A DNA stretch of 64,000 nucleotides from Indioceanicola profundi. Lineage in GTDB: Bacteria; Pseudomonadota; Alphaproteobacteria; Azospirillales; Azospirillaceae. The position numbers were made by a program, and so were the translations under genes. The notes under the pieces were generated by a model. That model made no database searches, was not told the DNA's origin, and saw nothing but the letters and a program-made list of their open reading frames with translations. Positions 1 to 64,000 of the stretch are shown piece by piece. Each line of letters begins with the position of its first letter. The stretch's first letter is position 1. Location: NCBI RefSeq assembly GCF_003568845.1, contig NZ_CP030127.1:434001-498000 (forward strand), in the 5' to 3' direction.

Positions 1-299
1 CGCTGGTGACGGCGCCACGCTTCCTCATGTGTGACGACACCCAGGTCAGTGCCGGTTCGATTCGTGGCTACTATCAGGATGACGGAAAGTTCGACACGCC
101 GGATCTGTTGGCCGATATCGACGTACCGGTGTTGGTGCTGGCGGCGAGCGACGATAATGTCGTGCCCGACCTTCCGGAAAAGGTGGAAGCCTTGGAACTG
201 GAAAATCTCCAGTTCCAGCTGATCGAGGGCGACCACTTCTTTCGTGACTTCGCGGCAGAGGATGCGGCGGACGCGATTGACGCGTTCTTGGCCCAATGA
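1..299 (+). CDS. Alpha/beta hydrolase, C-terminal part (cut by window start)
   Basis: The reading frame is open at the left edge, so only the last ~98 codons are visible. The segment carries the usual end of an alpha/beta hydrolase: a strand with PVLVLAASDDNVVP, which holds the acid of the catalytic triad (Asp in the ASDD stretch), and a following LIEGDHFFRDF stretch in which GDH supplies the catalytic histidine, then a short C-terminal helix. The nucleophile elbow lies outside the window, so the substrate class cannot be told. The GTG at 6 is an internal codon, not a convincing start. The stop is 17 bases from the convergent thioredoxin-like gene. Confidence 0.75.
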   Translation, partial: LVTAPRFLMCDDTQVSAGSIRGYYQDDGKFDTPDLLADIDVPVLVLAASDDNVVPDLPEKVEALELENLQFQLIEGDHFFRDFAAEDAADAIDAFLAQ

Positions 300-315
300 C
301 GATGCCGCAGGCGCC

Positions 316-678
316 TCAGCTTTCGGGCGCCGCCGGTATGGCTTCCAGCAGTTCGCCCAGCATGGGCCAGAAGAATTCCTCGCCCGGATATCCTTGAATC
401 CGTCCCATCTCCTGCCCGTCCTCCACAAGGACAAATGTCGGACTGAAGATGACTGGCTTAATTGCTGCCAAATCCGCTGGCCGCTTGGACTGCATGTTCA
501 CCACGCGCAGCGGGGCACGCCTGCCCTCCGCCGTCTTCGGGTATGCGTCCCCGACCTCCTCGTGCCACTGCTCGCAAAATGTGCAGCCAGGGGCCTCGAA
601 CATGACAAGCTCCAGTGCCGCAGCGGGTAATGCGCTTGCGGTCAGGAGGGCGAAGGCCAAGAGGGAGTGCTTGATCAT
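316..678 (-). CDS. Exported thioredoxin-like protein (CxxC)
   Basis: About 120 residues. The N-terminus (MIKHSLLAFALLTASALPAAA) is a clean signal peptide, so the protein should act in the periplasm. The mature part starts with LVMFEAPGCTFCEQW, a thioredoxin-fold CxxC redox site, and contains a SPTFVLVEDG stretch with the family cis-proline region. It resembles SoxW/TlpA-like small thioredoxins. Upstream in-frame ATGs at 687 and 705 are possible starts; I chose 678 because the signal peptide then begins normally, although no strong ribosome site is seen for any of them. It is divergent from ccdA, whose product is the membrane electron donor such a protein would need. Confidence 0.75.
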   Translation of the reverse strand: MIKHSLLAFALLTASALPAAALELVMFEAPGCTFCEQWHEEVGDAYPKTAEGRRAPLRVVNMQSKRPADLAAIKPVIFSPTFVLVEDGQEMGRIQGYPGEEFFWPMLGELLEAIPAAPES

Positions 679-694
679 ATCAAGCATATATGAT
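674..694. promoter_or_regulatory. AT-rich dyad between the thioredoxin-like gene and ccdA
   Basis: Perfect 7-base arms ATCATAT and ATATGAT are separated by 7 bases. A second, overlapping palindrome GCTTGAT-cat-ATCAAGC covers 669-685. Both lie in the short divergent control region, next to the alternative starts of the minus-strand gene. It could be an operator for a regulator of both genes. Which regulator is unknown; redox/sulfide-responsive ArsR-type repressors are one option given the gene content (inference). Confidence 0.4.
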
Positions 695-738
695 GCCGAC
701 CACATATACTCAAGGCCAGCCAGCCTGAGGTGGCGCCG

Positions 739-1500
739 ATGACTGGATTGGACGTTAGCTATCTGGGTGCGCTGGGTGCGGGAATCCTCAGCTTCTTGTC
801 CCCGTGTGTCCTGCCCCTGGTGCCGCCCTACCTTGCTTTCATGGCGGGCGTCTCGCTGGATCAGATGACGACCAAGGTGAATGCGGACGGAACGGTTAGT
901 GCCGTGGACGGCAGTGTGCGCGCGAGGGTGACCGCATCCGCGATTATGTTCATCCTTGGCTTCGCGACGGTCTTCGTGGCCTTGGGAGCCACGGCCTCCG
1001 CTGCCAGCGCCCTAATCGCCGAGAACTTGACCCTGCTGTCGCAGATTTCGGGCGTCCTGATCATTCTGCTGGGCCTCCATTTCCTCGGGGTCTTCAGAAT
1101 CATGCTGTTGTACCGGGAAGCGCGGTTCCAGGCAGCCAAGCCAGCCGGGCTCGCAGGTGCCTATGTGGTTGGGCTGGCTTTCGCCTTCGGCTGGACCCCT
1201 TGCGTCGGCCCTGTTCTGGCAGCCATCCTGATGGTGGCTGCGTCTGAGCAGTCGGTGGCCTACGGTGCCAGCCTGCTGGGAACCTACGCCTTGGGGATCG
1301 GCTTGCCTTTCCTTTTCGCAGCGTTGGCGGTGGAGCAGTTCATGGGTTTCATGAGGCGCTTCCGTAGGCATCTCGGTCGCGTGGAAAAGATCATGGGAGG
1401 GCTACTGGTGCTCACGGGTGTGCTTTTCCTGACCGGGACAATCCCGGAACTTTCTTACTGGCTCTTGGAGATGTTCCCAGTCCTGGGCCAGATTGGTTAG
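739..1500 (+). CDS. ccdA: Cytochrome c biogenesis protein CcdA (DsbD-like membrane reductase)
   Basis: 253 residues, close to the usual CcdA length. It opens with the family signature SFLSPCVLPLVPPY in the first membrane segment. The partner cysteine is in FGWTPCVGPVL, about 125 residues later, and about six hydrophobic segments are visible. CcdA carries electrons from cytoplasmic thioredoxin across the membrane to periplasmic thiol proteins. I start at ATG 739; a GTG at 730 is also in frame. The divergent thioredoxin-like protein is a likely periplasmic acceptor, and the two exported DsrE-type proteins downstream suggest a sulfur or thiol-repair role rather than only cytochrome maturation. 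Confidence 0.88.
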   Translation: MTGLDVSYLGALGAGILSFLSPCVLPLVPPYLAFMAGVSLDQMTTKVNADGTVSAVDGSVRARVTASAIMFILGFATVFVALGATASAASALIAENLTLLSQISGVLIILLGLHFLGVFRIMLLYREARFQAAKPAGLAGAYVVGLAFAFGWTPCVGPVLAAILMVAASEQSVAYGASLLGTYALGIGLPFLFAALAVEQFMGFMRRFRRHLGRVEKIMGGLLVLTGVLFLTGTIPELSYWLLEMFPVLGQIG

Positions 1501-1696
1501 GCTTCTGCCAATCTGCATCCGGCTGAAGCAATGGTGTCCTCTCGTAGATCCGCATAGTGGGCTGCCGATCAACCTTTAACTAATCCCCTACGGTGTTTCA
1601 GGGGCAGTCATCATGGGGTGTTATAGAAGGACCTACCGGCTCGCTACGGTCGCCGTGGGGCCTGCGGCGGTATCCTCGGCCAGCAGCAGCGAACCG

Positions 1697-2155
1697 TTAT
1701 GGTCGGATGTACACCCAGCCGCGTAGCTGGCGCTCCACGATCTCGGCAATGCCCGCGGTGACCACGTCTACGCCATCCACCAGTTCCGCCGGGCTATGGC
1801 CGGTGGTCTCCATGGTGTTCCCGCAACCGATGAACTCCACCCCGTACTGCTGCAGGCTTGTGATCCGATCTTTCACGGGCGTGGTCTTGTCGTACAGCGC
1901 CTCCATTCCGGCACCGAAAGCCACGATGGCGATCTGAACATTGTCCTGACCATAGAACTTCTGGAGGTTCACGGCATTGTAGAGGATGTTGTTGATCACC
2001 TGCGGATCGCTGCTGGTCAGCTGCAGCACGATCTGGCGCGGGCTATCGAAGCTCGGCGGCGGATCAGCCATTTCAGTTTCCGCGGCGTTGGCCGCCGGGA
2101 ACAGTAGGCATCCCGCGAGAATGCAGAAAGCCGTAAGTCGACGTGTAAACATCAT
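1697..2155 (-). CDS. Exported DsrE-family protein (first copy)
   Basis: 152 residues starting at MMFTRRLTAFCILAGCLLF, with a signal peptide ending near ANA. The body has the DsrE/DsrF fold pattern: QIVLQLTSSDP, then NNILYNAVNLQKFYG, IAIVAFGAGMEAL, and a conserved cysteine in GVEFIGCGNTM where DsrE proteins place their sulfur-binding cysteine. It ends with GWVYIRP. Cytoplasmic DsrE proteins relay persulfide sulfur; an exported version with one cysteine is typical of a poorly characterised periplasmic subgroup. Its neighbour at 2359-2820 is a paralogue with the same layout and end (GYTYIKP). Confidence 0.72.
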   Translation of the reverse strand: MMFTRRLTAFCILAGCLLFPAANAAETEMADPPPSFDSPRQIVLQLTSSDPQVINNILYNAVNLQKFYGQDNVQIAIVAFGAGMEALYDKTTPVKDRITSLQQYGVEFIGCGNTMETTGHSPAELVDGVDVVTAGIAEIVERQLRGWVYIRP

Positions 2156-2358
2156 GGTTGCTCTTCGCTTGAGGGATGTCGTGGCGGAGTCTGGGTCCGG
2201 GCGAAACAAAGTAACGTAGAAGACCATTGTTGTAGGTTTCCACGCTTGCTCCGGTGCGTTCTGTCCAGATATGTTCCGCGCCTTTGCTCAGTCACATGCC
2301 CCCGCCAAGTACCGCTCCAGGCGGAGGCATGACATTGCAAACTGAAGCAATCAGACTC

Positions 2359-2820
2359 TTATGGCTTTATGTATGTGTAGCCCATCTGCTGCAGCCGGGA
2401 CAGTTCGGCAACCCCGGAAGGAACGATGTTCTCCTCCCAGACTTCAAACAGATCCTTCTCGTAGTCTATCTCTCGGCCGGTGAGCGTGTTGTTGCAGACG
2501 GCAAAGCTGACGCTCTGCGTTTTCAGGCTTGTCACGTCGGCCTGGAGCTTGGGGTTGTCGACCGCATCGCGCAGCAGTTCGACTCCATCGCCGTGTAAGA
2601 CGACCTTCACATCAATGTTGTCCTTACCGACAGCATTGATGTGGTTCTGCACGTTGTTTAGCGCACGACGATAGGCTTGGGAGTTTTCCCCTCCGCTCTC
2701 GTTGATATGGTAGACAACCTTCTGCTTGCCATAGTGGTCGTCGGCGGCCCCTATGTTGGACCAGGTCGTTGCGGCCATGCCGATCAGCGTGGCTGCCGTC
2801 AATGACATTAGGCGACGCAT
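2359..2820 (-). CDS. Exported DsrE-family protein (second copy)
   Basis: 153 residues. ATG 2820 is preceded by the strong ribosome site GGGAGGGGAAA, so the longer open frame upstream is not used. A signal peptide (MRRLMSLTAATLIGMAATTW) is followed by KVVYHINESG, a helix YRRALNNVQNHINAVG, IDVKVVLHGDGVELL, and the single conserved cysteine in VSFAVCNNTL. This is the DsrE-like fold expected of a periplasmic sulfur-carrier or thiol-binding protein. The first copy lies downstream on the same strand, separated by about 200 bases, so the two may be co-transcribed. Confidence 0.72.
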   Translation of the reverse strand: MRRLMSLTAATLIGMAATTWSNIGAADDHYGKQKVVYHINESGGENSQAYRRALNNVQNHINAVGKDNIDVKVVLHGDGVELLRDAVDNPKLQADVTSLKTQSVSFAVCNNTLTGREIDYEKDLFEVWEENIVPSGVAELSRLQQMGYTYIKP

Positions 2821-3148
2821 TTTCCCCTCCCACTGCTTTGCTTCCGGCGGGCCAGCGGTATTCGGACTCCGCTCAGGTCCCCGAAACGCAAAACCAGCAA
2901 ACACCCGCTGGTCGGCGATTCAAACATCAAAGTAGCGACCTTGACTTCCGCCGCCTCCAATGTGGAAGCCCAGGGAGCTTATGGGCGTGGTGCTTTCGCC
3001 TCCACTTCAGGGCTTAACGCACTGCTGCAACCGTGGACCCTGCTTCAAAGTGCATTCCATATAACTAAAGTGTTAACCTCGGCAAGTTAGCCTATGGCTT
3101 GGCTTTGGGCATTGCCCGTCGACGCCATGGGAGAAATTCGGAGGAAAC

Positions 3149-5116
3149 ATGATCTCGCGCATGAATATCGGCGGGCGCTTGGCGGCAGCCCTGGCCGGAA
3201 GCGTGATTCTCGCTGTTGCGACAACCACGTTAAGCAACGTTTGGCTCAGCAATAAACTGGTCGACGAGGCTGCGGTTCGACAACTCCACACGCTCGAGGA
3301 GTTCCTGGACACCAGCATCCAAAGCGAGGCCCGACGTGCTCTGACGTTTGCGCAGGGAATGGCGGGGAACCGCGAAATCCAAGCGGCTTTCGCTGCGCAG
3401 GATCGAGAGCGACTGGCTGACATGCTGGTACCCGGATTCAAGGACCTCAAGGAGCAGCACGGTGTCAGTCAGTTTCAATTCCATACCCCACAGGCATCCT
3501 CGTTCTTGCGTGTCCACAGGCCGGAGAAGTTCGGCGATGACCTTTCCTCCTTTCGCTTTACCGTAGTCGAGGTGAATAAATCCCGGACCCCGGTCTCCGG
3601 TTTGGAGAACGGTGTCGAGGGACTCGGTATCCGAGGTGTCGTTCCCGTTATGCGCGACGGTACTCATTTGGGATCTGTCGAAGTCGGACTGACATTCGGC
3701 AAGCCATTCTTCGAGGCATTCAAGAAGGCCACCGGGGCCGAGGTCGCGTTCTACATTGTAAAGGAAGGTAAATTCGACACCTTCGCTTCCACCTCCGGTG
3801 AGGAGTTGCTTTTCAATTCCGAGCAGATGGCTGCTGCGCTCGATGAACCTTCCAATGTGATGACAATCCAGTCGGGTGGACACAACAACGCGGTGATGCT
3901 GGCTCCGGTACAGGATTATCGTGGCGACGCGATCGGCGTCTATGCTTTGGCTTTGGACCGCAGCGCATTTGACGAGGCTATCGAGGGCGCAAGGTTCTGG
4001 TCCGTGTTGATGGGCTTGGCGGCACTTGCGGCGGCGCTGGTCATTGCATGGCTCATGAACCGCAGCATCGCTCGTCCCATCCAGGCCATGACAGAATCCA
4101 TGGGTGAGTTGGCGGGGGGCAACACCGCTATCGACATTCCTGGTACAGGGCGTAGCGACGAGATAGGGGCCATGGCGGGGGCCTTGGAGGTGTTCCGGCG
4201 CAACATGATCGAAACCGATCGGCTGCGAACCGAACAGGAGGAGATGAAGCGCCAATCGGAGGAAGACCGCAGAGCAGCAATGTTCGCGCTGGCCGACCGT
4301 TTCGAGGCCAAGGTCGGGAATCTCATCGAGGGGCTTTCATCGGCGGCGACGGAGATGGAGGCGACGGCCGGATCAATGTCGGCCACCGCAGAGCAGACCA
4401 ATCGGCAGTCGGTTACGGTGGCCTCCGCCTCCGAGCAGGCATCCGCCAACGTCCAGACGGTGGCTGCGGCAACGGAGGAGCTTGCCGCCTCCATCACGGA
4501 GATCGGCAGCCAAGCGTCGCAATCCCGGAGCGTCGCCGGAAAGGCTGTCGAGGACACGCGGCATACGGATCGGGCCGTGCGTCAGTTGGCCGACAGCGCG
4601 GAGCGGATTGGTCAAGTTGTGGATCTAATCCAAGAGATTGCCAGCCAGACGAACCTCTTAGCCTTGAATGCTACTATCGAGGCCGCGCGCGCCGGAGAGG
4701 CGGGAAAGGGATTTGCGGTGGTCGCCTCCGAAGTGAAGGCGCTCGCTACCCAAACAGCACGCGCCACTGAGGACATTCGCCAGCAGATCGGACAGATGCA
4801 GCAGGCGTCAATCGGTGCGGTGGATGCCATTCAAGGCATCGGTACGGTAATCTCGGAAGTCAGTGAGATCGCCGCGGCCATTGCCGCGGCCGTCGAGGAG
4901 CAAGGGGCAGCCACCCAGGAAATATCCCGGAACGTCCAACAGGCTGCCGCCGGAACGCACGAGGTTTCGTCCAACATCGTTGGCGTTCGGCAAGCTGCGA
5001 ATGATACCGGATCAGCAGCAACTCAGGTTCTAGGCGCCGCTAGGGAGTTGGCCCAGCAAGCCGAAGTCCTGAACCGAGAGGTGAGAACCTTTCTGACCGG
5101 AATCCGAACGGCCTGA
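3149..5116 (+). CDS. Methyl-accepting chemotaxis protein with periplasmic Cache-type sensor
   Basis: 655 residues, start ATG 3149 behind CGGAGGAAAC. First membrane segment is about residues 11-33. A ~250-residue periplasmic part follows; its [12 protein letters not shown] and [20 protein letters not shown] stretches are typical of Cache sensor domains. The second membrane segment is about 285-305 ([17 protein letters not shown]). A HAMP domain ([11 protein letters not shown] onward) and the coiled signalling domain follow, with the invariant hairpin tip [20 protein letters not shown] near residues 491-515. The ligand is unknown. No che genes are adjacent, so it is an orphan receptor feeding a chemotaxis system elsewhere. 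A stem-loop follows the stop. Confidence 0.93.
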
Positions 5117-5448
5117 GAAATACGACCGTTCCAACTGACTAGGAGGAAGAAGGGATGGTCGCGCAACAGCAGCGACCATCCATTGCCCCGAAGTGGCGCC
5201 GGACGACCGTGGTTCGACAGTGCGCCCGCATCAAGGCTGGTCAGATTTCCTCGTTCTCAAACCCGCCAGACCAAGCGCCTTCGCGAAGTGGCAAATCAGC
5301 GACTGCACCGTAGCGGCTGGTGAGGACAGGTGGAGCCGATAGATCCTCTCCTCCTGAAGCAAAGATCACAGACGCTCGCACAGTTTGCCCTGGCATCAAG
5401 CCCGAGGCGCATTCAATAGTGGCCGCCCATTCGCATCGGGAGTCTTCT
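5117..5448. other. Intergenic region between chemoreceptor and HU gene
   Basis: 332 bases without a supported gene. It holds the hairpin at 5153-5181 and presumably the promoter of the HU gene. I see no clear -35/-10 pair and no second reading frame with recognisable content. Confidence 0.6.
5153..5181 (+). terminator. Stem-loop after the chemoreceptor gene
   Basis: Arms GGATGGTCGC and GCGACCATCC pair perfectly (10 bp) around a 9-base loop, 37 bases after the stop codon. There is no T-run, so it may be a weak or factor-assisted terminator. Confidence 0.5.
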
Positions 5449-5724
5449 ATGAACAAGAATGAACTGATTGCTGCTGTCGCAGATACCACCGACCTGTCCA
5501 AGTCCGATGCCGCCAAGGCTGTCGATGCCTTGTTCGACGGCATCACGGAAGCCCTGAAGCAGGGTGACGATGTGCGCCTGCTGGGGTTCGGCAACTTCTC
5601 GGTCGCCGAACGCGCCGCGCGCCAAGGCAAGAACCCGCGCACCGGCGAAACCATCGAGATCGCTGCCTCGAAGCAGCCGAAGTTCACAGCTGGCAAAGGC
5701 CTGAAGGACGCTGTTAACGGCTGA
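5449..5724 (+). CDS. hup: HU-family DNA-binding protein
   Basis: 91 residues, the standard HU length, beginning [20 protein letters not shown]. The central [18 protein letters not shown] and [10 protein letters not shown] stretches are the HU beta-arm signature with the DNA-intercalating proline region, and the C-terminal part [16 protein letters not shown] closes the dimer. HU bends and compacts DNA as a homodimer or heterodimer. The start ATG 5449 gives the conserved N-terminus; the open frame upstream is not coding. A strong hairpin follows directly, so it is likely a single-gene transcript. Confidence 0.95.
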
Positions 5725-6115
5725 GCCTTGGGAAAGGGGATAGGATCGCCTGTCCCCTTCTTGGAAGGCGCGCCGACGGCGCCCAATCGCAACAGAGCGC
5801 AGTTATGTTTTCGGGCAAACAATTCTCTTCCCGTAGCCGCGAGAGGATGGATGCTTCCCATCCAAGAAATTCAGCATACTGATCCGAGTGCCTAGTCGTT
5901 GTGTCCCCGTACAATAGGCACCATGCTTCCCACCGATACTGCCGGGCGAACACGGGGTCTGGTTCGGAATTAGCCCTCGCAAGCAGGGCGGTTGCTTTCG
6001 ACTGCAAGATCATACGGGATTGCGCCAATTGATACTTTTACATTCCCCATTGACGCCTAACCGGCACGGAGCGATCAATAGGTAGATTTACGGATGGTCG
6101 TGCGTTGGAGCGGGC
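5725..6115. other. Intergenic region upstream of the LuxR-type gene
   Basis: 391 bases with lower GC than the flanks. It contains the HU terminator (5734-5759) and the presumed control region of the LuxR-type gene. A 104-codon open frame on the minus strand (6028-5714) crosses it but has no recognisable content and runs through the terminator. I see no clear lux-box palindrome. Confidence 0.5.
5734..5759 (+). terminator. Terminator hairpin of the HU gene
   Basis: Arms AAGGGGATAGG and CCTGTCCCCTT form an 11-bp stem (one G-T pair) with a 4-base ATCG loop, starting 10 bases after the stop, followed by CTTGG. Confidence 0.7.
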
Positions 6116-6874
6116 ATGGAGCTTGGGGAACAGCTTGATTGCATTCTTACCTGCGAAACCAAGGAGCAACTCTTCGACCAGCTGAACCAGATCGCCGTCT
6201 TTCATGGATTCAGCAGCGTGAGTTACGTTGCGGCCCGGCCGCAGATGCTGCTCGATGGCGGGCTGATCGACTTTGTGACCAGCGCACCGACGCAGTTCAT
6301 CCAGAATTATGCGGACGAGCAATTCCTCACGGTTGACCCTGTCGTCTATAGGGCGGCATCAACAAGCCTACCGTTTCGCTGGAGCGACTGTCCCGAATTC
6401 GATGCGTTCTGGACGCCCCGCAGTGGCCCAGCAGGTGATGCCGTCAGGGTGATGGAAGCCGCTTGGGACCATGGCTTTTCAGAAGGTTTCGTCGTACCTA
6501 CCCACACCGTCGTTGCGGGTCAGACTATAAGCGGGTTCGCCACCTTCTTCTGGCCCGACAAGCATGCAGGGCCTGCTTTGACCTCCAAGGATACCCTGTT
6601 ACTGCGGATTGTGGCGAACACAGCGCATGAGAAGTATATCCGGCTCTGTGGTGTTGATGGCGGCCGTACTGATAAGGTCGACCTATCAGACCGGGAGCGT
6701 GATTGTCTGTGTTGGGCTGCCCGTGGGAAGAGTTCGGCGGAGACGGGAGAGATCCTGAAGCTCAGTACCAGGACCGTTGAGCATCACATCGCATCCGCAA
6801 CACGGAAGCTTAAAGCAGTCAACAAGTTACAGGCCGTTGTCATTGCTCTTCAGAAGGGCAAAATCTTGCCCTGA
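6116..6874 (+). CDS. LuxR-family transcriptional regulator with autoinducer-binding domain (solo)
   Basis: 252 residues. The N-terminal half looks like an acyl-homoserine-lactone-binding domain: FIQNYADEQFLTVDPVV keeps the Tyr, Asp and Pro of the pocket, FRWSD keeps a pocket Trp, and EGFVVPTH keeps the usual Gly. The Trp normally four residues before the pocket Tyr is Phe here. The C-terminal LSDRERDCLCWAARGKSS and STRTVEHHIASATRKL stretches are the LuxR helix-turn-helix. No luxI-type synthase is present in the window, so it is a solo receptor that may sense foreign or non-AHL signals. The ATG at 6116 has little ribosome-site support (GAGCGGGC). Confidence 0.85.
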   Translation: MELGEQLDCILTCETKEQLFDQLNQIAVFHGFSSVSYVAARPQMLLDGGLIDFVTSAPTQFIQNYADEQFLTVDPVVYRAASTSLPFRWSDCPEFDAFWTPRSGPAGDAVRVMEAAWDHGFSEGFVVPTHTVVAGQTISGFATFFWPDKHAGPALTSKDTLLLRIVANTAHEKYIRLCGVDGGRTDKVDLSDRERDCLCWAARGKSSAETGEILKLSTRTVEHHIASATRKLKAVNKLQAVVIALQKGKILP

Positions 6875-7202
6875 TGATTGAGCCACATATCGTGGCCTAA
6901 CCTTTGGAATATGGAGTCCTAAATCAGATATGATCTGGGGGCGAAGGTATTGGGTCTGCAGATAAGGATCAACATTTACTGGCCAATAAGATCGAATATA
7001 TATGTAGTCAGTACACACCAGGGCGCTCGGCTGATGGATCGGGTAGAAAATTAGGCCGGACCTAATGTCCGTTTCACCCGTGGGACCGGTGGGACAAGCC
7101 CGCCACGAATATGTTTGTTGAAGCTCCTTCCGCGCGCGCAAGCTCTGGGATTGATGAGACGTTAATACGGCTTCCCAGGAGCAGGGGTGCCGATCTGGAC
7201 TA
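6875..7202. other. Intergenic region between the LuxR-type gene and the cytochrome c gene
   Basis: 328 bases between convergent genes. I see no supported gene, no strong terminator and no repeat in it. Confidence 0.5.
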
Positions 7203-7673
7203 TTAGGGCGCAGCCTTGGCAGTCCGTTCCGAAATAAGCCGTTGGCGGGTCTTGATGTCCTGCGGCCAAGTGCTCTTGATAAAGGCCAGGACGGCCCGGA
7301 TCTCCTCGTCATTGAGCACGCCCGCGAAACCCGGCATGTCACTCTCGTAATCGCCTGCCACCGCTGCAGCCGGTCCGCGCTTGACGATGCGGAAGAGAAC
7401 CTCATCGGGGTGATGCCAAGTGTGCCCGGTTTGATCGTGCGGCGGCGCTGGCAGACGTCCGTCTGGTTTCCGGGAGCGCCAGTCCGGCTGGCCCTCGAGT
7501 TGTTCACCGTGACAAGCGGCACAGTGATCCGCGTAAATGGCGGCACCCCTGGCTATCACAGCTGCGTCTTCTGATAGGAGCTTGGCTGGGCCCATCCAGG
7601 TCCAGGCGGCTGCTCCGGCGCCAACGGCGGCCACGATCAATAGCGCCGCAATGGTCCGACTGTTCAATGTCAT
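7203..7673 (-). CDS. Membrane-anchored or exported c-type cytochrome
   Basis: 156 residues. It starts with a hydrophobic segment (ALLIVAAVGAGAAAWTWMG) that is either an uncleaved anchor or signal peptide. The single haem site is CAACH in IYADHCAACHGEQLEG, and the axial methionine is probably in SDMPGFAGVLNDEE, followed by the helix VLAFIKSTWP. This is the layout of a class I monohaem cytochrome c. No oxidase or dehydrogenase is adjacent, so the electron partner is unknown. It is divergent from the TonB receptor gene. Confidence 0.85.
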   Translation of the reverse strand: MTLNSRTIAALLIVAAVGAGAAAWTWMGPAKLLSEDAAVIARGAAIYADHCAACHGEQLEGQPDWRSRKPDGRLPAPPHDQTGHTWHHPDEVLFRIVKRGPAAAVAGDYESDMPGFAGVLNDEEIRAVLAFIKSTWPQDIKTRQRLISERTAKAAP

Positions 7674-8014
7674 GGCTCCGTCTCCAAATCATCCGGGGCT
7701 CAGGGTGACGTTACGGGCCCGCTTCAAGTCCGGACACGGCTGCCAGCTTGCACCATCGGACGGGGCACAGGTTTGACCAGCAGATGCTATCCCCGGATCG
7801 AGGGATCCATAAAGGGATGCCTCTCCCTGCAATTTTATTGCTATACGGAATTCTGCTGTTGCGAAAATACGATAGATGAAGCTCGCAGCCGCAATAAAGC
7901 GTCCAATTCGTATTGACTTGTATAGACAGGTCTGATCCGATGCCTTCCGCACGCCGTGCCGGGACGTACCGGCTTTTCCCGGCTCTCGGGACGACAATGA
8001 GGAAGGACAGGGGC
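7674..8014. other. Divergent control region cytochrome c / TonB receptor
   Basis: 341 bases without a supported gene. It contains the HutC-like palindrome at 7916-7931 and must hold promoters for both flanking genes. An open frame runs in phase with the receptor from 7913 but lacks a signal peptide at its start, so I treat it as leader DNA. Confidence 0.55.
7916..7931. promoter_or_regulatory. HutC-like palindrome upstream of the TonB receptor
   Basis: ACTTGTATAGACAGGT is an imperfect palindrome (12 of 16 positions symmetric). Its core TTGTATAGACAG matches the perfect palindrome TTGTATATACAA in front of hutF at 10 of 12 positions. It lies 83 bases before the receptor ATG. I infer a HutC-family operator, placing the receptor operon in the Hut regulon. 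Confidence 0.45.
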
Positions 8015-10705
8015 ATGAAGAGGCTTTCGGGGAAACTGTTGGTGGCGACTGCACTGAGCGCCGGGGTCCTGGCGGGGATGCCTGCGGTAGCCCAGCAGCA
8101 GCCAGGCACGGGACTTGAGGAAATCGTAGTCACCGGCAGCCGCATCAAGCGCGAGGACATCACCGGCGTCGGGCCTGCCACGGTGCTCACCAACGAGTTC
8201 ATCCAGAGCACGGGCATCGCCAGCGTAGAGACCCTGCTCCAGCGCCTGCCGTCCAGCGCCGGTTTCGCCGGAAACCAGACCAGCGCCTACTGGACCAGCA
8301 ATGGCTGGGGCACTGCCCAGGTCAACCTGCGTGGTCTAGGCGCCAATCGCACCCTCGTTCTCCTTAACGGGCGGCGCATTGTGCCGGGCGGCACCGGGGC
8401 CAACAGTTCTCCCGACCTGAACACGATCCCGGTGTCGATCATCGAGCGCATTGACGTTCTCAAGGACGGTGCATCCGCCATCTACGGCGCCGACGCTGTC
8501 GCCGGTGTCGTCAACGTGATCACGCGCGACGACTTCGAGGGAGTGGAGGTCTCGGCCAAGTACGGCATCACCGAGGAGGGCGATGGCGAGGAAAAGAGCG
8601 CCGATCTCACCTGGGGATTGTCCGGCGAGAAGGGGAACTTTGTCGCGTCGCTGACCTACTACAAGTCCGAGCCTGTGAACATGGCCGACCGCGAACCCTG
8701 CGGCCTCGGCGAGGTGGATGGCGAGCTCGTCTGCGTGGGAAGTTCCGCCACCATTGGCGGGCGTGCCCTGCTGCCGACCGGGCAGCGGATCAACTTCAAC
8801 CAGACCCCCGGGGGCGACGGCGACTTTTTCGAGCCCTACAACGGCGCCATCCACAATTTCAACTCCAACCCCTACTTGAATGCAGTTAACCCGATCGAGC
8901 GCATCAGCGCCTCTGCATTCGGCAACATCAACGTCACTGATGACGTGAAACTGTTCACCGAACTGATGTTCACGAACCGGCAGTCGACGCAGCTGGCCAC
9001 GCCGGGCTCCTTGCGCAACCTGAGCATCCCGGCGACCAATCCCACCAACCCGACCGGCCAGGACATCATCCTCGAGCAGCGCCGCCTGATGGAACCGGGG
9101 CCGCGCGACTTCTTCCAGGATGTCGATACGTGGCGGACGGTCGTCGGCCTGACGGGGGATCTGGCGAACGGCTGGACCTGGGAGACCGCCTTCAATTGGG
9201 GTCGCACCACCGGCATCGACGGGTCCAACAACATCGCCAACCTGGATCGCGTCGGGGATACCCTCAACACGGATGTCTGCAGCTTTGCGGCCGGGGCCGC
9301 GATCCCGTGCGGCGATTACCTCGGTGCTGGAGACCTGTCCCCGGAAGTCCTCGACTACATCCTGTTCACCATGCGGGACTCCGGCGGCAATGAGCAGATC
9401 AGCGGAACCTTCGACATCACCGGTTCGCTGTTCGCACTCCCCGCCGGAGATGTCGGCTTTGCGGCAGGGGTGGTCTATCGCGAGGAGAAAGGCTGGCGTG
9501 ATCCGGATCCGCTGACGGTTCTCGGTGTCGCCAACACCAACCAGCAGGATCCGATCTCCGGCGAGTTCACGGCCAAGGAAGCCTATGTGGAATTGGCCGT
9601 TCCGGTCCTCAGCAATCTGCCCTTTGTCCAGCGCCTGGACGTCAACGCCGCTGCCCGCTACTCCGATTACGATCTGTTCGGCAGCGACGAGAACTACAAG
9701 CTCGGCCTCGACTGGCAGGTTATCGACGGGGTCCGCCTGCGTGCCACTTACGCAACCGCCTTCCGCATCCCGAACGTGCCGGAGCTCTTCGGCGGTGTCG
9801 CCGAGGGCAATCTGACGACCACCGACCCGTGCAGCGGCTACGCCAGTCTGCCCGCGGGCTCCGTGGTGGCGCAGAACTGCGCTGCCAGCGGTGTTCCGGC
9901 AGGATACCAGCAGCTGGGCAACACCATCCTGACGACGGTGGGCGGCAACGAGAACCTTGATCCTGAGAGTGCCGAGTCCTTCACGGTCGGGGCCGTGTAC
10001 CAGCCGCCTTTCGTCGAAGGGCTGACGCTCACGGTCGACTACTTCGACATCACGATCAAGGACGCCATCCGGGCGATCCCGGGCTCGACCAAGCTGGCGG
10101 TCTGCTACGAATCCGCGGGCCTGTCCCACCCGTTCTGCGGGCCTGAGCACTTCACTCGAAATGCCCTCACCGGTGACATCAACTTCCTTTCCGCCCAGCC
10201 GGTGAACACCGGCCGTGAGGAGATGAAGGGTGTCGACTTCGGGCTGATCTACGAGTTCAGCATCGGCGAATTCGCCGCGGCGATCGACTGGAACACGACC
10301 TACCTCGACACCTACACCATCACGCCGTTCCAGGGCGCTGAGGAGATCGTCTTTGACGGCTTCATCGGTGGCGGCAATGGAGGCTTCCCGCATTGGCGCT
10401 CCAACGTCAACGCGACCTTGGCGGGCGACCGCTGGAGCGGGACCTACTCTGTCCAGTGGATCGGCAAGGCGACGGACTTCAACGCGTCCGAAGGCGACAT
10501 CGGCCACCGCACGCCGAACGTCTTCTACCACAACGTCCAGGTCGGCTACGACTTCAACGACCAGGCCCGCATCGCGGTTGGCGTGGACAACCTGTTCGAC
10601 GAGGATGCGCCCTTCATCCAAAGCTGGACCGATGCGAACACGGACACCATGACCTATGACCTGCTGGGCCGCCGCGGCTATGTCCGCCTGACCTACACGT
10701 TCTAA
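8015..10705 (+). CDS. TonB-dependent outer-membrane receptor
   Basis: 896 residues. ATG 8015 follows AGGACAGGGGC and gives a signal peptide ending at AVAQQ near residue 27. A TonB-box-like EEIVVTGSRI follows, then the plug domain (VETLLQRLP, VNLRGLGANRTLVLLNG, IERIDVLKDGASAIYGADA, GVVNVITR) and a 22-strand barrel ending in aromatic YVRLTYTF. It takes up a scarce substrate at the outer membrane using TonB energy. The substrate is not fixed by sequence. Downstream PepSY and NqrF-like reductase genes point to a metal complex that is reduced after import; the adjacent hut genes and shared operator-like site suggest a link with histidine or a histidine-metal complex (inference). A hairpin separates it from the next gene. 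Confidence 0.9.
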   Translation: MKRLSGKLLVATALSAGVLAGMPAVAQQQPGTGLEEIVVTGSRIKREDITGVGPATVLTNEFIQSTGIASVETLLQRLPSSAGFAGNQTSAYWTSNGWGTAQVNLRGLGANRTLVLLNGRRIVPGGTGANSSPDLNTIPVSIIERIDVLKDGASAIYGADAVAGVVNVITRDDFEGVEVSAKYGITEEGDGEEKSADLTWGLSGEKGNFVASLTYYKSEPVNMADREPCGLGEVDGELVCVGSSATIGGRALLPTGQRINFNQTPGGDGDFFEPYNGAIHNFNSNPYLNAVNPIERISASAFGNINVTDDVKLFTELMFTNRQSTQLATPGSLRNLSIPATNPTNPTGQDIILEQRRLMEPGPRDFFQDVDTWRTVVGLTGDLANGWTWETAFNWGRTTGIDGSNNIANLDRVGDTLNTDVCSFAAGAAIPCGDYLGAGDLSPEVLDYILFTMRDSGGNEQISGTFDITGSLFALPAGDVGFAAGVVYREEKGWRDPDPLTVLGVANTNQQDPISGEFTAKEAYVELAVPVLSNLPFVQRLDVNAAARYSDYDLFGSDENYKLGLDWQVIDGVRLRATYATAFRIPNVPELFGGVAEGNLTTTDPCSGYASLPAGSVVAQNCAASGVPAGYQQLGNTILTTVGGNENLDPESAESFTVGAVYQPPFVEGLTLTVDYFDITIKDAIRAIPGSTKLAVCYESAGLSHPFCGPEHFTRNALTGDINFLSAQPVNTGREEMKGVDFGLIYEFSIGEFAAAIDWNTTYLDTYTITPFQGAEEIVFDGFIGGGNGGFPHWRSNVNATLAGDRWSGTYSVQWIGKATDFNASEGDIGHRTPNVFYHNVQVGYDFNDQARIAVGVDNLFDEDAPFIQSWTDANTDTMTYDLLGRRGYVRLTYTF

Positions 10706-10723
10706 GTCCAGGGGTCTGAACGG

Positions 10724-10749
10724 GGATCGCCGCCTCCGGGCGGCGGTCC
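10724..10749 (+). terminator. Hairpin between receptor and PepSY genes
   Basis: Arms GGATCGCCGCC and GGCGGCGGTCC pair over 11 bp (one G-T) around TCCG, followed by TTATG. It could lower expression of the downstream reductase genes relative to the receptor. Confidence 0.55.
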
Positions 10750-10804
10750 TTATGTTGGCGGGGCCGGTTCGGCCCGCGCCGAGCCTGCATCATTGGAGCT
10801 TGCC

Positions 10805-11515
10805 ATGCGCGCCGCCGCCTTGGCCCGTAAGTCGCACAAGTGGTTGACGATGCTGATCGCTATCCAGACCGTTCTCTGGGCAGTCAGCGGCCTCTACATG
10901 GTCTCGGTGCCGATCGAGATCATTCACGGCGACCATTTCGTACACGGCCATCACGAACCGGTTCCGCCGCTCGACCATGTCCGCTACGAGGTGGACGACA
11001 TCCGCCAGAGGTATGGCGAGATCCATGGCCTCCGGGTGAAGTCGCTGGCCGACCGCCCCGCCTACGTGGTGGAAACCTCAAGGGGAACGGTGCTGGTCGA
11101 TGCTGTCGAGGGCACCGAACTGTCTCCGCTGGGAGAGGAGACCATTCGGGACTTGGCGCGGCGGAACTATGTCGGAGAGGGCAGGATCACATCTGTTACG
11201 CTTCTTCAGACACTGCCGCTCGAGGTGCAGGCCCGGAAACCTCCCTTGTGGCAGGTCCAGTTCGAGGGCTGGAACAACCACACCCTCTACTTCTCGCCGA
11301 CGACAGGGGACATGGTGGCCCGCCGCCATCAACTGTGGCGCCTCTTCGACTTCGTGTGGATGTTCCACATCATGGACTACGAGTCCCGGACCGACGTGAA
11401 CAACACGCTGCTCCGGGTCGCCACGATTGTCGGCGTGCTCGCGACCGGCAGCGGTCTCTGGCTCCTGTTCTACAGCTTCCGCCGCGCGCGCCGCGCGCGT
11501 GACGCCCGCGTTTGA
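10805..11515 (+). CDS. PepSY domain membrane protein
   Basis: 236 residues from ATG 10805 (an earlier in-frame ATG at 10793 is less likely). An N-terminal membrane segment (LTMLIAIQTVLWAVSGLYMV) is followed by a periplasmic PepSY-type domain and a second membrane segment near residues 205-225. Just before the second segment lies RLFDFVWMFHIMDYESRTD; nearly the same motif occurs in the next protein, so the two are paralogues over this part. The histidine in it could bind haem or a metal (inference). It lies 13 bases before the next gene, consistent with a two-subunit trans-membrane reductase serving the upstream TonB receptor. Confidence 0.8.
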   Translation: MRAAALARKSHKWLTMLIAIQTVLWAVSGLYMVSVPIEIIHGDHFVHGHHEPVPPLDHVRYEVDDIRQRYGEIHGLRVKSLADRPAYVVETSRGTVLVDAVEGTELSPLGEETIRDLARRNYVGEGRITSVTLLQTLPLEVQARKPPLWQVQFEGWNNHTLYFSPTTGDMVARRHQLWRLFDFVWMFHIMDYESRTDVNNTLLRVATIVGVLATGSGLWLLFYSFRRARRARDARV

Positions 11516-11528
11516 CGGAGGACCGAGC

Positions 11529-13376
11529 ATGCAAACCCTCCGCATCCTTCACAAGTGGGTCGGGCTCCTGCTCGGCCTGCAGTTCGTCCTCTGGGCGCTG
11601 AGCGGCGCCATGATGGCGCTGATCGACCATCACGCCGTCTTGGGCGACCACACGCGCCGTTCCGCTCCACCATTGGCACTCTCGGCCTCCGTACCGGCCC
11701 TGTCGATTGCGGATATCCATGCCCTTGTCGGGCCGGACGCAACCGGTCCCCTGCGTCTGCGCCCCTTGCTCGACCGGTTCGTCTATGAGGTATCCACCGC
11801 CGACGGCGTTCGGCTTCTCGCGGCGGAAGACGGTAGTGACGTGGTTGTCGACCGAGCCCTGGCACACCGCATTGCCGAGCAGGACTATTCGGGCGCGGGA
11901 CAGGTCGTGTCCGTCGACCGGATGGAAGAGACAACGCTTGAGGTACGGAACCACGAAGCTCCCATCTGGCGCGTCGCCTTCGATGACGAAGAGAACACGA
12001 CGCTCTACGTCGCCGCCGAAACGGGCCGGATCCTGGAGCGCCGGAACGACAGCTGGCGGCTGTTCGATTTCTTCTGGATGCTCCACATCATGGACTACAC
12101 GGAGCGCCAGAGCTTCAATCACCCTCTCATCATCCTGGCCACCGTTTCGGCCGTGTGGCTCTCGTTCAGCGGCCTGTTCCTAATCTTCGACAGCTTCTCC
12201 TGGCGGGACTTCAACCCTGGGCTAGCCATGCGGCGGCTGCGGGGCCGCGGCGTGCCGGTTGCCGTCTGGGCGGGCGGTCAGCCGTCCCGGACGGTGGATC
12301 TGCCGGAAGGTGCAACCTACTTCGACGCGCTGAGCGCCGAGGGCGTTCGACTTCCGTCCAACTGTGGCGGCGGGGGCAGCTGCGGCCTGTGCCGGGTCGA
12401 ACTCGGCCCCGACGCGCCGATCACCGATGCGGACCGCTACCACATCGGGCCGCAGGATCTTCAGCGAGGCGCTCGCCTGGCCTGTCGCCATCACGTTGTT
12501 GCTGGGGCAGAGGTCGGCGTGCCCAACGAGGCGCTGGACACCGAGGGTCATACCGCGACAGTGCTGTCCACGCGCTATCTCAGTCCCTTCATCAAGGAAG
12601 TCCACCTGCGCCTCGATGACGGGACGGCGCTAAATTACCGGGCCGGGCAGTTCGTGCAGCTGGAAATTCCGGCATACGAAACATCGCCCGCGCGCTTCGA
12701 GCCGCCGGTGAACTGGCAGACCGATTGGGAACGCCTGCGCCTTCCCGAGCGACTTGTGCACGAGGGTGGGATCCACCGGTCCTACTCACTCGCCACACAC
12801 CCTTCGGAGGCGCCAAGCGAGTTGGTGCTGAACGTGCGGTTCATGCCCTCATCTACCCCGGACAAGGTACCGTGCGGCGCTGGGTCCAGCTACGTCTTCG
12901 GCCTACGACCTGGCGAGAAGGTCCGCGTCTTCGGTCCGTTCGGCGCGTTTGCAGCCAGCGACTCCGGCCGGGAAATCATTGCCATCGGCGGCGGTGCCGG
13001 AATGGCGCCGCTCAGAGCCATCATCCGCGACGAGCTCCTCCGCAAGGGAACCTTCCGTCGGATTTCCTACTGGTACGGCGCCCGTTCGGCGCGGGATATC
13101 CTGTACCGGGATGAGTTCGACAGGCTGGCGGAAGCGTCGTCGAACTTCACCTGGACCGTCGCCCTGTCCGAGCCGGAAGCAGGGGATAGCTGGCGCGGAC
13201 CTGTTGGCCTGATCCACGAAGTCGTGCGGAACCAGTACCTCGCCAAGCATCCGAATCTGGCCGAATGCGAGTTCCTGGTCTGTGGCCCGCCTGCCATGCT
13301 GAAAGCCGTGCTGGCCATGTTGGAGGACCTTGGCGTGCCTCGGGACCGCATCGCCTTCGACGATTTCGGTATTTGA
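11529..13376 (+). CDS. PepSY membrane domain fused to NqrF-like 2Fe-2S/FAD/NADH reductase
   Basis: 615 residues from ATG 11529. Residues 1-~225 repeat the layout of the preceding PepSY protein, including RLFDFFWMLHIMDYTERQS. Then comes a plant-type ferredoxin domain with ligands in SNCGGGGSCGLCRV and a fourth cysteine in ARLACRHHV. The C-terminal ~300 residues follow NqrF closely: RSYSLATHP (FAD), IAIGGGAGMAPLRAII, ISYWYGARSARDILY, ECEFLVCGPPAM (NADH) and the terminal AFDDFGI. NqrF moves electrons from NADH through FAD and 2Fe-2S into a membrane partner; here the partner appears to be the PepSY part of the same chain. No other nqr genes are present. Likely role: NADH-driven reduction of a periplasmic metal complex (inference). 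Confidence 0.85.
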   Translation: MQTLRILHKWVGLLLGLQFVLWALSGAMMALIDHHAVLGDHTRRSAPPLALSASVPALSIADIHALVGPDATGPLRLRPLLDRFVYEVSTADGVRLLAAEDGSDVVVDRALAHRIAEQDYSGAGQVVSVDRMEETTLEVRNHEAPIWRVAFDDEENTTLYVAAETGRILERRNDSWRLFDFFWMLHIMDYTERQSFNHPLIILATVSAVWLSFSGLFLIFDSFSWRDFNPGLAMRRLRGRGVPVAVWAGGQPSRTVDLPEGATYFDALSAEGVRLPSNCGGGGSCGLCRVELGPDAPITDADRYHIGPQDLQRGARLACRHHVVAGAEVGVPNEALDTEGHTATVLSTRYLSPFIKEVHLRLDDGTALNYRAGQFVQLEIPAYETSPARFEPPVNWQTDWERLRLPERLVHEGGIHRSYSLATHPSEAPSELVLNVRFMPSSTPDKVPCGAGSSYVFGLRPGEKVRVFGPFGAFAASDSGREIIAIGGGAGMAPLRAIIRDELLRKGTFRRISYWYGARSARDILYRDEFDRLAEASSNFTWTVALSEPEAGDSWRGPVGLIHEVVRNQYLAKHPNLAECEFLVCGPPAMLKAVLAMLEDLGVPRDRIAFDDFGI

Positions 13377-13382
13377 CCGCCA

Positions 13383-13411
13383 GCGGCATTCGTTCGATGA
13401 TTGAATGCCGC
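13383..13411 (+). terminator. Stem-loop after the PepSY-NqrF gene
   Basis: Arms GCGGCATTC and GAATGCCGC pair perfectly (9 bp) around an 11-base loop, 6 bases after the stop, separating the receptor/reductase operon from hutC. Confidence 0.5.
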
Positions 13412-13485
13412 CTGGAGCGTGCTGTCGAATGCGAGCATCCTGTGTGCATGCGGCTACTAGGGCGGGCGCATAGGGTGCCGTTCAC

Positions 13486-14211
13486 GTGGAGGCCACCAGC
13501 TTGTCCTTATCCATGATCCCGCTCTATCAGCAGGTTCGGCAGCACGTGCTGGAACAGATCGCATCCGGTGCCCTGAAAGTCGGGGACCGGGTGCCGTCTG
13601 AGATGGAATTGGTGCAGCAGCTGAGCACCTCCCGCATGACGGTCAACCGTGCCCTACGGGAACTGACCAATGAAGGCGTGCTCGTTCGAGTTCAGGGAGT
13701 CGGCACCTTCGTCGGCGACCGCAAGGCGCACGGCCATCCTTTGAAGATCCGCAGCATCGCGGACGAGGTCAAAGAGCGTGGAGGAACCTATAGCGCCCGC
13801 GTGCTCGCGGTGGAAAAGACGCATGCCGGTGACACGCTCGCCAGGACGTTCGGGATCGCGCCGGGTGCTGCGCTCTACCGGTCCTCGATTGTCCACCAGG
13901 AAAACGACATTCCGCTTCAGCTTGAGGAGCGGTTCGTGAATCCGGCACTGGCACCCGATTATGTCCGGGCCGACTTCAGCCGCATGACGCCGTACGAGTA
14001 CCTGATTAAAGTGGCGCCGCTGCAGGAGGTCGAGCACGTCGTCCGTGCCGTGATGCCGAGCATCCAGACGAGAGAGCACCTCCACATGGCCGCGGGGGAA
14101 CCCTGCCTGCTCATCCATCGCCGCACCTGGACCGACGGGCAACTCGCAACGGTCGCCGACTTGTACCATCCGGCGTCACGCTACGAACTTTCCGGCCGCT
14201 TCCGCCCCTAA
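13486..14211 (+). CDS. hutC: Histidine utilization repressor HutC (GntR family)
   Basis: 241 residues from GTG 13486; an ATG at 13513 is the alternative start. The N-terminal winged helix reads PLYQQVRQHVLEQIASGALK, DRVPSEMELVQQLSTSRMTV and VRVQGVGTFVGDRK, typical of the HutC/FarR branch of GntR regulators. The C-terminal UTRA ligand-binding domain (from about residue 90) includes LQLEERFVNPALAPDY. HutC represses histidine catabolic genes and is released by urocanate. It sits directly upstream of hutF-hutU-hutH, and a perfect palindrome of HutC type precedes hutF. Confidence 0.92.
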   Translation: MEATSLSLSMIPLYQQVRQHVLEQIASGALKVGDRVPSEMELVQQLSTSRMTVNRALRELTNEGVLVRVQGVGTFVGDRKAHGHPLKIRSIADEVKERGGTYSARVLAVEKTHAGDTLARTFGIAPGAALYRSSIVHQENDIPLQLEERFVNPALAPDYVRADFSRMTPYEYLIKVAPLQEVEHVVRAVMPSIQTREHLHMAAGEPCLLIHRRTWTDGQLATVADLYHPASRYELSGRFRP

Positions 14212-14263
14212 GAAGCCCCCTTCCGGCGTGAGGCGCAAGTCGCTCTTCCCGGCTCGAGCCATG

Positions 14264-14275
14264 TTGTATATACAA
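14264..14275. promoter_or_regulatory. HutC operator upstream of hutF
   Basis: TTGTATATACAA is a perfect 12-base palindrome, 41 bases before the hutF ATG and 52 after the hutC stop. It matches the known HutC-type site pattern (TTGTAT...ACAA). A second palindrome, CATGTACATG (14277-14286), follows at once. Confidence 0.65.
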
Positions 14276-14316
14276 GCATGTACATGTTGCGGCCTGCTGC
14301 CGATGAAAGGAATTCC

Positions 14317-15687
14317 ATGCCGTCCTACTTCGCCGAGGCGGTGCGCTTGCCGAATGGCTGGGCCTGTGATGTCCGCCTGCATGTGGACGCTGACGGCATC
14401 ATTGCCGCGGTGGAACCTGGGGCTTCAGCAGCAGGCGCTGAACGCCTGTCCGGTCCGGTAATCCCGGGTATGCCCAACCTGCACTCGCACGCATTCCAGC
14501 GTGCGATGGCCGGGCTGGCGGAGCGTGGAAGCCACACGGGCGACACCTTCTGGACTTGGCGGCAGACCATGTACCGCTTCCTGGAGCGGTTGACGCCCGA
14601 GGACAACCGAGCGATTGCCTGCCAGCTTTATGTGGAGATGCTCAAGGGCGGCTACACCACCGTTGGCGAGTTCCACTACCTGCACAACGATCCCCAGGGA
14701 CATGCCTACATGGACCCGGCGTCCATGGCGTCGGGCATCCTTTCCGCAGCCCAGGAGGCGGGCATTGGTCTGACCTTGCTGCCCGTCCTCTACATGACGG
14801 GCAGCTTTGACGGCCGTCCGCTCGTCGGCGGGCAGAGGCGCTTCGCCCATACGCCCGACAGCGTACTGCGCCTCACCGAGAAGCTGCTGGGCGAAGCGCC
14901 TCCCGAAGTTCGGGTCGGCTTGGCACCTCATAGCCTGCGGGCGGTGCCGCTGGACGCGATGCGCGAGGCCCTGGCCGGGCTGGACGCGCTGGACCGTCAC
15001 GCCCCCATACATATCCACGTGGCTGAGCAGCCGGGAGAGGTCGCTGATTGTCTTGCTGCTTTGGGCAAGCGGTCGGTGGAACTCCTTCTGGACAGCATGG
15101 ACGTCACACCGCGCTGGACGTTGATCCACGCCACCCACATGACCGAGGCGGAAACCCGCCGTGCTGCAGCCACGGGCGCCACGGTCGGTCTCTGTCCCTC
15201 CACCGAGGCGAACCTGGGGGATGGGCTTTTTCAGTTCCTGACCTTCCTGGAAGCCGGTGGGGCGTTCGGCATAGGCACGGATAGCCACGTCAGCCTCGAC
15301 GCCCGGGAGGAACTCCGCTGGCTCGACTACGGCCAGCGCCTCCGGTCGGGCAAGCGCGCCATGCCGGTCATGGGGGACGCACACGTCGGCGCCCGACTCT
15401 GGCTGGAAGCAGTTGCTGGCGGGGCGCGATCGCTGGGTCACGCGACCGGACATATCACCGTTGGGCACCGGGCCGACCTCGTCGTGCTTGACCCCGACCA
15501 CCCTTCGCTTGCTGGCCGCGAGGGCGACCAGCTGCTGGACGCGCTGGTCTTCGTGAACGCAGGCGCCAGCCCGATCCGGCATGTCATGGCAAGAGGGCGG
15601 ATGGTCATCGCGGATGGTCGGCACCCTGACGAGGAGGCAATCGCGGCGCGCTATCGGGCCGCGCTGTCACGCCTGCTTGCCGAATGA
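14317..15687 (+). CDS. hutF: Formimidoylglutamate deiminase HutF
   Basis: 456 residues from ATG 14317, preceded by GAAAGGAATTCC. This amidohydrolase converts N-formimidoyl-L-glutamate to N-formyl-L-glutamate and ammonia in the five-step histidine pathway. Metal-site motifs are visible in order: HSHAFQRAMAG after the first strand, IHIHVAEQPGEV, LIHATHMT, and GTDSHVSLDARE with the catalytic Asp. HutF would normally work with HutG (N-formylglutamate deformylase), which is not in the window. The operator palindrome lies just upstream; hutU follows after 41 bases. Confidence 0.93.
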   Translation: MPSYFAEAVRLPNGWACDVRLHVDADGIIAAVEPGASAAGAERLSGPVIPGMPNLHSHAFQRAMAGLAERGSHTGDTFWTWRQTMYRFLERLTPEDNRAIACQLYVEMLKGGYTTVGEFHYLHNDPQGHAYMDPASMASGILSAAQEAGIGLTLLPVLYMTGSFDGRPLVGGQRRFAHTPDSVLRLTEKLLGEAPPEVRVGLAPHSLRAVPLDAMREALAGLDALDRHAPIHIHVAEQPGEVADCLAALGKRSVELLLDSMDVTPRWTLIHATHMTEAETRRAAATGATVGLCPSTEANLGDGLFQFLTFLEAGGAFGIGTDSHVSLDAREELRWLDYGQRLRSGKRAMPVMGDAHVGARLWLEAVAGGARSLGHATGHITVGHRADLVVLDPDHPSLAGREGDQLLDALVFVNAGASPIRHVMARGRMVIADGRHPDEEAIAARYRAALSRLLAE

Positions 15688-15728
15688 GGCCCGCCGTCCC
15701 AACAATCTCAGAGTAAGACGAGGAATCC

Positions 15729-17414
<1,686 letters not shown>

Positions 17415-17429
17415 ACCGCGGGACACATC

Positions 17430-18953
17430 ATGCAGACCATTCGCGTACATCCAGGTCGTCTGACGCTTTCCGACATCAAGCTGGTTCTGGCGGGCCCCGT
17501 CCGCCTCAGCATCGACCCGGTAGACATGGAACGTGCCGCCGCATCGTCCCGCACCGTGATGGAGGTGATGGCTGCCGGAGAGGTCGCTTACGGGATCAAT
17601 ACGGGGTTCGGCCTTCTAGCCAAGACCCGGATCGAGCCGGACCAACTCGCGCTGCTCCAGCGTAACCTTGTCCTCAGTCACGCGACCGGAACCGGTCCGC
17701 TCCTACCCGACGAGGTGGTGCGGCTGGTCATTGTCTTGAAGGTCAACAGCCTGCTGCGTGGCTATTCGGGGGTGCGGCCAGAGGTGATCGCGGCCCTGGC
17801 GCAGCTTCTGGAGCGCGAGGTCTATCCCTGCATTCCGGCCAAGGGGTCCGTAGGCGCATCCGGTGACTTGGCGCCGCTGGCGCACATGGTCGCCCCCATG
17901 ATCGGCTGGGGTGAGGTGCGGATAAAGGGAGAAGTCCTGCCCGCCGCCAAGGCGATGGAGGCCGCGGGCCTGAGCTTGCTGGAACTGGGGCCCAAGGAGG
18001 GACTGGCGTTGCTCAACGGCACGCAAGTCTCGACCGCCCTGGCTCTGGCCGGACTGTTCGCCGCTGAGCGCGTTTTCGATGCGGCGCTAGTTGCGGGTGC
18101 CATGTCGGTGGATGCTGCGCGGGGCAGCGACACGCCCTTCGACCCGCGCATCCATGAGCTACGTGGCCAGCGTGGCCAGATCGATGTAGCCGCCGCCTAT
18201 CGTGAGCTCCTGGCGGGTAGCGCCATTCGCGAGAGCCACCACGATTGCCCGCGTGTCCAGGACCCCTACTGTCTGCGGTGCCAGCCTCAGGTCATGGGAG
18301 CATGTCTGGACCAGCTTCGGTTCGCCGCCGGGACACTTGGAATCGAGGCCAACGCTGTCACCGACAACCCTCTGGTCTTCCCCGGTGACGGCGCCATCCT
18401 GTCCGGCGGCAATTTCCACGCCGAACCCGTGGCCATGGCCGCCGACCAGATTGCCCTGGCCCTGGCGGAGATCGGCAACCTGTCCGAACGGCGCAGCGCC
18501 ATGCTGGTGGACCCCAACCACAACGGTGGGCTACCGGCCTTCCTGGTCAAGGACGGCGGAGTGAATTCCGGATTCATGATCGCCCAGGTAACGGCGGCTG
18601 CATTGGCGTCGGAGAACAAGGGCTTGGCACACCCGGCCAGCGTGGATAGCATCCCCACCTCGGCCAACCAGGAGGATCATGTCTCCATGGCCACTTGGGC
18701 GGCACGGCGCACGTTGGACATGGCTGACAACGCTGCGGGCATCGTCGCGGTCGAAACCTTGGCGGCCGCGCAGGGGATTGATTTTCACCGGCCTCTGCGC
18801 TCCTCGAGCAGGTTGGAAGCGATTCATGCCAGCCTTCGATCTCTCGTGCCCTTCTGGGACCGGGACCGCTACTTCGCCCCGGATATCGCAGCGACTAAGA
18901 TCCTGATGGCTGAGGGCGGGCTAGCGTCTGGCGTCAACTGGCTGGAGAAGTAA
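17430..18953 (+). CDS. hutH: Histidine ammonia-lyase HutH
   Basis: 507 residues. It removes ammonia from L-histidine to give urocanate, the first step of the pathway. The MIO prosthetic group is formed from Ala-Ser-Gly in [13 protein letters not shown] (residues 143-145). Other family marks: [14 protein letters not shown] near the start, [39 protein letters not shown] and SSRLEAIHA. The start overlaps nothing and is 15 bases after hutU. No imidazolonepropionase gene (hutI) follows, so the third step must be encoded elsewhere. Confidence 0.97.
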
Positions 18954-19084
18954 GGCAACTCCGCTCTGAGACCGGCCCTATCTTAATTGGCACCGGGCCT
19001 GATTGCGGAGGCAGCCTGTTGCCCTGCTGGGCTCACTGCCCGGAGTTCAGACCTCTGCCCATCAAGCGCAATAGGAAAGTTATC

Positions 19085-19468
19085 ATGAACATGCTGAAGC
19101 TCGCCGCAGGCGCCGTTGCCCTGACCCTGATTGCCGGTGGTGCCGGTGCGCATAACCATGCCGGAGACAAGCAGGACGACACACATCACGGCATGCACCA
19201 GAATATGGGACATGGCGATAAAGCCGGTGCTGAGGGGCATAGCCATCACAGCGGGGTCGTGGGTACCGGAACGGTGCGGGGCGTCGATGCTGCCAAGGGC
19301 ACCGTCAAGCTCGCCCACGGCCCGATCCCGGCCCTGAAGTGGCCCGCGATGGTCATGGACTTCAAGGTTGCCGAGGGCGTGGACCTAAGCAGCCTGTCTG
19401 ACGGGCAGGAGATCGAGTTCGCGCTTGGTCCGGACCAGACCATCACGTCCATCAAGCCGAAGAGTTAA
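19085..19468 (+). CDS. CusF-like periplasmic copper-binding protein with His-rich leader
   Basis: 127 residues from ATG 19085 behind AATAGGAAAG. A signal peptide (MNMLKLAAGAVALTLIAGGAGA) is followed by a His/Met-rich linker (HNHAGDKQDDTHHGMHQNMG) and then a CusF-type OB-fold: GTVRGVDAAKGTVKLAHGPI, LKWPAMVMDFKV, with the Trp and Met residues that bind Cu(I)/Ag(I) in CusF. It likely shuttles copper in the periplasm. It heads a plus-strand copper operon with a small secreted protein, a cupredoxin, CopA and CopB. Confidence 0.85.
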   Translation: MNMLKLAAGAVALTLIAGGAGAHNHAGDKQDDTHHGMHQNMGHGDKAGAEGHSHHSGVVGTGTVRGVDAAKGTVKLAHGPIPALKWPAMVMDFKVAEGVDLSSLSDGQEIEFALGPDQTITSIKPKS

Positions 19469-19614
19469 AGTTCCCATGGGGACCCGATTATCGGATGGCG
19501 GAATCCGGGCTCCTTGGTTGGCATTATATGGCCGTGCCGATCCGTGAACCTCATCACCCCGGACTTGAACCTCAGGCGCGGCCCCTTTATCTCTGGGCAG
19601 CGTTTCTCGCACGA

Positions 19615-20022
19615 ATGAGGCCATTGGCCGTGGGACTTGGTCGGGTACTGCTCCTCTTGATCGTCTGCGTGGCGTTTGTGACGGCTCCGGTTCGCGCCGC
19701 GATGCCTGAGCACGCCCATATGGCGATGCAGGCAGCGGTTCTGGCGCACGGTGGCGACCACGGGCATAGTGCTCACCACGTTCACGGCTCCGCAGCCACG
19801 GATACCGCCGATCCCTGCAGCGACGATGCGGGTGCGCATCCGACTGAGACGTCGCACGCTGCCCAGGGAGGCTGCTGCCCCGCTTGGTGCGCCGTCACCG
19901 CTCTTCCGGCGGTGTTCAGCAGCCTGAACGCTCCCGAGTCCCAGAGGACCCGCGAACCCGTGGAGAACATCACGGGGCCGACCGGGACCTTGGCTCCGCC
20001 GATCCGTCCGCCGCGCGCGTGA
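19615..20022 (+). CDS. Small secreted CzcI/DUF2946-like protein
   Basis: About 135 residues from ATG 19615. The N-terminus is a signal or anchor (GLGRVLLLLIVCVAFVTAPVRA); the mature part is rich in His and has a CCPAWC cysteine cluster, then a C-terminal tail ending PPIRPPRA. The protein at 30458-30763, heading the czc operon, shares this plan and ends PPYKPPRA. Small proteins with such tails commonly sit at the head of metal-efflux operons; the biochemical role is not known. Codon usage fits its neighbours. Start uncertain: an in-frame ATG at 19495 would add 40 residues before the signal peptide. Confidence 0.6.
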   Translation: MRPLAVGLGRVLLLLIVCVAFVTAPVRAAMPEHAHMAMQAAVLAHGGDHGHSAHHVHGSAATDTADPCSDDAGAHPTETSHAAQGGCCPAWCAVTALPAVFSSLNAPESQRTREPVENITGPTGTLAPPIRPPRA

Positions 20023-20114
20023 CCGCTTTCGGTCCCTAAACCGAACCGCTCACGATTCGAGCCGCCTCGCATGGCGGCCCGATCCCGCGCGCCTTTACAG
20101 ACGGAATCCACATC

Positions 20115-20675
20115 ATGACCACCCGCTTCGGTGCCCTTTCCGGCGCCCTGTTCGCTATTTCCACCCTCATCTCGATCCCTGCGATGGCTGACCCAAGCCA
20201 CACGCACGCAGGCGCCATTGGGCAGCCCGCCAAGCCAAGCCAAGCCACCCGCACGGTCGAGGTGGAGATCGGCGACATCTTCTACGAGCCCGGCTCCATC
20301 CAGGTGAAGCCCGGCGAAACCGTGCGCTTCGTCGTCAAGAACACCGGCGACCTCCTACACGCGTTCACCATCGGTACCGCCGCCATGCACGCCGCCCACC
20401 AGAAGGAGATGGCGATGATGGCCGAGCACGGAATGATCACGCCCACCGGCATGAACCACGACATGATGGACATGGATCATTCCAATATGCCGGGCATGGA
20501 CCACGGCGCGATGGGAGCCATGGAGCATGACGCTTCCAACAGCGTCCTTGTCGAGCCCGGCCAGTCGGCCGAACTGGCCTGGACCTTCCCCGAGGCGGCC
20601 ACGCTTGAGTACGCCTGCAACGTCCCGGGCCATTACGAGGCCGGGATGGTGGGCAAGATCGACTTCAGCCGCTGA
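20115..20675 (+). CDS. Exported cupredoxin with Met/His-rich insert
   Basis: 186 residues with a signal peptide ending ISIPAMA. The cupredoxin fold runs from TVEVEIGDIFYEPG. Type 1 copper ligands can be assigned: His in LLHAFTIG, then Cys, His and Met in CNVPGHYEAGM. Between the first His and the Cys sits an extra loop of about 60 residues, rich in Met, His and Asp (HDMMDMDHSNMPGMDHGAMG), which could hold several Cu(I) ions. It is a plastocyanin-like copper-resistance protein encoded 11 bases before copA, whose product has a similar insert. Confidence 0.85.
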   Translation: MTTRFGALSGALFAISTLISIPAMADPSHTHAGAIGQPAKPSQATRTVEVEIGDIFYEPGSIQVKPGETVRFVVKNTGDLLHAFTIGTAAMHAAHQKEMAMMAEHGMITPTGMNHDMMDMDHSNMPGMDHGAMGAMEHDASNSVLVEPGQSAELAWTFPEAATLEYACNVPGHYEAGMVGKIDFSR

Positions 20676-20686
20676 CGGAGGAGATT

Positions 20687-22753
20687 ATGCACGAACAGAA
20701 TGCCGGGCTGTCCCGCCGGGATGCCCTGAAGCTGGCAGGGGCTGCCGGAGTTGCCGGGTACCTGACCATCTACCCCGGCCGCCGCAGCTTCGCCTCGTCC
20801 GACCAGGAGTACGAGCTCCTGGTGGAGAACACCCGGATCACCATCGACGGGGAGACCACGCCCGCCATTTCCATGGGCGGCTCGATCCCGGCGCCCATCA
20901 TGCGCTGGCGCGAGGGCCAGGAGATCACTGTCCATGTCACCAACCGCATGGACGAACCGACCTCTATCCACTGGCACGGGCTGCTCATCACCGGCTTCAT
21001 GGATGGCTCGCCCGGCTTCAACGGCTTCGATCCCATCCAGCCGGGCCAGACCTTCACCTACCGCTTCAATCTGCGCCAGGCCGGGACCTACTGGTACCAC
21101 AGCCACTCCGCATCCCAGGAGCAGGAGGGCATGTACGGCGCCATCGTGATCGAGCCCGCGGGCCGTGACCCGATCCGCGCCGACCGGGACTATGTGGTCC
21201 TGCTGTCGGACCACACCGCCGACAATCCGGAGACCGTGCTGCGCAAGCTGAAGGTCAGCGAGGGCTACTACAACAACGAGAAGCGCACCCTGCTGGACTT
21301 CTTCCGCGATGTCCGGGAGGACGGGTTCAAGGCCGCCTGGGCCGACCGCCGGGCCTGGGGGCAGATGCGCATGGACCCGACCGACCTGGCCGACGTGACC
21401 GGCTACAAGTTCCTCGTCAACGGCAAGGGACCAAGGGACAACTGGACGGCCCTGTACAAGCCGGGCGAGCGCGTCCGGCTGCGGATCATCAATGGCTCGG
21501 CCATGACGATCTTCGACCTCCGCATCCCCGGGCTGCCGATGACCGTGGTTGCCGCCGACGGCCAGAATGTGCTGCCGGTCAAGGTGGACGAGTTCCGCTT
21601 CGGGGTGGGCGAGACCTATGACGTCATCGTGCACCCCACCGAGGACAAGCCCTTCACCTTCTTCGCGGAGTCCATCGACCGCACCGGCTACGCCCGGGCG
21701 ACGCTGGCCACCCGTGAAGGCATGGAGGGGGAAATTCCCGAGATGCGGCCGCGCGCCATCCTGACCATGGAAGACATGGGCATGGATCATGGTGCAATGG
21801 GGCACGGCGGAATGGACCATGGTGCGGCCGGACACGGCGCCCCGACCGAAGCATCAGGGTCGGCAGGCATCACGACGGGCGTCGCTAAACCCGCGGCCAA
21901 CCACGCCGCCGTGGGCCACAGTTCCAGTGGAATGGACCATTCCGCGGTGGGGCATGGAGCCGCCAATATGGACCATAGTGCAATGGGACATGGCACAACA
22001 AGCCACTTCGCCATGCCTCATGAAACAATGGACCACTCCACGATGGGACATGGCTCCGCGGAGATGGACCATTCCTCAATGGATCATTCCGCCATGGGCC
22101 ACGGCGCGACCGGCCATGATCATTCTGCTATAGGCCATGGTGTCATGGACCACGGCGGCATGGACCATGGTGCGATGGATCACGGCTCCAACGGCATGGA
22201 TCACGCATCCATGGGGCACGGATCAGCCGGAACGGACCACGCAGCCATGGGCCACGGCATGCAGACCGGTACACGCGATGGAGAGGCCGTTGGCTGGGCC
22301 GACGCAGGCACCCCGCCGGGTGCGAAGGCCCTGTCCTATGCTGACCTGAAATCACTCACGAAGAACGAGGATCTAAGGGAGCCCACACAGGAGATCGAGG
22401 TTAGGCTGACGGGCATCATGGAGCGGTACATCTGGACTCTCAACGGTCAGAAGTTCGGCCATGGCGACCCGATCCGGGTGAGCTATGGCGACCGTGTCCG
22501 GATCAGGTTCGTGAACACCACCATGATGGCGCACCCGATGCACCTGCATGGCATGTTCATGGAGGTCGAGAACGGCCAGACCGACCGCAGGCCGAGAAAG
22601 CATGTCGTGCTGGTGCCGCCCGGCAAGACCACGTCGGTGGTGCTGACGGCGGACGAACCGGGTGAGTGGCCGTTCCACTGCCACCTGCTCTACCACATGG
22701 CCTCCGGCATGATGACGCGCTTCATCGTCGAGCCGCGCACGGCGAGCCTTTGA
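20687..22753 (+). CDS. copA: Multicopper oxidase CopA (copper resistance) with long Met/His-rich insert
   Basis: 688 residues. A Tat signal (LSRRDALKLAGAAGVAGYL) shows export in folded form. Copper sites: IHWHGLL, YWYHSHSASQ, HPMHLHGMF and HCHLLYHMASGMM (type 1/trinuclear ligands). It oxidises Cu(I) and stores or passivates periplasmic copper. About residues 365-530 are a low-complexity run of MDH/MGH units (GMDHGAMGHGG, SAMGHGTT and so on), longer than the few MxxHxxM repeats usual in CopA. The ribosome site CGGAGGAGATT precedes ATG 20687. copB follows after 15 bases. Confidence 0.95.
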   Translation: MHEQNAGLSRRDALKLAGAAGVAGYLTIYPGRRSFASSDQEYELLVENTRITIDGETTPAISMGGSIPAPIMRWREGQEITVHVTNRMDEPTSIHWHGLLITGFMDGSPGFNGFDPIQPGQTFTYRFNLRQAGTYWYHSHSASQEQEGMYGAIVIEPAGRDPIRADRDYVVLLSDHTADNPETVLRKLKVSEGYYNNEKRTLLDFFRDVREDGFKAAWADRRAWGQMRMDPTDLADVTGYKFLVNGKGPRDNWTALYKPGERVRLRIINGSAMTIFDLRIPGLPMTVVAADGQNVLPVKVDEFRFGVGETYDVIVHPTEDKPFTFFAESIDRTGYARATLATREGMEGEIPEMRPRAILTMEDMGMDHGAMGHGGMDHGAAGHGAPTEASGSAGITTGVAKPAANHAAVGHSSSGMDHSAVGHGAANMDHSAMGHGTTSHFAMPHETMDHSTMGHGSAEMDHSSMDHSAMGHGATGHDHSAIGHGVMDHGGMDHGAMDHGSNGMDHASMGHGSAGTDHAAMGHGMQTGTRDGEAVGWADAGTPPGAKALSYADLKSLTKNEDLREPTQEIEVRLTGIMERYIWTLNGQKFGHGDPIRVSYGDRVRIRFVNTTMMAHPMHLHGMFMEVENGQTDRRPRKHVVLVPPGKTTSVVLTADEPGEWPFHCHLLYHMASGMMTRFIVEPRTASL

Positions 22754-22768
22754 GGCGGGAGAAGAACA

Positions 22769-23515
22769 ATGCGCATGTTGAAGGGTAGCCTCGCGGCCGC
22801 CGCTGCGGTGGCCACCGCCATGACGGCTTCGGCAGGCGTGGCCCAGACGGTCGATGTCAACCAAGCCCAGGATTTCCATGAGGAGCCATTGCTGTGGACC
22901 GTGCTGGTCGACCGGCTCGAGCACCGCTGGCAGGACGGCGAGAACTCCGTGAACTGGGAGGCCGAAGCCTTCGTCGGCGGCGACTACCAGAAGATCTGGC
23001 TGACGACGGAAGGCGAGAAGCCGGTCGATGGTGCCGTGGAGGAGGCGGACATCCAGCTTCTCTACAGCCGCATGATCGGCGACTTCTGGGACGTCCAGGT
23101 AGGCATCCGGCACGACATCCGCCCGCAGCCGCAGACCACCTACGCGGTTCTCGGCCTCCAGGGGCTGGCGCCCTACTTCTTCGAGGTGGATGCCCAGGCC
23201 TTCCTCAGCGAGGATGGTGACCTCACGGCTTCAGCCGAGGCGGAGTTCGACCTGCTGATCACGCAGAAGCTGATCCTGCAGCCGGTCGCGGAGGTGAATT
23301 TCGCCCTCCAGGACGTCGAGGAGTTGGGCATCGGCGCCGGGATCAGCGACATCGGGCTGGGGCTGCGGCTCCGGTACGAGATCGTACGGGAGTTCGCGCC
23401 CTATGTCGGCGTCCAATGGGAGCGGCAGCTGGGCCAGACCGCGGACTTCGCTCGGGCGAAAGGCGAGGATCCGGACGTCTTCTCGGTGCTGGCTGGAATC
23501 CGTTTCTGGTTCTGA
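22769..23515 (+). CDS. copB: Copper resistance protein CopB (outer membrane)
   Basis: 248 residues with a signal peptide (AAAAAVATAMTASAGVAQ). The family body is visible: VLVDRLEHRWQDGENSVNWEAE, LWLTTEGE-like KIWLTTEGEKPVDG, LLYSRMIGDFWDVQVGIRHD, YFFEVDAQAFLSEDGD and the terminal GIRFWF. CopB is a small outer-membrane beta-barrel that works with CopA in periplasmic copper tolerance. The Met-rich N-terminal repeats seen in many CopB proteins are absent here; that sequence is concentrated in CopA and the cupredoxin instead. A strong hairpin ends the operon. Confidence 0.93.
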   Translation: MRMLKGSLAAAAAVATAMTASAGVAQTVDVNQAQDFHEEPLLWTVLVDRLEHRWQDGENSVNWEAEAFVGGDYQKIWLTTEGEKPVDGAVEEADIQLLYSRMIGDFWDVQVGIRHDIRPQPQTTYAVLGLQGLAPYFFEVDAQAFLSEDGDLTASAEAEFDLLITQKLILQPVAEVNFALQDVEELGIGAGISDIGLGLRLRYEIVREFAPYVGVQWERQLGQTADFARAKGEDPDVFSVLAGIRFWF

Positions 23516-23521
23516 CAGACA

Positions 23522-23549
23522 GGACGGCAGGGTCGCGGCCCTGCCGTCC
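23522..23549 (+). terminator. Terminator of the copper operon
   Basis: Arms GGACGGCAGGG and CCCTGCCGTCC (11 bp, perfect) with a 6-base loop, 6 bases after the copB stop. Confidence 0.7.
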
Positions 23550-23693
23550 GCTATGGTTGTTCCGTCCAGTTACCTGAAAGTCGAAAAGGTCAGCGCATAC
23601 ATATAGACTATAATTATGGCGGTAATGCGCTAGATCATTGGCGCGCTACGGGTACGGAAATAGGCTGTCAGCGCTGTCACTTTGGAGAAGCGC

Positions 23694-23963
23694 ATGCCAT
23701 CCTACATTGTTACTTATGACCTGATGAAATAGGGTCAAAACTACGATTGCATCATCAAAAAACTTGAGGCGTACGGAACCTACTGGCATATGCAGCAGTC
23801 GGTTTGGATAATCTGCACAGATCAGAATTCTGTTCAGATCAGAGATAAACTTAATTACTGCTTGCATACAAACGATAAGCTCTTTGCTGGAAAGCTGTCC
23901 GGCGAGACTGCTTGGCTTGGGTATCCTCAGAATATAAGTGAATGGCTGAAACAGAATCTTTGA
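23694..23963 (+). pseudogene. SinR/Cas2-like small protein gene interrupted by an in-frame amber codon
   Basis: Read from ATG 23694, the frame gives MPSYIVTYDLMK, then TAG at 23730-23732, then GQNYDCIIKKLEAYGTYWHM, QQSVWIICTDQNSVQIRDKL, HTNDKLFAGKLSGETAWLGY and a stop at 23963, 89 sense/amber codons in all. This matches from end to end the ~90-residue SinR-family proteins (YDL..pGQnY...YgtwWH...S.WIi.T...vqIRDkL...nD.L.v.kL.g..AW.G), which have a Cas2/VapD-like ferredoxin fold. Only the amber breaks it. The segment is much richer in A+T than its surroundings, which suggests horizontal origin. It lies between the copper terminator and the czcD remnant. No CRISPR genes are nearby. Confidence 0.75.
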
Positions 23964-24021
23964 ACACTTACCATCCACATGCAGAACACTACCATCCGCC
24001 AGTCATACTTCCGTCCATTAT

Positions 24022-24050
24022 AAAGCAAAAACCCCGGTCCACTCCGGGGC
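24022..24050 (-). terminator. Rho-independent terminator of the czc operon (minus strand)
   Basis: On the minus strand GCCCCGG-agtgga-CCGGGG is followed directly by TTTTTGCTTT, a classical intrinsic terminator. It lies inside the 3' end of the truncated czcD frame, so it probably was the original operon terminator before the deletion. Confidence 0.8.
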
Positions 24051-24512
24051 TTGGTCGTGTCGCTGATTGGCTCTGAACACAGCGCGACGGCGAGGTCCAG
24101 CCAGTACCATTGGTACAGGACGATGAGCGTACCGGCGATGATGACGCCGACCGAGGCGCCAGCATCCGAGAGGTTATGGATGAAGGTGGCCATTGTTCAT
24201 GTTGCCCTTCGACAGGGTCAACAGGGCGGTCGCGATGTCGATGGCCAAGGCGCTTCCGGCATCGATGACGATGTTCCAGCGTCCCGGTTCGTGTTTGCAG
24301 AAGACCCGGCCCACAGCCTTGGCGATCAGATAAAAGCTCACGATGATGAGGGTGGTGAGATTCACCAGAGCCTCGATCACCTCGGCCTGCGCATAGCCGA
24401 AGGTGCGCCGCTCGTCAGAATGGCGGCGTGAGATCCGGCGGGCGAACAGTCCAACGCCGAGCGACGCCGCATCACTGAAATTATGGAGCGCGTCCGCCAC
24501 AAGGGCGAGCTC
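24051..24512 (-). pseudogene. Decayed cation diffusion facilitator gene (czcD remnant)
   Basis: Immediately after the czcA stop, and in the same frame, the minus strand reads ELALVADALHNFSDAASLG, then ISRRHSDERRTFGYAQAEVI, matching CDF transporters from the end of membrane segment 1. Around 24183 the frame shifts by one base: NMN is followed in the next frame by MATFIHNLSDAGASVGVIIA and LIVLYQWYWLDLAVAL (CDF segments 5-6). The homology then stops and the terminator follows. So the first ~45 residues, one base of phase and the ~100-residue C-terminal domain are lost. The intact gene would have exported Zn/Cd/Co and often forms the last gene of czcCBA-D operons. Confidence 0.75.
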
Positions 24513-27500
24513 CTATTCCGCGGCGTGTCCCACGGGAGCCGCCTGTTCGGGCAGGTCCTCCTCGACGGTCAGGGGTCTGGCGAAGCGGCGGTAGAGAGCC
24601 GGAAGCACGAGCAGGGTCAGCAGCGTGGCGGTGATCAGCCCGCCGATGACCACGGTGGCGATCGGCCGCTGGACCTCGGCCCCGACGCTGGTGGACAGCG
24701 CCATGGGGACAAAGCCTAGACTCGCCACCAGGGCCGTCATCAGCACCGGGCGCAGACGGGTCTGCGCGCCCACGCGCACGGCGTCTTCCAGAGCCATGCC
24801 CTGGATGCGGAGTTGGCGAATGTAGGAGAGCATCACCAGCCCGTTCAGCACGGCGATGCCGGACAGTGCAATCATGCCGACGGCAGCCGAGATGGAGAAC
24901 GGCATGCCCCGCAGCCACAGCGCCAGGATGCCGCCGGTCAGCGCCAACGGCACGCCGCTGAACACCAGCACGGCATCCCGGGCCGAGCCGAGGGCGCTGT
25001 AGAGCAGCAGGAAGATCAGAGCGAAGCAGGCCGGGACCACAATCATCAGCCGCTCGCGGGCCGCGATCAGGTTCTCGAACTGCCCGCCCCAATCCACCCA
25101 GTAGCCGGGCGGCACCGTAACCTCGGCCGCAATGCGGGCCTGCGCCTCCTCCACGAAGGAGCCGATATCCCGGCCACGGACATTGGCCTGGACGACGATG
25201 CGGCGCTTACCGTTCTCCCGGCTGATCTGGTTCGGGCCTTCCGTAACGGTGAAGCTCGCCACCTCGCCCAGCGGCACGGTGCGGACAGCCCCTGCTCCCT
25301 GGCCGTCGACGATAACCGGCGGAAGTGGGATGGGCAGAGATTCAAGAGCGGTAGGATCGTTACGGAGGCTCTCCGGCAGCCTGGCCACAATCTCAAAACG
25401 CCGGTCGCCCTGGTACACCAGCCCTGCCTCGCGGCCGCCGACCGCCATGGCGACCACCCCCTGAACGTCAGCCACGCTGAGCCCGAAGCGTGCGGCCCGG
25501 GCCCGGTCCACCTCGACATTCATGAAGGAGGCGCCCGAGACCTGCTCGACGCGCACGTCGGCAGCGCCCTCGACGCCCTGGACAACGCCTGAGATCTCAT
25601 TGGCAGTGGCCAACAAGGTCTCGAAGTCATCGCCGAATACCTTGATGGCGACATCGCCGCGCACGCCCGCCAGGAGTTCGTTGAAGCGCAGCTGGATGGG
25701 CTGGCTGACCTCATAGACCTGGCCTGGTAGTTCGCCCACGGCGGCCTCCAGGCGTTGGATCAGGTCCGCCTTCGAGAGGTCCGGGTCCGGCCACTGGTCG
25801 CGGGGCTTCAGCATCACGAACATGTGGGAGATGCCGGGCGGCATCACGTCCGTGCCGATCTCGGCCGTCCCGGTTTTCGAGAAGGCGTAGGCCACCTCCG
25901 GGAAGGCGGCGACTGCCGTCTCGATCTCCATCTGCTGGGCTGTAGCCTGGGGCAGGCTGGTGCTGGGAATGCGGAAGGCGTTCAGGGCCACGTCGCCCTC
26001 ATCCAGCTGCGGGATGAACTCCTGGCCCAGCTGGGTGAAGAGCAGCAGGCTGCCGCCGAACAAAATGGCGGTGATGGCAGCGACGCGGAGCGGCGCCTTT
26101 AGCGCCCGATCGAGCAGGGGCCGGTAGGCCCGCCCTACTTGGCGGATCGCGGCATTCTCCTTCTCCTCGACCCGGCCACTGACGAAGATGGCGATCAGGG
26201 CCGGAACCAGGGTCAAGGACAGGATGAAGGCGCAGACCAGGGCGATGATCACGGTCAGCGCCATGGGCTCGAACATCTTGCCCTCCACCCCGGTGAAGGT
26301 GAGGAGCGGCAGATAGACCACGATGATGATGGCCTGCCCGTAGACGGAGGGCTGGATCATCTCCTTGGCCGCGACGGTGACCTCGTGCAAGCGCTCCCGC
26401 AGGGTCAGCACACGGCCGAGATCGTGCTGGCGCTCACCGAGACGGCGGAGACAGTTCTCCGCGATGATCACGGCGCCATCCACGATCAGGCCGAAGTCGA
26501 GAGCGCCTAAGCTCATCAGGTTGGCGCTGACGCCCGCCTCGAGCATGCCCGTCGCGGTCAGCAGCATGGTGATGGGGATGACGGCCGCCGTGATCAGGGC
26601 TGCCCGGGCATTGCCGAGCAGCAGGAACAGCACGGTGATCACCAGCAGGGCGCCTTCGGTCAGGTTCTTCGCCACGGTCTTGATCGTCGCGTTCACAAGG
26701 TCCGTGCGGTCCAGCACCGTCTTCGCCACGATGTCCGGCGGAAGGGAACTCCGGATGTCCTGGAGCTTGGCGTCCACCGCGGCGGCAACCGTGCGGCTGT
26801 TCTCCCCGATCAGCATCAGGGCGGTGCCGACCACCACCTCCCGGCCGTTCTCGCTGGCGCTGCCGGTGCGGATTTCCTGGCCGGGCTGGACAGCCGCCAC
26901 GTCAGCCAGGCGCACCGGAACGCCGCTCCGCGTGGCGACCACCACGTTGGAGATCTCGGCCGATGTCGAGATGCGGCCGTCGGAGCGGACAATGAAGAGC
27001 TCGCCATTGCGCTCAAGCTGACCGGCCCCCAGACTCTGGTTCGCCCGTTCCAGCGCCTGGGTCAGATCGGCAAAGGTGAGGCCGTAGGCGACCAGCCGGG
27101 CCGGGTCCGGCAGGACATGGTACTGCTTTACATAACCGCCGATGGTGTCGATGCCCGCAACCCCATCCACACCCTTCATCTGGGGCGACACAATCCAGTC
27201 CTGGACCGTGCGCAGATATGTCGCCTGGTCGGCTTCGCTGACCAGGAGTTCGCCCTCTGGCGTCAGGTAGGAGCCGTCCGGCTGCCAGCCCGGCTCCCCG
27301 GTCTGCGCTTCTTCCGGGACAAAGGGCGCAAACTCCACGGTCCACATATAGACTTCGCCAAGCCCGGTGGAGATCGGGCCCATGGTGGGCGTCAGCCCGG
27401 GCGGGAGCAGGTCTTTCGCCTGCGTGATGCGCTCGCCCACCTGCTGGCGGGCGAAGTAGATGTCCACCTCCTCGTCGAAGATCGCGGTGACCTGCGACAG

Positions 27501-27767
27501 CCCGTTGACCGAAATGGAGCGGGTGCTGTCCAGCCCGGCGATCCCGGCGAGCGCCGTTTCCACCGGGTATGTGACCTGCTGCTCGATTTCGAAGGGCGAG
27601 AGGGCGGGGGCGAGCGTGGTGATCTGGATCTGGTTGTTGGTGATGTCGGGCACGGCGTCGATCGGCAGACGCAGCAGCGACTGCGCCCCGAACGCCGCGG
27701 CCACGGCCACCAGCAGCACGATGAGGAAGCGCCGCTGGACGGCAAAGGTGAGGATGCGTTCGATCAT
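24513..27767 (-). CDS. czcA: Heavy-metal efflux RND pump CzcA
   Basis: 1084 residues from ATG 27767, preceded by GAGGAG. It begins MIERILTFAVQRRFL like other HME-RND pumps and has 12 membrane segments in two halves. The membrane proton-relay motif reads DFGLIVDGAVIIAEN, the DFG..VDG..EN pattern of divalent-cation (Co/Zn/Cd) pumps rather than the Cu/Ag CusA type. It forms the inner-membrane trimer of a CzcCBA complex driven by proton influx. The short C-terminus ends in PVGHAAE, directly abutting the czcD remnant. czcB lies 11 bases upstream. Confidence 0.93.
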   Translation of the reverse strand: MIERILTFAVQRRFLIVLLVAVAAAFGAQSLLRLPIDAVPDITNNQIQITTLAPALSPFEIEQQVTYPVETALAGIAGLDSTRSISVNGLSQVTAIFDEEVDIYFARQQVGERITQAKDLLPPGLTPTMGPISTGLGEVYMWTVEFAPFVPEEAQTGEPGWQPDGSYLTPEGELLVSEADQATYLRTVQDWIVSPQMKGVDGVAGIDTIGGYVKQYHVLPDPARLVAYGLTFADLTQALERANQSLGAGQLERNGELFIVRSDGRISTSAEISNVVVATRSGVPVRLADVAAVQPGQEIRTGSASENGREVVVGTALMLIGENSRTVAAAVDAKLQDIRSSLPPDIVAKTVLDRTDLVNATIKTVAKNLTEGALLVITVLFLLLGNARAALITAAVIPITMLLTATGMLEAGVSANLMSLGALDFGLIVDGAVIIAENCLRRLGERQHDLGRVLTLRERLHEVTVAAKEMIQPSVYGQAIIIVVYLPLLTFTGVEGKMFEPMALTVIIALVCAFILSLTLVPALIAIFVSGRVEEKENAAIRQVGRAYRPLLDRALKAPLRVAAITAILFGGSLLLFTQLGQEFIPQLDEGDVALNAFRIPSTSLPQATAQQMEIETAVAAFPEVAYAFSKTGTAEIGTDVMPPGISHMFVMLKPRDQWPDPDLSKADLIQRLEAAVGELPGQVYEVSQPIQLRFNELLAGVRGDVAIKVFGDDFETLLATANEISGVVQGVEGAADVRVEQVSGASFMNVEVDRARAARFGLSVADVQGVVAMAVGGREAGLVYQGDRRFEIVARLPESLRNDPTALESLPIPLPPVIVDGQGAGAVRTVPLGEVASFTVTEGPNQISRENGKRRIVVQANVRGRDIGSFVEEAQARIAAEVTVPPGYWVDWGGQFENLIAARERLMIVVPACFALIFLLLYSALGSARDAVLVFSGVPLALTGGILALWLRGMPFSISAAVGMIALSGIAVLNGLVMLSYIRQLRIQGMALEDAVRVGAQTRLRPVLMTALVASLGFVPMALSTSVGAEVQRPIATVVIGGLITATLLTLLVLPALYRRFARPLTVEEDLPEQAAPVGHAAE

Positions 27768-27778
27768 GCCAGCGCTCC

Positions 27779-29104
27779 TCAATGCGAATGGGAGTGCTCG
27801 GCGGCACCCCGTGAGGCTTCGGCCTTGAGCAGGAAGGTGTTGCCGCTGGCCACCGGATCGCCGGGAAAAAGCCCGAACACGATCTCCGCCGTGCTGCTGC
27901 TGCGGCGGCCGACCTCGACGACACGGGTCTCGAAGCCTTCCTCATTCCGGACGAACACCACGGTTTCCCCGTTCAGGGTCTGGAGTGCCGAGGCGGGCAC
28001 CGCGACGTCCGCCGGTTCACCGCCGCTGGCGATCGCCCCAGACACGAAGTCGCCGGGGCGCCATGTGCCATCCGGGTTCTCCAGGCTGGCGACGACGCGG
28101 GCTGCCCCGGTCTGCGGGTCGATGGTGGGGCCAGTGAAGATCACCTTTCCTTGGACCGTCTGTCCCGCAGGCCCCTTGACGGTGACCACCTGGCCTTCAC
28201 GGACCTGCGGTATGTCGCTGGCATAGACGGGCAGTTCCACCCAGACGGTGGAGAGATCGGCGACCGTGAAGATCTCCTTCTCCGCCGAAATCAGTTCGCC
28301 ACGGATCGCATTCCGTTCCGTGACCCGCCCACTCATCGGGGCGCGGACCTCCAGGCGGCTCATGGCCCGCGGGTCCTGCTTGGGCAGAGCCTCGAGTTCA
28401 GCGTCGGTCAGGCCCAAGGTGGCCAGACGCTGGCGGGCCACATCCAGGGCGATCCGGCTGGTCTCCGCCGCCGTGCTGGCGTCGAGATAGTCCTGCTCGG
28501 CCGAGACTTTCTTGCGCCGGAGGTCCTCTTCGCGCTTCAGCGTGGTGCTGGCGAGCGCTTCCTGGCGCAAGGCCGCCAGGTAGTCGGCCTTGGCCTCGGC
28601 CAGGTCGCGGCTGTCCAGCACGGCCAGCACGTCTCCGGCGGCGACCTGGTCGCCCAGGCGCTTCAGCACCTCCGCGACGACGCCCGGAACGCGGGTCGTG
28701 ACATGGGCCATCCGGTCGGCATCGGGCACAATGGTGCCCATGACCTGGACCTCCGTCGAGACCTCGCTTGGTCCAGCCTCGACGACCTTGATGTTGGAGC
28801 GGCCAATCTGGGCCTCGGTCAGGTGGATGGCGCCTTCCTCATCCTCATGGCCGTGCGCGTCCTCGTGGCCGTGCTCGTCACCGTGGCCATGGGTATCCTC
28901 GCCTGCGCTGCCATGGCTATCGTTGGCCCCGCCCTCCTCATGAGCGTGTTCATCCTCCTCGCCATGCTCATGGTTGTCGCCAGCTGCAGGGGCCTCTTGG
29001 GTGGACGCAGTGGGAATGGGGCTGCTGCCCTGGTTGAGGCTCCAATAGCCGATTCCGGCGGCCATCAGGGCCAGCACGGACACGCCGATCACAGTCTTCT
29101 TCAT
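27779..29104 (-). CDS. czcB: Periplasmic adaptor CzcB (membrane fusion protein) with His-rich N-terminus
   Basis: 441 residues. One N-terminal membrane anchor (VIGVSVLALMAAGIGYW) is followed by a strongly His/Glu-rich stretch at about residues 45-90 (EDEHAHEEGG, HGHGDEHGHEDAHGHEDE), a likely Zn/Co-binding region of CzcB. Then come the barrel-sandwich and hairpin domains (GVVAEVLKRLGDQVAAGDVL, LAEAKADYLAALRQEALAST) and the beta-barrel (VRAPMSGRVTERNAIRGE type). It links CzcA to the outer-membrane channel. It ends with HSHSH, another metal-binding tail. Confidence 0.92.
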   Translation of the reverse strand: MKKTVIGVSVLALMAAGIGYWSLNQGSSPIPTASTQEAPAAGDNHEHGEEDEHAHEEGGANDSHGSAGEDTHGHGDEHGHEDAHGHEDEEGAIHLTEAQIGRSNIKVVEAGPSEVSTEVQVMGTIVPDADRMAHVTTRVPGVVAEVLKRLGDQVAAGDVLAVLDSRDLAEAKADYLAALRQEALASTTLKREEDLRRKKVSAEQDYLDASTAAETSRIALDVARQRLATLGLTDAELEALPKQDPRAMSRLEVRAPMSGRVTERNAIRGELISAEKEIFTVADLSTVWVELPVYASDIPQVREGQVVTVKGPAGQTVQGKVIFTGPTIDPQTGAARVVASLENPDGTWRPGDFVSGAIASGGEPADVAVPASALQTLNGETVVFVRNEEGFETRVVEVGRRSSSTAEIVFGLFPGDPVASGNTFLLKAEASRGAAEHSHSH

Positions 29105-29108
29105 GGAA

Positions 29109-30386
29109 TCACCTCTCCCCGTTCGGGGTGGTCGCCAGCAGCCGCTCGAGGTCGGCGCGCGCAGTGTGGAAGCCCTGGAGGGCGCCGATCAGGTCGCGGC
29201 GCGCATCGAACAGCGTGCGCTGCGCATCCAGGACATCCAGGTAGGAGAATTTGCCCTGCTGGTAGCCTTCCTGCGCCGCACGATACGCTTGCTCGGCCAC
29301 AGGAATGATCTGCGCCTGGAGGGCGGAGGCCGTGTCGCGGGCTGCATCCAGATTGGCCCGGGCGGCCGTGACCCGGCGGCTCAAGTCCAGCCGTTCGGCC
29401 GCGAGCTCGGCTTCCGCGGCCACGACCTCGGCCCGTGCCCGGGCAATAGCGCCCCGGTTCCGGTCGAACACCGGGATGGGGATGCTGACGCCGACCAGGA
29501 AAGCATTGTCGTCGGTCTCATGGAACTGGCGCACGCCCGCGGACACGGTGACATCCGGGACGGCGCGGCTGCGCTCCACCTCCAGTTCCGCCCGGCCGCG
29601 CAGGACATCCGCCTCCCGGCGCAGCAGATCGGGAGTCTCAACAGGGGGAGACTCTGCAGTCAGTGCCGGAGCATTCAGGCGCGTGAACCAACTGTCGTCC
29701 AGCACCAGGATGGACGGTTCCAGCCCGATCAGGCTGCTGAGGACCTGCTGTCCGGCGGCAGCACGGCGGCGGGCCTGCTCCAGGGCGATCTCGGCTTGGC
29801 GGCGCGCGATCTCGGCCCGGCTCGCCTGCACGGTTGTCTCGCGTCCGGCCTCGACTCGGGCCTGGATCGATCGTTCGACCTCCTGCGCCAGGCGGACGCG
29901 CTCCGCGGCGAGGCCGACGTCCTGTTGGGCAGCGACGGCTTCGGTGAAGGCGGCCCGAACGTCGCGGGCAAGGTCCAGCTGAGCCGCGGCGAGGTCATGC
30001 CGGGCGGCCAGGCGCGCGGCACGGGCAGCATCCACGCGGGCGCTGCGCTTGCCGCCGAGTTCAATGGTTTGGGACAGGCCGTAGGTGGTCTCGACACTGT
30101 CAAAGCCGGAGAACGGCCCGGAGCCTTCGAAATTCTCCACCTCGACACCGAACTCCGGGTTCGGAAGAGCTCCGGCCTGATCAAGGTTTCCCGCAGCCGC
30201 ATCGAGCCGGGCCGCCGCCGCCGCGGCACGCGGGGCAACATCCAGTGCGCGGACGATCGCGGCTTCTGGGGTGAGAATGGAGGATGAGGGTAGAGGGGAT
30301 TGGGCAGCGGTCGGCGGCTGCTGAGCCTCGACGGCTGGCGCCCAGGCGATTCCGATCGCCAGGGCGGCTGCAAAATGCGCGCGCAT
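29109..30386 (-). CDS. czcC: Outer-membrane efflux channel CzcC (TolC family)
   Basis: 425 residues with a signal peptide ending VEAQQ. It shows the two repeated OEP domains: AAAAARLDAAAGNLDQAGALPNPEFGVEVEN in outline (key end PNPEFGVEVENFEG), then GLSQTIELGGKRSARVDAAR, and in the second half VSIPIPVFDRNRGAIARARA with long alternating helices and AYRAAQEGYQQGKFSYLDVL. These are typical of CzcC/CusC channels. The stop is 4 bases from the czcB start, so translation is probably coupled. The GTG/ATG at 30386 gives the expected leader. Confidence 0.92.
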   Translation of the reverse strand: MRAHFAAALAIGIAWAPAVEAQQPPTAAQSPLPSSSILTPEAAIVRALDVAPRAAAAAARLDAAAGNLDQAGALPNPEFGVEVENFEGSGPFSGFDSVETTYGLSQTIELGGKRSARVDAARAARLAARHDLAAAQLDLARDVRAAFTEAVAAQQDVGLAAERVRLAQEVERSIQARVEAGRETTVQASRAEIARRQAEIALEQARRRAAAGQQVLSSLIGLEPSILVLDDSWFTRLNAPALTAESPPVETPDLLRREADVLRGRAELEVERSRAVPDVTVSAGVRQFHETDDNAFLVGVSIPIPVFDRNRGAIARARAEVVAAEAELAAERLDLSRRVTAARANLDAARDTASALQAQIIPVAEQAYRAAQEGYQQGKFSYLDVLDAQRTLFDARRDLIGALQGFHTARADLERLLATTPNGER

Positions 30387-30457
30387 GTGGTCTCCGCGTG
30401 CGGACGAGCGAACACCGGGTGCGGCCAGGGGCCATCACCCGGACGAAGTCGGTTCGC

Positions 30458-30763
30458 TCAAGCGCGCGGAGGCTTGTAGGGCGGGGACGGATCGGCGCTC
30501 TCCGGCGCCGGGGGCCTGTCCGCGGGATAATGGCTCGATATCCAGGTCACCGGGGCACTCACCCGGACCGGCGACACATGGTTGGCCGCATGGGAATGGC
30601 CGCAGCCGTGATGGCAGTCGACGAACCTCTTGCCCATCGGCGCGTCGGTGTCGCTGTCCACGGAAACCTGACCATGGCTATGCGCCTCATCCACGGCATG
30701 GGAAAAGCCGGGGATGCTGATCATGAACGCCGCAAGCAGCGCGATGATTGCGAACCAGCGCAT
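30458..30763 (-). CDS. CzcI-like small secreted protein heading the czc operon
   Basis: 101 residues from ATG 30763. A signal peptide (MRWFAIIALLAAFMISIPGF) leads to a His-rich mature part (HAVDEAHSHGQ, DCHHGCGHSHAANH) and a proline-rich tail ending PPYKPPRA. Small proteins with a His-rich body and PPRA end lie at the head of czcCBA operons (CzcI type) and are thought to influence metal induction; the mechanism is not established. It is 71 bases upstream of czcC. The product at 19615-20022 in the copper operon has the same plan. Confidence 0.7.
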   Translation of the reverse strand: MRWFAIIALLAAFMISIPGFSHAVDEAHSHGQVSVDSDTDAPMGKRFVDCHHGCGHSHAANHVSPVRVSAPVTWISSHYPADRPPAPESADPSPPYKPPRA

Positions 30764-31172
30764 GTGCGACAAGGTAGGACCCGAACTCGACATTTGCAAG
30801 CTGATGGGGCGAATGCCTCGGCTGCCAGGTCATGCTAAATCCGCCAGAGATGGGCTTTGCCAGTCTGGGATGCCCCCCGCAGGTCAACCCGTCGCGGCCG
30901 CAGGCGCTGGGGCGCAGCAGGAAAGCCCCTGAACGTCAGTCCAGGCAAGACCGGGGCTCCGGTTGCCGCTGATTCGGCAGTAACCCTTACGCTTCAAAGG
31001 AAAGTTGGTCATCTGCCTCGTCTCCAGCCAGGGCAGAAGGGCAGCGTGGAATTCCGCCTAGCTCTGGCCCTCATAGGGGAGAGGACAACGACCGCCACGT
31101 CGCTGATAGCTTGGTCCAGCTGCGCCACGGCTCCGGCGGCAGGAGCCTCCAAAGCTCAGTGCGAGAAATGAC
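30764..31172. other. Divergent control region czc operon / anti-sigma operon
   Basis: 409 bases between divergently transcribed czcI-like and anti-sigma genes with no supported gene. A TTGCAA-17-TACCTT pair lies on the minus strand close to the czcI-like start, and an ECF-type promoter candidate lies at 30999-31023 on the plus strand. Confidence 0.5.
30999..31023 (+). promoter_or_regulatory. Candidate ECF-sigma promoter
   Basis: GGAAA, 15 bases, then CGTCT resembles the GGAAC-N16-CGTC pattern of ECF-dependent promoters. It is 150 bases upstream of the anti-sigma/sigma/anti-sigma operon and could give autoregulation by the encoded sigma factor. Confidence 0.3.
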
Positions 31173-32012
31173 ATGGCCAAGCTGACGGACGAACTCCTGG
31201 TGGCGTATCTGGATGGGGAGTTGAGCGTGGAACAGTTGGCGTTCGTCGAGGCAGAGCTCCGGCGGGACCCAGATGCGGCGGCCCGGCTAGACGCCTTCCG
31301 CACAATATCCAGCCTGGTCAGGGTGGTTGGTCCCGGCTCCCAAATACGCCTGCGACAAGACCAAACGGTTCCATCCGGTAAGCACCCCGGCCGCCCAAGG
31401 CTGCTGGCAAAAGTCGGCGTCGCATCGGCCTGTGCTGCGGGGCTGCTCTGGGCGGGAAGCAGTCTGTTCGACCAGGCGGTCGACCCGTCACGGCAGCGGC
31501 TGCTGCATGCCGCGGCGGAACGGTTCTCGCTCTATGCGGAAAATCTCCCGGGAATGGTTTTGATGCCGGGCGTTCTGGAGGAACAAGCCACGGAATGGCT
31601 CAGCCACCAGCTTGGCGCCCCAACCTCGATCCCGCACCTGCCCGGCTGGACCCTGACAGCAAGCCAGGTGCTGCAAGAGGGATCAGCGCCTGCGGTTGAA
31701 CTCTTCTTCACCGCCCCCGGCCGGTCGCCGATCGCCATGTGCATCACACCTTCGGGCGGAGACGACCGACCGCCAAAGATGGGCGCCATCCGCGATTTGC
31801 GCATCACCGAATGGGATCAGCACGGCTTCTTCCTGGCTCTGTTGGGGCCGCTTGATGAAGGTGAACTGATCCGGCTCACCAATCAGGTCCGCGATACCTG
31901 GCCTGGCCACCATGTCCCCACTGGCGTCACGCCGGGCGGCGGTTCACCTGGAACTGTCCAGAAGCATGCGGCGGCTTCCGCGGTTCCTTCGGACGTGACA
32001 GGTGCGCCATGA
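31173..32012 (+). CDS. Anti-sigma factor-like membrane protein (first of a pair)
   Basis: 279 residues. The N-terminal LTDELLVAYLDGELSVEQLA and FVEAELRRDPDAAARL is the helical sigma-binding domain of ECF anti-sigma factors, without the zinc-binding HxxxCxxC. A membrane segment follows near residues 72-92 (VGVASACAAGLLWAGSSLF). The periplasmic domain contains EWLSHQLGAP, LFFTAPGRSPIAMCITPSGG and a predicted alpha/beta fold. The second anti-sigma protein downstream shares this whole plan (W-L...L-G-P, GR-PIA-C, GG). The stop codon overlaps the sigma gene by ATGA, so the two are translationally coupled. Confidence 0.72.
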   Translation: MAKLTDELLVAYLDGELSVEQLAFVEAELRRDPDAAARLDAFRTISSLVRVVGPGSQIRLRQDQTVPSGKHPGRPRLLAKVGVASACAAGLLWAGSSLFDQAVDPSRQRLLHAAAERFSLYAENLPGMVLMPGVLEEQATEWLSHQLGAPTSIPHLPGWTLTASQVLQEGSAPAVELFFTAPGRSPIAMCITPSGGDDRPPKMGAIRDLRITEWDQHGFFLALLGPLDEGELIRLTNQVRDTWPGHHVPTGVTPGGGSPGTVQKHAAASAVPSDVTGAP

Positions 32013-32518
32013 GAGATCTGATCCGGTCCCTGCCCATGCTCCGCCGGTTCGCACGGACCCTGGCCCCCTCTGAGGACGCAGCGGATGACCTGGTTCAGGA
32101 AGCCTGCAAACGGGCCCTGTCTGATGATCCTCCTCCGGCGTCCGAAGGGCAGGGAATTGACCTTTGGGCAAAGCGGCTCATCCGCAATGTCTGGCAGGAC
32201 TGGAAGCGGAACAAGCATCAACAGGCATCAGCCGAGCGGCTGGAAACCGGCTGTATGGCCGATTGCCATGATGGCTGGCTAGATGTCGAGTCCCACATTT
32301 CCTTGGGTGATGTCCGCCGGGTGCTTGGCAGCCTTCCGGCCGAACAACGATCCGTGATGATCCTGGTCTGTGTGGACGGTCTTTCTTACCAGCAGGCCGC
32401 CGACCAGCTGGGCATTCCCATTGGCACTGTGATGAGCAGGCTATCCCGCGGGCGGCTGGCCTTGATGAAAAGTCTAAGGGAGCGACGCAGCCTCTCCTTC
32501 CGGAGGGCCGCAGAATGA
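32009..32518 (+). CDS. ECF-type RNA polymerase sigma factor
   Basis: 169 residues, usual for an ECF sigma. Region 2 is visible in LRRFARTLAPSEDAADDLVQ, EACKRAL and LIRNVWQDWKRNKH; region 4 in LGSLPAEQRSVMILVCVDGL, SYQQAADQLGIPIGTVMSRL and SRGR, the helix-turn-helix that reads the -35 element. It overlaps both neighbours by 4 bases (ATGA), each of which encodes an anti-sigma-like membrane protein. Position beside metal-efflux operons suggests a response to metal or envelope stress (inference). Confidence 0.88.
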   Translation: MRDLIRSLPMLRRFARTLAPSEDAADDLVQEACKRALSDDPPPASEGQGIDLWAKRLIRNVWQDWKRNKHQQASAERLETGCMADCHDGWLDVESHISLGDVRRVLGSLPAEQRSVMILVCVDGLSYQQAADQLGIPIGTVMSRLSRGRLALMKSLRERRSLSFRRAAE

Positions 32519-33291
32519 CCGCACCAGAGAACAGACCAATAGCCACTGTGATATGGCCGGATCGGCTGGTGGCCTATGTCGATGGGGAACTGCAAGACGA
32601 CTTGGTTCCAGAGGTCGAGGCCAGCATCGCGGCGGATCCCATGGTGAGGGCCATAGTGGAGGATTTGCGGCAGTCGCGTATCCTGCTGCACGCGGCCTTT
32701 TCCGATAAGGCGGTGCTCCCACGAACGGCGTCCATTATGCCCCGCCGCCGTCGCGAATCCCAAGCATGGAAGCGTGCAGCTGCTGCGGCAGTCGCTATGG
32801 CGGCGGCGGTCATGCTGATCATCTCGGTCCGGGTCGGGCCGCTTTCCGAGTTGTCAGGGGAAGAGGTTGCCCATCTGCATGACGAGGTCGCGGCCTATCA
32901 CACCGTCTACATGACCGAGCGCGAGCACCTGGTCGAGGTGCCTGCGAGCCAGCAGGCCCACATCGAGCAGTGGCTGGGGGGACGACTCCACGGCCCTCTG
33001 CATGTGCCGGACCTGGAGGTAGTAGGGTTCCAGTTCGCCGGGGCCCGGCTCCTCACCCTGGGCACTGTGCCGGTGGCGCAGCTGATGTATACAGCCGAAG
33101 GTCGCTTGCCGATCGCCTTGTGCGTTGCTGCTGCGGGCGGTGAGAACCGTGCACCTATGGCCGACCGGCATCATGGGCTGGGGGTGGCCAGTTGGGTGGA
33201 GAATGGCCAGACCTATGTCGTGGTCGGTGATCTGAACGATGCCGAACTCTCATCCATCGTCGAGACGGCTGGCCCAGCCGTGAAGGCCTGA
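32515..33291 (+). CDS. Anti-sigma factor-like membrane protein (second of a pair)
   Basis: 258 residues. The N-terminal domain RLVAYVDGELQDDLVPEVEA and SIAADPMVRAIVEDLRQSR matches ECF anti-sigma factors. One membrane segment lies near residues 85-105 (AAAAVAMAAAVMLIISVRVG). The outer domain has QWLGGRLHGPLHVPDLEVVG and YTAEGRLPIALCVAAAGGEN, which align with the same positions of the first anti-sigma protein. It overlaps the sigma stop by ATGA. A sensor function of the periplasmic domain is likely but its signal is unknown. Confidence 0.78.
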   Translation: MTAPENRPIATVIWPDRLVAYVDGELQDDLVPEVEASIAADPMVRAIVEDLRQSRILLHAAFSDKAVLPRTASIMPRRRRESQAWKRAAAAAVAMAAAVMLIISVRVGPLSELSGEEVAHLHDEVAAYHTVYMTEREHLVEVPASQQAHIEQWLGGRLHGPLHVPDLEVVGFQFAGARLLTLGTVPVAQLMYTAEGRLPIALCVAAAGGENRAPMADRHHGLGVASWVENGQTYVVVGDLNDAELSSIVETAGPAVKA

Positions 33292-33386
33292 CGGGGAGCA
33301 CACCAACTCCGCAGGACCAGACCGGCGCCACGGCGGGCCTATCAAAAGCGTTTTGGGCTGAACCTTGTCTCCCATGGGTAGGATTT

Positions 33387-33418
33387 CCAAGGCGGCAGTC
33401 GACTGGCTGCCGCCTTGG
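33387..33418. terminator. Bidirectional terminator between anti-sigma operon and xox cluster
   Basis: Arms CCAAGGCGGCAG and CTGCCGCCTTGG pair perfectly over 12 bp with an 8-base loop; TT follows on the plus strand. It sits between convergent genes. Confidence 0.7.
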
Positions 33419-33439
33419 TTCCTGGAGACCTACATATGC

Positions 33440-33802
33440 TTAGCGGCTGCGCCCACGTGGAATCGGCTCCCACCAGTGGGTAAAGGTCGGCTCGTCCTTG
33501 TCCCGCAGGCTGCGCAGATAGGCGATCAGGTTCTCCACATCCCGCTCGTCCAGGCGAACGGCATAGGGCGGCATTCCCGTCGGCGTGCCGTTGAGGACCG
33601 CATCCCGGATGCGGCGGTCGTTGGGGCGGTCGTCCCTGAGGTTCGGCCCCATACCGCCGCCGCCGCGCCCGCCGTGGCAGATATAGCAGTTCTCCTGCAA
33701 GAACAGGCGGCGCCCTTCTACGGCGTTGCCATCCCGCGCGGCAGCGGGAAGGGAAAAGGTTACCAGTGCAGTGGCCCCGAGGAGGCCCAGCATCATGCGC
33801 AT
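33440..33802 (-). CDS. xoxG: XoxG-like c-type cytochrome
   Basis: 120 residues from ATG 33802 behind GAGAGGAGTCG. A signal peptide (LGLLGATALVTFSLPAAA) precedes a monohaem site CYICH in LQENCYICHGGRGGGGMGPN; the likely axial Met is in GTPTGMPPYAVRL, then DVENLIAYLRSL. It is the predicted electron acceptor of the PQQ methanol dehydrogenase encoded upstream in the same operon. The C-terminus (TFTHWWEPIPRGRSR) is a short extra tail. Gene order is xoxF-xoxJ-xoxG. Confidence 0.82.
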   Translation of the reverse strand: MRMMLGLLGATALVTFSLPAAARDGNAVEGRRLFLQENCYICHGGRGGGGMGPNLRDDRPNDRRIRDAVLNGTPTGMPPYAVRLDERDVENLIAYLRSLRDKDEPTFTHWWEPIPRGRSR

Positions 33803-33846
33803 GATCGACTCCTCTCGGTTGATTATTCGCTCATGAGAGACACGGG

Positions 33847-34683
33847 CTATGACGGGCCTGCTCGACCCGGTATCTGCACCCGCGGTAGGCCGTACTCCTC
33901 CAGAATCCGGTCAATATCGTCGCGGCGGCGCTCCAGGATGCTGTCCACCTCCCGCTTCAGAGCCGCGTCTTCGTGGCGAACCCCCATGGAGATTGCGTAG
34001 ACGAAGGGCAGGTTCGGTGGTTCGATGCTGGGAGAGACCGGCTCCACCAGCAGATCGCGGTTCTTGGCGAAGTACCCGGCCAGGGGGCCCCAGACAATGG
34101 CAACGTCGATCTCCCCCGAAGCCACGGCATCGATAATCCTGGCCTGCGGGTTCTCCGCCGCATCCACGTCCCACATCGTATAGCCACGGATGTTGGCGGT
34201 GATGTTCCGGCGGGCCAGCGCATGGGCCGGTGGGGGATTGGCCCCGTCGTCCCCGATGGCGTGCAGCCCGATCCTGAGTGTGCGCAGAACCGGATCATCG
34301 AAAGACCGAAGGCCAAGATGCCGGTCCTTCGCCGTTACAAAGACATAGCTGGAGGCGTAATAGGGCCGGGTCGGAAGCACCATCTCGAAGCTGCTGGGCA
34401 CGCCCATCACCAAGTCGCACAGCCTGGCCTTGAGGGTCCGGCGGATAAAGCCGCGTCGCTGTGGATGCCACGTGTAGCTCAAGCTGGCGTTCATCTCCTC
34501 GGCGATGAGTTGCGCGATCCTGTTTTCAAAACCTTCCTCACGCTGGTTGGAGAAGGGCAGATTGTCAGGGCTGGCGCAAACCCGTAGCACCCGCGGCTCG
34601 GCACCGGCCTGGGTGACTGTCAGTGTGCCAGCGAGTGCAAGCCCGAGCAGCGCCCGTCGGGCTATTTTGCCTGTCTGAAACAT
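33847..34683 (-). CDS. xoxJ: XoxJ-like periplasmic binding protein
   Basis: 278 residues with a signal peptide (RALLGLALAGTLTVTQAGA). The mature part is a type 2 periplasmic-binding fold: LRVCASPDNLPFSNQREEGF, then ENRIAQLIAEEM, VLPTRPYYASSYVFVTAKDR, and IDVAIVWGPLAGYFA. Proteins of this family lie next to PQQ alcohol dehydrogenases (MoxJ/XoxJ); they are thought to help assemble or activate the dehydrogenase rather than serve an ABC transporter, and no ABC genes are here. It lies 66 bases after xoxF and 44 before the cytochrome. Confidence 0.82.
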   Translation of the reverse strand: MFQTGKIARRALLGLALAGTLTVTQAGAEPRVLRVCASPDNLPFSNQREEGFENRIAQLIAEEMNASLSYTWHPQRRGFIRRTLKARLCDLVMGVPSSFEMVLPTRPYYASSYVFVTAKDRHLGLRSFDDPVLRTLRIGLHAIGDDGANPPPAHALARRNITANIRGYTMWDVDAAENPQARIIDAVASGEIDVAIVWGPLAGYFAKNRDLLVEPVSPSIEPPNLPFVYAISMGVRHEDAALKREVDSILERRRDDIDRILEEYGLPRVQIPGRAGPS

Positions 34684-34749
34684 TGGACCTCCTGGTCCGA
34701 TACCGTTTGTGCGGTGTGTTCACGCATCTGTGCAGGAGCGGCGGCTGGC

Positions 34750-36549
34750 CTAGTCGGCCAGCCGGAACACATGCACCGCACCGCCCGGCTTGGTATCGCG
34801 GGGAAGTTCCGCCATGGCGCCGACGGCCCCCAGGGCCGCATAGGGATCCTCCGGCGAGAGCTCGGCCGGAACGATGGCCCCAGCCCAACCGCCGACCCCG
34901 GAATAAATGGCCACGCGCTGTTTGCCATCGGGTCCAATGAAGGTCATCGGGTGGCCGATGATGCCGGAATCGAACTGGGTCTTGAACAGAACCTCACCGG
35001 TATCGGCGTCCACTGCTTTGAACCATCCATCCATTGTGCCGTAGAAGACGACGCCGCCCGCTGTGGCCAGCACGCCGCTCCAAACCGGCCATTTCTCCTG
35101 GATGGCCCATTTCTTCTCGCCGGTTTCGACATCCCAGGCGAAGAACTCGCCGCGATAGCCGCCCGGACCGGCCTTCATCTTGACACTGGCGCCGACAAAG
35201 GGCGTGCCCTCGATGTAAAGAGCTTCCAACCCCTCGAAATCCATGCAGATGTTGTTGGACGGCACGTAGAACAGCCCGGTCTGGGGCGAGTAGGCGGCAG
35301 GCTGCTGGTCCTTGCCGCCGGGAGCGGCCGGGCAGATATCCTTGACGACGACACCCTGCCGGGGACGCTTTTCCGGATTCTCCACAGGCAGGCCGGTCTC
35401 CAGATCAATGCCGCTGGCCCAGTTGACCGGTACAAAAGGCTTGGCGGACAGGATCTCGCCAGTTGTCCGGTCCATGGTATAGACAAAGCCATTCCGGTCG
35501 AAGCGCACCAGCAGTTGGCGCTCCGAACCGCCGATGGGTCGGTTGACCAGAATGCTCTCGTTGACGCCGTCATAGTCCCAGGCGTCGTTCGGGGTCATCT
35601 GGTAGGCCCAGACGGCCTGGCCATCCTCCGGCCGCCGGGCAAAGATGGTGGTGGACCATTTGTTGTCGCCCGGGCGCATCTCATGATTCCAGACGCCGGG
35701 GTTGGCGGTGCCGTGATAAAGGAGCCCGGTCTCCGGGTCGTAAGTCACCCAGCCCCAGACCGTGCTGCCGCCTTGCCGCCAGAGATCAGGCTCCTCTCCC
35801 TGCCAGGTGGTGACGCCGAGATCACTGCCGCTGTCCTTGGGGTAGAAGGGGCGGAACCCCTCGCCGATCAACACCTCCCTGTCGGGGCCGGTGCTATAGG
35901 CCCGCCAAACTTCCCTGCCGGTGTTGACGTCGAGGGCGGCGATGAAGCCACGCACCCCCATCTCGCCGCCGCTATTGCCGACAAAGACTTTGTCCTCCAC
36001 CACTAACGGCGCCATGGTCATGGTCTGACCGGTGGCCGGGTCGCCGAGTACGGTGCGCCACACCTCCTGTCCGGTGGCGTAGTCCACGGCCACCGTGGTG
36101 TTGTCGAGCACATTGTAGATGATCTTGCCCCGGTGATAGGCCGCACCCCGGTTGACGATATCGCAACAGGCCTTGCCCTGGGCGAAGGGATCGGCATCGG
36201 GGTCGAACACCCAACGGGTCTCCCCGGGCCGCGTCAGGTCGAGGGCGAAGAGTTTGTTCGGGAAGGGCCCGACCATATACATGGTGTTGCCGATGACCAG
36301 CGGCGCGCCCTCATGTCCAGCCTCCACGCCCGTCTCGAAGCTGAACTCCTCGACCAAGCGTCCGACATTGCTGGGGTTTATCTGATCCAGAGCACTGAAC
36401 CTGGTGCCCTGAAGTGTGCCTGCGGGCGTGGTCCATTCGGCTTCAGCGGCAGGCGGCGGACTTGCGCTCTGCGCCATGGCAAGGGACCAGGGCGCCATGG
36501 CCGAGGTCAGCAGCAGCGTCAGCGCGAGAAGATCCCGCGGGTCTGCCAT
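34750..36549 (-). CDS. xoxF: Lanthanide-type PQQ methanol dehydrogenase XoxF
   Basis: 599 residues from ATG 36549, giving the signal peptide ALTLLLTSAMAPWSLAMA; ATG 36657 has a better ribosome site (GGAGGGTAAA) but would add 36 residues before it. The eight-bladed beta-propeller marks are present: the adjacent-cysteine disulfide in GKACCDIV (near residue 128), the catalytic Asp in NDAWDYDGVN, NICMDFEGLEAL, VWSGVLATAGGVVFYGTMDG and GVGGWAGAIV. The second Asp of DYD (Ala in calcium-type MxaF) is the lanthanide-binding residue that defines XoxF. It oxidises methanol or other alcohols in the periplasm and passes electrons to a cytochrome. No mxaI or PQQ synthesis genes are in the window. Confidence 0.9.
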   Translation of the reverse strand: MADPRDLLALTLLLTSAMAPWSLAMAQSASPPPAAEAEWTTPAGTLQGTRFSALDQINPSNVGRLVEEFSFETGVEAGHEGAPLVIGNTMYMVGPFPNKLFALDLTRPGETRWVFDPDADPFAQGKACCDIVNRGAAYHRGKIIYNVLDNTTVAVDYATGQEVWRTVLGDPATGQTMTMAPLVVEDKVFVGNSGGEMGVRGFIAALDVNTGREVWRAYSTGPDREVLIGEGFRPFYPKDSGSDLGVTTWQGEEPDLWRQGGSTVWGWVTYDPETGLLYHGTANPGVWNHEMRPGDNKWSTTIFARRPEDGQAVWAYQMTPNDAWDYDGVNESILVNRPIGGSERQLLVRFDRNGFVYTMDRTTGEILSAKPFVPVNWASGIDLETGLPVENPEKRPRQGVVVKDICPAAPGGKDQQPAAYSPQTGLFYVPSNNICMDFEGLEALYIEGTPFVGASVKMKAGPGGYRGEFFAWDVETGEKKWAIQEKWPVWSGVLATAGGVVFYGTMDGWFKAVDADTGEVLFKTQFDSGIIGHPMTFIGPDGKQRVAIYSGVGGWAGAIVPAELSPEDPYAALGAVGAMAELPRDTKPGGAVHVFRLAD

Positions 36550-37497
36550 CGGGGACCTGGCTTGTCGGCACGGTACACAGTTTCGCAGCGGGTGCCCTTG
36601 GTTGGCCGTCTTTTGCCGGTCTTTAGTCGTTAGAACAGCGAACGTTCCTCCCGTCATTTTACCCTCCACTGGTGAGGAGCACGCGCTCTGTGGCGCGTCT
36701 GGCAGAGGCCTGTTCACCAGGAAACCCTACTTCTCTCCTGGCCTACCGGCCGTGTGGAACTCAAAGGGCAAGGACCTTTCGATTGCAGGGGAGCAGAAAT
36801 GTTCCAGCTGGAGACCAGGCCAGTAAGAAAGCTCTTAAGAGAGGCGCACCGAGTCCAATTGGTCGATGGAAGGTGGACGTCTTGCCGGAGCAGTTGGCGT
36901 CTCCCTGAACATCCGTTTGGATCGCCCGTTGAAGTCGATCTGGACCTTGCCAGCTACCCTGCTTGTTTTCAAAAGTCCTGCCCTGGTTTAAGAACCGGCA
37001 CGTTAAGTCTCTGTGCGGTACAGAGCCCACCAGAATGTCGAGTTGCCTCGGTTTTGAAGAATCTGGTCCCGGAATGGCGCTGTTTTCGAGGAATAGAGTA
37101 GTCGTACGCGTTGCATGTCGCTTCAGCACCCGAAAAAGGGGTGGCACACGCTTGATGTTGCTGATCGTTCAGGTATCTACTAGGTTGGTGGTCAGATCTT
37201 GGAAGCAAGAACCGGTAGTTCCTATTCCTGGACCGAATTGAGTGAGGCTTATGCCTGAGGTTCACGCCTCAAACGATCTCGCCTCCGTTGCCCTTTATGC
37301 TTCCGTTCAGATAGGCGCATCGCCCTTAAATCCTGATGCGCCTGCCTTGTGCAATAAGGCGATAATCCTGGGAACGCTCATGTGTATTTGGACAAAATTG
37401 TGTCCTAATACCGGCTCGGGCAGAATTGCAATGTATTCACAACCTGACCTCCTTTGATCCGGGAGCTTACGGGCTTCCTGAAGCGCGGGGACGTGCC
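36550..37497. other. Long intergenic region upstream of xoxF
   Basis: About 950 bases with lower GC than the flanking operons. It must hold the xoxF promoter. Short open frames in all phases have no recognisable content and no good ribosome sites; nothing here looks like a frame-shifted known gene to me. Near the right end is the GGACA/TGTCC dyad (37390-37405). Confidence 0.5.
37390..37405. promoter_or_regulatory. Dyad GGACA-N6-TGTCC upstream of the sigma-region-4 gene
   Basis: GGACAAAATTGTGTCC is symmetric at 14 of 16 positions and lies 93 bases before the start of the sigma-4-only gene. It looks like a dimeric repressor or activator site; the regulator is unknown. Confidence 0.35.
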
Positions 37498-37980
37498 ATG
37501 ACTTTGGCGGGTTCATACAAAACGCAATCAGGTACCAGCTGGAGCAAGGCTGATTCCGCAGTGGATATGACTGCCGCGACTGGTCTGTCGGCAGCGCCGT
37601 ACAGCGTGCCCAAGCTGTTCCCGCTCGCAGCCCTCGCAGGCCATGCCATATTCGAGATCACCCGCATCGGAAAGTTACTAATCAGCCGACTGCAACGGTG
37701 GATGGACCCGGACGTCGCACGGGAGCGGCTCTGGGGTACAGATATTGTCGGCACCGACATCGCCGATGTTCCCGCCCGTTCCCAGCTTCAAGCCACCCAG
37801 GACGCGATGATTGCCCTGCCACGGGACCTCCGGGACGCGCTGACACTCGTCTGCGTGGATGGCCTCAGCTATCGGCAGGCGGCCGATCAACTGGGCATTC
37901 CGGTGGCCGCCCTGAACAGCCGTGTTGCCCGCGCCCGCGCCATCCTGGCCGAGGAACTGGGACTTCTCCCGCGACAGTAA
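37498..37980 (+). CDS. Protein with sigma-factor region 4 only
   Basis: 160 residues if started at ATG 37498. The last ~65 residues are an ECF region 4: MIALPRDLRDALTLVCVDGL, SYRQAADQLGIPVAALNSRV, ARARAILAEEL. This is close to the intact sigma at 32009-32518 (LVCVDGLSYQQAADQLGIPI). The first ~95 residues show no region 2 and no -10-binding motif. Either a sigma gene lost its front half, or the product is a DNA-binding protein that uses the sigma-4 helix-turn-helix alone. Alternative ATG at 37426. Confidence 0.6.
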   Translation: MTLAGSYKTQSGTSWSKADSAVDMTAATGLSAAPYSVPKLFPLAALAGHAIFEITRIGKLLISRLQRWMDPDVARERLWGTDIVGTDIADVPARSQLQATQDAMIALPRDLRDALTLVCVDGLSYRQAADQLGIPVAALNSRVARARAILAEELGLLPRQ

Positions 37981-38366
37981 GAGCTTGATTGCCGTGGAAC
38001 CAACGAGGGTGATCCGCCTGCTTAAGCAGTGAAGGCCCGCCGGATCGCCTTGCCTGTTCACCGCCCACTTCCGGGTCACGAGCAGTGGTTCACCGCGACG
38101 CTGAAGAGATGAAGGCTTGCAGGAACCAGGGCCCGAAGGTTCCAGCGGGCGAGGAATGGGTCACCGATCACCAAGCTGACAATGGCCGCATGCTTTAGCG
38201 CCTGGTGCGTGTGGTCCAGGTAGACGCAAACGGGCCGACCCCACGCCCATGGGGTCGGCCCAGCTTCACTCAATGCTCCCGCATGAAGGTGAGCAACTGC
38301 TCGGCTTGGCAACTGCCGAGGCAATAAAAGGTTCCCCAACCCAACAACCAACGTCCTCTGAGGTCG
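37981..38366. other. Intergenic region with strong hairpin
   Basis: 386 bases between the sigma-4 gene and the small minus-strand gene. Apart from the hairpin at 38232-38261 I see no supported feature. A minus-strand frame ending at 38270 has plausible composition over its last 33 codons but no start. Confidence 0.45.
38232..38261. terminator. Strong hairpin between convergent units
   Basis: GGGCCGACCCC and GGGGTCGGCCC pair perfectly (11 bp) around an 8-base loop. On the minus strand it is followed by GTTTGCGT. It probably ends the minus-strand mntP unit. Confidence 0.65.
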
Positions 38367-38543
38367 TCAATGGACCCGTCGGGCAACGGTCCAGCGGGCC
38401 ACCTCGGCTTCGGCTCGGTTGGCCGGAACATCGGGATGGTGCAGGCGGTAGATGAACAGCGCCGCTTCAATGGCGTGCTTCTCCGGAGCCCCGGATGTCT
38501 TCATCTCCGTGAAGGCACGCTCAACCGCGGATCGACAACACAT
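38367..38543 (-). CDS. Small helical protein of unknown function
   Basis: 58 residues from ATG 38543: the body AVERAFTEMKTSGAPEKHAI, EAALFIYRLHHPDVPANRAE and AEVARWTVARRVH has a balanced, helix-forming composition unlike a chance frame. It starts 23 bases after the mntP-like stop and would be co-transcribed with it. I do not recognise a family. No metal motif or membrane segment is visible. A longer open frame upstream is only the antisense of the mntP-like gene. Confidence 0.45.
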   Translation of the reverse strand: MCCRSAVERAFTEMKTSGAPEKHAIEAALFIYRLHHPDVPANRAEAEVARWTVARRVH

Positions 38544-38565
38544 GATGGCCTCCGTGGTACAGGGT

Positions 38566-39051
38566 CTATACGTCCATATGGTCCAGCAGGATCTTGGTGC
38601 CGATCGCCACGAGGCCAAGACCGCCAACCAGTTCGGGGCGGCGGCCCAGCACTGGCCCAACAGCGCGGCCGAGCAGCACGCCTCCGAAGGCCATAGCGAA
38701 GGTGACCAGCCCAACCAGCGTCGCCACGACGGCAATGTCGATGTCGGCCATTGCCAGCCCGACGCCAACCGCACTGGCATCTATGCTGGTGGCGACAGCG
38801 GTGCTGAGCAGGGCCAGCCAGCTGGTCCGTTTGGCAACCGCGGGATCGTCATCTCGGCTGGACAAGGCATTGCGCACCATTGAGCCGCCGATCAGGCTGA
38901 ACAGGATGAAGGCGACCCAATGGTCGACGGACTGCACCAGGTCGGCGAAGGAAATCCCAACAGCCCAGCCCAGCAGGGGCATGAGCAGCTGGCAGATACC
39001 TAACGTCACACTAATCGAGGAGCGAGGGAGGACAGCTTTTCTGGTAGCCAT
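38566..39051 (-). CDS. MntP-like manganese efflux protein, N-terminally short
   Basis: 161 residues. Homology to MntP is clear: LGICQLLMPLLGWAVGISFA, VDHWVAFILFSLIGGSM, STAVATSIDASAVGVGLAMA, then the C-terminal ELVGGLGLVAIGTKILLDHM. MntP proteins are ~185-190 residues with six membrane segments and two conserved Asp-containing motifs; the first segment (the MSMDAFA region with the functionally important Asp) is missing. In-phase codons upstream of ATG 39051 continue the similarity for ~20 residues (SSFGIALRQNG) without any start codon, then a stop lies near 39120. So the gene is probably a truncated, non-functional remnant. Confidence 0.65.
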   Translation of the reverse strand: MATRKAVLPRSSISVTLGICQLLMPLLGWAVGISFADLVQSVDHWVAFILFSLIGGSMVRNALSSRDDDPAVAKRTSWLALLSTAVATSIDASAVGVGLAMADIDIAVVATLVGLVTFAMAFGGVLLGRAVGPVLGRRPELVGGLGLVAIGTKILLDHMDV

Positions 39052-39123
39052 CAGCAGCGGCCCGTTTTGCCGAAGGGCTATTCCGAAACTGCTTTCGATC
39101 TGAACGCGATGCGTATGCCGCTA

Positions 39124-39522
39124 CTAATCCGTCGCGCTCAACTGAGGGACTCTCTTCGGCGTTGTGGCGCTCTCAAAGCGGTCGCCGCAGACCAGTACGC
39201 GTGTGCAGGTGCCGCCATGGGACGTTGTCTGCAAGCTGCCTCCTAGCTGGGCGGTAAGGGCCCCCACCAAGGCTGTCCCCAGGCCACTGCCGCCCGGTCC
39301 GCCCGGCGGCCAGCCCACCCCATCGTCGCTCACTGCAAGTTCCACCTGGTGCGTTTCCCGTCTTCGGCGGCAGGTGATCTCGATCCTGCTGGGCTGGCCA
39401 TCGGGGAAAGCATGCTTCAGGCTGTTGGTCACAAGTTCGTTGACAATGAGGCCCAGCGGAATGGCCATCTCGATCTCGCAATGGAGCGGCTCGGAGGAGA
39501 CACGGATGTCTACCGGGGACAT
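39124..39522 (-). CDS. Stand-alone histidine-kinase-type ATPase domain
   Basis: 132 residues. IPLGLIVNELVTNSLKHAFP is the N-box, AVSDDGVGWPPG the G1 box and GSGLGTALVGALTAQLGGSL the G2 box of HisKA_2/HWE-type sensor kinases. The phospho-acceptor histidine helix that should precede it is absent: a TAG lies six bases before ATG 39522. The start is inside the end of the preceding gene (overlap 13 bases), which suggests coupled translation of a two-protein unit, or a kinase gene that has lost its middle. It may act as a phosphatase-like or anti-sigma-type ATPase domain (inference). Confidence 0.7.
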   Translation of the reverse strand: MSPVDIRVSSEPLHCEIEMAIPLGLIVNELVTNSLKHAFPDGQPSRIEITCRRRRETHQVELAVSDDGVGWPPGGPGGSGLGTALVGALTAQLGGSLQTTSHGGTCTRVLVCGDRFESATTPKRVPQLSATD

Positions 39523-39926
39523 ATCCTAGTGGATGGCCCATAAGCTGTTGGCGTCATTTCTGAGGAAACTGCCATCTTGGTGATCTGCTCGATTGCGGCC
39601 CTGATGGCCAGTTCCGAATCCAGCGATAACTGTATAGACTGGCAATCACCGAACATCGAGACGGCATCTTCGGCCGATCCGGCCTGTATCAGCGCGACCC
39701 GCATCCCAAGAGCGGTCTCCAATCCAGGGAATCTCTCTAATGAGGTCCGGGCCCAGTAACGGTGCCGATCTCGTGCATCCTCCTCAAGCCGAACCCAATT
39801 CCGCACGATCTGGTCGCACTCTGTCTCAGTAGCAGGTGGTCTCCTGGCCTCACCGTGAAACAGTTCCAAGCCACCGCCCACCACCCCTTCAATAACGAGC
39901 CAAGGCTGTCCGCCATCAGTATGCAT
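39510..39926 (-). CDS. Uncharacterised protein coupled to the ATPase-only kinase fragment
   Basis: 138 residues. ATG 39926 has an excellent ribosome site, AAGGAGATACATC, so the gene is real. The sequence is soluble and mostly helical: NWVRLEEDARDRHRYWARTS, LERFPGLETALGMRVALIQA, SEDAVSMFGDCQSIQLSL-like and IRAAIEQITKMAVSSE. I recognise no family. It carries no kinase H-box. It overlaps the ATPase gene by 13 bases and could be its sensor or partner. It is divergent from the AraC-type gene. Confidence 0.6.
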   Translation of the reverse strand: MHTDGGQPWLVIEGVVGGGLELFHGEARRPPATETECDQIVRNWVRLEEDARDRHRYWARTSLERFPGLETALGMRVALIQAGSAEDAVSMFGDCQSIQLSLDSELAIRAAIEQITKMAVSSEMTPTAYGPSTRICPR

Positions 39927-40130
39927 GATGTATCTCCTTCCTGTTCATCGGGACATCGGATTTCCGCATGCAAGTCACAAGCGGAGCGTCCGCTCTTACA
40001 AGCCCCGGGCTGAGTTTATTGCCGCGCTTCCTCCTCGTTCTGGCATAATCAGCAGAACCTGAGAGCACTGAGCGCCGACTGTAGAAAATATGGCGACGGT
40101 CGCTCTGTGTAGCTTTTCGGAGTTACCTTC

Positions 40131-40790
40131 ATGATAAGCGGCACGACGATCCTGGCTTGTTGGAGCGGTCTGCAGGAGGAGGAGGGGACTGTTCGGGTCT
40201 CGCCTGATGGCTGCCGCGACCTGATCCTGCGAATGGATTTAGCGAAACGGCCAGTCTGGTTCATCTCGGGCCTTCAGGAGCACACCTATGATGTTGCCGT
40301 CGCGTCTGGAGCCTCGTTCCATGGCTTCCGGCTGCGCCCTGGCACGATCCTGGATGACGAGCGCCTGCTCAACTCGCTGCGAGAACGTGATCCAGAACCG
40401 GACCAGGCGCTGCCCCTGATTAACGAATTCAGCCGGTTGTGTCCCAAGGTAGAGGAGATGCTGGCATGTTTAGCCGAGGCGAGTAGCATAGATACGGCCG
40501 CGAAGCAGCTTGGGGTCCCGCCACGCCAGCTTCAGCGGTTCTCGATGCATCACACCCAGCAATCACCAGGCTATTGGCTTCGGCTCGCACGCGTGCGTCG
40601 GGCAGCCCGGGCGGTATTGAAGCCAGTCGACAGCGGACGTGAACCATTGGCCGCGGTTGCCGCTGATCACTATTATGCAGATCAGGCACACATGACCCGC
40701 GACTTTCGGCGTTGGCTCGGTACTACGCCGACGGCATTGCGGACCGATCCCGAACTAGCAGCCCAGCTGATGGAAAGCGGATACGGGTAA
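40131..40790 (+). CDS. AraC-family transcriptional regulator
   Basis: 219 residues. The N-terminal ~100 residues (ILACWSGLQEEEGTVRVSPD, GCRDLILRMD, FHGFRLRPG) are the beta-rich sensor found in small AraC proteins with a DUF6597-type domain. The C-terminal part has two helix-turn-helix units: IDTAAKQLGVPPRQLQRFSM and ADHYYADQAHMTRDFRRWLG, followed by TTPTALR. Its stop is 5 bases from the convergent VOC gene. The signal and target are unknown; the VOC gene is a possible target. Confidence 0.85.
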   Translation: MISGTTILACWSGLQEEEGTVRVSPDGCRDLILRMDLAKRPVWFISGLQEHTYDVAVASGASFHGFRLRPGTILDDERLLNSLRERDPEPDQALPLINEFSRLCPKVEEMLACLAEASSIDTAAKQLGVPPRQLQRFSMHHTQQSPGYWLRLARVRRAARAVLKPVDSGREPLAAVAADHYYADQAHMTRDFRRWLGTTPTALRTDPELAAQLMESGYG

Positions 40791-40795
40791 GCTAT

Positions 40796-41179
40796 TCAGG
40801 TTTCGACAGCCGTACAGATCTCCACCAGAAAGCCATTCAGATCGCTGACATAGGCGACAGTTTGACCCCAGGGCATCCTTTCTGGAGACTGCACCGGAAC
40901 AGCGCCTGCCTCGACAGCACGGGCATAGGCAGCAGCCACGTCCTCTGTCTGAAAGGCGATCTCGAAACAAGGACGTTGGGGATCGGGGCTGGATGGATTC
41001 TTCCCGAGATCCCGCATCAGCTGAAGCGAGGAAAACGACAGGGTCGTCTCACCGGTGTTCAACTCCCCATATGTCTCACTCTCATGCAGAAACTGGGTCG
41101 GAATGCCGAATGCGCTGCCGTAAAATGCCAGCGTCTCTTTGACGTTTTTTACATAATGAATTGTGTACTTGAGCTTCAT
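40796..41179 (-). CDS. VOC (glyoxalase/bleomycin-resistance fold) protein
   Basis: 127 residues from ATG 41179 behind GAAGGAGATGCG. It opens KLKYTIHYVKNVKETLAFYG, then FGIPTQFLHESETYGELNTG, CFEIAFQTEDVAAAYARAVE and GQTVAYVSDLNGFLVEICTA, the two beta-alpha-beta-beta-beta modules of the vicinal-oxygen-chelate fold. Likely metal ligands are the His near the start, Glu of YGEL and the final Glu of LVEI. The substrate is unknown; such proteins include lyases, isomerases and antibiotic-binding proteins. Confidence 0.85.
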   Translation of the reverse strand: MKLKYTIHYVKNVKETLAFYGSAFGIPTQFLHESETYGELNTGETTLSFSSLQLMRDLGKNPSSPDPQRPCFEIAFQTEDVAAAYARAVEAGAVPVQSPERMPWGQTVAYVSDLNGFLVEICTAVET

Positions 41180-41597
41180 ACACGCATCTCCTTCATCAAC
41201 AATGTTGAAACCACTGGCGAAAGATCGCCGTCGGAAGAGGCCCTGTCTTGAAGATTCGCGACACGAGCTTGCGATCCAAACTGACGACCTGAGGCTTTTC
41301 TGCTGCTGATCTGCTGAAACGGCCGGGTATGGGGACATGCTCTCCATGCCCCAGCAAAAGAGTATGCAATTTCCGTCAGAGATTCAGGATCCGACCCTGC
41401 AGGTATCGGATAACATCATCGACATCAGCGCGCGCGCCTTTCCGAAGGTTGCAATCGGCGTGCAGGATCTGAATGTTTGCAAGCTCATTGCCGCCACCCA
41501 GCGACCAAGGAATCACATGGTCAATGTGGTGAGACCCGTCGTTTAGACGAAAATCACTGCCACATTCGGGACAGATCCAGCCTTGGCGCTCCGCTAG

Positions 41598-42643
41598 ATG
41601 TTTGGTCCCGGGGTTTGATGGTGCATTCTTGTCACGTGAGTGGAAGGAAGCGCTATGGGGCAGGTTCACCACGGGAGCGCCACAACGACAGCGGCGGTCC
41701 GTCGAGCGATACAGCATAGTCAAGAGAGCCTGAGAGCCCTGGCCAAGCGGTATGGCATCAACCCGAAGACGGTTGCGAAGTGGAGGGCCAGGAGCTCGGT
41801 CGCTGATCAGCGCACCGGGCCCACGGCCCCCAGATCCACCATCCTGACGGCCGAGGACGAGGCGATCATCGTCGCCTTCCGGCGTTACACGCTGCTGCCG
41901 CTCGACGACTGCCTCTACGCCCTCCAGGCCACTATTCCGCACCTCACCCGTTCGAGCCTGCATCGCTGCCTCCAGCGACACGGCATCAGCCGGCTGCCCG
42001 AGACCGACGGGGACAAGCCGCAGCGCTCAAGGTTCAAGCGCTACCCGATCGGCTTCTTCCACATCGACATCGCGGAGGTCAGGACCGAACAGGGCAAGCT
42101 CCACCTCTTCGTGGCCATCGACCGCACGTCCAAGTTCGCCTTTGTCGAGCTGCACGAGAAGGCGACGCGGCGCGTGGCTGGCGACTTCCTCCGCCACCTC
42201 GCGGCAGCCGTTCCCTACAAGATCCACACCGTGCTCACCGACAACGGCACCCACTTCACCGAGCCGACCGGTGACGGTTGGACGCCCAAGGACATCAAGG
42301 CCATGCGGGCCGAGAAGATCCCCTTCCGCTGCCACTCCTTCGAGGCTGCCTGCGCCGATCTCGACGTGGAGCATCGGCTGACCAAGCCTCGCCACCCCTG
42401 GACCAACGGTCAGGTCGAGCGCATGAACCGCACCATCAAGGATGCGACCGTCAAGCGCTACCACTATGAGAGCCATGACGAGCTCCGGCAGCACCTCGCC
42501 GACTTCGTCGCAGCCTACAACTTTGGCCGGCGCCTTAAGACGCTAAAGGGCCTTACGCCTTACGAGTTCATCTGCAAACAGTGGATTGCCGACCCAGAAC
42601 GCTTCATCCTCAACCCGCTCCACCAAATGCCGGGACCAAACAT
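41598..42643 (+). mobile_element. IS481-family insertion sequence
   Basis: Terminal inverted repeats read ATGTTTGGTCCCGG at both ends (then GGTTTGATGG left versus CATTTGGTGG right). The 1.05-kb element holds one transposase gene. The flanking tetranucleotides are CTAG (left) and CTAA (right), an imperfect target duplication. It lies in the minus-strand HNH gene, pointing the opposite way. Confidence 0.85.
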
Positions 42644-42647
42644 CTAA
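41655..42647 (+). CDS. IS481-family transposase
   Basis: 330 residues from ATG 41655 behind GGAAGGAAGC. The N-terminal helix-turn-helix is RRAIQHSQESLRALAKRYGI with NPKTVAKWRAR. The rve/DDE core has its first Asp in GFFHIDIAEV, second in TVLTDNGTHF and the Glu in PWTNGQVERMNRTIK, all intact, so the enzyme should be active. The stop codon TAA lies in the flanking target repeat just outside the right terminal repeat, so termination is supplied by the insertion site. Confidence 0.93.
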   Translation: MGQVHHGSATTTAAVRRAIQHSQESLRALAKRYGINPKTVAKWRARSSVADQRTGPTAPRSTILTAEDEAIIVAFRRYTLLPLDDCLYALQATIPHLTRSSLHRCLQRHGISRLPETDGDKPQRSRFKRYPIGFFHIDIAEVRTEQGKLHLFVAIDRTSKFAFVELHEKATRRVAGDFLRHLAAAVPYKIHTVLTDNGTHFTEPTGDGWTPKDIKAMRAEKIPFRCHSFEAACADLDVEHRLTKPRHPWTNGQVERMNRTIKDATVKRYHYESHDELRQHLADFVAAYNFGRRLKTLKGLTPYEFICKQWIADPERFILNPLHQMPGPNI

Positions 42648-42813
42648 GTGGAGGATGACCTCAATGGGCCAGACCGAACGGCGCTTGATTGGCTGGACCT
42701 CTCTAAGAAGCACTACGAGCCGCAGGAGTTCCTGCTTGACCGATGCGGCGCTTTCACGGGCATCAATCTCTGCCGCAGCTTCCAGCATCAACAGACGTTC
42801 GCCTCTTGACCGA

Positions 42814-43218
42814 TCAGCCATCATTCACTGCCAGGGCAATAGATGCGTCGGTCCCCGACATAATGGCTTGGCGCGCATTCATTGCCCGGGTCTGCCTCGC
42901 TTTGAGCGTTCGAATTATATTCCCGAGCTTTGTATAACGTTCCGTGTTCTGCTCCGTCTCCCGATTACGCTCCAGAATTCTTAGCACTTGCCCAATCTCG
43001 GCATGCAGTTGCTGGAGCTCAGTCTCGGTCTTTCGCTTGTGGCCGGAGAACCTCTGGCCGAGTGCGTCGCACTCAGCCTGCATGTCTCGGAATCGCTGGT
43101 CGAGCATATGCTCGAGTTGGCTCATGCGCCCGCTGATCTTCTCGACGTCTGCCGCAGACGCGACGCCAATCCACCTCAAAAACTCCTGCCAACTGCTCAC
43201 GTCCAATGCCTCCGCCAT
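42814..43218 (-). CDS. Coiled-coil protein coupled to the HNH nuclease
   Basis: 134 residues. The N-terminal WQEFLRWIGVASAADVEKIS is followed by a long heptad-rich helix (RMSQLEHMLDQRFRDMQAEC, KTETELQQLHAEIGQVLRIL, ERNRETEQNTERYTKLGNII). No enzymatic motif is visible. Its stop overlaps the HNH start by 11 bases, implying a joint product. I do not recognise the family; a DNA-binding, sensing or immunity partner of the nuclease are all possible. Ribosome site upstream of ATG 43218 is weak. Confidence 0.6.
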   Translation of the reverse strand: MAEALDVSSWQEFLRWIGVASAADVEKISGRMSQLEHMLDQRFRDMQAECDALGQRFSGHKRKTETELQQLHAEIGQVLRILERNRETEQNTERYTKLGNIIRTLKARQTRAMNARQAIMSGTDASIALAVNDG

Positions 43219-44070
43219 TCACGAGGCAAATCTACCCCAATGGATTGGGCTCGGAAAGCGTCGGAAGAGGTCACCGGTCAGGCAGGCGTTCCTCAGGCGC
43301 AAACAGGTTAGATCAAAGGGTGCCGGGCTCGACACACGCTAGCCCTTCAGACTGAAGGCCGCCATCGCGACTTCAGCCTGCCCGGACCTCACGGGGAGCC
43401 TTCGGCAAATATACCGATCCTGGACCGGCCGATTGGTGGCCTCTGAGCCTAGAGTCGATCCAGTTTGGCAACCGGATGGTCCGCTCTCTTTTGATAGACA
43501 CAGATTAACACGTCAGGGCTTGGGAAATGGTCCCCGTGCACCATTATGGGCCCGATACCGAGTTCTAGCGGAACCCCTGCAAGGGGCGGGCGGTAGGCTC
43601 TTCCCCAATGCCAGAGGCTCGCCTACTTGGCCCTGGGGTGGAATGCGAGCTTGCCCTGCCAGCTGGTCGCGACAGCGCAGAACCAGCATGTACGGCAAGT
43701 AAAGCGCACGACATTCACTCTAGCGATACCGGAGTGTGACCATGTGCGCCCAAGTAAAGTTGCGCGAACACACGGACCAGAAGGTGCATGCGGCTGACAT
43801 CCATGTAGCTGATGATAGACTAGGAAATAGAGTCGCGTTGTCTCCGAACAACGAACTGCGCGCCTTAGAGTCCCCGAGATAGTGAACCTCTGTCGCCGAG
43901 ATACTGAAACGGAACGGTTGGGGAATGGCGGATTTCCTCGGAGGCGAGTCGCGGAAATTAAGATGGTTGGCATGTCGGCGTCTTGCCGCGTGGGGAGCCG
44001 AATGCTACCTCGGCAGGGCAAGCCGTGCCTGCGGACCAACACGGGCACCGACTGGGAGGAGAAGACAGCC
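43219..44070. other. Long region without a supported gene
   Basis: About 850 bases. Frames in all six phases lack recognisable content; the longest (minus, 44084-43623) has the composition of noncoding DNA and overlaps the acyl-CoA synthetase start. A short palindrome CCTTCA-gac-TGAAGG lies near 43345. It may be decayed accessory DNA next to the IS-interrupted locus. Confidence 0.45.
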
Positions 44071-45693
44071 ATGTGCGCAGCCATCGCCGATCAGGACCTG
44101 ATCCGGAACCCTGCCAATTTCGTGCAGCTTTCTCCCCTGTCGCTGCTACGCCGGACCGTGGATGTGCATCCTGCCCGGACGGCCGTGCGCTACGGCGCGG
44201 TCACGCGCAGCTATGCCGAATTCGGGGAACGCTGCCTGCGACTGGCGGCCTCGTTGGCGCGGGCCGGGATCGGCCGCGGCGATGTGGTCTCCATCATGGC
44301 GCCGAACACGCCGGCCCATTTGGAAGCGCATTTCGGCGTGGCTATGGCAGGCGCAGTGCTGCACTCCATCAATATCCGCCTGGACGCGGCCGCCATCGCC
44401 TTCCAGCTTCAGCATGGGCAGTCCAGGCTTCTGCTGGTCGATGAGGAATTCGTTCCAGTGGTGCGCAAGGCGCTGGCCCTGCTGGAAGGGGAACTGCCGG
44501 TTGTCCATATCGCCGACCCTGCCGTGCCGTCCGATCCGCTGGGCATGGCGGAGTACGAGACGTTCATCGCCGAGCCGGCGGACGGCTTCACAGCGCTGGA
44601 CCCGGTGGATGAGTGGGATGCCATCACCCTCAACTATACCTCGGGCACGACGGGCAATCCCAAGGGCGTGGTCTATCATCACCGCGGTGCTTATCTGAAT
44701 GCCGTGGGCAACACCATGGCCTGGTCCATGGGCGGGCATCCGGTCTATCTCTGGACCCTGCCGATGTTCCACTGCAACGGCTGGTGTTTCCCCTGGACCA
44801 TCACCGCGCTGGCCGGCACCCATGTTTGCCTTCGGCGGGTAGAGGCGAAGGCCATCTATTCGGCGCTGCTGGAGGACAAGGTCAGCCATTTCTGCGGCGC
44901 GCCCATCGTGCTGAACCTTCTGGCCAACGCGCCGGACGAGTTGACGCAGGGGCTTGCACCCGGGATCAAGGTGATGACCGCCGGCGCCGCTCCGCCGGCC
45001 CCTGTCATCGCGGCAATGGAGACGCTGGGCTTCCAGGTCACCCATGTCTACGGCCTGACCGAGGTTTACGGCCCCTGCGTGGTCTGCGACTGGAAAAGCG
45101 AGTGGGACGAACTGCCCTTGCAGGAGCGGGCCCGCCTCAAGGCCCGGCAGGGCGTGCGCTATCACCTGCAGGAGGGGCTCGATGTGCTTGATCCGGAGAG
45201 CATGGCCCCGGTCCCGGCGGATGGCGCCACCATCGGCGAGGTGATGATCCGCGGCAACATCACCATGAAAGGGTATCTGAAGAATTCCGTTGCCACGGAG
45301 GAGGCGTTCCGGGGCGGCTGGTTCCACTCCGGCGACCTCGCGGTGAAGCATCCCGACGGCTATATCGAACTCAAGGACCGCTCCAAGGACATCATCATCT
45401 CCGGCGGTGAGAATATCAGCACCATTGAGGTGGAGGGCGTGCTCTACAGCCATCCCGCCGTTCTGGAGGCCGCCGTGGTCGCCCGACCCGACCCGAAATG
45501 GGGTGAGACGCCCTGCGCCTTCGTCACGCTGAAGCCCGGAGCCAGTGTGACGGCGGAAGAGTTGATCGCCTATTGCCGCGAGAATCTCGCCCACTTCAAG
45601 GCGCCGCGCACCGTGGTGTTCAGCGAGTTGCCGAAGACCTCCACCGGCAAGATCCAGAAGTTCGTGCTGCGCGACCGGGCCAAGGAGCTGTGA
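44071..45693 (+). CDS. Acyl-CoA synthetase (AMP-forming; AlkK/DmdB-like)
   Basis: 540 residues from ATG 44071 behind GGGAGGAGAAG. The AMP-binding signature is NYTSGTTGNPKGVVYHHRGA; the adenine-site motif is HVYGLTEVYGP, the hinge is WFHSGDLAVKHPDGYIELKD and RSKDIIISGGENIS, and the catalytic Lys is in LPKTSTGKIQK near the end. Sequence style fits the medium/long-chain group that includes AlkK and DmdB (3-methylmercaptopropionyl-CoA ligase). It activates a carboxylic acid to its CoA ester; the exact acid is not clear. The stop overlaps the start of the hydrolase gene (GTGA). Confidence 0.9.
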   Translation: MCAAIADQDLIRNPANFVQLSPLSLLRRTVDVHPARTAVRYGAVTRSYAEFGERCLRLAASLARAGIGRGDVVSIMAPNTPAHLEAHFGVAMAGAVLHSINIRLDAAAIAFQLQHGQSRLLLVDEEFVPVVRKALALLEGELPVVHIADPAVPSDPLGMAEYETFIAEPADGFTALDPVDEWDAITLNYTSGTTGNPKGVVYHHRGAYLNAVGNTMAWSMGGHPVYLWTLPMFHCNGWCFPWTITALAGTHVCLRRVEAKAIYSALLEDKVSHFCGAPIVLNLLANAPDELTQGLAPGIKVMTAGAAPPAPVIAAMETLGFQVTHVYGLTEVYGPCVVCDWKSEWDELPLQERARLKARQGVRYHLQEGLDVLDPESMAPVPADGATIGEVMIRGNITMKGYLKNSVATEEAFRGGWFHSGDLAVKHPDGYIELKDRSKDIIISGGENISTIEVEGVLYSHPAVLEAAVVARPDPKWGETPCAFVTLKPGASVTAEELIAYCRENLAHFKAPRTVVFSELPKTSTGKIQKFVLRDRAKEL

Positions 45694-46487
45694 CCACTGG
45701 CGCGGCGTTAGAGCGCCGCCGCGTAACGCTTCAGGGACGCGGGCTTGACGTCCTGCAGATCTGCCAGCCCGGCGGGGCTGTGCGGACGCTCGTCATGCTG
45801 CACGAGGCGCTGGGTTCGGCCGGGCTGTGGAAGTCCTTGCCGCTGCAACTCGCCGCGCGGACGGGCCTGGACGTGCTGGCCTATTCCCGCCTGGGTCACG
45901 GCTATTCCGATCCGCCGGCCGGGCCGCGTGAAGCCGATTACCTGCATGTGGAGGCGGAGCAGGTGCTGCCCGCTCTGTTGCAGGCGCTCGGGATCGAGGA
46001 CCCGATCCTCTACGGCCACAGCGATGGCGCGTCCATTGCCCTGATCTATGCGGCCAGCCATCATCCGCGCGCCGTGATCGCGGAGGCTCCGCATATCGTG
46101 GTGGAGCCGGTGACCCTGGCCGGCGTGGCGGCTGCCGGAACGCCGGAGGCGCGTGACCGGCTGCTGCCCCGATTGGCGCGCCATCATGCCGATGCACCGG
46201 TGCTTTTCGCTGCCTGGCACGATACGTGGACCAGCCCATCGTTCCGGGACTGGAGCATTGAAGCTTTGTTGCCCGGCATCTGCTGCCCGCTGCTGCTGAT
46301 CCAGGGCACGGGCGACGAGTACGGCACATTTGCACAACTGGACCGCATCGCCGGGAGGGTCCGCTCTCCCTTGGTTGAGCGGTGGGAGGTGCAGGGGGCA
46401 GGGCACAGCCCGCACCGGGAACACCCGACGGCATTCGTAGAGCGGCTGGCCGCCTTCATCGAGCGGACCGCGCCCCGGATGGAATAA
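45690..46487 (+). CDS. Alpha/beta hydrolase coupled to the acyl-CoA synthetase
   Basis: 265 residues from GTG 45690, which overlaps the upstream stop as GTGA. The core shows LVMLHEALGSAGLWKSLPLQ (oxyanion loop), the nucleophile elbow LYGHSDGASIALIYA (Ser), the acid in LLIQGTGDEYG and the His in VQGAGHSPHREHP. These complete a catalytic triad. As a partner of an acyl-CoA synthetase it may release or provide the acid substrate (ester or thioester hydrolysis; inference). A very strong hairpin follows. Confidence 0.87.
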   Translation: MTTGAALERRRVTLQGRGLDVLQICQPGGAVRTLVMLHEALGSAGLWKSLPLQLAARTGLDVLAYSRLGHGYSDPPAGPREADYLHVEAEQVLPALLQALGIEDPILYGHSDGASIALIYAASHHPRAVIAEAPHIVVEPVTLAGVAAAGTPEARDRLLPRLARHHADAPVLFAAWHDTWTSPSFRDWSIEALLPGICCPLLLIQGTGDEYGTFAQLDRIAGRVRSPLVERWEVQGAGHSPHREHPTAFVERLAAFIERTAPRME

Positions 46488-46522
46488 GACACGCCGCAGG
46501 TGGGGCCACCTGCGGCGTGTCT
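46487..46522. terminator. Bidirectional terminator between hydrolase and GH16 genes
   Basis: AGACACGCCGCAGGTGG pairs with CCACCTGCGGCGTGTCT over 17 bp with a 2-base loop. It starts at the last base of the hydrolase stop and lies between convergent genes. Confidence 0.75.
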
Positions 46523-46551
46523 GGATAGGGCGGCGGATGGCCGCCCCTGGG

Positions 46552-49167
46552 TCAGGCGGCGTAGTCCCAGGCCCCATCCGTGCCCACCCCGACGAGATCG
46601 ACCTGATCGCCGGAGGCGAAAGCATCGAATGACAGGGCGGAGACGCTGGAACTGGCCATGCTGGCCGCCTTCTCGATCTTCAGCCAGTCGAAGCGGCCCT
46701 GTTCCCAGCCGCCCTGGGTGGCGGCGAGCGCGATCTTGTCGCCTTGGTTCAGGTTGATGGTGAAGCTGCGGGTCTGAACCACGTCCGTGCTGTTGCTGCC
46801 GCTGCCGGTCCAGGAGTTGACGGTCTTGCCGCCGACCTTGACCGAGAAATCCGCAACGCCGTCGAACTCGTTCAGATAGCTCACCGTGATCTTGTAGCTG
46901 CCGCTGTCGCCGGTGAAGGTGCCGGATGCTTCGCCGCTGCCGGTCAGCTTGATCTGCGCCCCGCCGGAAGCGCTGCTCTTCTGCTCCACGAAGTAGCCGC
47001 CGCTCAGGCTCAACTTCTCGGCTTCCGTGGTGCCCAGTCCAATGGTCGGGCCGCTGAAGACCATGGCCTTTTCGACCTTCACCCAATCGAAGCGCGCCTG
47101 TTCCCAGCCGCCCTGCTTGCCGGCGAGCGCGATCTTGTCGCCTTGCTTCAGGTCCAGCGTGAAGCTCCGCGTCTGCACGATATCCGTGCTGTTGCTGCCG
47201 CTGCCCGTCCAGGAATTCACCGTGGCCCCATTCACTTTCACAGCGAAATCAGCCGCGCCATCGAACTCGTTGAGGTAGCTCACGGTGAACTTGTAGCTGC
47301 CATCGGCGCCGGTGAAGGTTCCGGCGGCTTCGCCGCTGCCGGTCAGCTTGATCTGTGCGCCGCCGGAGGCACTGCTCTTCTGCTCGACGAAATACCCGCC
47401 GCTGAGACTCAGCTTCTCCGCCTCAGTGGTGCCGACGCCGATGGTCGGGCCGGATACCGCCTTCTCGATCTTCAGCCAGTCGAAGCGGCCCTGTTCCCAG
47501 CCGCCCTGGGTGGCGGCGAGCGCGATCTTGTCGCCTTGGTTCAGGTTGATGGTGAAGCTGCGGGTCTGAACCACGTCCGTGCTGTTGCTGCCGCTGCCGG
47601 TCCAGGAGTTGACGGTCTTGCCGCCGACCTTGACCGAGAAATCCGCAACGCCGTCGAACTCGTTCAGATAGCTCACCGTGATCTTGTAGCTGCCGCTGTC
47701 GCCGGTGAAGGTGCCGGATGCTTCGCCGCTGCCGGTCAGCTTGATCTGCGCCCCGCCGGAAGCGCTGCTCTTCTGCTCCACGAAGTAGCCGCCGCTCAGG
47801 CTCAACTTCTCCGCCTCTGTCGTACCGACGCTAATGGACGGGCCGTTCGTACCGGTGGAGGGAGCTGGCTCCGAGATAACCGGGGCATTGGCCGGGGCTG
47901 CCACCGACTTTGCGAAGACGAACATCTCCGGCTCGAGCTTGGCGATGCTTGTATTCTTCAGCAGCAAGGCCTGATCCTTGTCCAGCCGCAGGATCACGTC
48001 CGACCCGACCTGGCTGAGCCAGGGCTTCACATCGTCGAAATGGGTGAAGTGGAAGCCTTCCAGGCGGATCTTGTCGGTGTTGTTGACGCTGTTGGACAGG
48101 TCCAGGATGGTGTCGTTGCCGTCGCCGTTGCGGATGATGAAGACATCTGTTCCCTTACCGCCCAGCAAGGTGTCGTTGCCCTTGCCGCCCTTCAGCTCGG
48201 TGTACTGGCCGTTGGCGGAAGCGAGATAGTTGTTCTTGTCGTTGCCTGTGATGTGACGCCCCCAGTCGTTCAGCTGGACGACCTTGGTCTCCGTGCTGCC
48301 AAGGGTATAGTCGACGTCCCAGGTCGTCTTGGCGCCGTCACCGTTCAGGACCGTGAAGGCGTCGATGCCGATGGGCGCCCAGTCCTTTGGAACGCCGACC
48401 ACGGCATGATCGACGTTTTTCTGATAAACGCGGATGTGGTCGATCTTCATCTCCGCGGGGAACGGCGTCGTGGAATTCGGGCTGCCGGGCCAGTAGCCGC
48501 CGACCGCCAGATTGGCGATCATGTAGGCGGGCTGGTCGAAGGTATGGTTCGCGAATTCGCCGACCTTGATGCCGTCATAGTACCAGACCAGCTTGTCCTT
48601 CTGCCAATCCAGCCCATAGGTATGGAACCCGTCGGAACTGTCGAACAGGCCGGCTTTCCGGATGTGATCCTCGACCTTCTTGCCGTTGGCGTCGATGTAG
48701 TGGGAGGTGCCGTACAGGATGTGCGGCTCCTGGCCGATCGTCTCGATTACGTCCATTTCCGGCGGCCACTGGGCATCCATGGTCAGAAGCCAGAAACCCG
48801 GCCACAGACCCTTGCCCGCCGGCATCTGCGCCTTGATCTCGAAATAGCCGTACTGCATCGAGAAAACACGCTCGGAGATGATCATGCCCGAGGTGTAGTC
48901 CATGTTGTCGATCTGCCACTTGATCGAATCCGGAGCCTTCTGGGCCTGAATGGTGAGAACCCCGTTGGAGTGCTTGAAGGGGTTGATGCCCAGGTTCTTG
49001 TAATCGGGGTCGATATAGAACTGCTTCTCGCCGTTGCCGGGCAGGGACCGCTCGTCCCAATAGCCTGAAGTCTTCCAAACCGCGCCGGATTCACCCCAGA
49101 GGCGAAAACTGTCGAACTGCTCGTTGAACTGCAGCGTATAATTCGACATATCGATCTTTTCAGCCAT
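46552..49167 (-). CDS. Secreted RTX glycoside hydrolase family 16 with three C-terminal repeat modules
   Basis: 871 residues from ATG 49167. Residues ~5-260 are a GH16 beta-jelly-roll: FWLLTMDAQWPPEMDVIETI holds the catalytic pair (PEMDVIE), then LDWQKDKLVWYYDGIKVGEF and MKIDHIRVYQ. There is no signal peptide. RTX nonapeptides (LKGGKGNDTLLGGKGTDVFI, NGDGNDTIL) indicate calcium binding and type I secretion. Three ~130-residue carbohydrate-binding-like modules follow, each starting GTTEAEKLSLSGGYFVEQKS and ending FDWLKIEKA or similar. It resembles ExsH-type exopolysaccharide depolymerases; the glucan or exopolysaccharide cut is not certain. No type I secretion genes are adjacent. Confidence 0.9.
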   Translation of the reverse strand: MAEKIDMSNYTLQFNEQFDSFRLWGESGAVWKTSGYWDERSLPGNGEKQFYIDPDYKNLGINPFKHSNGVLTIQAQKAPDSIKWQIDNMDYTSGMIISERVFSMQYGYFEIKAQMPAGKGLWPGFWLLTMDAQWPPEMDVIETIGQEPHILYGTSHYIDANGKKVEDHIRKAGLFDSSDGFHTYGLDWQKDKLVWYYDGIKVGEFANHTFDQPAYMIANLAVGGYWPGSPNSTTPFPAEMKIDHIRVYQKNVDHAVVGVPKDWAPIGIDAFTVLNGDGAKTTWDVDYTLGSTETKVVQLNDWGRHITGNDKNNYLASANGQYTELKGGKGNDTLLGGKGTDVFIIRNGDGNDTILDLSNSVNNTDKIRLEGFHFTHFDDVKPWLSQVGSDVILRLDKDQALLLKNTSIAKLEPEMFVFAKSVAAPANAPVISEPAPSTGTNGPSISVGTTEAEKLSLSGGYFVEQKSSASGGAQIKLTGSGEASGTFTGDSGSYKITVSYLNEFDGVADFSVKVGGKTVNSWTGSGSNSTDVVQTRSFTINLNQGDKIALAATQGGWEQGRFDWLKIEKAVSGPTIGVGTTEAEKLSLSGGYFVEQKSSASGGAQIKLTGSGEAAGTFTGADGSYKFTVSYLNEFDGAADFAVKVNGATVNSWTGSGSNSTDIVQTRSFTLDLKQGDKIALAGKQGGWEQARFDWVKVEKAMVFSGPTIGLGTTEAEKLSLSGGYFVEQKSSASGGAQIKLTGSGEASGTFTGDSGSYKITVSYLNEFDGVADFSVKVGGKTVNSWTGSGSNSTDVVQTRSFTINLNQGDKIALAATQGGWEQGRFDWLKIEKAASMASSSVSALSFDAFASGDQVDLVGVGTDGAWDYAA
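46665..47019. repeat. 355-bp perfect direct repeat, copy 1 (GH16 gene)
   Basis: Identical base for base to 47457-47811, as far as I can read. It encodes most of the last repeat module of the GH16 protein. Confidence 0.85.
47457..47811. repeat. 355-bp perfect direct repeat, copy 2 (GH16 gene)
   Basis: Second copy, encoding most of the first repeat module. The module between the copies (47040-47456) is similar in protein but clearly diverged in DNA, so modules 1 and 3 were recently homogenised or duplicated. Confidence 0.85.
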
Positions 49168-49603
49168 CGTGCCATCCCCGTGTCGTTGGTGCCCTTGCCA
49201 CGCCCGTAAGGGCATGACCAACGGACAACTACCTCGCCCGAAAGAGGCATCAGGATCAGGGTCCGAGTATTAATGGAGTATTGACAGCGAAAGCTCTGAC
49301 TGTGATCAAAAGGGCGCGGGTGGCATTATTGAGTGGAAAAGAGGACGAAAATGAGATCGCAAGTGACACGGAAGTGTCTGCGCCAGTTGTAATTTCAAAC
49401 TGATGGTATATTTGTTGGAGGGGAACGGCGGTCGGTGACGGAATTGTTTCACGCCTGGGGCTGATTCGGGCGTGTGGGACATAATGCAGCGTACTGCTTT
49501 GTCGCCGGTCAGGACGTTGGACTTCACGTCATGAAGGCTTCCGTTCCTGTTCCGGAGAGCCCATAGGGCCCCGCTCCTGGGTCCGTCTTCTCCGGCCCGC
49601 CGG
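49168..49603. other. Intergenic region between GH16 and phospholipase D genes
   Basis: 436 bases upstream of the GH16 gene, relatively A+T-rich around 49270-49430. It should hold the GH16 promoter. An inverted repeat GCCC-ttac-GGGC lies near 49203-49214. No supported gene. Confidence 0.45.
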
Positions 49604-51073
49604 TCAGTCCTGTTGGGGCGGTTCCACGCATGCGCCCGGTGTGGTTGCTGCGGCCTTGCGCAGACGCCAGGCCCGGGACAGCAGACCGAAGCCGCTCCAG
49701 CCGAGAAACATCACCAGGGGCGCTGCGATCAGGGCCGGAAAAAGCGCTATCAGCACGGCGGCAGCGATGGCGGCCAGCCCGATCCGCAGCACCGCCTTGC
49801 CTTCCGTCACCCCAAGGGACCGCGAGCCTGTCAGCGCGGCGCCGGCAGCGCTGCCAAGGCTGAGGGCGCCGGCGGCGATCCGGCCCGCACTTCCCTTCCT
49901 GGAGCGGCCCGGCGTGCGCGGACGGGGCCTACCGCCAAGCATATGCCGCTGCTCGTCGAGGACGATCTCTGTCGCATTCTCCAGATCGTCCAGATAGGCC
50001 GCCTCCATCTCCGCGGCGAAATGCGGGTCTTCGATTGTGACATCGAGTTCCCAGTTGGAGAGCCAGCTCACGAGGTTCAGGTTGGTCGATCCGACCCTGG
50101 CCCAGCGACCGTCGCAGACCGCCGTTTTGGCATGCAGCATCGGCCCCTTCCATTCGAAGATGCGGATGCCGGTTTCAAGCAGCGGCCGGTAGCCGGACCG
50201 GGCAAGCGTCTGGGCGGCCGGCACATCGCTGGAGCCGGGAAGCAGGATGCGAACATCGACCCCGTCCCGCCGGGCCTCTGCCAGCGCCTGGACATAGGGT
50301 GTCGTCGCGACGAAATACGCATCCGTCAGCCACAAGGTCTTGCGGGCGCCGGCTGCCACCAACTGATCCAGCCGATAAGCGCTGAGTTGGCCTGGCCGTC
50401 CCCGGATGACACTGATTTCCGACGTGCCGACTGGTGCAGCGCCGCCCCAGGTCTCGGGCAGGGACTCGCCGCCGGCAATGGACCAGACTTCCGCGAAGGC
50501 GCGGTCCAGATCGGCAACGGCCGGCCCCCTGATCTCCACGCCGGTGTCGCGCCAAGGCGGGATGCCGCGGGCGGAATCTCCTGCCCAATCCCGTGCGACG
50601 CAGAGGCCGGAGACGAAGCCGATGCGGCCGTCGACCGTCAGGGTCTTGCGATGATCGCGTGAAATCCAGCCGAAGGGGGACGACAGGCGCGGCGGATTGA
50701 AGGCGCGCACATCGACGCCGGCATGGCGGAGCGAATCCCAGAACCGGGAGGATGCGGCGCCGAAGCTTCCCAACCAGTCATAGACGAACCGCACCTTGAT
50801 CCCGGCCCGTGCCCGTGCGGCCAGCGCCGCTGCGATCTCGCGGCCGGTCTCGTCGTCGGCGAAGATGTAGTTCTCGAAATGGATGGTATGCTCGGCATGG
50901 GCGATGGCGTCGATCCATGCCGGATAGTTCTCCGTCGCGTCGCGCAGCAGCCTGACGCCGTTTCCGCCGACGGGATGGCTGCTGGTGATGCGGGAAAAAG
51001 CCCTCTCGAACAGAGTGGTGCCGTACTGGTGCGGCGCATGAGCGGCGTGGTCGGTTACATTCGCCTCGAGCAT
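49604..51073 (-). CDS. Phospholipase D / cardiolipin synthase-like protein
   Basis: 489 residues from ATG 51073 (other starts possible). Two HKD catalytic motifs are present: DHRKTLTVDGRIGFVSG in the first half and MLHAKTAVCDGRWARVGSTN in the second; each gives His-Lys-Asp for the phosphatidyl transfer or hydrolysis. HFENYIFADDETGREIAAAL is typical of bacterial cardiolipin-synthase-like enzymes. Instead of the usual N-terminal membrane segments it has hydrophobic segments at the C-terminus (VLIALFPALIAAPLVMFLGW). It probably acts on membrane phospholipids at the inner membrane. Confidence 0.85.
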   Translation of the reverse strand: MLEANVTDHAAHAPHQYGTTLFERAFSRITSSHPVGGNGVRLLRDATENYPAWIDAIAHAEHTIHFENYIFADDETGREIAAALAARARAGIKVRFVYDWLGSFGAASSRFWDSLRHAGVDVRAFNPPRLSSPFGWISRDHRKTLTVDGRIGFVSGLCVARDWAGDSARGIPPWRDTGVEIRGPAVADLDRAFAEVWSIAGGESLPETWGGAAPVGTSEISVIRGRPGQLSAYRLDQLVAAGARKTLWLTDAYFVATTPYVQALAEARRDGVDVRILLPGSSDVPAAQTLARSGYRPLLETGIRIFEWKGPMLHAKTAVCDGRWARVGSTNLNLVSWLSNWELDVTIEDPHFAAEMEAAYLDDLENATEIVLDEQRHMLGGRPRPRTPGRSRKGSAGRIAAGALSLGSAAGAALTGSRSLGVTEGKAVLRIGLAAIAAAVLIALFPALIAAPLVMFLGWSGFGLLSRAWRLRKAAATTPGACVEPPQQD

Positions 51074-51225
51074 CGGCAGGTCCGCGGCTGATCGGGAGTG
51101 ATCGGGAGTATATGTTGGCAACGCGGAATGCCGTAGCTTGGGTCCGCTGTCCATAGACCCGATGGGGGGGCGGCATGCCGGAGCGCTGATCAACCGCCTC
51201 GACATGCCGGCGATCCGGATCCGGC

Positions 51226-51432
51226 TCAGCTCTCCTTGCCGAAGCCTTTCATCACGTCCGCCATGGTTTCATAGCGGCCATCCGGCATCTTCTCGATGGC
51301 GTCCAGCACTTCCCGGTCCGCGCCCTGCTGCTTGGCGTGCTTGACCAGGTCCGGCTTTTCCGCCGGGGAATCGATGCCTTTGAGGTGATGGGTCACATTG
51401 GCGGGCGATTGGCCGCCGACACCGCGGGACAT
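51226..51432 (-). CDS. DUF2795 small protein
   Basis: 68 residues from ATG 51432 with ribosome site GGAGGAGTTCGCC. The sequence VTHHLKGIDSPAEKPDLVKH, AKQQGADREVLDAIEKMPDG and YETMADVMKGFG matches DUF2795, small helical proteins common in bacteria with stress or general-stress-type genes. Function is unknown. It lies divergent from the NarL-type regulator gene. Confidence 0.8.
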   Translation of the reverse strand: MSRGVGGQSPANVTHHLKGIDSPAEKPDLVKHAKQQGADREVLDAIEKMPDGRYETMADVMKGFGKES

Positions 51433-51817
51433 GGCGAACTCCTCCATTTGATTCGAGCGCAGCACCAACCGCGCTGTCCGCACGCCCGTTCCTGCAAACC
51501 TCGTCGGCAACTCCGGCGAGGGGAGAGGTTCATTGCACCTGAAGCTGGAGGGCATAGGCCTGTCGGTTCGTGCCTATGCGCCTCCCTCCACCTCCTCCAT
51601 CCAGCGGGGCGGTGCGCGGCCCGGTCGGATCGGAGAGCTCCAGTGGGATAGCCCCTCGCCATCCTGGTCGCTGCGCATAGGCCGAATGGTCCGGCAGGCC
51701 TATCACCCGACCTGCGATATGGGCGGTGGTTTCGATCTTTTGGGCGGGTTGGCGGCTGGGAGAAAGAGGGGCAAGCTTAGCGCCAAGTTTAATGGCTGAC
51801 CTTCAAGAGGATTGACG
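51433..51817. other. Divergent control region with repeated GCATAGGC elements
   Basis: 385 bases between the DUF2795 and NarL-type genes with no supported gene. It holds two inverted-repeat elements built from the same octamer (see 51552-51703). Confidence 0.5.
51552..51703. promoter_or_regulatory. Two inverted-repeat sites built on GCATAGGC
   Basis: Site 1: GCATAGGC (51552-51559) and GCCTATGC (51572-51579), 8-base perfect arms, 12-base spacer. Site 2: ATAGGCC (51677-51683) and GGCCTAT (51697-51703), 13-base spacer. GCATAGGCC occurs directly repeated in both. They may be operators for the adjacent NarL-type regulator (inference). Confidence 0.4.
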
Positions 51818-52462
51818 ATGCGGCAGGTGAATATCCTTCTGGTCGATGGGAGCACCCTGTTTCGCCAGGGCTTGAAGCAATTGTTGCCCTCCGAATTCAA
51901 CGTCGCCGGCGAAGCCCGCGACTTTCGGGAGGCCCTGGAGGTGCTGCGCCAGGGTGCCACGCCGGAGCTGATCCTGGTGGACTGCCCCGCGCCGACCGTC
52001 CAGGAGGCTGTTTCCGAGCTGGGCCGGGCGGCTCCCGCCGCGCGGATTGTCTATCTGGCCGATGTGGCGGAGCTGGGGCGTCTGCGCGCCGCGCTCGAGG
52101 GCGGCGCTGCCGGCTACATTACCAAGGACCGGTCGCCTGAAGCGCTGGTCCAGCAGCTCCGGCTGGTGCTGATGGGCGAAAAGGTCTTCCCGGCCGATCT
52201 GGCCCAGCAGCTTGTCATGGGCGGCGGCACCCGCGAGGTGTTCGAATCCCACAAGGGGCTGTCCCAGCGTGAGAATCAGATCCTCCGGTGCCTGCTGGAA
52301 GGCCAGAGCAACAAGATGATTGCCCTGAAGCTGAACATCACCGAGGCGACGGTGAAGGTTCACCTGAAGAGCCTGCTGCGCAAGATCAATGCCTCCAACC
52401 GCACCCAGGCGGCCATTTGGGCGATGAACAACGGCATCAGCGCAATGGAAGCGGCGGCCTGA
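51818..52462 (+). CDS. NarL/FixJ-type response regulator
   Basis: 214 residues from ATG 51818 (TTG 51812 also in frame) behind CAAGAGG. The receiver domain reads VNILLVDGSTLFRQGLKQLL, ELILVDCPAPTVQEA with the phospho-acceptor Asp, and AAGYITKDRSPE with the conserved Lys. Only one acidic residue (VDG) stands at the usual DD metal pair, so phosphorylation may be atypical. The LuxR-type HTH is LSQRENQILRCLLEGQSNKM and TEATVKVHLKSLLRKINASN. No kinase is adjacent. A terminator hairpin follows. Confidence 0.88.
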   Translation: MRQVNILLVDGSTLFRQGLKQLLPSEFNVAGEARDFREALEVLRQGATPELILVDCPAPTVQEAVSELGRAAPAARIVYLADVAELGRLRAALEGGAAGYITKDRSPEALVQQLRLVLMGEKVFPADLAQQLVMGGGTREVFESHKGLSQRENQILRCLLEGQSNKMIALKLNITEATVKVHLKSLLRKINASNRTQAAIWAMNNGISAMEAAA

Positions 52463-52468
52463 CGGCTT

Positions 52469-52492
52469 GCAGGGCGCGCCATCGCGCCCTGC
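52469..52492 (+). terminator. Terminator of the NarL-type gene
   Basis: GCAGGGCGCG and CGCGCCCTGC pair perfectly (10 bp) around CCAT, 6 bases after the stop. Confidence 0.65.
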
Positions 52493-52630
52493 TCAAGTGG
52501 CACTGGGGGATTCGGCGACGGCCCGACAGGGCCTGCTCGCTGAATCCCTCGGTCGCGTTTTCCGGCCTGTTCCGGCCAGGGGCCGTTTCCAGCGGCCCCT
52601 GGCATAGGAAGAATGTGGATGCGGCGATGG

Positions 52631-53227
52631 CTAGTCCGGGATCGCGTCCGGCTTGTCGACGACCACTGCGAACATGTCCCTCAGCATTGCCAAGCTGGCG
52701 GATTGCAGCGCGCCCGCGGGTACCGGCGTGCCGTCATGGCCCGGTAACGAGCGTGTGGCCGTGGCGCTTGCCACCACGACGGGACGGTGCCCCAGGCTGA
52801 AAGCATTGCGCGCGGTGGAATTGATGCACATGTGGGTCATGAAGCCGGCCAGCACGAGGTCGCGTCCGCCCTCCTGCGCCAGCGCTTCGGCCAGTTCCGT
52901 GCCGACGAAGGCGCTCGGGAAGTTCTTTACGATCACCTGTTCCCCGGGCCGGGGCGCCACGGCATCGCTGATCTGCCCGATCTCCTCCCGCACGTCATAG
53001 GGGCTGCCGGGGCCAGCGTCGTGCATGATGTGGAAAATCGGGATGCCGGCCGCCCGCGCGCGGTTCAGCAGCTTCGCCGCTTCATCCAGCGCCTCTTCGA
53101 CTCCTTCCAGTTTCATCACGCCCTGGCGGTAGGTGTTCTGGCAGTCGATCATGACCAGGGTGGAGCGGCCCAGGGGAGCCGGCTCGCGGCTCAGCCCCGA
53201 AAGGTCGCGAAGCGTGGTGGAAACCAT
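52631..53227 (-). CDS. Isochorismatase-family cysteine hydrolase
   Basis: 198 residues. The catalytic triad of the family can be placed: Asp in STLVMIDCQNTYRQG, Lys in EQVIVKNFPSAF and Cys in GFMTHMCINSTARNAF with the preceding cis-peptide. This is the nicotinamidase/isochorismatase fold, acting on amide or vinyl-ether bonds of small molecules. GxxxPIFHIMHDAG is also typical. Context (beside a flavin-dependent oxidoreductase on the other strand) gives no firm substrate. Start ATG 53227 lacks a strong ribosome site. Confidence 0.88.
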   Translation of the reverse strand: MVSTTLRDLSGLSREPAPLGRSTLVMIDCQNTYRQGVMKLEGVEEALDEAAKLLNRARAAGIPIFHIMHDAGPGSPYDVREEIGQISDAVAPRPGEQVIVKNFPSAFVGTELAEALAQEGGRDLVLAGFMTHMCINSTARNAFSLGHRPVVVASATATRSLPGHDGTPVPAGALQSASLAMLRDMFAVVVDKPDAIPD

Positions 53228-53441
53228 GGCAAGGCCCTTGCTGGGTGTCAGGAGCCATGGACGTTAGCACCCCGCGCCGCACCGCTCCCTTGTACTTTGG
53301 GTGCAGATCGGGGCCGGGCAGGACGGGGCCGGGCTGTGTCACAGCGGAACCGGGATTTTCGCTGGAGCATGCCCTGGATGCATCCTGTCCGTTGAACCTC
53401 TTGCGGACAGCCCCGCGGCATGAGGCAGTCAGGAGTCGCTG

Positions 53442-54395
53442 GTGACAGACGATCCGGCCCCGAATTCGGCAATCCAGCGGCTGTTCGCGGAAGGACGGTT
53501 GTCGCTTGGGCTGGTTCTTCCCATTGCCGTCGGGCCCTCGGGCATTGTGGACTGGCAGGCGCAGTTGGGGCTTGCAAGGCTGGCCGACCGGTTGGGCTTC
53601 GCCGCCCTCTGGGTCCGGGACGTTCCGCTGAACAGTCCGGACTATCCCGACCCGGTCGGGCATTCCGACCCTTGGACCCTTCTGGGCGCCCTGGCCGCCG
53701 GTACGGAACGGATCGCGCTTGTCACCGGCGCGATCGTGCTGCCCTTGCGGCATCCCCTCCATGTGGCCAAGGGCGCCGTTTCGGTCCAGAGCCTGTCGAA
53801 CGGCCGCTTCGTCCTCGGTCTCGGGTCCGGTGACCGGCGGGAGGAGTTCGCCGCGTTCGGGCGCGATCCGGCGGCGCACAGAAGTCTGTTCCGTGAGGGA
53901 TGGGAGCGCGTGGCCGCCGCCTTGGGGCCGGACGGCGCGGTAATCCCCGACATGCCAGACGGGCAGGGCGGCGCTTTCGAACTGAAGCCCGCACCGCGCG
54001 CACATATTCCGATGCTGGCAGTCGGATCGGCCGGCCAGTCGCTGGAGTGGATCGCCCGCAATGCGGCGGGGTGGGCGACCTATCACCGCGGATACGAAAT
54101 CCAGAAGGATCGTATCGCCCTCTGGAGGGCGGCCCTGGCCAAGACACGGCCTGGCGCTTTCCGAAGCCTCAGCCAGTCGATGGCGCTCCAGCTTCTGGAC
54201 GATCCCGATGCTCCATTGCAGGATATCGATCTCGGCTACCAGTGCGGCCGAAATGCCTTGGTCGGCGCGCTGGACGGGCTACGGCGACTCGGCGTGCATC
54301 ACGTCATGCTCAACCTCCCCCGCGCTGGGCGCCCGCCGGAGAGCGTGCTGGAAGAGTTGGCCGGCGAGGTGATGCCGCGCATCGCCGGCGGCTGA
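53442..54395 (+). CDS. LLM-class flavin-dependent oxidoreductase
   Basis: 317 residues from GTG 53442. The luciferase-like TIM-barrel is visible: LGLARLADRLGFAALWVRDV, TERIALVTGAIVLPLRHPLH, VAKGAVSVQSLSNGRFVLGL and GSGDRREEFAAFG, then AHIPMLAVGSAGQSLEWIAR. These are monooxygenases or F420/FMN oxidoreductases acting on varied organic substrates. The segment VLGLGSGDRREEF is the flavin phosphate-binding region. No flavin reductase lies next to it, so the substrate and partner are unknown. Confidence 0.87.
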   Translation: MTDDPAPNSAIQRLFAEGRLSLGLVLPIAVGPSGIVDWQAQLGLARLADRLGFAALWVRDVPLNSPDYPDPVGHSDPWTLLGALAAGTERIALVTGAIVLPLRHPLHVAKGAVSVQSLSNGRFVLGLGSGDRREEFAAFGRDPAAHRSLFREGWERVAAALGPDGAVIPDMPDGQGGAFELKPAPRAHIPMLAVGSAGQSLEWIARNAAGWATYHRGYEIQKDRIALWRAALAKTRPGAFRSLSQSMALQLLDDPDAPLQDIDLGYQCGRNALVGALDGLRRLGVHHVMLNLPRAGRPPESVLEELAGEVMPRIAGG

Positions 54396-54610
54396 ACCGT
54401 CTCTTCCGGCCAGTCCGAACACATGATGCAGGATGAGCATGCGATTATGCCGAATGCGTATTCGCACGGGATGAGAGCTGCCGGTACGGTTCGAAGAATA
54501 ACAAAAAGAACGCCCGCGCTGCCCGACCATGGGGATGTAGGTCCCAGCGGACAGCCGGAGAAAAGGCCGGAGCGGAACGAACCGCCCGGCAAAACGGAGG
54601 AGGAAACACC

Positions 54611-55561
54611 ATGCTCAAGACGCTCGCGGCCGCTGTGCTGGTCGCAACCGCTGCATTTGCCGGGCCGGCCATGGCCGAGTATCCGGAGCGGCCCGTGAAC
54701 TACATCATTGCCTTCAATCCGGGCGGCGAGTCCGACGTGGCGGCGCGGCTTCAGCAGCCCTATTGGGAGAAGATCACGGGCAAGCCGCTCGTGATCCAGT
54801 ATCAGGCAGGTGCGGGCGGGGCGCAGGCCTGGTCGAAGCTCAACAGCATGGAGGGCGATGGCTACACGATCATGGGCACCAACCTGCCCCATACGATCCT
54901 GCAGCCGCTGGAGAAGGATGTCGGCTACGAGACGGACGATCTCGTCCACGTCAACTTCTTCCACTATACGCCCGACGCGATCTTCGTGCCGGCCGACAGC
55001 CAGTTCAAGACGCTGCAGGATCTGATCGACTATGCCAAGAAGAACCCCGGCATGGTCACCTTCAGCGGCTCCGGCTCCAACTCCTCCAACCATCTGGCGC
55101 AGCAGCGCTTCGACGAGCTGGCGGGTGTCAAGACCACCTACATTCCCTTCAGCGGCACCGGCCCGGCCATGACGGCCGTGCTGGGCAAGCAGGTTACCGC
55201 CGGTTTCAACTATTCGACATCCGCGGTGAATGCCGGCGACAAGGTCCGCATGCTGGCGGTCTCGTCCGATGAGCGCATGTCGAACTTCTCCGACACGCCC
55301 ACCTTCAAGGAGTTGGGCTTCGACCTAGTTGGCGGCGCCTATCGCGGCATCGGCGTGCCGAAATCCACGCCGGAGGACATCCGCAAGGCCATCTCCGACA
55401 TCGTCACCAAGATCAACCAGGACCCGAAATTCATCAAGCAGATGGAGGATGCCGGCTTCGTCCTGACCGACATCCCCTATTCGGAGATGAAGGCGTTCAT
55501 GGATGAGCGGAAAGCCTTCTACACGGACATTGCCAAGAAGATGGGCATCGCAAAGCGCTGA
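54611..55561 (+). CDS. tctC: Tripartite tricarboxylate transporter binding protein TctC
   Basis: 316 residues behind ACGGAGGAGGAAACACC. A signal peptide (LAAAVLVATAAFAGPAMA) is followed by the Bug/TctC fold: YPERPVNYIIAFNPGGESDV, GKPLVIQYQAGAGGAQAW, MGTNLPHTILQPLEKDVG and FSGTGPAMTAVLGKQVTAGF. It captures a carboxylate in the periplasm for the TctAB membrane part encoded directly downstream. The catabolic genes that follow (tartrate dehydrogenases and D-tartrate dehydratase) make tartrate the likely ligand (inference). Confidence 0.9.
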   Translation: MLKTLAAAVLVATAAFAGPAMAEYPERPVNYIIAFNPGGESDVAARLQQPYWEKITGKPLVIQYQAGAGGAQAWSKLNSMEGDGYTIMGTNLPHTILQPLEKDVGYETDDLVHVNFFHYTPDAIFVPADSQFKTLQDLIDYAKKNPGMVTFSGSGSNSSNHLAQQRFDELAGVKTTYIPFSGTGPAMTAVLGKQVTAGFNYSTSAVNAGDKVRMLAVSSDERMSNFSDTPTFKELGFDLVGGAYRGIGVPKSTPEDIRKAISDIVTKINQDPKFIKQMEDAGFVLTDIPYSEMKAFMDERKAFYTDIAKKMGIAKR

Positions 55562-55585
55562 GGCTGTAACCGGAGGCGCACCGCC

Positions 55586-57118
55586 ATGGAAGTGCTAGGC
55601 TACCTCATCGACGCGCTGACGCCGCTCAACCTGCTGCTCGCCGTCGGCGGCGTAGTGTTGGGAACGGTGATCGGCGCTCTGCCGGGCCTGTCCGCGACCA
55701 TGGCGGTCGCTGTCCTGGTCCCCTTCACCTTCGCCATGAACCCGGCCTCGGCCCTGATCGTGCTGGGAGCAATCTATACCGGGGCCATTTATGGCGGCTC
55801 CTACGCCGCCATCCTGGTCAATACGCCGGGCACGCCATCCTCGATCGCGACGACCTTCGACGGCTATCCGATGGCGAAGCGCGGCGACGGCACGCTGGCC
55901 GTGACGCTCGCCACCGTATCGTCAGTCATCGGCGGCATCGTGGGAGCGCTGTTCCTTCTGCTGCTTGCGCCGCCGCTCGCCAACTTCGCGCTGGCCTTCG
56001 GGCCGCCGGAATATTTCTGGCTGGCCGTCTTTGGCCTGACTCTGATATCGGCACTGTCGGTCGGCAATCTGCTGAAGGGGCTGATCGGGGCTTGCTTCGG
56101 CCTGCTGCTGGCCATGGTGGGCGTGGCCGTGGTCGGCGGCGATATCCGCTTCACCATGGACAGCCAGATTCTGCTGGGCGGCATCAATGTCGTGAGCGCC
56201 CTGATCGGGCTCTACTGCATCCCCGTGCTGATCGACCTGGTCGCGACGCCGGACCCCCACCTGAAGGTGGAGCAGGAGCTGGGCGGCTACCGGCTGAAGG
56301 AGGCGCTGTCCATCGCCTGGCGGGGCAAGGTCAACGCGATCCGCAGCTCCGTGCTCGGCACATTGATCGGCATCCTGCCCGGTGCCGGCGGGTCCATCGC
56401 CAGTCTGGTCGCCTATTCGGAGGCGCGCCGCAGCTCCGCACATCCCGAGCGCTTCGGCACTGGCGAGCCGAACGGGATCATCGCAACCGAGTCCTCCAAC
56501 AATGCCACCGTGGGCGGCGGTTTCATCCCGACTCTGGTGCTCGGCATCCCTGGAACGCCGCCCGACGCCATTATTCTCGGCGCCCTTCTGGTCCAGGGCA
56601 TCAAGATCGGTCCGTCCCTGTTCACTGAGCAGGGCAGCATCGTCTACACCTTCATGTTCGGGCTGCTGATCGCGACCGTCCTGATGTTCCCGGTCGGGCT
56701 GCTGCTGGGCCGCTACGCCTACAAGTCGATCATCACGATCCCGAAGGCAATGCTGGTACCTGTTGTCGCCTTCATGACCGTGATCGGCAGCTTTGCCATC
56801 CACAATAATCTGGACGATGTGCTGGTGATGTTCGTCCTAGGCGTCATCGGATGGGTGCTGAACCGGTTGGGCTTTCAGCCCTCGCCCATCGTGCTTGGCC
56901 TTGTGCTCGGGCAGATTGCGGAGCAGGGCTTCGTCCAGTCCTACCTGATCGGCAATGCGCAGGGGAACGTGCTCGGCATGTTCTTCGGTCGCCCGCTCAG
57001 CCTTGTCATTGTGGCGCTGGCCGTGCTGACCCTGTTCTATCCCCTGATCGCCAAGCGCTGGGGCGTCAAGAAGCCGTCCTCCGTGACGGCAACGGCGGAG
57101 GCCCGCAATGCAGACTGA
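55586..57118 (+). CDS. tctA: Tripartite tricarboxylate transporter large membrane subunit TctA
   Basis: 510 residues, standard TctA length, with about 11-12 membrane segments. Family marks: GTVIGALPGLSATMAVAVLV near the start, GAIYGGSYAAILVNTPGTPS, the repeated GTLIGILPGAGGSIASLVAY and FIPTLVLGIPGTPPDAIILG. It forms the solute channel driven by an ion gradient. It starts 24 bases after tctC and overlaps tctB by 11 bases. Confidence 0.95.
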   Translation: MEVLGYLIDALTPLNLLLAVGGVVLGTVIGALPGLSATMAVAVLVPFTFAMNPASALIVLGAIYTGAIYGGSYAAILVNTPGTPSSIATTFDGYPMAKRGDGTLAVTLATVSSVIGGIVGALFLLLLAPPLANFALAFGPPEYFWLAVFGLTLISALSVGNLLKGLIGACFGLLLAMVGVAVVGGDIRFTMDSQILLGGINVVSALIGLYCIPVLIDLVATPDPHLKVEQELGGYRLKEALSIAWRGKVNAIRSSVLGTLIGILPGAGGSIASLVAYSEARRSSAHPERFGTGEPNGIIATESSNNATVGGGFIPTLVLGIPGTPPDAIILGALLVQGIKIGPSLFTEQGSIVYTFMFGLLIATVLMFPVGLLLGRYAYKSIITIPKAMLVPVVAFMTVIGSFAIHNNLDDVLVMFVLGVIGWVLNRLGFQPSPIVLGLVLGQIAEQGFVQSYLIGNAQGNVLGMFFGRPLSLVIVALAVLTLFYPLIAKRWGVKKPSSVTATAEARNAD

Positions 57119-57578
57119 AGCCAAACGCCCGGACTACGGCACCATCGTCGTATCCGCGATCTTCATCCTTCTCGGCATCTGGGTGCTGTCGCAGACGGGG
57201 GAGATGAGCCCGCTCGGCTCCGTCTTCCCGCGCACCATCGCCACCGTGATGATCGTCTGCTCGGCGGTGCTGATCGTGGTGACGCTGCTGCGTGGCCGCA
57301 AGCTGCAGGCGGCGGCCTCCGGCTCAGTCGAATCCACGCCGCGCCGGGTGGCGCTGATCATGGTGATGGGAGCCTGGATCCTGCTGATGCCGGTGCTGGG
57401 CTTCTTCACCACCAGCCTGATTGCCTTCGTGGCCCTGCTGGCTGTCGCCAACTACGACCCCTTGCCGGCCCGCACCATGGCTTGGTACGCCCTGGCGGCG
57501 GTGCTGACAGTCGGGGCTTTCTACCTGCTGATGACCAGGGTGCTGCTGGTGCCCGTGCCCAAGGGGCTGCTGTTCTGA
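57108..57578 (+). CDS. tctB: Tripartite tricarboxylate transporter small membrane subunit TctB
   Basis: 156 residues with four membrane segments (TIVVSAIFILLGIWVLSQ, TIATVMIVCSAVLIVVTLL, VALIMVMGAWILLMPVLGF, YALAAVLTVGAFYLLM). TctB is poorly conserved; identification rests on size, topology, FFTTSLIAFVALLA and position. Its ATG lies inside the end of tctA, implying coupled translation. It completes the tctC-tctA-tctB transporter. Confidence 0.88.
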   Translation: MQTEAKRPDYGTIVVSAIFILLGIWVLSQTGEMSPLGSVFPRTIATVMIVCSAVLIVVTLLRGRKLQAAASGSVESTPRRVALIMVMGAWILLMPVLGFFTTSLIAFVALLAVANYDPLPARTMAWYALAAVLTVGAFYLLMTRVLLVPVPKGLLF

Positions 57579-57623
57579 TTATCCCCGCCGGTTCGGAGGC
57601 GGGAGAGGAAGGAGAAGGTTCAC

Positions 57624-58688
57624 ATGCCCAAGTACAAGATCGCGGCCATCCCGGGCGACGGCATCGGGACGGAGGTGGTGCCGGAGGGCATCCGTGTGCT
57701 GGAGGCCGCGGGCCGGCGCTTCGGCATCGAGTTCCAGTGGGACAATTTCGACTGGAGCTGCGCCCATTACCAGAAGCATGGCTGCATGATGCCCGCGGAC
57801 GGGCTGGACCGGATCCGCGGCCACGACGCCATCTTCCTGGGTGCGGTCGGCTTTCCCGGCGTGCCCGACCATGTCTCTCTCTGGGGCCTGCTGATCCCGA
57901 TCCGGCGCGAGTTCCAGCAATATGTGAATCTTCGCCCCGTGCGCCTGCTGCGCGGCACCACGACGCCGCTGGCCAACCGCACCGCGGCCGATATCGACTT
58001 CTATGTGGTCCGCGAGAACAATGAGGGCGAGTACTCCGAGGTCGGCGGGCGCATGTTCCGCGGCACGGAGAACGAGGTCGCCATCCAGGAGGCGATCTTC
58101 AGCAGGCGCGGCGTGGACCGCATCCTGCGCTACGCTTTTGAACTGGCGAAGAAGCGCCCGCGCAAGCACGTCACCTCCGCTACCAAGTCCAACGGCATCG
58201 TCCACACCATGCCGTTCTGGGATGAGCGCTTCGCCAAGATGAAGCAGCATTATCCCGATGTCGGCACCAGCCAGTACCACATCGATATCCTCTGCGCCCA
58301 CTTCGTGCAGCATCCGGACTGGTTCGACGTGGTGGTCGGCTCCAACCTGTTTGGCGACATCCTCTCCGACCTGGGACCCGCCGTGGCCGGTTCCATCGGC
58401 ATCGCGCCCTCGGCCAACATCAATCCGGAGCGGGACTTCCCCTCCATGTTCGAACCGGTGCACGGCTCCGCCCCCGACATCGCCGGCAAGGGCATCGCCA
58501 ACCCCATCGGCCAGATCTGGTCGGGGGCCATGATGCTGGAGCATCTCGGCCATCCAGAGGCGGGGGAAGCGATCCTGGAAGCTATCGAAACCGTGCTTGC
58601 CGATCCGGCGGCCCGCACCCGCGACATGGGCGGCAAGGCCACGACCGAGGAATGCGGCAAGGCCATTGCCGAGGCGCTGGGCGGCTGA
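57624..58688 (+). CDS. Tartrate/D-malate dehydrogenase (decarboxylating), first copy
   Basis: 354 residues behind GAAGGAGAAGG. It belongs to the isocitrate/isopropylmalate dehydrogenase family: IPGDGIGTEVVPEGIRVLEA, VRENNEGEYSEVGGRMF, KHVTSATKSNGIVHTMPFWD, SNLFGDILSDLGPAVAGSIG and FEPVHGSAPDIAGKGIANP. The DHVSLWGLLIPIRREFQQYV and IDFYVVRENNEGEYS stretches match TtuC/DmlA, which oxidise tartrate or D-malate with NAD+ and Mn2+. A second copy lies at 60899-61972. It follows tctCAB in the same direction. Confidence 0.87.
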   Translation: MPKYKIAAIPGDGIGTEVVPEGIRVLEAAGRRFGIEFQWDNFDWSCAHYQKHGCMMPADGLDRIRGHDAIFLGAVGFPGVPDHVSLWGLLIPIRREFQQYVNLRPVRLLRGTTTPLANRTAADIDFYVVRENNEGEYSEVGGRMFRGTENEVAIQEAIFSRRGVDRILRYAFELAKKRPRKHVTSATKSNGIVHTMPFWDERFAKMKQHYPDVGTSQYHIDILCAHFVQHPDWFDVVVGSNLFGDILSDLGPAVAGSIGIAPSANINPERDFPSMFEPVHGSAPDIAGKGIANPIGQIWSGAMMLEHLGHPEAGEAILEAIETVLADPAARTRDMGGKATTEECGKAIAEALGG

Positions 58689-58696
58689 GGTTCGAA

Positions 58697-58726
58697 CCCG
58701 CGCCGGCGGCCTGCCGCCGGCGCGGG
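58697..58726. terminator. Bidirectional hairpin between dehydrogenase and lysR
   Basis: CCCGCGCCGGCGGC pairs with GCCGCCGGCGCGGG over 14 bp with a 2-base loop, between two convergent genes. Confidence 0.65.
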
Positions 58727-58727
58727 A

Positions 58728-59615
58728 TCAGCCGAGAAGCTTCCAGAACGCTTCGGCCGCCGGGCTCATGCGGCTCCGCGGCCGGAACAGGCGGATTTCC
58801 AGCGGCACGTTCCAGCTCTCATCCCCCGCCGGGACGAGGGTGCCGCGTTTCAGGTCGTCCGCGACCAGCGTGGCCGGCATCCAGGCGATGCCGCGTCCCT
58901 CCCGCACCATGGTGCGAAGCAGGACGGCCAGATGCGCCACAAACACCCCGTGCAGCCAGACTTCGCGCCCGGACAGCATTGCTGCCACTGCACGGCCCAG
59001 GCCTGACACCTCCGAATAGGCCAGATAGGGCAGGGGCGCCGCTTCGGTGCCGGGCAGCCGCATCGGCGCCGTGCCTGCCGCGTCCGGAGAAACCACCGGG
59101 ATCAGCATGTCCTCGCCGACCTGGATGGAGCGGAACTGGCGCGGGTCCAGCCGGCTTGGCGCGCCGCCATGCTGGTGGCAGAGCAGGAACTGGCTCTGAC
59201 CATGGGCGATCAACCGTTCGCATGCGCTCATGCTGTCGGATTCCAGCCGTACCGCCAGCGGCGGGGCTTCCGCCTCCAGCGAGCGCAGCCAGGCCGGGAA
59301 GAAGGTCAGAGACAGGGAATGGGTCGCGGCGAAGCGCAGGGTGGACATGCCTTCCCCCTCCGCCTGCCGGGCCTCCTCACGCCCGCGCTGAAGCTGGCGG
59401 ATCACCTCGTCCGCTGCCGGGCGGAAGCGGTGGCCGGCATCGGTCAGCTTCACCGGCTGGCCGGTCCGGTCGAACAGGGTGGCGCCCACCCAGTCCTCAA
59501 GCGCTCGAATGCGGCGGCTGAACGCCGGTTGGGTCAGATTCCGGGCTTCAGCGGCACGGGAGAAGCTGCCCAGTTCGGAAAGGGCGAGAAAGTCTTCGAT
59601 CCAGGCGAGTTCCAT
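58728..59615 (-). CDS. LysR-family regulator, divergent from D-tartrate dehydratase
   Basis: 295 residues from ATG 59615 with ribosome site GGAGGACC. The N-terminal winged helix reads WIEDFLALSELGSFSRAAEA and RNLTQPAFSRRIRALEDWVG; the effector domain begins near LRFAATHSLSLTFFPAWLRS. It is divergent from the D-tartrate dehydratase gene, separated by 99 bases that hold four GGCAT/ATGCC half-sites. It probably activates the tartrate genes in response to tartrate or a related diacid (inference). Confidence 0.9.
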   Translation of the reverse strand: MELAWIEDFLALSELGSFSRAAEARNLTQPAFSRRIRALEDWVGATLFDRTGQPVKLTDAGHRFRPAADEVIRQLQRGREEARQAEGEGMSTLRFAATHSLSLTFFPAWLRSLEAEAPPLAVRLESDSMSACERLIAHGQSQFLLCHQHGGAPSRLDPRQFRSIQVGEDMLIPVVSPDAAGTAPMRLPGTEAAPLPYLAYSEVSGLGRAVAAMLSGREVWLHGVFVAHLAVLLRTMVREGRGIAWMPATLVADDLKRGTLVPAGDESWNVPLEIRLFRPRSRMSPAAEAFWKLLG

Positions 59616-59626
59616 GGTCCTCCGCA

Positions 59627-59662
59627 ATGCCGCCGAGGCATGAAGGAATGCCAATGTGGCAT
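59627..59662. promoter_or_regulatory. Four-half-site operator in the lysR / tartrate dehydratase promoter
   Basis: The order is ATGCC-5-GGCAT-6-ATGCC-5-GGCAT: two dyads with 5-base spacers separated by 6 bases, so the middle pair also forms a dyad. This is the pattern of a LysR tetramer binding recognition and activation sites. Confidence 0.6.
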
Positions 59663-59714
59663 TCGCCCCCCGGCGCGTCCATCCCTAGTCTAGGGGCAAC
59701 CGAGGAGGAACCCC

Positions 59715-60884
59715 ATGCGCATCGTCGAAATCCGCGAGAAGACTGTCTCGATCGCTTCGAACATCGCCAACGCCTATATCGACTTCAGCAAGATGACCTG
59801 CTCGGTCGTCGCCGTGGTCACGGATGTGGTCCGCGACGGCAAGCCGGTGGTCGGCTTCGGCTTCAACTCCAACGGCCGCTACGGCCAGGGCTGCCTGATG
59901 CGGGAGCGCATCGTGCCGCGCGTGTTGGAAGCCGATCCGGACACGCTGGTAGATGAGGCGAACGGGAATCTCGATCCCTTCGCCATCTGGGACCGGATGA
60001 TGATCAACGAGAAGCCGGGCGGGCATGGGGAACGCTCCGTCGCGGTCGGCACGCTGGACATGGCGATATGGGACGCCGTCGCCAAGATCGAGGGCAAGCC
60101 GCTCTACCGCCTGCTGGCCGACCGCTATCGCGGCGGCGTCGCCGACGACAAGGTCTGGGTCTATGCCGCGGGCGGCTATTACTCGCCCAACAAGGGCAAT
60201 GACGCGCTCAGGGACGAGATGCGCAGCTACCGCGACCGCGGCTACAAGGTCTGCAAGATGAAGGTTGGGCTGGCCCCCCTGGCCGAGGATCTGAAGCGCA
60301 TCGAGGCAGCGTTGGAGGTGGTCGGCGATGGCCAGAACCTCTGCGTCGACGTCAATGGCCGCTTCGACATCGACACCGCCATCGCGTTCGGCGAGGCGAT
60401 CAAGCCCTATAATCTGCGCTGGTATGAGGAGGTGGGCGATCCGCTGGACTACGCCTTGCAGGCCGAACTGTCGAAGCATTACGAGCTGCCCATGGCAACG
60501 GGCGAGAACCTGTTCTCCATGCAGGATGCCCGCAATCTGCTCCGCTTCGGCGGCATGCGTCCCGACCGGGACATCCTGCAGTTCGACTGCGCCTTGAGCT
60601 ACGGCTTGGTCGAGTACATGCGCACGTTGAAGATGATGGAGGAGCATGGCTGGTCCAGCCGCCGCATCGTGCCGCATGGCGGGCACCAGATGTCGCTGAA
60701 CATCGCGGCCGGCCTGCATCTGGGCGGCAACGAATCCTACCCCGACGTCTTCAAGCCCTTCGGCGGCTTCGCCGACGGCGTTGCTGTCGAGGACAGCTAT
60801 GTCGGCCTGCCGCAGGTGCCGGGTATCGGCTTCGAAGCGAAGTCCGAGCTCTACGCCCTGCTCCGCCGCGAGCTGATGGACTGA
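59715..60884 (+). CDS. tarD: D-tartrate dehydratase (enolase superfamily)
   Basis: 389 residues behind CGAGGAGGAACCCC. The N-terminal stretch NIANAYIDFSKMTCSVVAVV and the GFNSNGRYGQGCLMRER and NEKPGGHGERSVAVGTLDMA stretches match the characterised D-tartrate dehydratase group of the mandelate racemase subfamily. Active-site residues can be read: Lys in VCKMKVG, metal ligands Asp in LCVDVNGRF, Glu in RWYEEVGDP, Glu in MATGENLFS, and His in IVPHGGHQMS. It dehydrates D-tartrate to oxaloacetate. The neighbouring transporter and dehydrogenases fit tartrate catabolism. Confidence 0.88.
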   Translation: MRIVEIREKTVSIASNIANAYIDFSKMTCSVVAVVTDVVRDGKPVVGFGFNSNGRYGQGCLMRERIVPRVLEADPDTLVDEANGNLDPFAIWDRMMINEKPGGHGERSVAVGTLDMAIWDAVAKIEGKPLYRLLADRYRGGVADDKVWVYAAGGYYSPNKGNDALRDEMRSYRDRGYKVCKMKVGLAPLAEDLKRIEAALEVVGDGQNLCVDVNGRFDIDTAIAFGEAIKPYNLRWYEEVGDPLDYALQAELSKHYELPMATGENLFSMQDARNLLRFGGMRPDRDILQFDCALSYGLVEYMRTLKMMEEHGWSSRRIVPHGGHQMSLNIAAGLHLGGNESYPDVFKPFGGFADGVAVEDSYVGLPQVPGIGFEAKSELYALLRRELMD

Positions 60885-60898
60885 GGAGGGGGCCGATC

Positions 60899-61972
60899 AT
60901 GCGCGAATACAACATCGCCGCCATTCCGGCCGACGGCATCGGCCCGGAGGTCATCCACGCCGGCCTCCGCGTTCTGGAAGCGCTGGAACGCCGTGTCGGC
61001 GACATGAAGCTGCATGTCCAGGAATTTCCCTGGGGCTCGGACTATTACAAGCGGCATGGCGTGATGATGCCGGCGGACGGGCTGAAGACCCTGAAGCCCT
61101 TCAACGCCATCTATTTCGGTGCCGTCGGCGCGCCGGACGTGCCGGACCACGTCACGCTCTGGGGCCTGCGCCTGCCGATCTGCCAGGGCTTCGACCAGTA
61201 CGCCAATGTGCGCCCCACCAGGGTCCTGCCCGGCATCACACCGCCGCTACGCAATTGCGGCCCCGGCGATCTGGACTGGGTGATCGTGCGTGAGAACTCG
61301 GAGGGCGAATATTCCGGCAATGGCGGCCGCGCCCACCGCGGCCTGCCGGAGGAGGTGGGCACCGAGGTCGCCATCTTCACCCGCGTCGGCGTGACTCGCA
61401 TCATGCGCTATGCCTTCCGCCTGGCCCAGTCTCGCCCGCGCAAGTTCCTCACCGTGGTCACCAAGTCCAATGCCCAGCGGTTCGGCATGGTGATGTGGGA
61501 CGAGATCGCGGCGGAGGTGGCGGAAGAGTTTCCGGACGTCACCTGGGACAAGATGCTGGTCGACGCCATGACCGTGCGCATGACTCTGAAGCCGCAAAGC
61601 CTGGACACCATCGTCGCCACCAACCTGCATGCCGACATCCTGTCGGACCTTGCCGGTGCGCTGGCCGGAAGCCTGGGGGTCGCCCCCACCGCGAACATCG
61701 ATCCGGAACGCCGCTTTCCCTCCATGTTCGAGCCGATCCACGGCTCCGCCTTCGACATCACCGGTAAGGGCATTGCCAACCCCATCGCCACCTTCTGGAC
61801 CGCCGCGCAGATGCTGGAGCATCTCGGGGAGAAGGACGCGGCGGAGCGGCTGATGCGGGCGGTGGAGCGGGTCACCGCGTCCAACATCCTGACACCGGAC
61901 GTCGGCGGCACCGCCACGACAAAGGACGTGACCGATGCCGTCATCGACGCGATCCACAGCTCCAACGTCTGA
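60899..61972 (+). CDS. Tartrate/D-malate dehydrogenase (decarboxylating), second copy
   Basis: 357 residues, start 14 bases after tarD. Same family as 57624-58688: IPADGIGPEVIHAGLRVLEA, VRENSEGEYSGNGGRAH, KFLTVVTKSNAQRFGMVMWD, TNLHADILSDLAGALAGSLG and FEPIHGSAFDITGKGIANP. The two copies differ widely (for example CQGFDQYANVRPTRVLPG here), so they are old paralogues that may divide substrates, such as L- or meso-tartrate versus D-malate (inference). A strong hairpin follows. Confidence 0.87.
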   Translation: MREYNIAAIPADGIGPEVIHAGLRVLEALERRVGDMKLHVQEFPWGSDYYKRHGVMMPADGLKTLKPFNAIYFGAVGAPDVPDHVTLWGLRLPICQGFDQYANVRPTRVLPGITPPLRNCGPGDLDWVIVRENSEGEYSGNGGRAHRGLPEEVGTEVAIFTRVGVTRIMRYAFRLAQSRPRKFLTVVTKSNAQRFGMVMWDEIAAEVAEEFPDVTWDKMLVDAMTVRMTLKPQSLDTIVATNLHADILSDLAGALAGSLGVAPTANIDPERRFPSMFEPIHGSAFDITGKGIANPIATFWTAAQMLEHLGEKDAAERLMRAVERVTASNILTPDVGGTATTKDVTDAVIDAIHSSNV

Positions 61973-62049
61973 GCCGGCGGGCGGAAACGGATTCCGCCGC
62001 GCGGTTACGGTGACACGCTGCGCAGGCCCCTGAACATGAATAGAACATC

Positions 62050-62075
62050 GGTTCGGCATCCCAGAATGCCGAACC
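62050..62075 (+). terminator. Hairpin after the second dehydrogenase
   Basis: GGTTCGGCAT and ATGCCGAACC pair perfectly (10 bp) around CCCAGA. The GGCAT-6-ATGCC core equals the central dyad of the LysR site upstream, so it could also be a regulator site. Confidence 0.6.
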
Positions 62076-62259
62076 AGCCCTCCGGCGGGGCATCCGGCAC
62101 GGTTCCGGACGGTTTCGAGCATGTCACCGAAACAACGTGCAGCCGTCCGGACCGGGCCGCCGGATGACTTTCGGCATTGCAACGTTCCGGTGACCGGATA
62201 AGCTCTCCCGCGCCTGTGCGCCGCTTGTGGTGCCGCTGGCCAAGGAGGATGCGACCGGC

Positions 62260-62652
62260 ATGTTCGAGACCCTACCTCTCTATTTCCTGTTCCTCGGAAC
62301 CGGCGTGATCCTGATCGCGCTGGCGGTGGCCATCTATGTGATGATCACGCCCTACCGGGAGATCACCCTGATTCGCGAGGGCAACAGCGCCGCCGCCATC
62401 AGCCTGGGCGGCACGGTGATCGGCCTGTCGATTGCGCTGTTCAGCATCGCCTCCGGTACCTATGACGTGCTGGATCTGGCGCTCTGGGGCGCTGTGGCGC
62501 TGGCCAGCCAGATCGCAGTGTTCGTTCTGGTCTCTTTCAAGCTTCCCGGCTTTCGCCAGGGAATCGAAAGCGACCGTGTCGGTTACGGCATCACGCTCGG
62601 CGCTTTCTCGATTGCCATGGGCATTCTGAACGCCGGCAGCCTCAGCGTCTGA
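62260..62652 (+). CDS. DUF350 membrane protein (YjfL-like)
   Basis: 130 residues from ATG 62260, with AAGGAGG upstream at 11 bases. About four membrane segments are visible (LYFLFLGTGVILIALAVAIY, SLGGTVIGLSIALFSIASGT, ALWGAVALASQIAVFVLVSF, GITLGAFSIAMGILNAG). REGNSAAAISLGG is the typical DUF350 motif between repeats. Function unknown; in enterobacteria its relative yjfL lies with a PspA-like gene and a DUF1190 gene, as here. Confidence 0.85.
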   Translation: MFETLPLYFLFLGTGVILIALAVAIYVMITPYREITLIREGNSAAAISLGGTVIGLSIALFSIASGTYDVLDLALWGAVALASQIAVFVLVSFKLPGFRQGIESDRVGYGITLGAFSIAMGILNAGSLSV

Positions 62653-62670
62653 CGTCCGGAGATTACAGCC

Positions 62671-63492
62671 ATGATGCAGTTCTTTCGTACCCTCCTTGGC
62701 GTGAAGGGGGAGAATCTCGGCCGTCAGATGGTGGACGCCATCGTCGACCTCGACCCCAAGAGCGCGTCCGCGGCCCAGCTCCGGGTCATGGAGGAGGATC
62801 TGGACAAGGCCGGCAAGCTGCTGACCCGGCTGCGCGCGGACTTCCAGCGTGAGCGCAAAGAAGCCATTGAGGCGCGTGAGAACTATACCCGCCGCATTGC
62901 CGCGGCAGAGCATCTGAACAACCAGCTCATGGCCGAATCGGACCCCAACCGTCGCGCCAGCCTGGAGGGCAGCCTCTCCACCCTGCTGACCCAGCTCGAG
63001 GAGCTGGAAGGCGAGGTGCTGGTGGAGGAGCGCGAGGCGGAGGAGGCGGAAACCCTGGTCGCGGAGGCGGAAGCCGCCTACCGGGAAAAGGCCAAGGCCC
63101 TGGCCGATGCCAAGACCGCCCTGACCCGCGCGGAGCGCGACATGCAGCGCGCCAAGATGCAGGAGGAGCGGGAGCACGAGCGTGCGAACCGCGCGGCCGA
63201 GGTGGCAGGACTGCGCCAGGGCAGCGGCTCCAAGCTGACTGTGGCGGTGGACGCCATGAACCGGCGGGCCGAGACGGCCCGCATCAATGCCGAGGCGGCA
63301 CGCCTGAAGGCGCAGGCGCTGGGCGACCTCTCCAACCGCGACAAGGCTAGCCTCGGCGATCCGAATATCGAGGCGGCGCTGAGGGCCATCGGGAGCGGTG
63401 GCGCTCCGACGCAGGGACTTCATGACCGGCTGGCGAAGCTGACCGGCAAGCCCCCTGCGCCGAAAGCCCTTCCAGGGCCGGAAAAGGGATAA
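62671..63492 (+). CDS. PspA/IM30-like coiled-coil protein
   Basis: 273 residues. It starts MMQFFRTLLGVKGENLGRQM, then runs as a long charged coiled coil (LRADFQRERKEAIEARENYT, LEELEGEVLVEEREAEEAET, REKAKALADAKTALTRAERD), with an Ala-rich second helix and a Pro-rich tail. This is the layout of PspA/YjfJ-type membrane-protecting proteins that assemble on the inner face of the membrane. It sits between the DUF350 and DUF1190-like genes, 18 bases after the first. Confidence 0.75.
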   Translation: MMQFFRTLLGVKGENLGRQMVDAIVDLDPKSASAAQLRVMEEDLDKAGKLLTRLRADFQRERKEAIEARENYTRRIAAAEHLNNQLMAESDPNRRASLEGSLSTLLTQLEELEGEVLVEEREAEEAETLVAEAEAAYREKAKALADAKTALTRAERDMQRAKMQEEREHERANRAAEVAGLRQGSGSKLTVAVDAMNRRAETARINAEAARLKAQALGDLSNRDKASLGDPNIEAALRAIGSGGAPTQGLHDRLAKLTGKPPAPKALPGPEKG

Positions 63493-63504
63493 GGGAGACG
63501 CGAA

Positions 63505-64000
63505 TTGGCCAAGGTTCCAACCACCGATCCGACTTCCCCGCCCGCGGCGCGGCGGCGGCGCTCGCGGTACATATCGACGCTCCTGCTGGGCGCCGCCGCC
63601 CTCTCGCTGTCCGGCTGCGGAGAAGAGGCCGTGGAGACGGAGGCGCGGGTCTTCCCCACAGTGGAAGCCTGCCGTGCCGAGTTCCCGGCGGAGGAATGCG
63701 ACAAGGCCTTCGAGGCATCGCGCGACATCCACCTGCAGACCGCACCCCGCTACGCCAGCGTCGCCGAATGCGAGGCGGAGAACGGCCCCGAGGCCTGCCA
63801 GCAGACGGTCATGGCGAACCCGAATGGCGGCGTCAGCAGTGTCTTCGTTCCGGCGCTGATGGGCTTCATGCTGGGCCGGGCGCTGGATGGCGGGCGCTAT
63901 CCCTATGGCTTCGGCTATGGCGGCCGCAATTACTATCCTCGTCCAGTCTATGTGGACCGGGACGGATTCCTGCGCAGCGGTTCCCGCACCATCGGCCAGG
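63505..64000 (+). CDS. DUF1190-like lipoprotein or exported protein (cut by window end)
   Basis: The frame opens with TTG 63505 behind GGGAGACGCGAA and runs off the window without a stop (165 codons seen). After a basic start (ARRRRSRYISTLLLGAAAL) comes LSLSGCGEEAVE, a hydrophobic core and lipobox-like cysteine. The next part has paired cysteines (VEACRAEFPAEECDKAFEAS, VAECEAENGPEACQQTV) and then a Gly/Tyr-rich stretch (RYPYGFGYGGRNYYPRPVYV), as in DUF1190/YjfM proteins. It completes the DUF350-PspA-DUF1190 set; a glutathionylspermidine-synthase-like gene would be expected next. Confidence 0.7.
   Translation, partial: MAKVPTTDPTSPPAARRRRSRYISTLLLGAAALSLSGCGEEAVETEARVFPTVEACRAEFPAEECDKAFEASRDIHLQTAPRYASVAECEAENGPEACQQTVMANPNGGVSSVFVPALMGFMLGRALDGGRYPYGFGYGGRNYYPRPVYVDRDGFLRSGSRTIGQ

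Follow-up and report, generated by a model that had tools for sequence, protein, structure and literature searches.

We propose that the operon at 8015-13376 of the window, the 64,000-nucleotide stretch of the Indioceanicola profundi genome analyzed here, encodes a HutC-repressed uptake-and-reduction system, likeliest for Cu(II)-histidine, and we put the probability of this reading at about 0.6. The proposal draws on comparative sequence evidence: operator conservation, hutC adjacency, domain architecture, invariant histidines, leader ORFs, and copper-gene neighborhood. Control of the operon by HutC is very probable, an NADH-driven periplasmic reductase and an involvement of copper are each likely, and Cu(II)-histidine as the ligand has roughly even odds.

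Table 1. Predicted operators and genes of the locus, in window coordinates
Feature	Position	Strand	Basis
Predicted HutC operator of receptor operon, GACTTGTATAGACAGGTC	7915..7932	+	sequence, conservation at orthologues
TonB-dependent receptor, 896 aa	8015..10705	+	PF07715 (plug), PF00593 (barrel)
PepSY1 membrane half-subunit	10805..11515	+	weak PF03929 match; hydrophobic segments at residues 14-35, 202-221; invariant His11, His188
PepSY2 half-subunit fused to NqrF-like 2Fe-2S/FAD/NADH module	11529..13376	+	PF03929, TIGR01941; invariant His8, His186
hutC, GntR/UTRA repressor of histidine utilization	13486..14211	+	TIGR02018 295 bits, cut-off 220
Predicted HutC operator of hutF, TTGTATATACAA	14264..14275	+	sequence match
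hutF, formimidoylglutamate deiminase	14317..15687	+	profile match
hutU, urocanase	15729..17414	+	profile match
hutH, histidine ammonia-lyase	17430..18953	+	profile match
Cys/His-rich leader-type ORF heading copper operon	19495..20022	+	hydrophobic stretch residues 42-70, RPP-type C-terminus; start codon uncertain
Plastocyanin/azurin-like copper protein	20115..20675	+	PF00127
CopA multicopper oxidase	20687..22753	+	TIGR01480 711 bits, cut-off 479
CopB copper resistance protein	22769..23515	+	PF05275

The predicted HutC operator and its conservation

Direct reading of the window places the core TTGTATAGACAG at 7918-7929, upstream of the TonB receptor and enclosed by the imperfect 18-mer palindrome GACTTGTATAGACAGGTC, in which 7 of 9 base pairs are symmetric by an eye count; the spacing to the receptor ATG at 8015 is 83 bases (7932-8014). 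The hutF palindrome TTGTATATACAA is perfect and lies 41 bases upstream of its ATG, and 10 of its 12 positions are identical in the core before the receptor. Between the end of the reductase ORF at 13376 and the hutC start at 13486 lie 109 bases. Coordinates and letters thus bear out the original prediction of a palindrome 83 bases before the receptor with a 10/12 core match to hutF, and of a receptor-PepSY-PepSY/NqrF operon ending 109 bases before hutC. A TTGACT hexamer at 7913-7918, a possible -35 box, overlaps the left edge of the predicted operator.

The 10/12 match alone is weak, because one of the three window occurrences of TTGTATATACAA with up to two mismatches (0.18 expected) sits at an unrelated place (35475). 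We therefore dropped the pairwise-similarity argument and used conservation tests in its stead. Genome-wide, TTGTATANACA was found at four distinct places (six rows), all within two copies of the locus and at both sites in each, and its reversed control gave three matches; the genome thus holds a second copy of the locus with the same two TTGTATANACA sites. The sequence TGTATAGACA before the window operon differs at one position from the measured Pseudomonas HutC consensus, TGTA-N2-TACA (PMC12977541), and shares its core with six Massilia hutU promoters.

We then assembled 40 receptor loci, leaving in the doubtful L180 (receptor C-terminal half only) and L181, whose receptor (about 40% identity) may belong to another family. 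The core with at most one mismatch occurred within 300 bases upstream of 18/40 receptors vs 10/505 other ORFs, and within 800 bases of 25/40 vs 18/484. Massilia and Microbulbifer carry the same receptor-PepSY-PepSY/NqrF operon unlinked to hut. With up to two mismatches, CTTGTATAGACAAG was found in 13 of 1206 blocks from 80 loci, and 12 of the 13 lay before a receptor. A search of 18 related genomes with TTGTATANACAA returned 29 places in 15 of them, all 15 carrying one at hut (14 by tblastn, G083 by coordinates only). Seven of the 29 precede the receptor of a hut-unlinked operon, with a leader ORF intervening in Microbulbifer, and the variant TTGTATAGACAA, present at receptors, also occurs at six Massilia hutU promoters. 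A further seven places lie neither at hut nor at a receptor. These were rejected as extra HutC targets, since the ORFs scanned near six of them showed no hut link (ribonucleotide reductase, alcohol dehydrogenase, a GntR/FCD regulator with chondroitinase B, a CheA-like kinase, seryl-tRNA synthetase, or no family).

Adjacency of hutC points the same way. In a phylum sample, hutC adjoins the receptor in 7 of the 10 receptor-bearing genomes other than the window's own, and all seven adjoining genes exceed the TIGR02018 cut-off. Brevundimonas has two receptor-PepSY-PepSY-hutC modules with a site at each. The core was missing within 800 bases at 15/40 receptors, one of which (L180) has an adjoining hutC, so that 14/40 loci showed neither site nor hutC. 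They include L191, whose receptor is 76% identical and which is the nearest relative found within the order, Massilia L038 and L103, and Microbulbifer L025, L026, and L032. A locus without a site may still be under HutC, which can also bind sequences that depart from the consensus (PMC12772324, PMC12977541). Within the order, linkage told us little: the reductase was matched at E <= 1e-40 in 4/82 genomes, the window's own among them, and of the three others G073 alone had more than the NqrF part. The suggested conservation before orthologous receptors was thus found at many loci, and those 14 have neither a site nor hutC. Membership of the operon in the HutC regulon gains support from sites kept in distant bacteria, even far from hut, together with hutC adjacency in many genomes.

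The probable split reductase and its receptor

PepSY1 scored 19.7 against PF03929, below the gathering score of 28.8, and PepSY2 scored 35.3, above it. The NqrF module of the PepSY2 ORF reached 347 bits against TIGR01941 (cut-off 295), and the best fold matches were likewise NqrF; being fused to PepSY2, the module would hardly be a subunit of Na+-NQR. The two histidines listed for each PepSY half lie beside hydrophobic segments and are invariant in 47 sequences each, the rows that remain once odd-length or fused ones are left out. A PepSY gene accompanies the receptor in 38/40 loci (exceptions L179 and L181), and L046 and L047 carry both PepSY halves and NqrF in a single ORF. Five members, L054, L059, and L172-L174, need another electron donor because the NqrF domain is missing. 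FoxB was not found as a sequence relative of PepSY1, which also had no solved relative by sequence, and the 50 fold matches listed for PepSY2/NqrF did not include FoxB either.

The receptor has eight invariant Cys residues plus His280 in 37 orthologues, a set that leaves out L177, L181, and receptors shorter than 850 aa; in a 35-row alignment His280 is nearly invariant. The published accounts of CrtA give it no conserved Cys (PMC9426467, PMC12914433, PMC13038864), which rules against a CrtA-type receptor as far as those accounts go. CrtA did not appear among the listed sequence and fold matches, and the listed solved-structure matches held no copper receptor; CrtA may not be in the copies searched. 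The receptor model is of moderate quality (pLDDT 74, plug poor); it comes nearest to enterobactin-type receptors in a ranking that, at 11-16% identity, reflects the general receptor fold.

Leader ORFs and copper genes beside the receptor

Cys-rich leader ORFs with a signal-like hydrophobic N-terminus and an RPP tail, resembling CruR/CutF, head 15/40 operons, nine of them without any HutC sign; the window's own receptor operon has none. A match to the leader pattern at L054 was dropped from the count for want of a hydrophobic N-terminus. Assignment of the leaders to DUF2946 was also rejected, with no match in Pfam for those tested (L027, L191, L176, L038, and the window). No informative Pfam family was returned for the tested leaders, and none at all for the window ORF at 19495..20022. 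They are therefore read as copper-sensing from where they lie, their Cys content, a hydrophobic N-terminus, and the RPP at the C-terminus; the CutF paper notes that such leader proteins are not all copper-specific.

CopA/CopB homologues lie near 21/38 receptors vs 4/45 PepSY-only control loci (Fisher p=7e-6, related species counted apart). The CopA matches are partial in L033, L040, L045, and L065. Two of the four positive control loci, L055 and L060, carry a similar PepSY pair with no receptor detected, which may have inflated the control rate. As resistance genes, CopA/CopB could also mark general metal islands. At two Microbulbifer loci (L027, L031), the gene order continues directly after NqrF with a second leader and copA. 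The original suggestion that a histidine-metal complex is taken up gains independent though indirect support from the leaders and copA/copB, which point to copper as the metal; Cu(II)-histidine would then be the ligand.

Competing readings, proposed pathway, and known systems

The operon may instead serve nutrition, importing histidine or small peptides of it under HutC control with no metal in the substrate; PepSY would then have an iron-related or other redox role, and the copper genes would lie nearby by chance. Outside Massilia and Microbulbifer, no single association is stronger than hutC adjacency, and Leyn et al. (2016) counted a TonB receptor under HutC among the proteins that potentially take up histidine (PMC5343134). 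We consider this reading unlikely, given the PepSY gene at nearly every receptor and the enrichment of leaders and copA/copB. Moreover, free histidine should cross porins without a TonB receptor.

A second possibility is copper acquisition from various chelates, as by CrtA/CrpH, with HutC tying the operon to nitrogen or carbon status only and histidine not part of the substrate. Bordetella CrtA imports chelated copper, with a PepSY_TM protein encoded next to it, under a CruR leader (PMC12914433, PMC13038864), and the nine leader-headed operons lacking a HutC sign would fit. We doubt this account, which leaves the recurrence of a histidine regulator in distant bacteria unexplained and has to accommodate a receptor that differs from the published CrtA in conserved residues.

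Ferric-siderophore uptake with reductive iron release, as in FoxA/FoxB or HiuAB, is very improbable. PepSY_TM reductases of known substrate act on ferrisiderophores (PMC13001220, PMC13038864) and the receptor model leans toward enterobactin-type receptors, but that ranking is one of general fold, copper genes and leaders lie nearby, and HutC is the conserved associated regulator (the site search covered HutC). A chance palindrome before an operon outside HutC control, for which the stray match at 35475 and the 14 bare loci speak, is scarcely credible, since orthologues unlinked to hut keep the site far more often than the controls do.

We favor HutC-repressed uptake and reduction, in which histidine breakdown would yield urocanate that frees HutC from 7915-7932 and from the hutF operator, so that receptor and reductase would be made alongside the hut enzymes. 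The receptor would bring a metal chelate into the periplasm, most plausibly the histidine complex of Cu(II). Together the two PepSY proteins would make up a single membrane reductase like FoxB/CrpH, with four helices, four histidines, and two hemes. Its electrons would come from NADH by way of the NqrF-like domain, passing through FAD, 2Fe-2S, and the hemes to Cu(II) in the periplasm. With the copper reduced to Cu(I), the complex would be held less tightly, leaving histidine for catabolism and copper for cuproproteins or for the CopAB proteins encoded next to the operon; a Cys-rich leader in other species would add or substitute probable copper control. What we infer is HutC binding and urocanate release at the operator, the heme content, topology, and electron path of the reductase, and Cu(II)-histidine as its substrate. 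More tentatively, distant Proteobacteria may share a dedicated pathway for copper-bound histidine, in which a HutC-induced receptor takes Cu(II)-histidine, a self-contained, NADH-driven split two-heme reductase frees histidine and Cu(I) in the periplasm, and one operon in some species senses histidine through HutC and copper through the leader peptide. If true, amino-acid catabolism would be tied to metal uptake through one repressor, and an orphan TonB receptor family would gain a suggested ligand.

The original prediction knew of no described system of this kind, which stands in part. Leyn et al. had predicted a TonB receptor in the HutC regulons of Caulobacterales and Sphingomonadales (PMC5343134), the same HutC control as predicted for the window and very probably the same receptor family. 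Where they discuss it they name the transporter alone, and the term PepSY is absent from their main text; members outside those two orders, the fused NADH reductase, and the copper link are apparently new here. The cruR-crtA-crpH operon shares the order receptor then PepSY_TM and a Cys-containing leader with a C-terminal proline motif, which is often found here too, whereas CrpH is one polypeptide in place of two PepSY genes and the published accounts cited describe no HutC control (PMC9426467, PMC12914433, PMC13038864). PepSY combined with an NAD-binding domain is itself known, with 1077 such genes reported; these lie in flavinylation gene clusters, and the portions of that report relevant to them mention neither hut nor HutC (PMC8238504). 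The ferrisiderophore reductases FoxB and HiuB also have two TM-PepSY-TM units with conserved His, which in their case hold two hemes; in the window, the units are two genes, the second with a built-in NADH dehydrogenase module. If our reading is correct, these would be PepSY reductases for which an electron donor is apparent, unlike FoxB, whose donor has been called unknown (PMC13038864).

The predicted HutC operator within and beyond hut loci

The original prediction, that the TonB receptor/reductase operon may belong to the HutC regulon, drew on a 10 of 12 match between the palindromes before the receptor and before hutF. By itself this match is weak because a third place in the window also matches the palindrome with two mismatches; genome-wide, however, TTGTATANACA occurs solely within the predicted operators of this locus and its second copy (three matches for a reversed control pattern). 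HutC operators measured in Pseudomonas are reported to have the centre TGTA-N2-TACA, with HutC-protected regions that overlap promoters (PMC12977541). The hutF site fits this centre perfectly, and the receptor site TGTATAGACA fits it with one mismatch. TTGAC abuts the predicted operator in four loci (the window and loci L054, L173 and L174 of other genomes), a placement that would suit a repressor.

We gathered relatives of the reductase from named genomes and kept 80 loci of 317. No hut genes were detected in the fetched DNA around the three-gene operon in Massilia and Microbulbifer, yet the palindrome recurs there before the receptor. We scored 27 loci for the best match to CTTGTATAGACAAG within about 1.1 kb and observed an exact match in L033, L034, L050 and L065, one mismatch in L027, L031 and L036, two in L028, L035, L039, L041 and L079, and three or more in the remaining 15. 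Matches with at most two mismatches were present in 13 of 1206 blocks (1160 bases each, cut from the 80 loci), and 12 of these 13 were the receptor sites, the other lying in L096; the comparison of orthologous upstream regions proposed with the original prediction came out in its favour, though a site and an adjoining hutC are both absent from 14 of 40 receptor loci. Whole-genome scans of 18 genomes found TTGTATANACAA at 29 places (two for the reversed control). Fifteen genomes had one such place each at hut, seven further places lay before the receptor and seven elsewhere, and three genomes lacked the motif. Six Massilia genomes carry TTGTATAGACAA at hutU; the receptor has the identical 12-mer in G084, G085 and G098, the identical 10-base core in G086 and G087, and no counterpart in G088. 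TGTATATACA precedes hutF or hutC in the hut operons of three further loci (L193, L194 and L196) and was not found in that of L195. Furthermore, the core with at most one mismatch lay within 300 bases of 18/40 receptors vs 10/505 other ORFs, and within 800 bases of 25/40 vs 18/484, in a test whose rows are not independent (several per genus) and whose control ORFs include some hut genes and some ORFs bordering the same intergenic stretch.

hutC as a neighbour and the duplicated locus

A strong receptor match was found in 11 of 398 phylum-spread genomes, the window's own included. hutC adjoins the receptor or the PepSY pair in seven of the ten others (L172, L173, L174, L176, L178, L179 and L180) and neither of them in L175, L177 and L181. 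The HutC proteins of these seven, of Brevundimonas L189 and of Caulobacter L054 passed the TIGR02018 cut-off; the tenth protein in this test, from L190, is the HutC of a hut operon. A second Brevundimonas module (L192) reads receptor-PepSY-PepSY-hutC; its site lies 82 bases 5' of the receptor match. In 12 genomes picked for holding the receptor, 22 hutC genes passed the cut-off and 12 of them adjoin it; inspection by eye of the listed part of the 560 plug-domain matches gave no other match near a hutC gene. This adjacency, and the site before unlinked orthologous receptors, support placing the operon in the HutC regulon. In L180, the C-terminal half of the receptor alone (residues 488-896) lies beside PepSY-PepSY-hutC, which may reflect truncation, rearrangement or an assembly error.

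In the window (G000:C2:434001-498000, in a genome of four contigs), the order is cytochrome c, operator, TonB receptor, PepSY1, PepSY2/NqrF, hutC, operator, hutF, hutU and hutH, and 3' of hutH follow a Cys/His-rich leader-type ORF, cupredoxin, copA and copB. The 12 kb hut/receptor segment is duplicated at 95.5% identity on the 296 kb contig C4. Between the copies, the intergenic stretches flanking hutC are 100% identical, hutC 99.9% and hutF 98.8%; identity is ~98% for the operator plus 20 bases each side, and 94% for the receptor gene and its entire upstream region. Parts of the cop region have counterparts on C4 as well, at 82-84%. The window hutU is 99.8% identical to the one in a further hut locus, on contig C1, and about 93.5% identical to that of the C4 copy, and the hutF beside it is just 67% identical to its C1 counterpart, an apparent case of gene conversion between replicons.

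Coordinates of the window locus and of related features
Feature	Location	Coordinates	Strand
Cytochrome c	window	7203-7673	-
Predicted operator before receptor	window	7915-7932	
TonB receptor	window	8015-10705	+
PepSY1	window	10805-11515	+
PepSY2/NqrF	window	11529-13376	+
Predicted operator before hutF	window	14264-14275	
hutU, apparent gene conversion	window	15727-17401	
Duplicated segment	window	6998-18941	
Second copy	G000:C4	186892-198838	
PepSY-PepSY-NqrF single ORF (821 aa)	L046	9214-11679	
PepSY-PepSY-NqrF single ORF (825 aa)	L047	6859-9336	
Half receptor	L180	near 5620-7519	
hutC-hutH locus, no receptor	L195 (G449:C1)	1371000-1384000	

The paired PepSY proteins, a probable reductase

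PepSY2 carries a fused NqrF-like module (TIGR01941, 347 bits, cut-off 295); the predicted model of the fusion is good (pLDDT 86), with NqrF chains as its best fold matches. In either PepSY half, an invariant His lies near the first hydrophobic segment (His11, His8) and another shortly before the last (His188, His186; 47 sequences each). These positions fit the layout reported for FoxB and CrpH, where two hemes are held by two His on each membrane face (PMC13038864), and we infer the topology of the pair and its heme. Both halves and NqrF form a single ORF in L046 and L047, which argues that the PepSY1 and PepSY2/NqrF products form one complex. The NqrF module is optional, since family members lack it in L054, L059 and L172-L174. 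PepSY pairs of the same type also occur where a receptor orthologue was not detected, in L055 and L060 from Sphingomonas MAGs and in the Microbulbifer loci L029 and L030.

Leader ORFs, copper genes and a candidate substrate

In a systematic scan, Cys-rich leader-type ORFs preceded 15 of 40 receptors: L191, seven in Microbulbifer (L025-L028, L031, L032 and L079), Massilia L038, and also L040, L042, L048, L045, L175 and L176. Those of the Microbulbifer operons are Cys/His-rich, end in RPP and follow the site region, 5' of the receptor. A strongly hydrophobic stretch marks the N-terminus of all 15, which contain 6 to 9 Cys (with CxxC or CC in 13). The ORF definition is a loose one: across ~2.09 million bases (both strands), 81 ORFs have at least three Cys plus the C-terminal pattern, many plainly of another type. 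No informative Pfam family matched the leaders tested. RPP-ending leaders (L025, L027, L040, L176 and others) look like several sequence types, and in L030 a leader-type ORF directly precedes PepSY1. Leader and HutC-type site occur together in six loci (L027, L028, L031, L079, L175 and L176), a leader without HutC sign in nine, and neither in five (L049, L051, L103, L177 and L181).

A leader-type ORF likewise comes first in the window's copper operon, 3' of hutH. In Microbulbifer another precedes copA, directly 3' of NqrF in two loci (L027, L031) and some 3 kb farther away in two others (L030, L032). CopA or CopB homologues, some of the CopA matches partial, lie in 21/38 receptor loci vs 4/45 PepSY-only loci (Fisher p=7e-6, counting close relatives as separate; 10/18 by taxonomic group). 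Such homologues are also near the PepSY pairs of L055 and L060, and within about 5 kb of the receptor-less hutC-hutH locus L195, a hint of wider hut-copper clustering.

The simplest account would be a metal-chelate importer co-induced with histidine catabolism. Copper is favoured as the metal because of the leaders and copper-gene neighbours, and histidine as the ligand because of the HutC association. Histidine is a good ligand for Cu(II) and a poorer one for Cu(I), so Cu(II)-histidine would unite both clues as a candidate substrate.

The original prediction knew of no described system of this kind. Its regulatory part had a precedent, as Leyn et al. (2016) predicted that HutC regulates a TonB receptor in Caulobacterales and Sphingomonadales (PMC5343134); the copper link, the NqrF fusion and occurrences beyond those orders appear new. 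Among the best-matching open-access titles and abstracts on HutC with TonB or copper, on PepSY with histidine, urocanate or NqrF, on copper-histidine with TonB and on copper resistance in histidine utilization, none described such a combined system. Bordetella is known to have TonB-PepSY copper systems, and a survey reports PepSY proteins with an NAD domain (PMC8238504). The leaders are similar in layout to CruR and CutF, described as nascent copper sensors that combine a Cys motif with a proline motif at the C-terminus (PMC9426467, PMC9973294).
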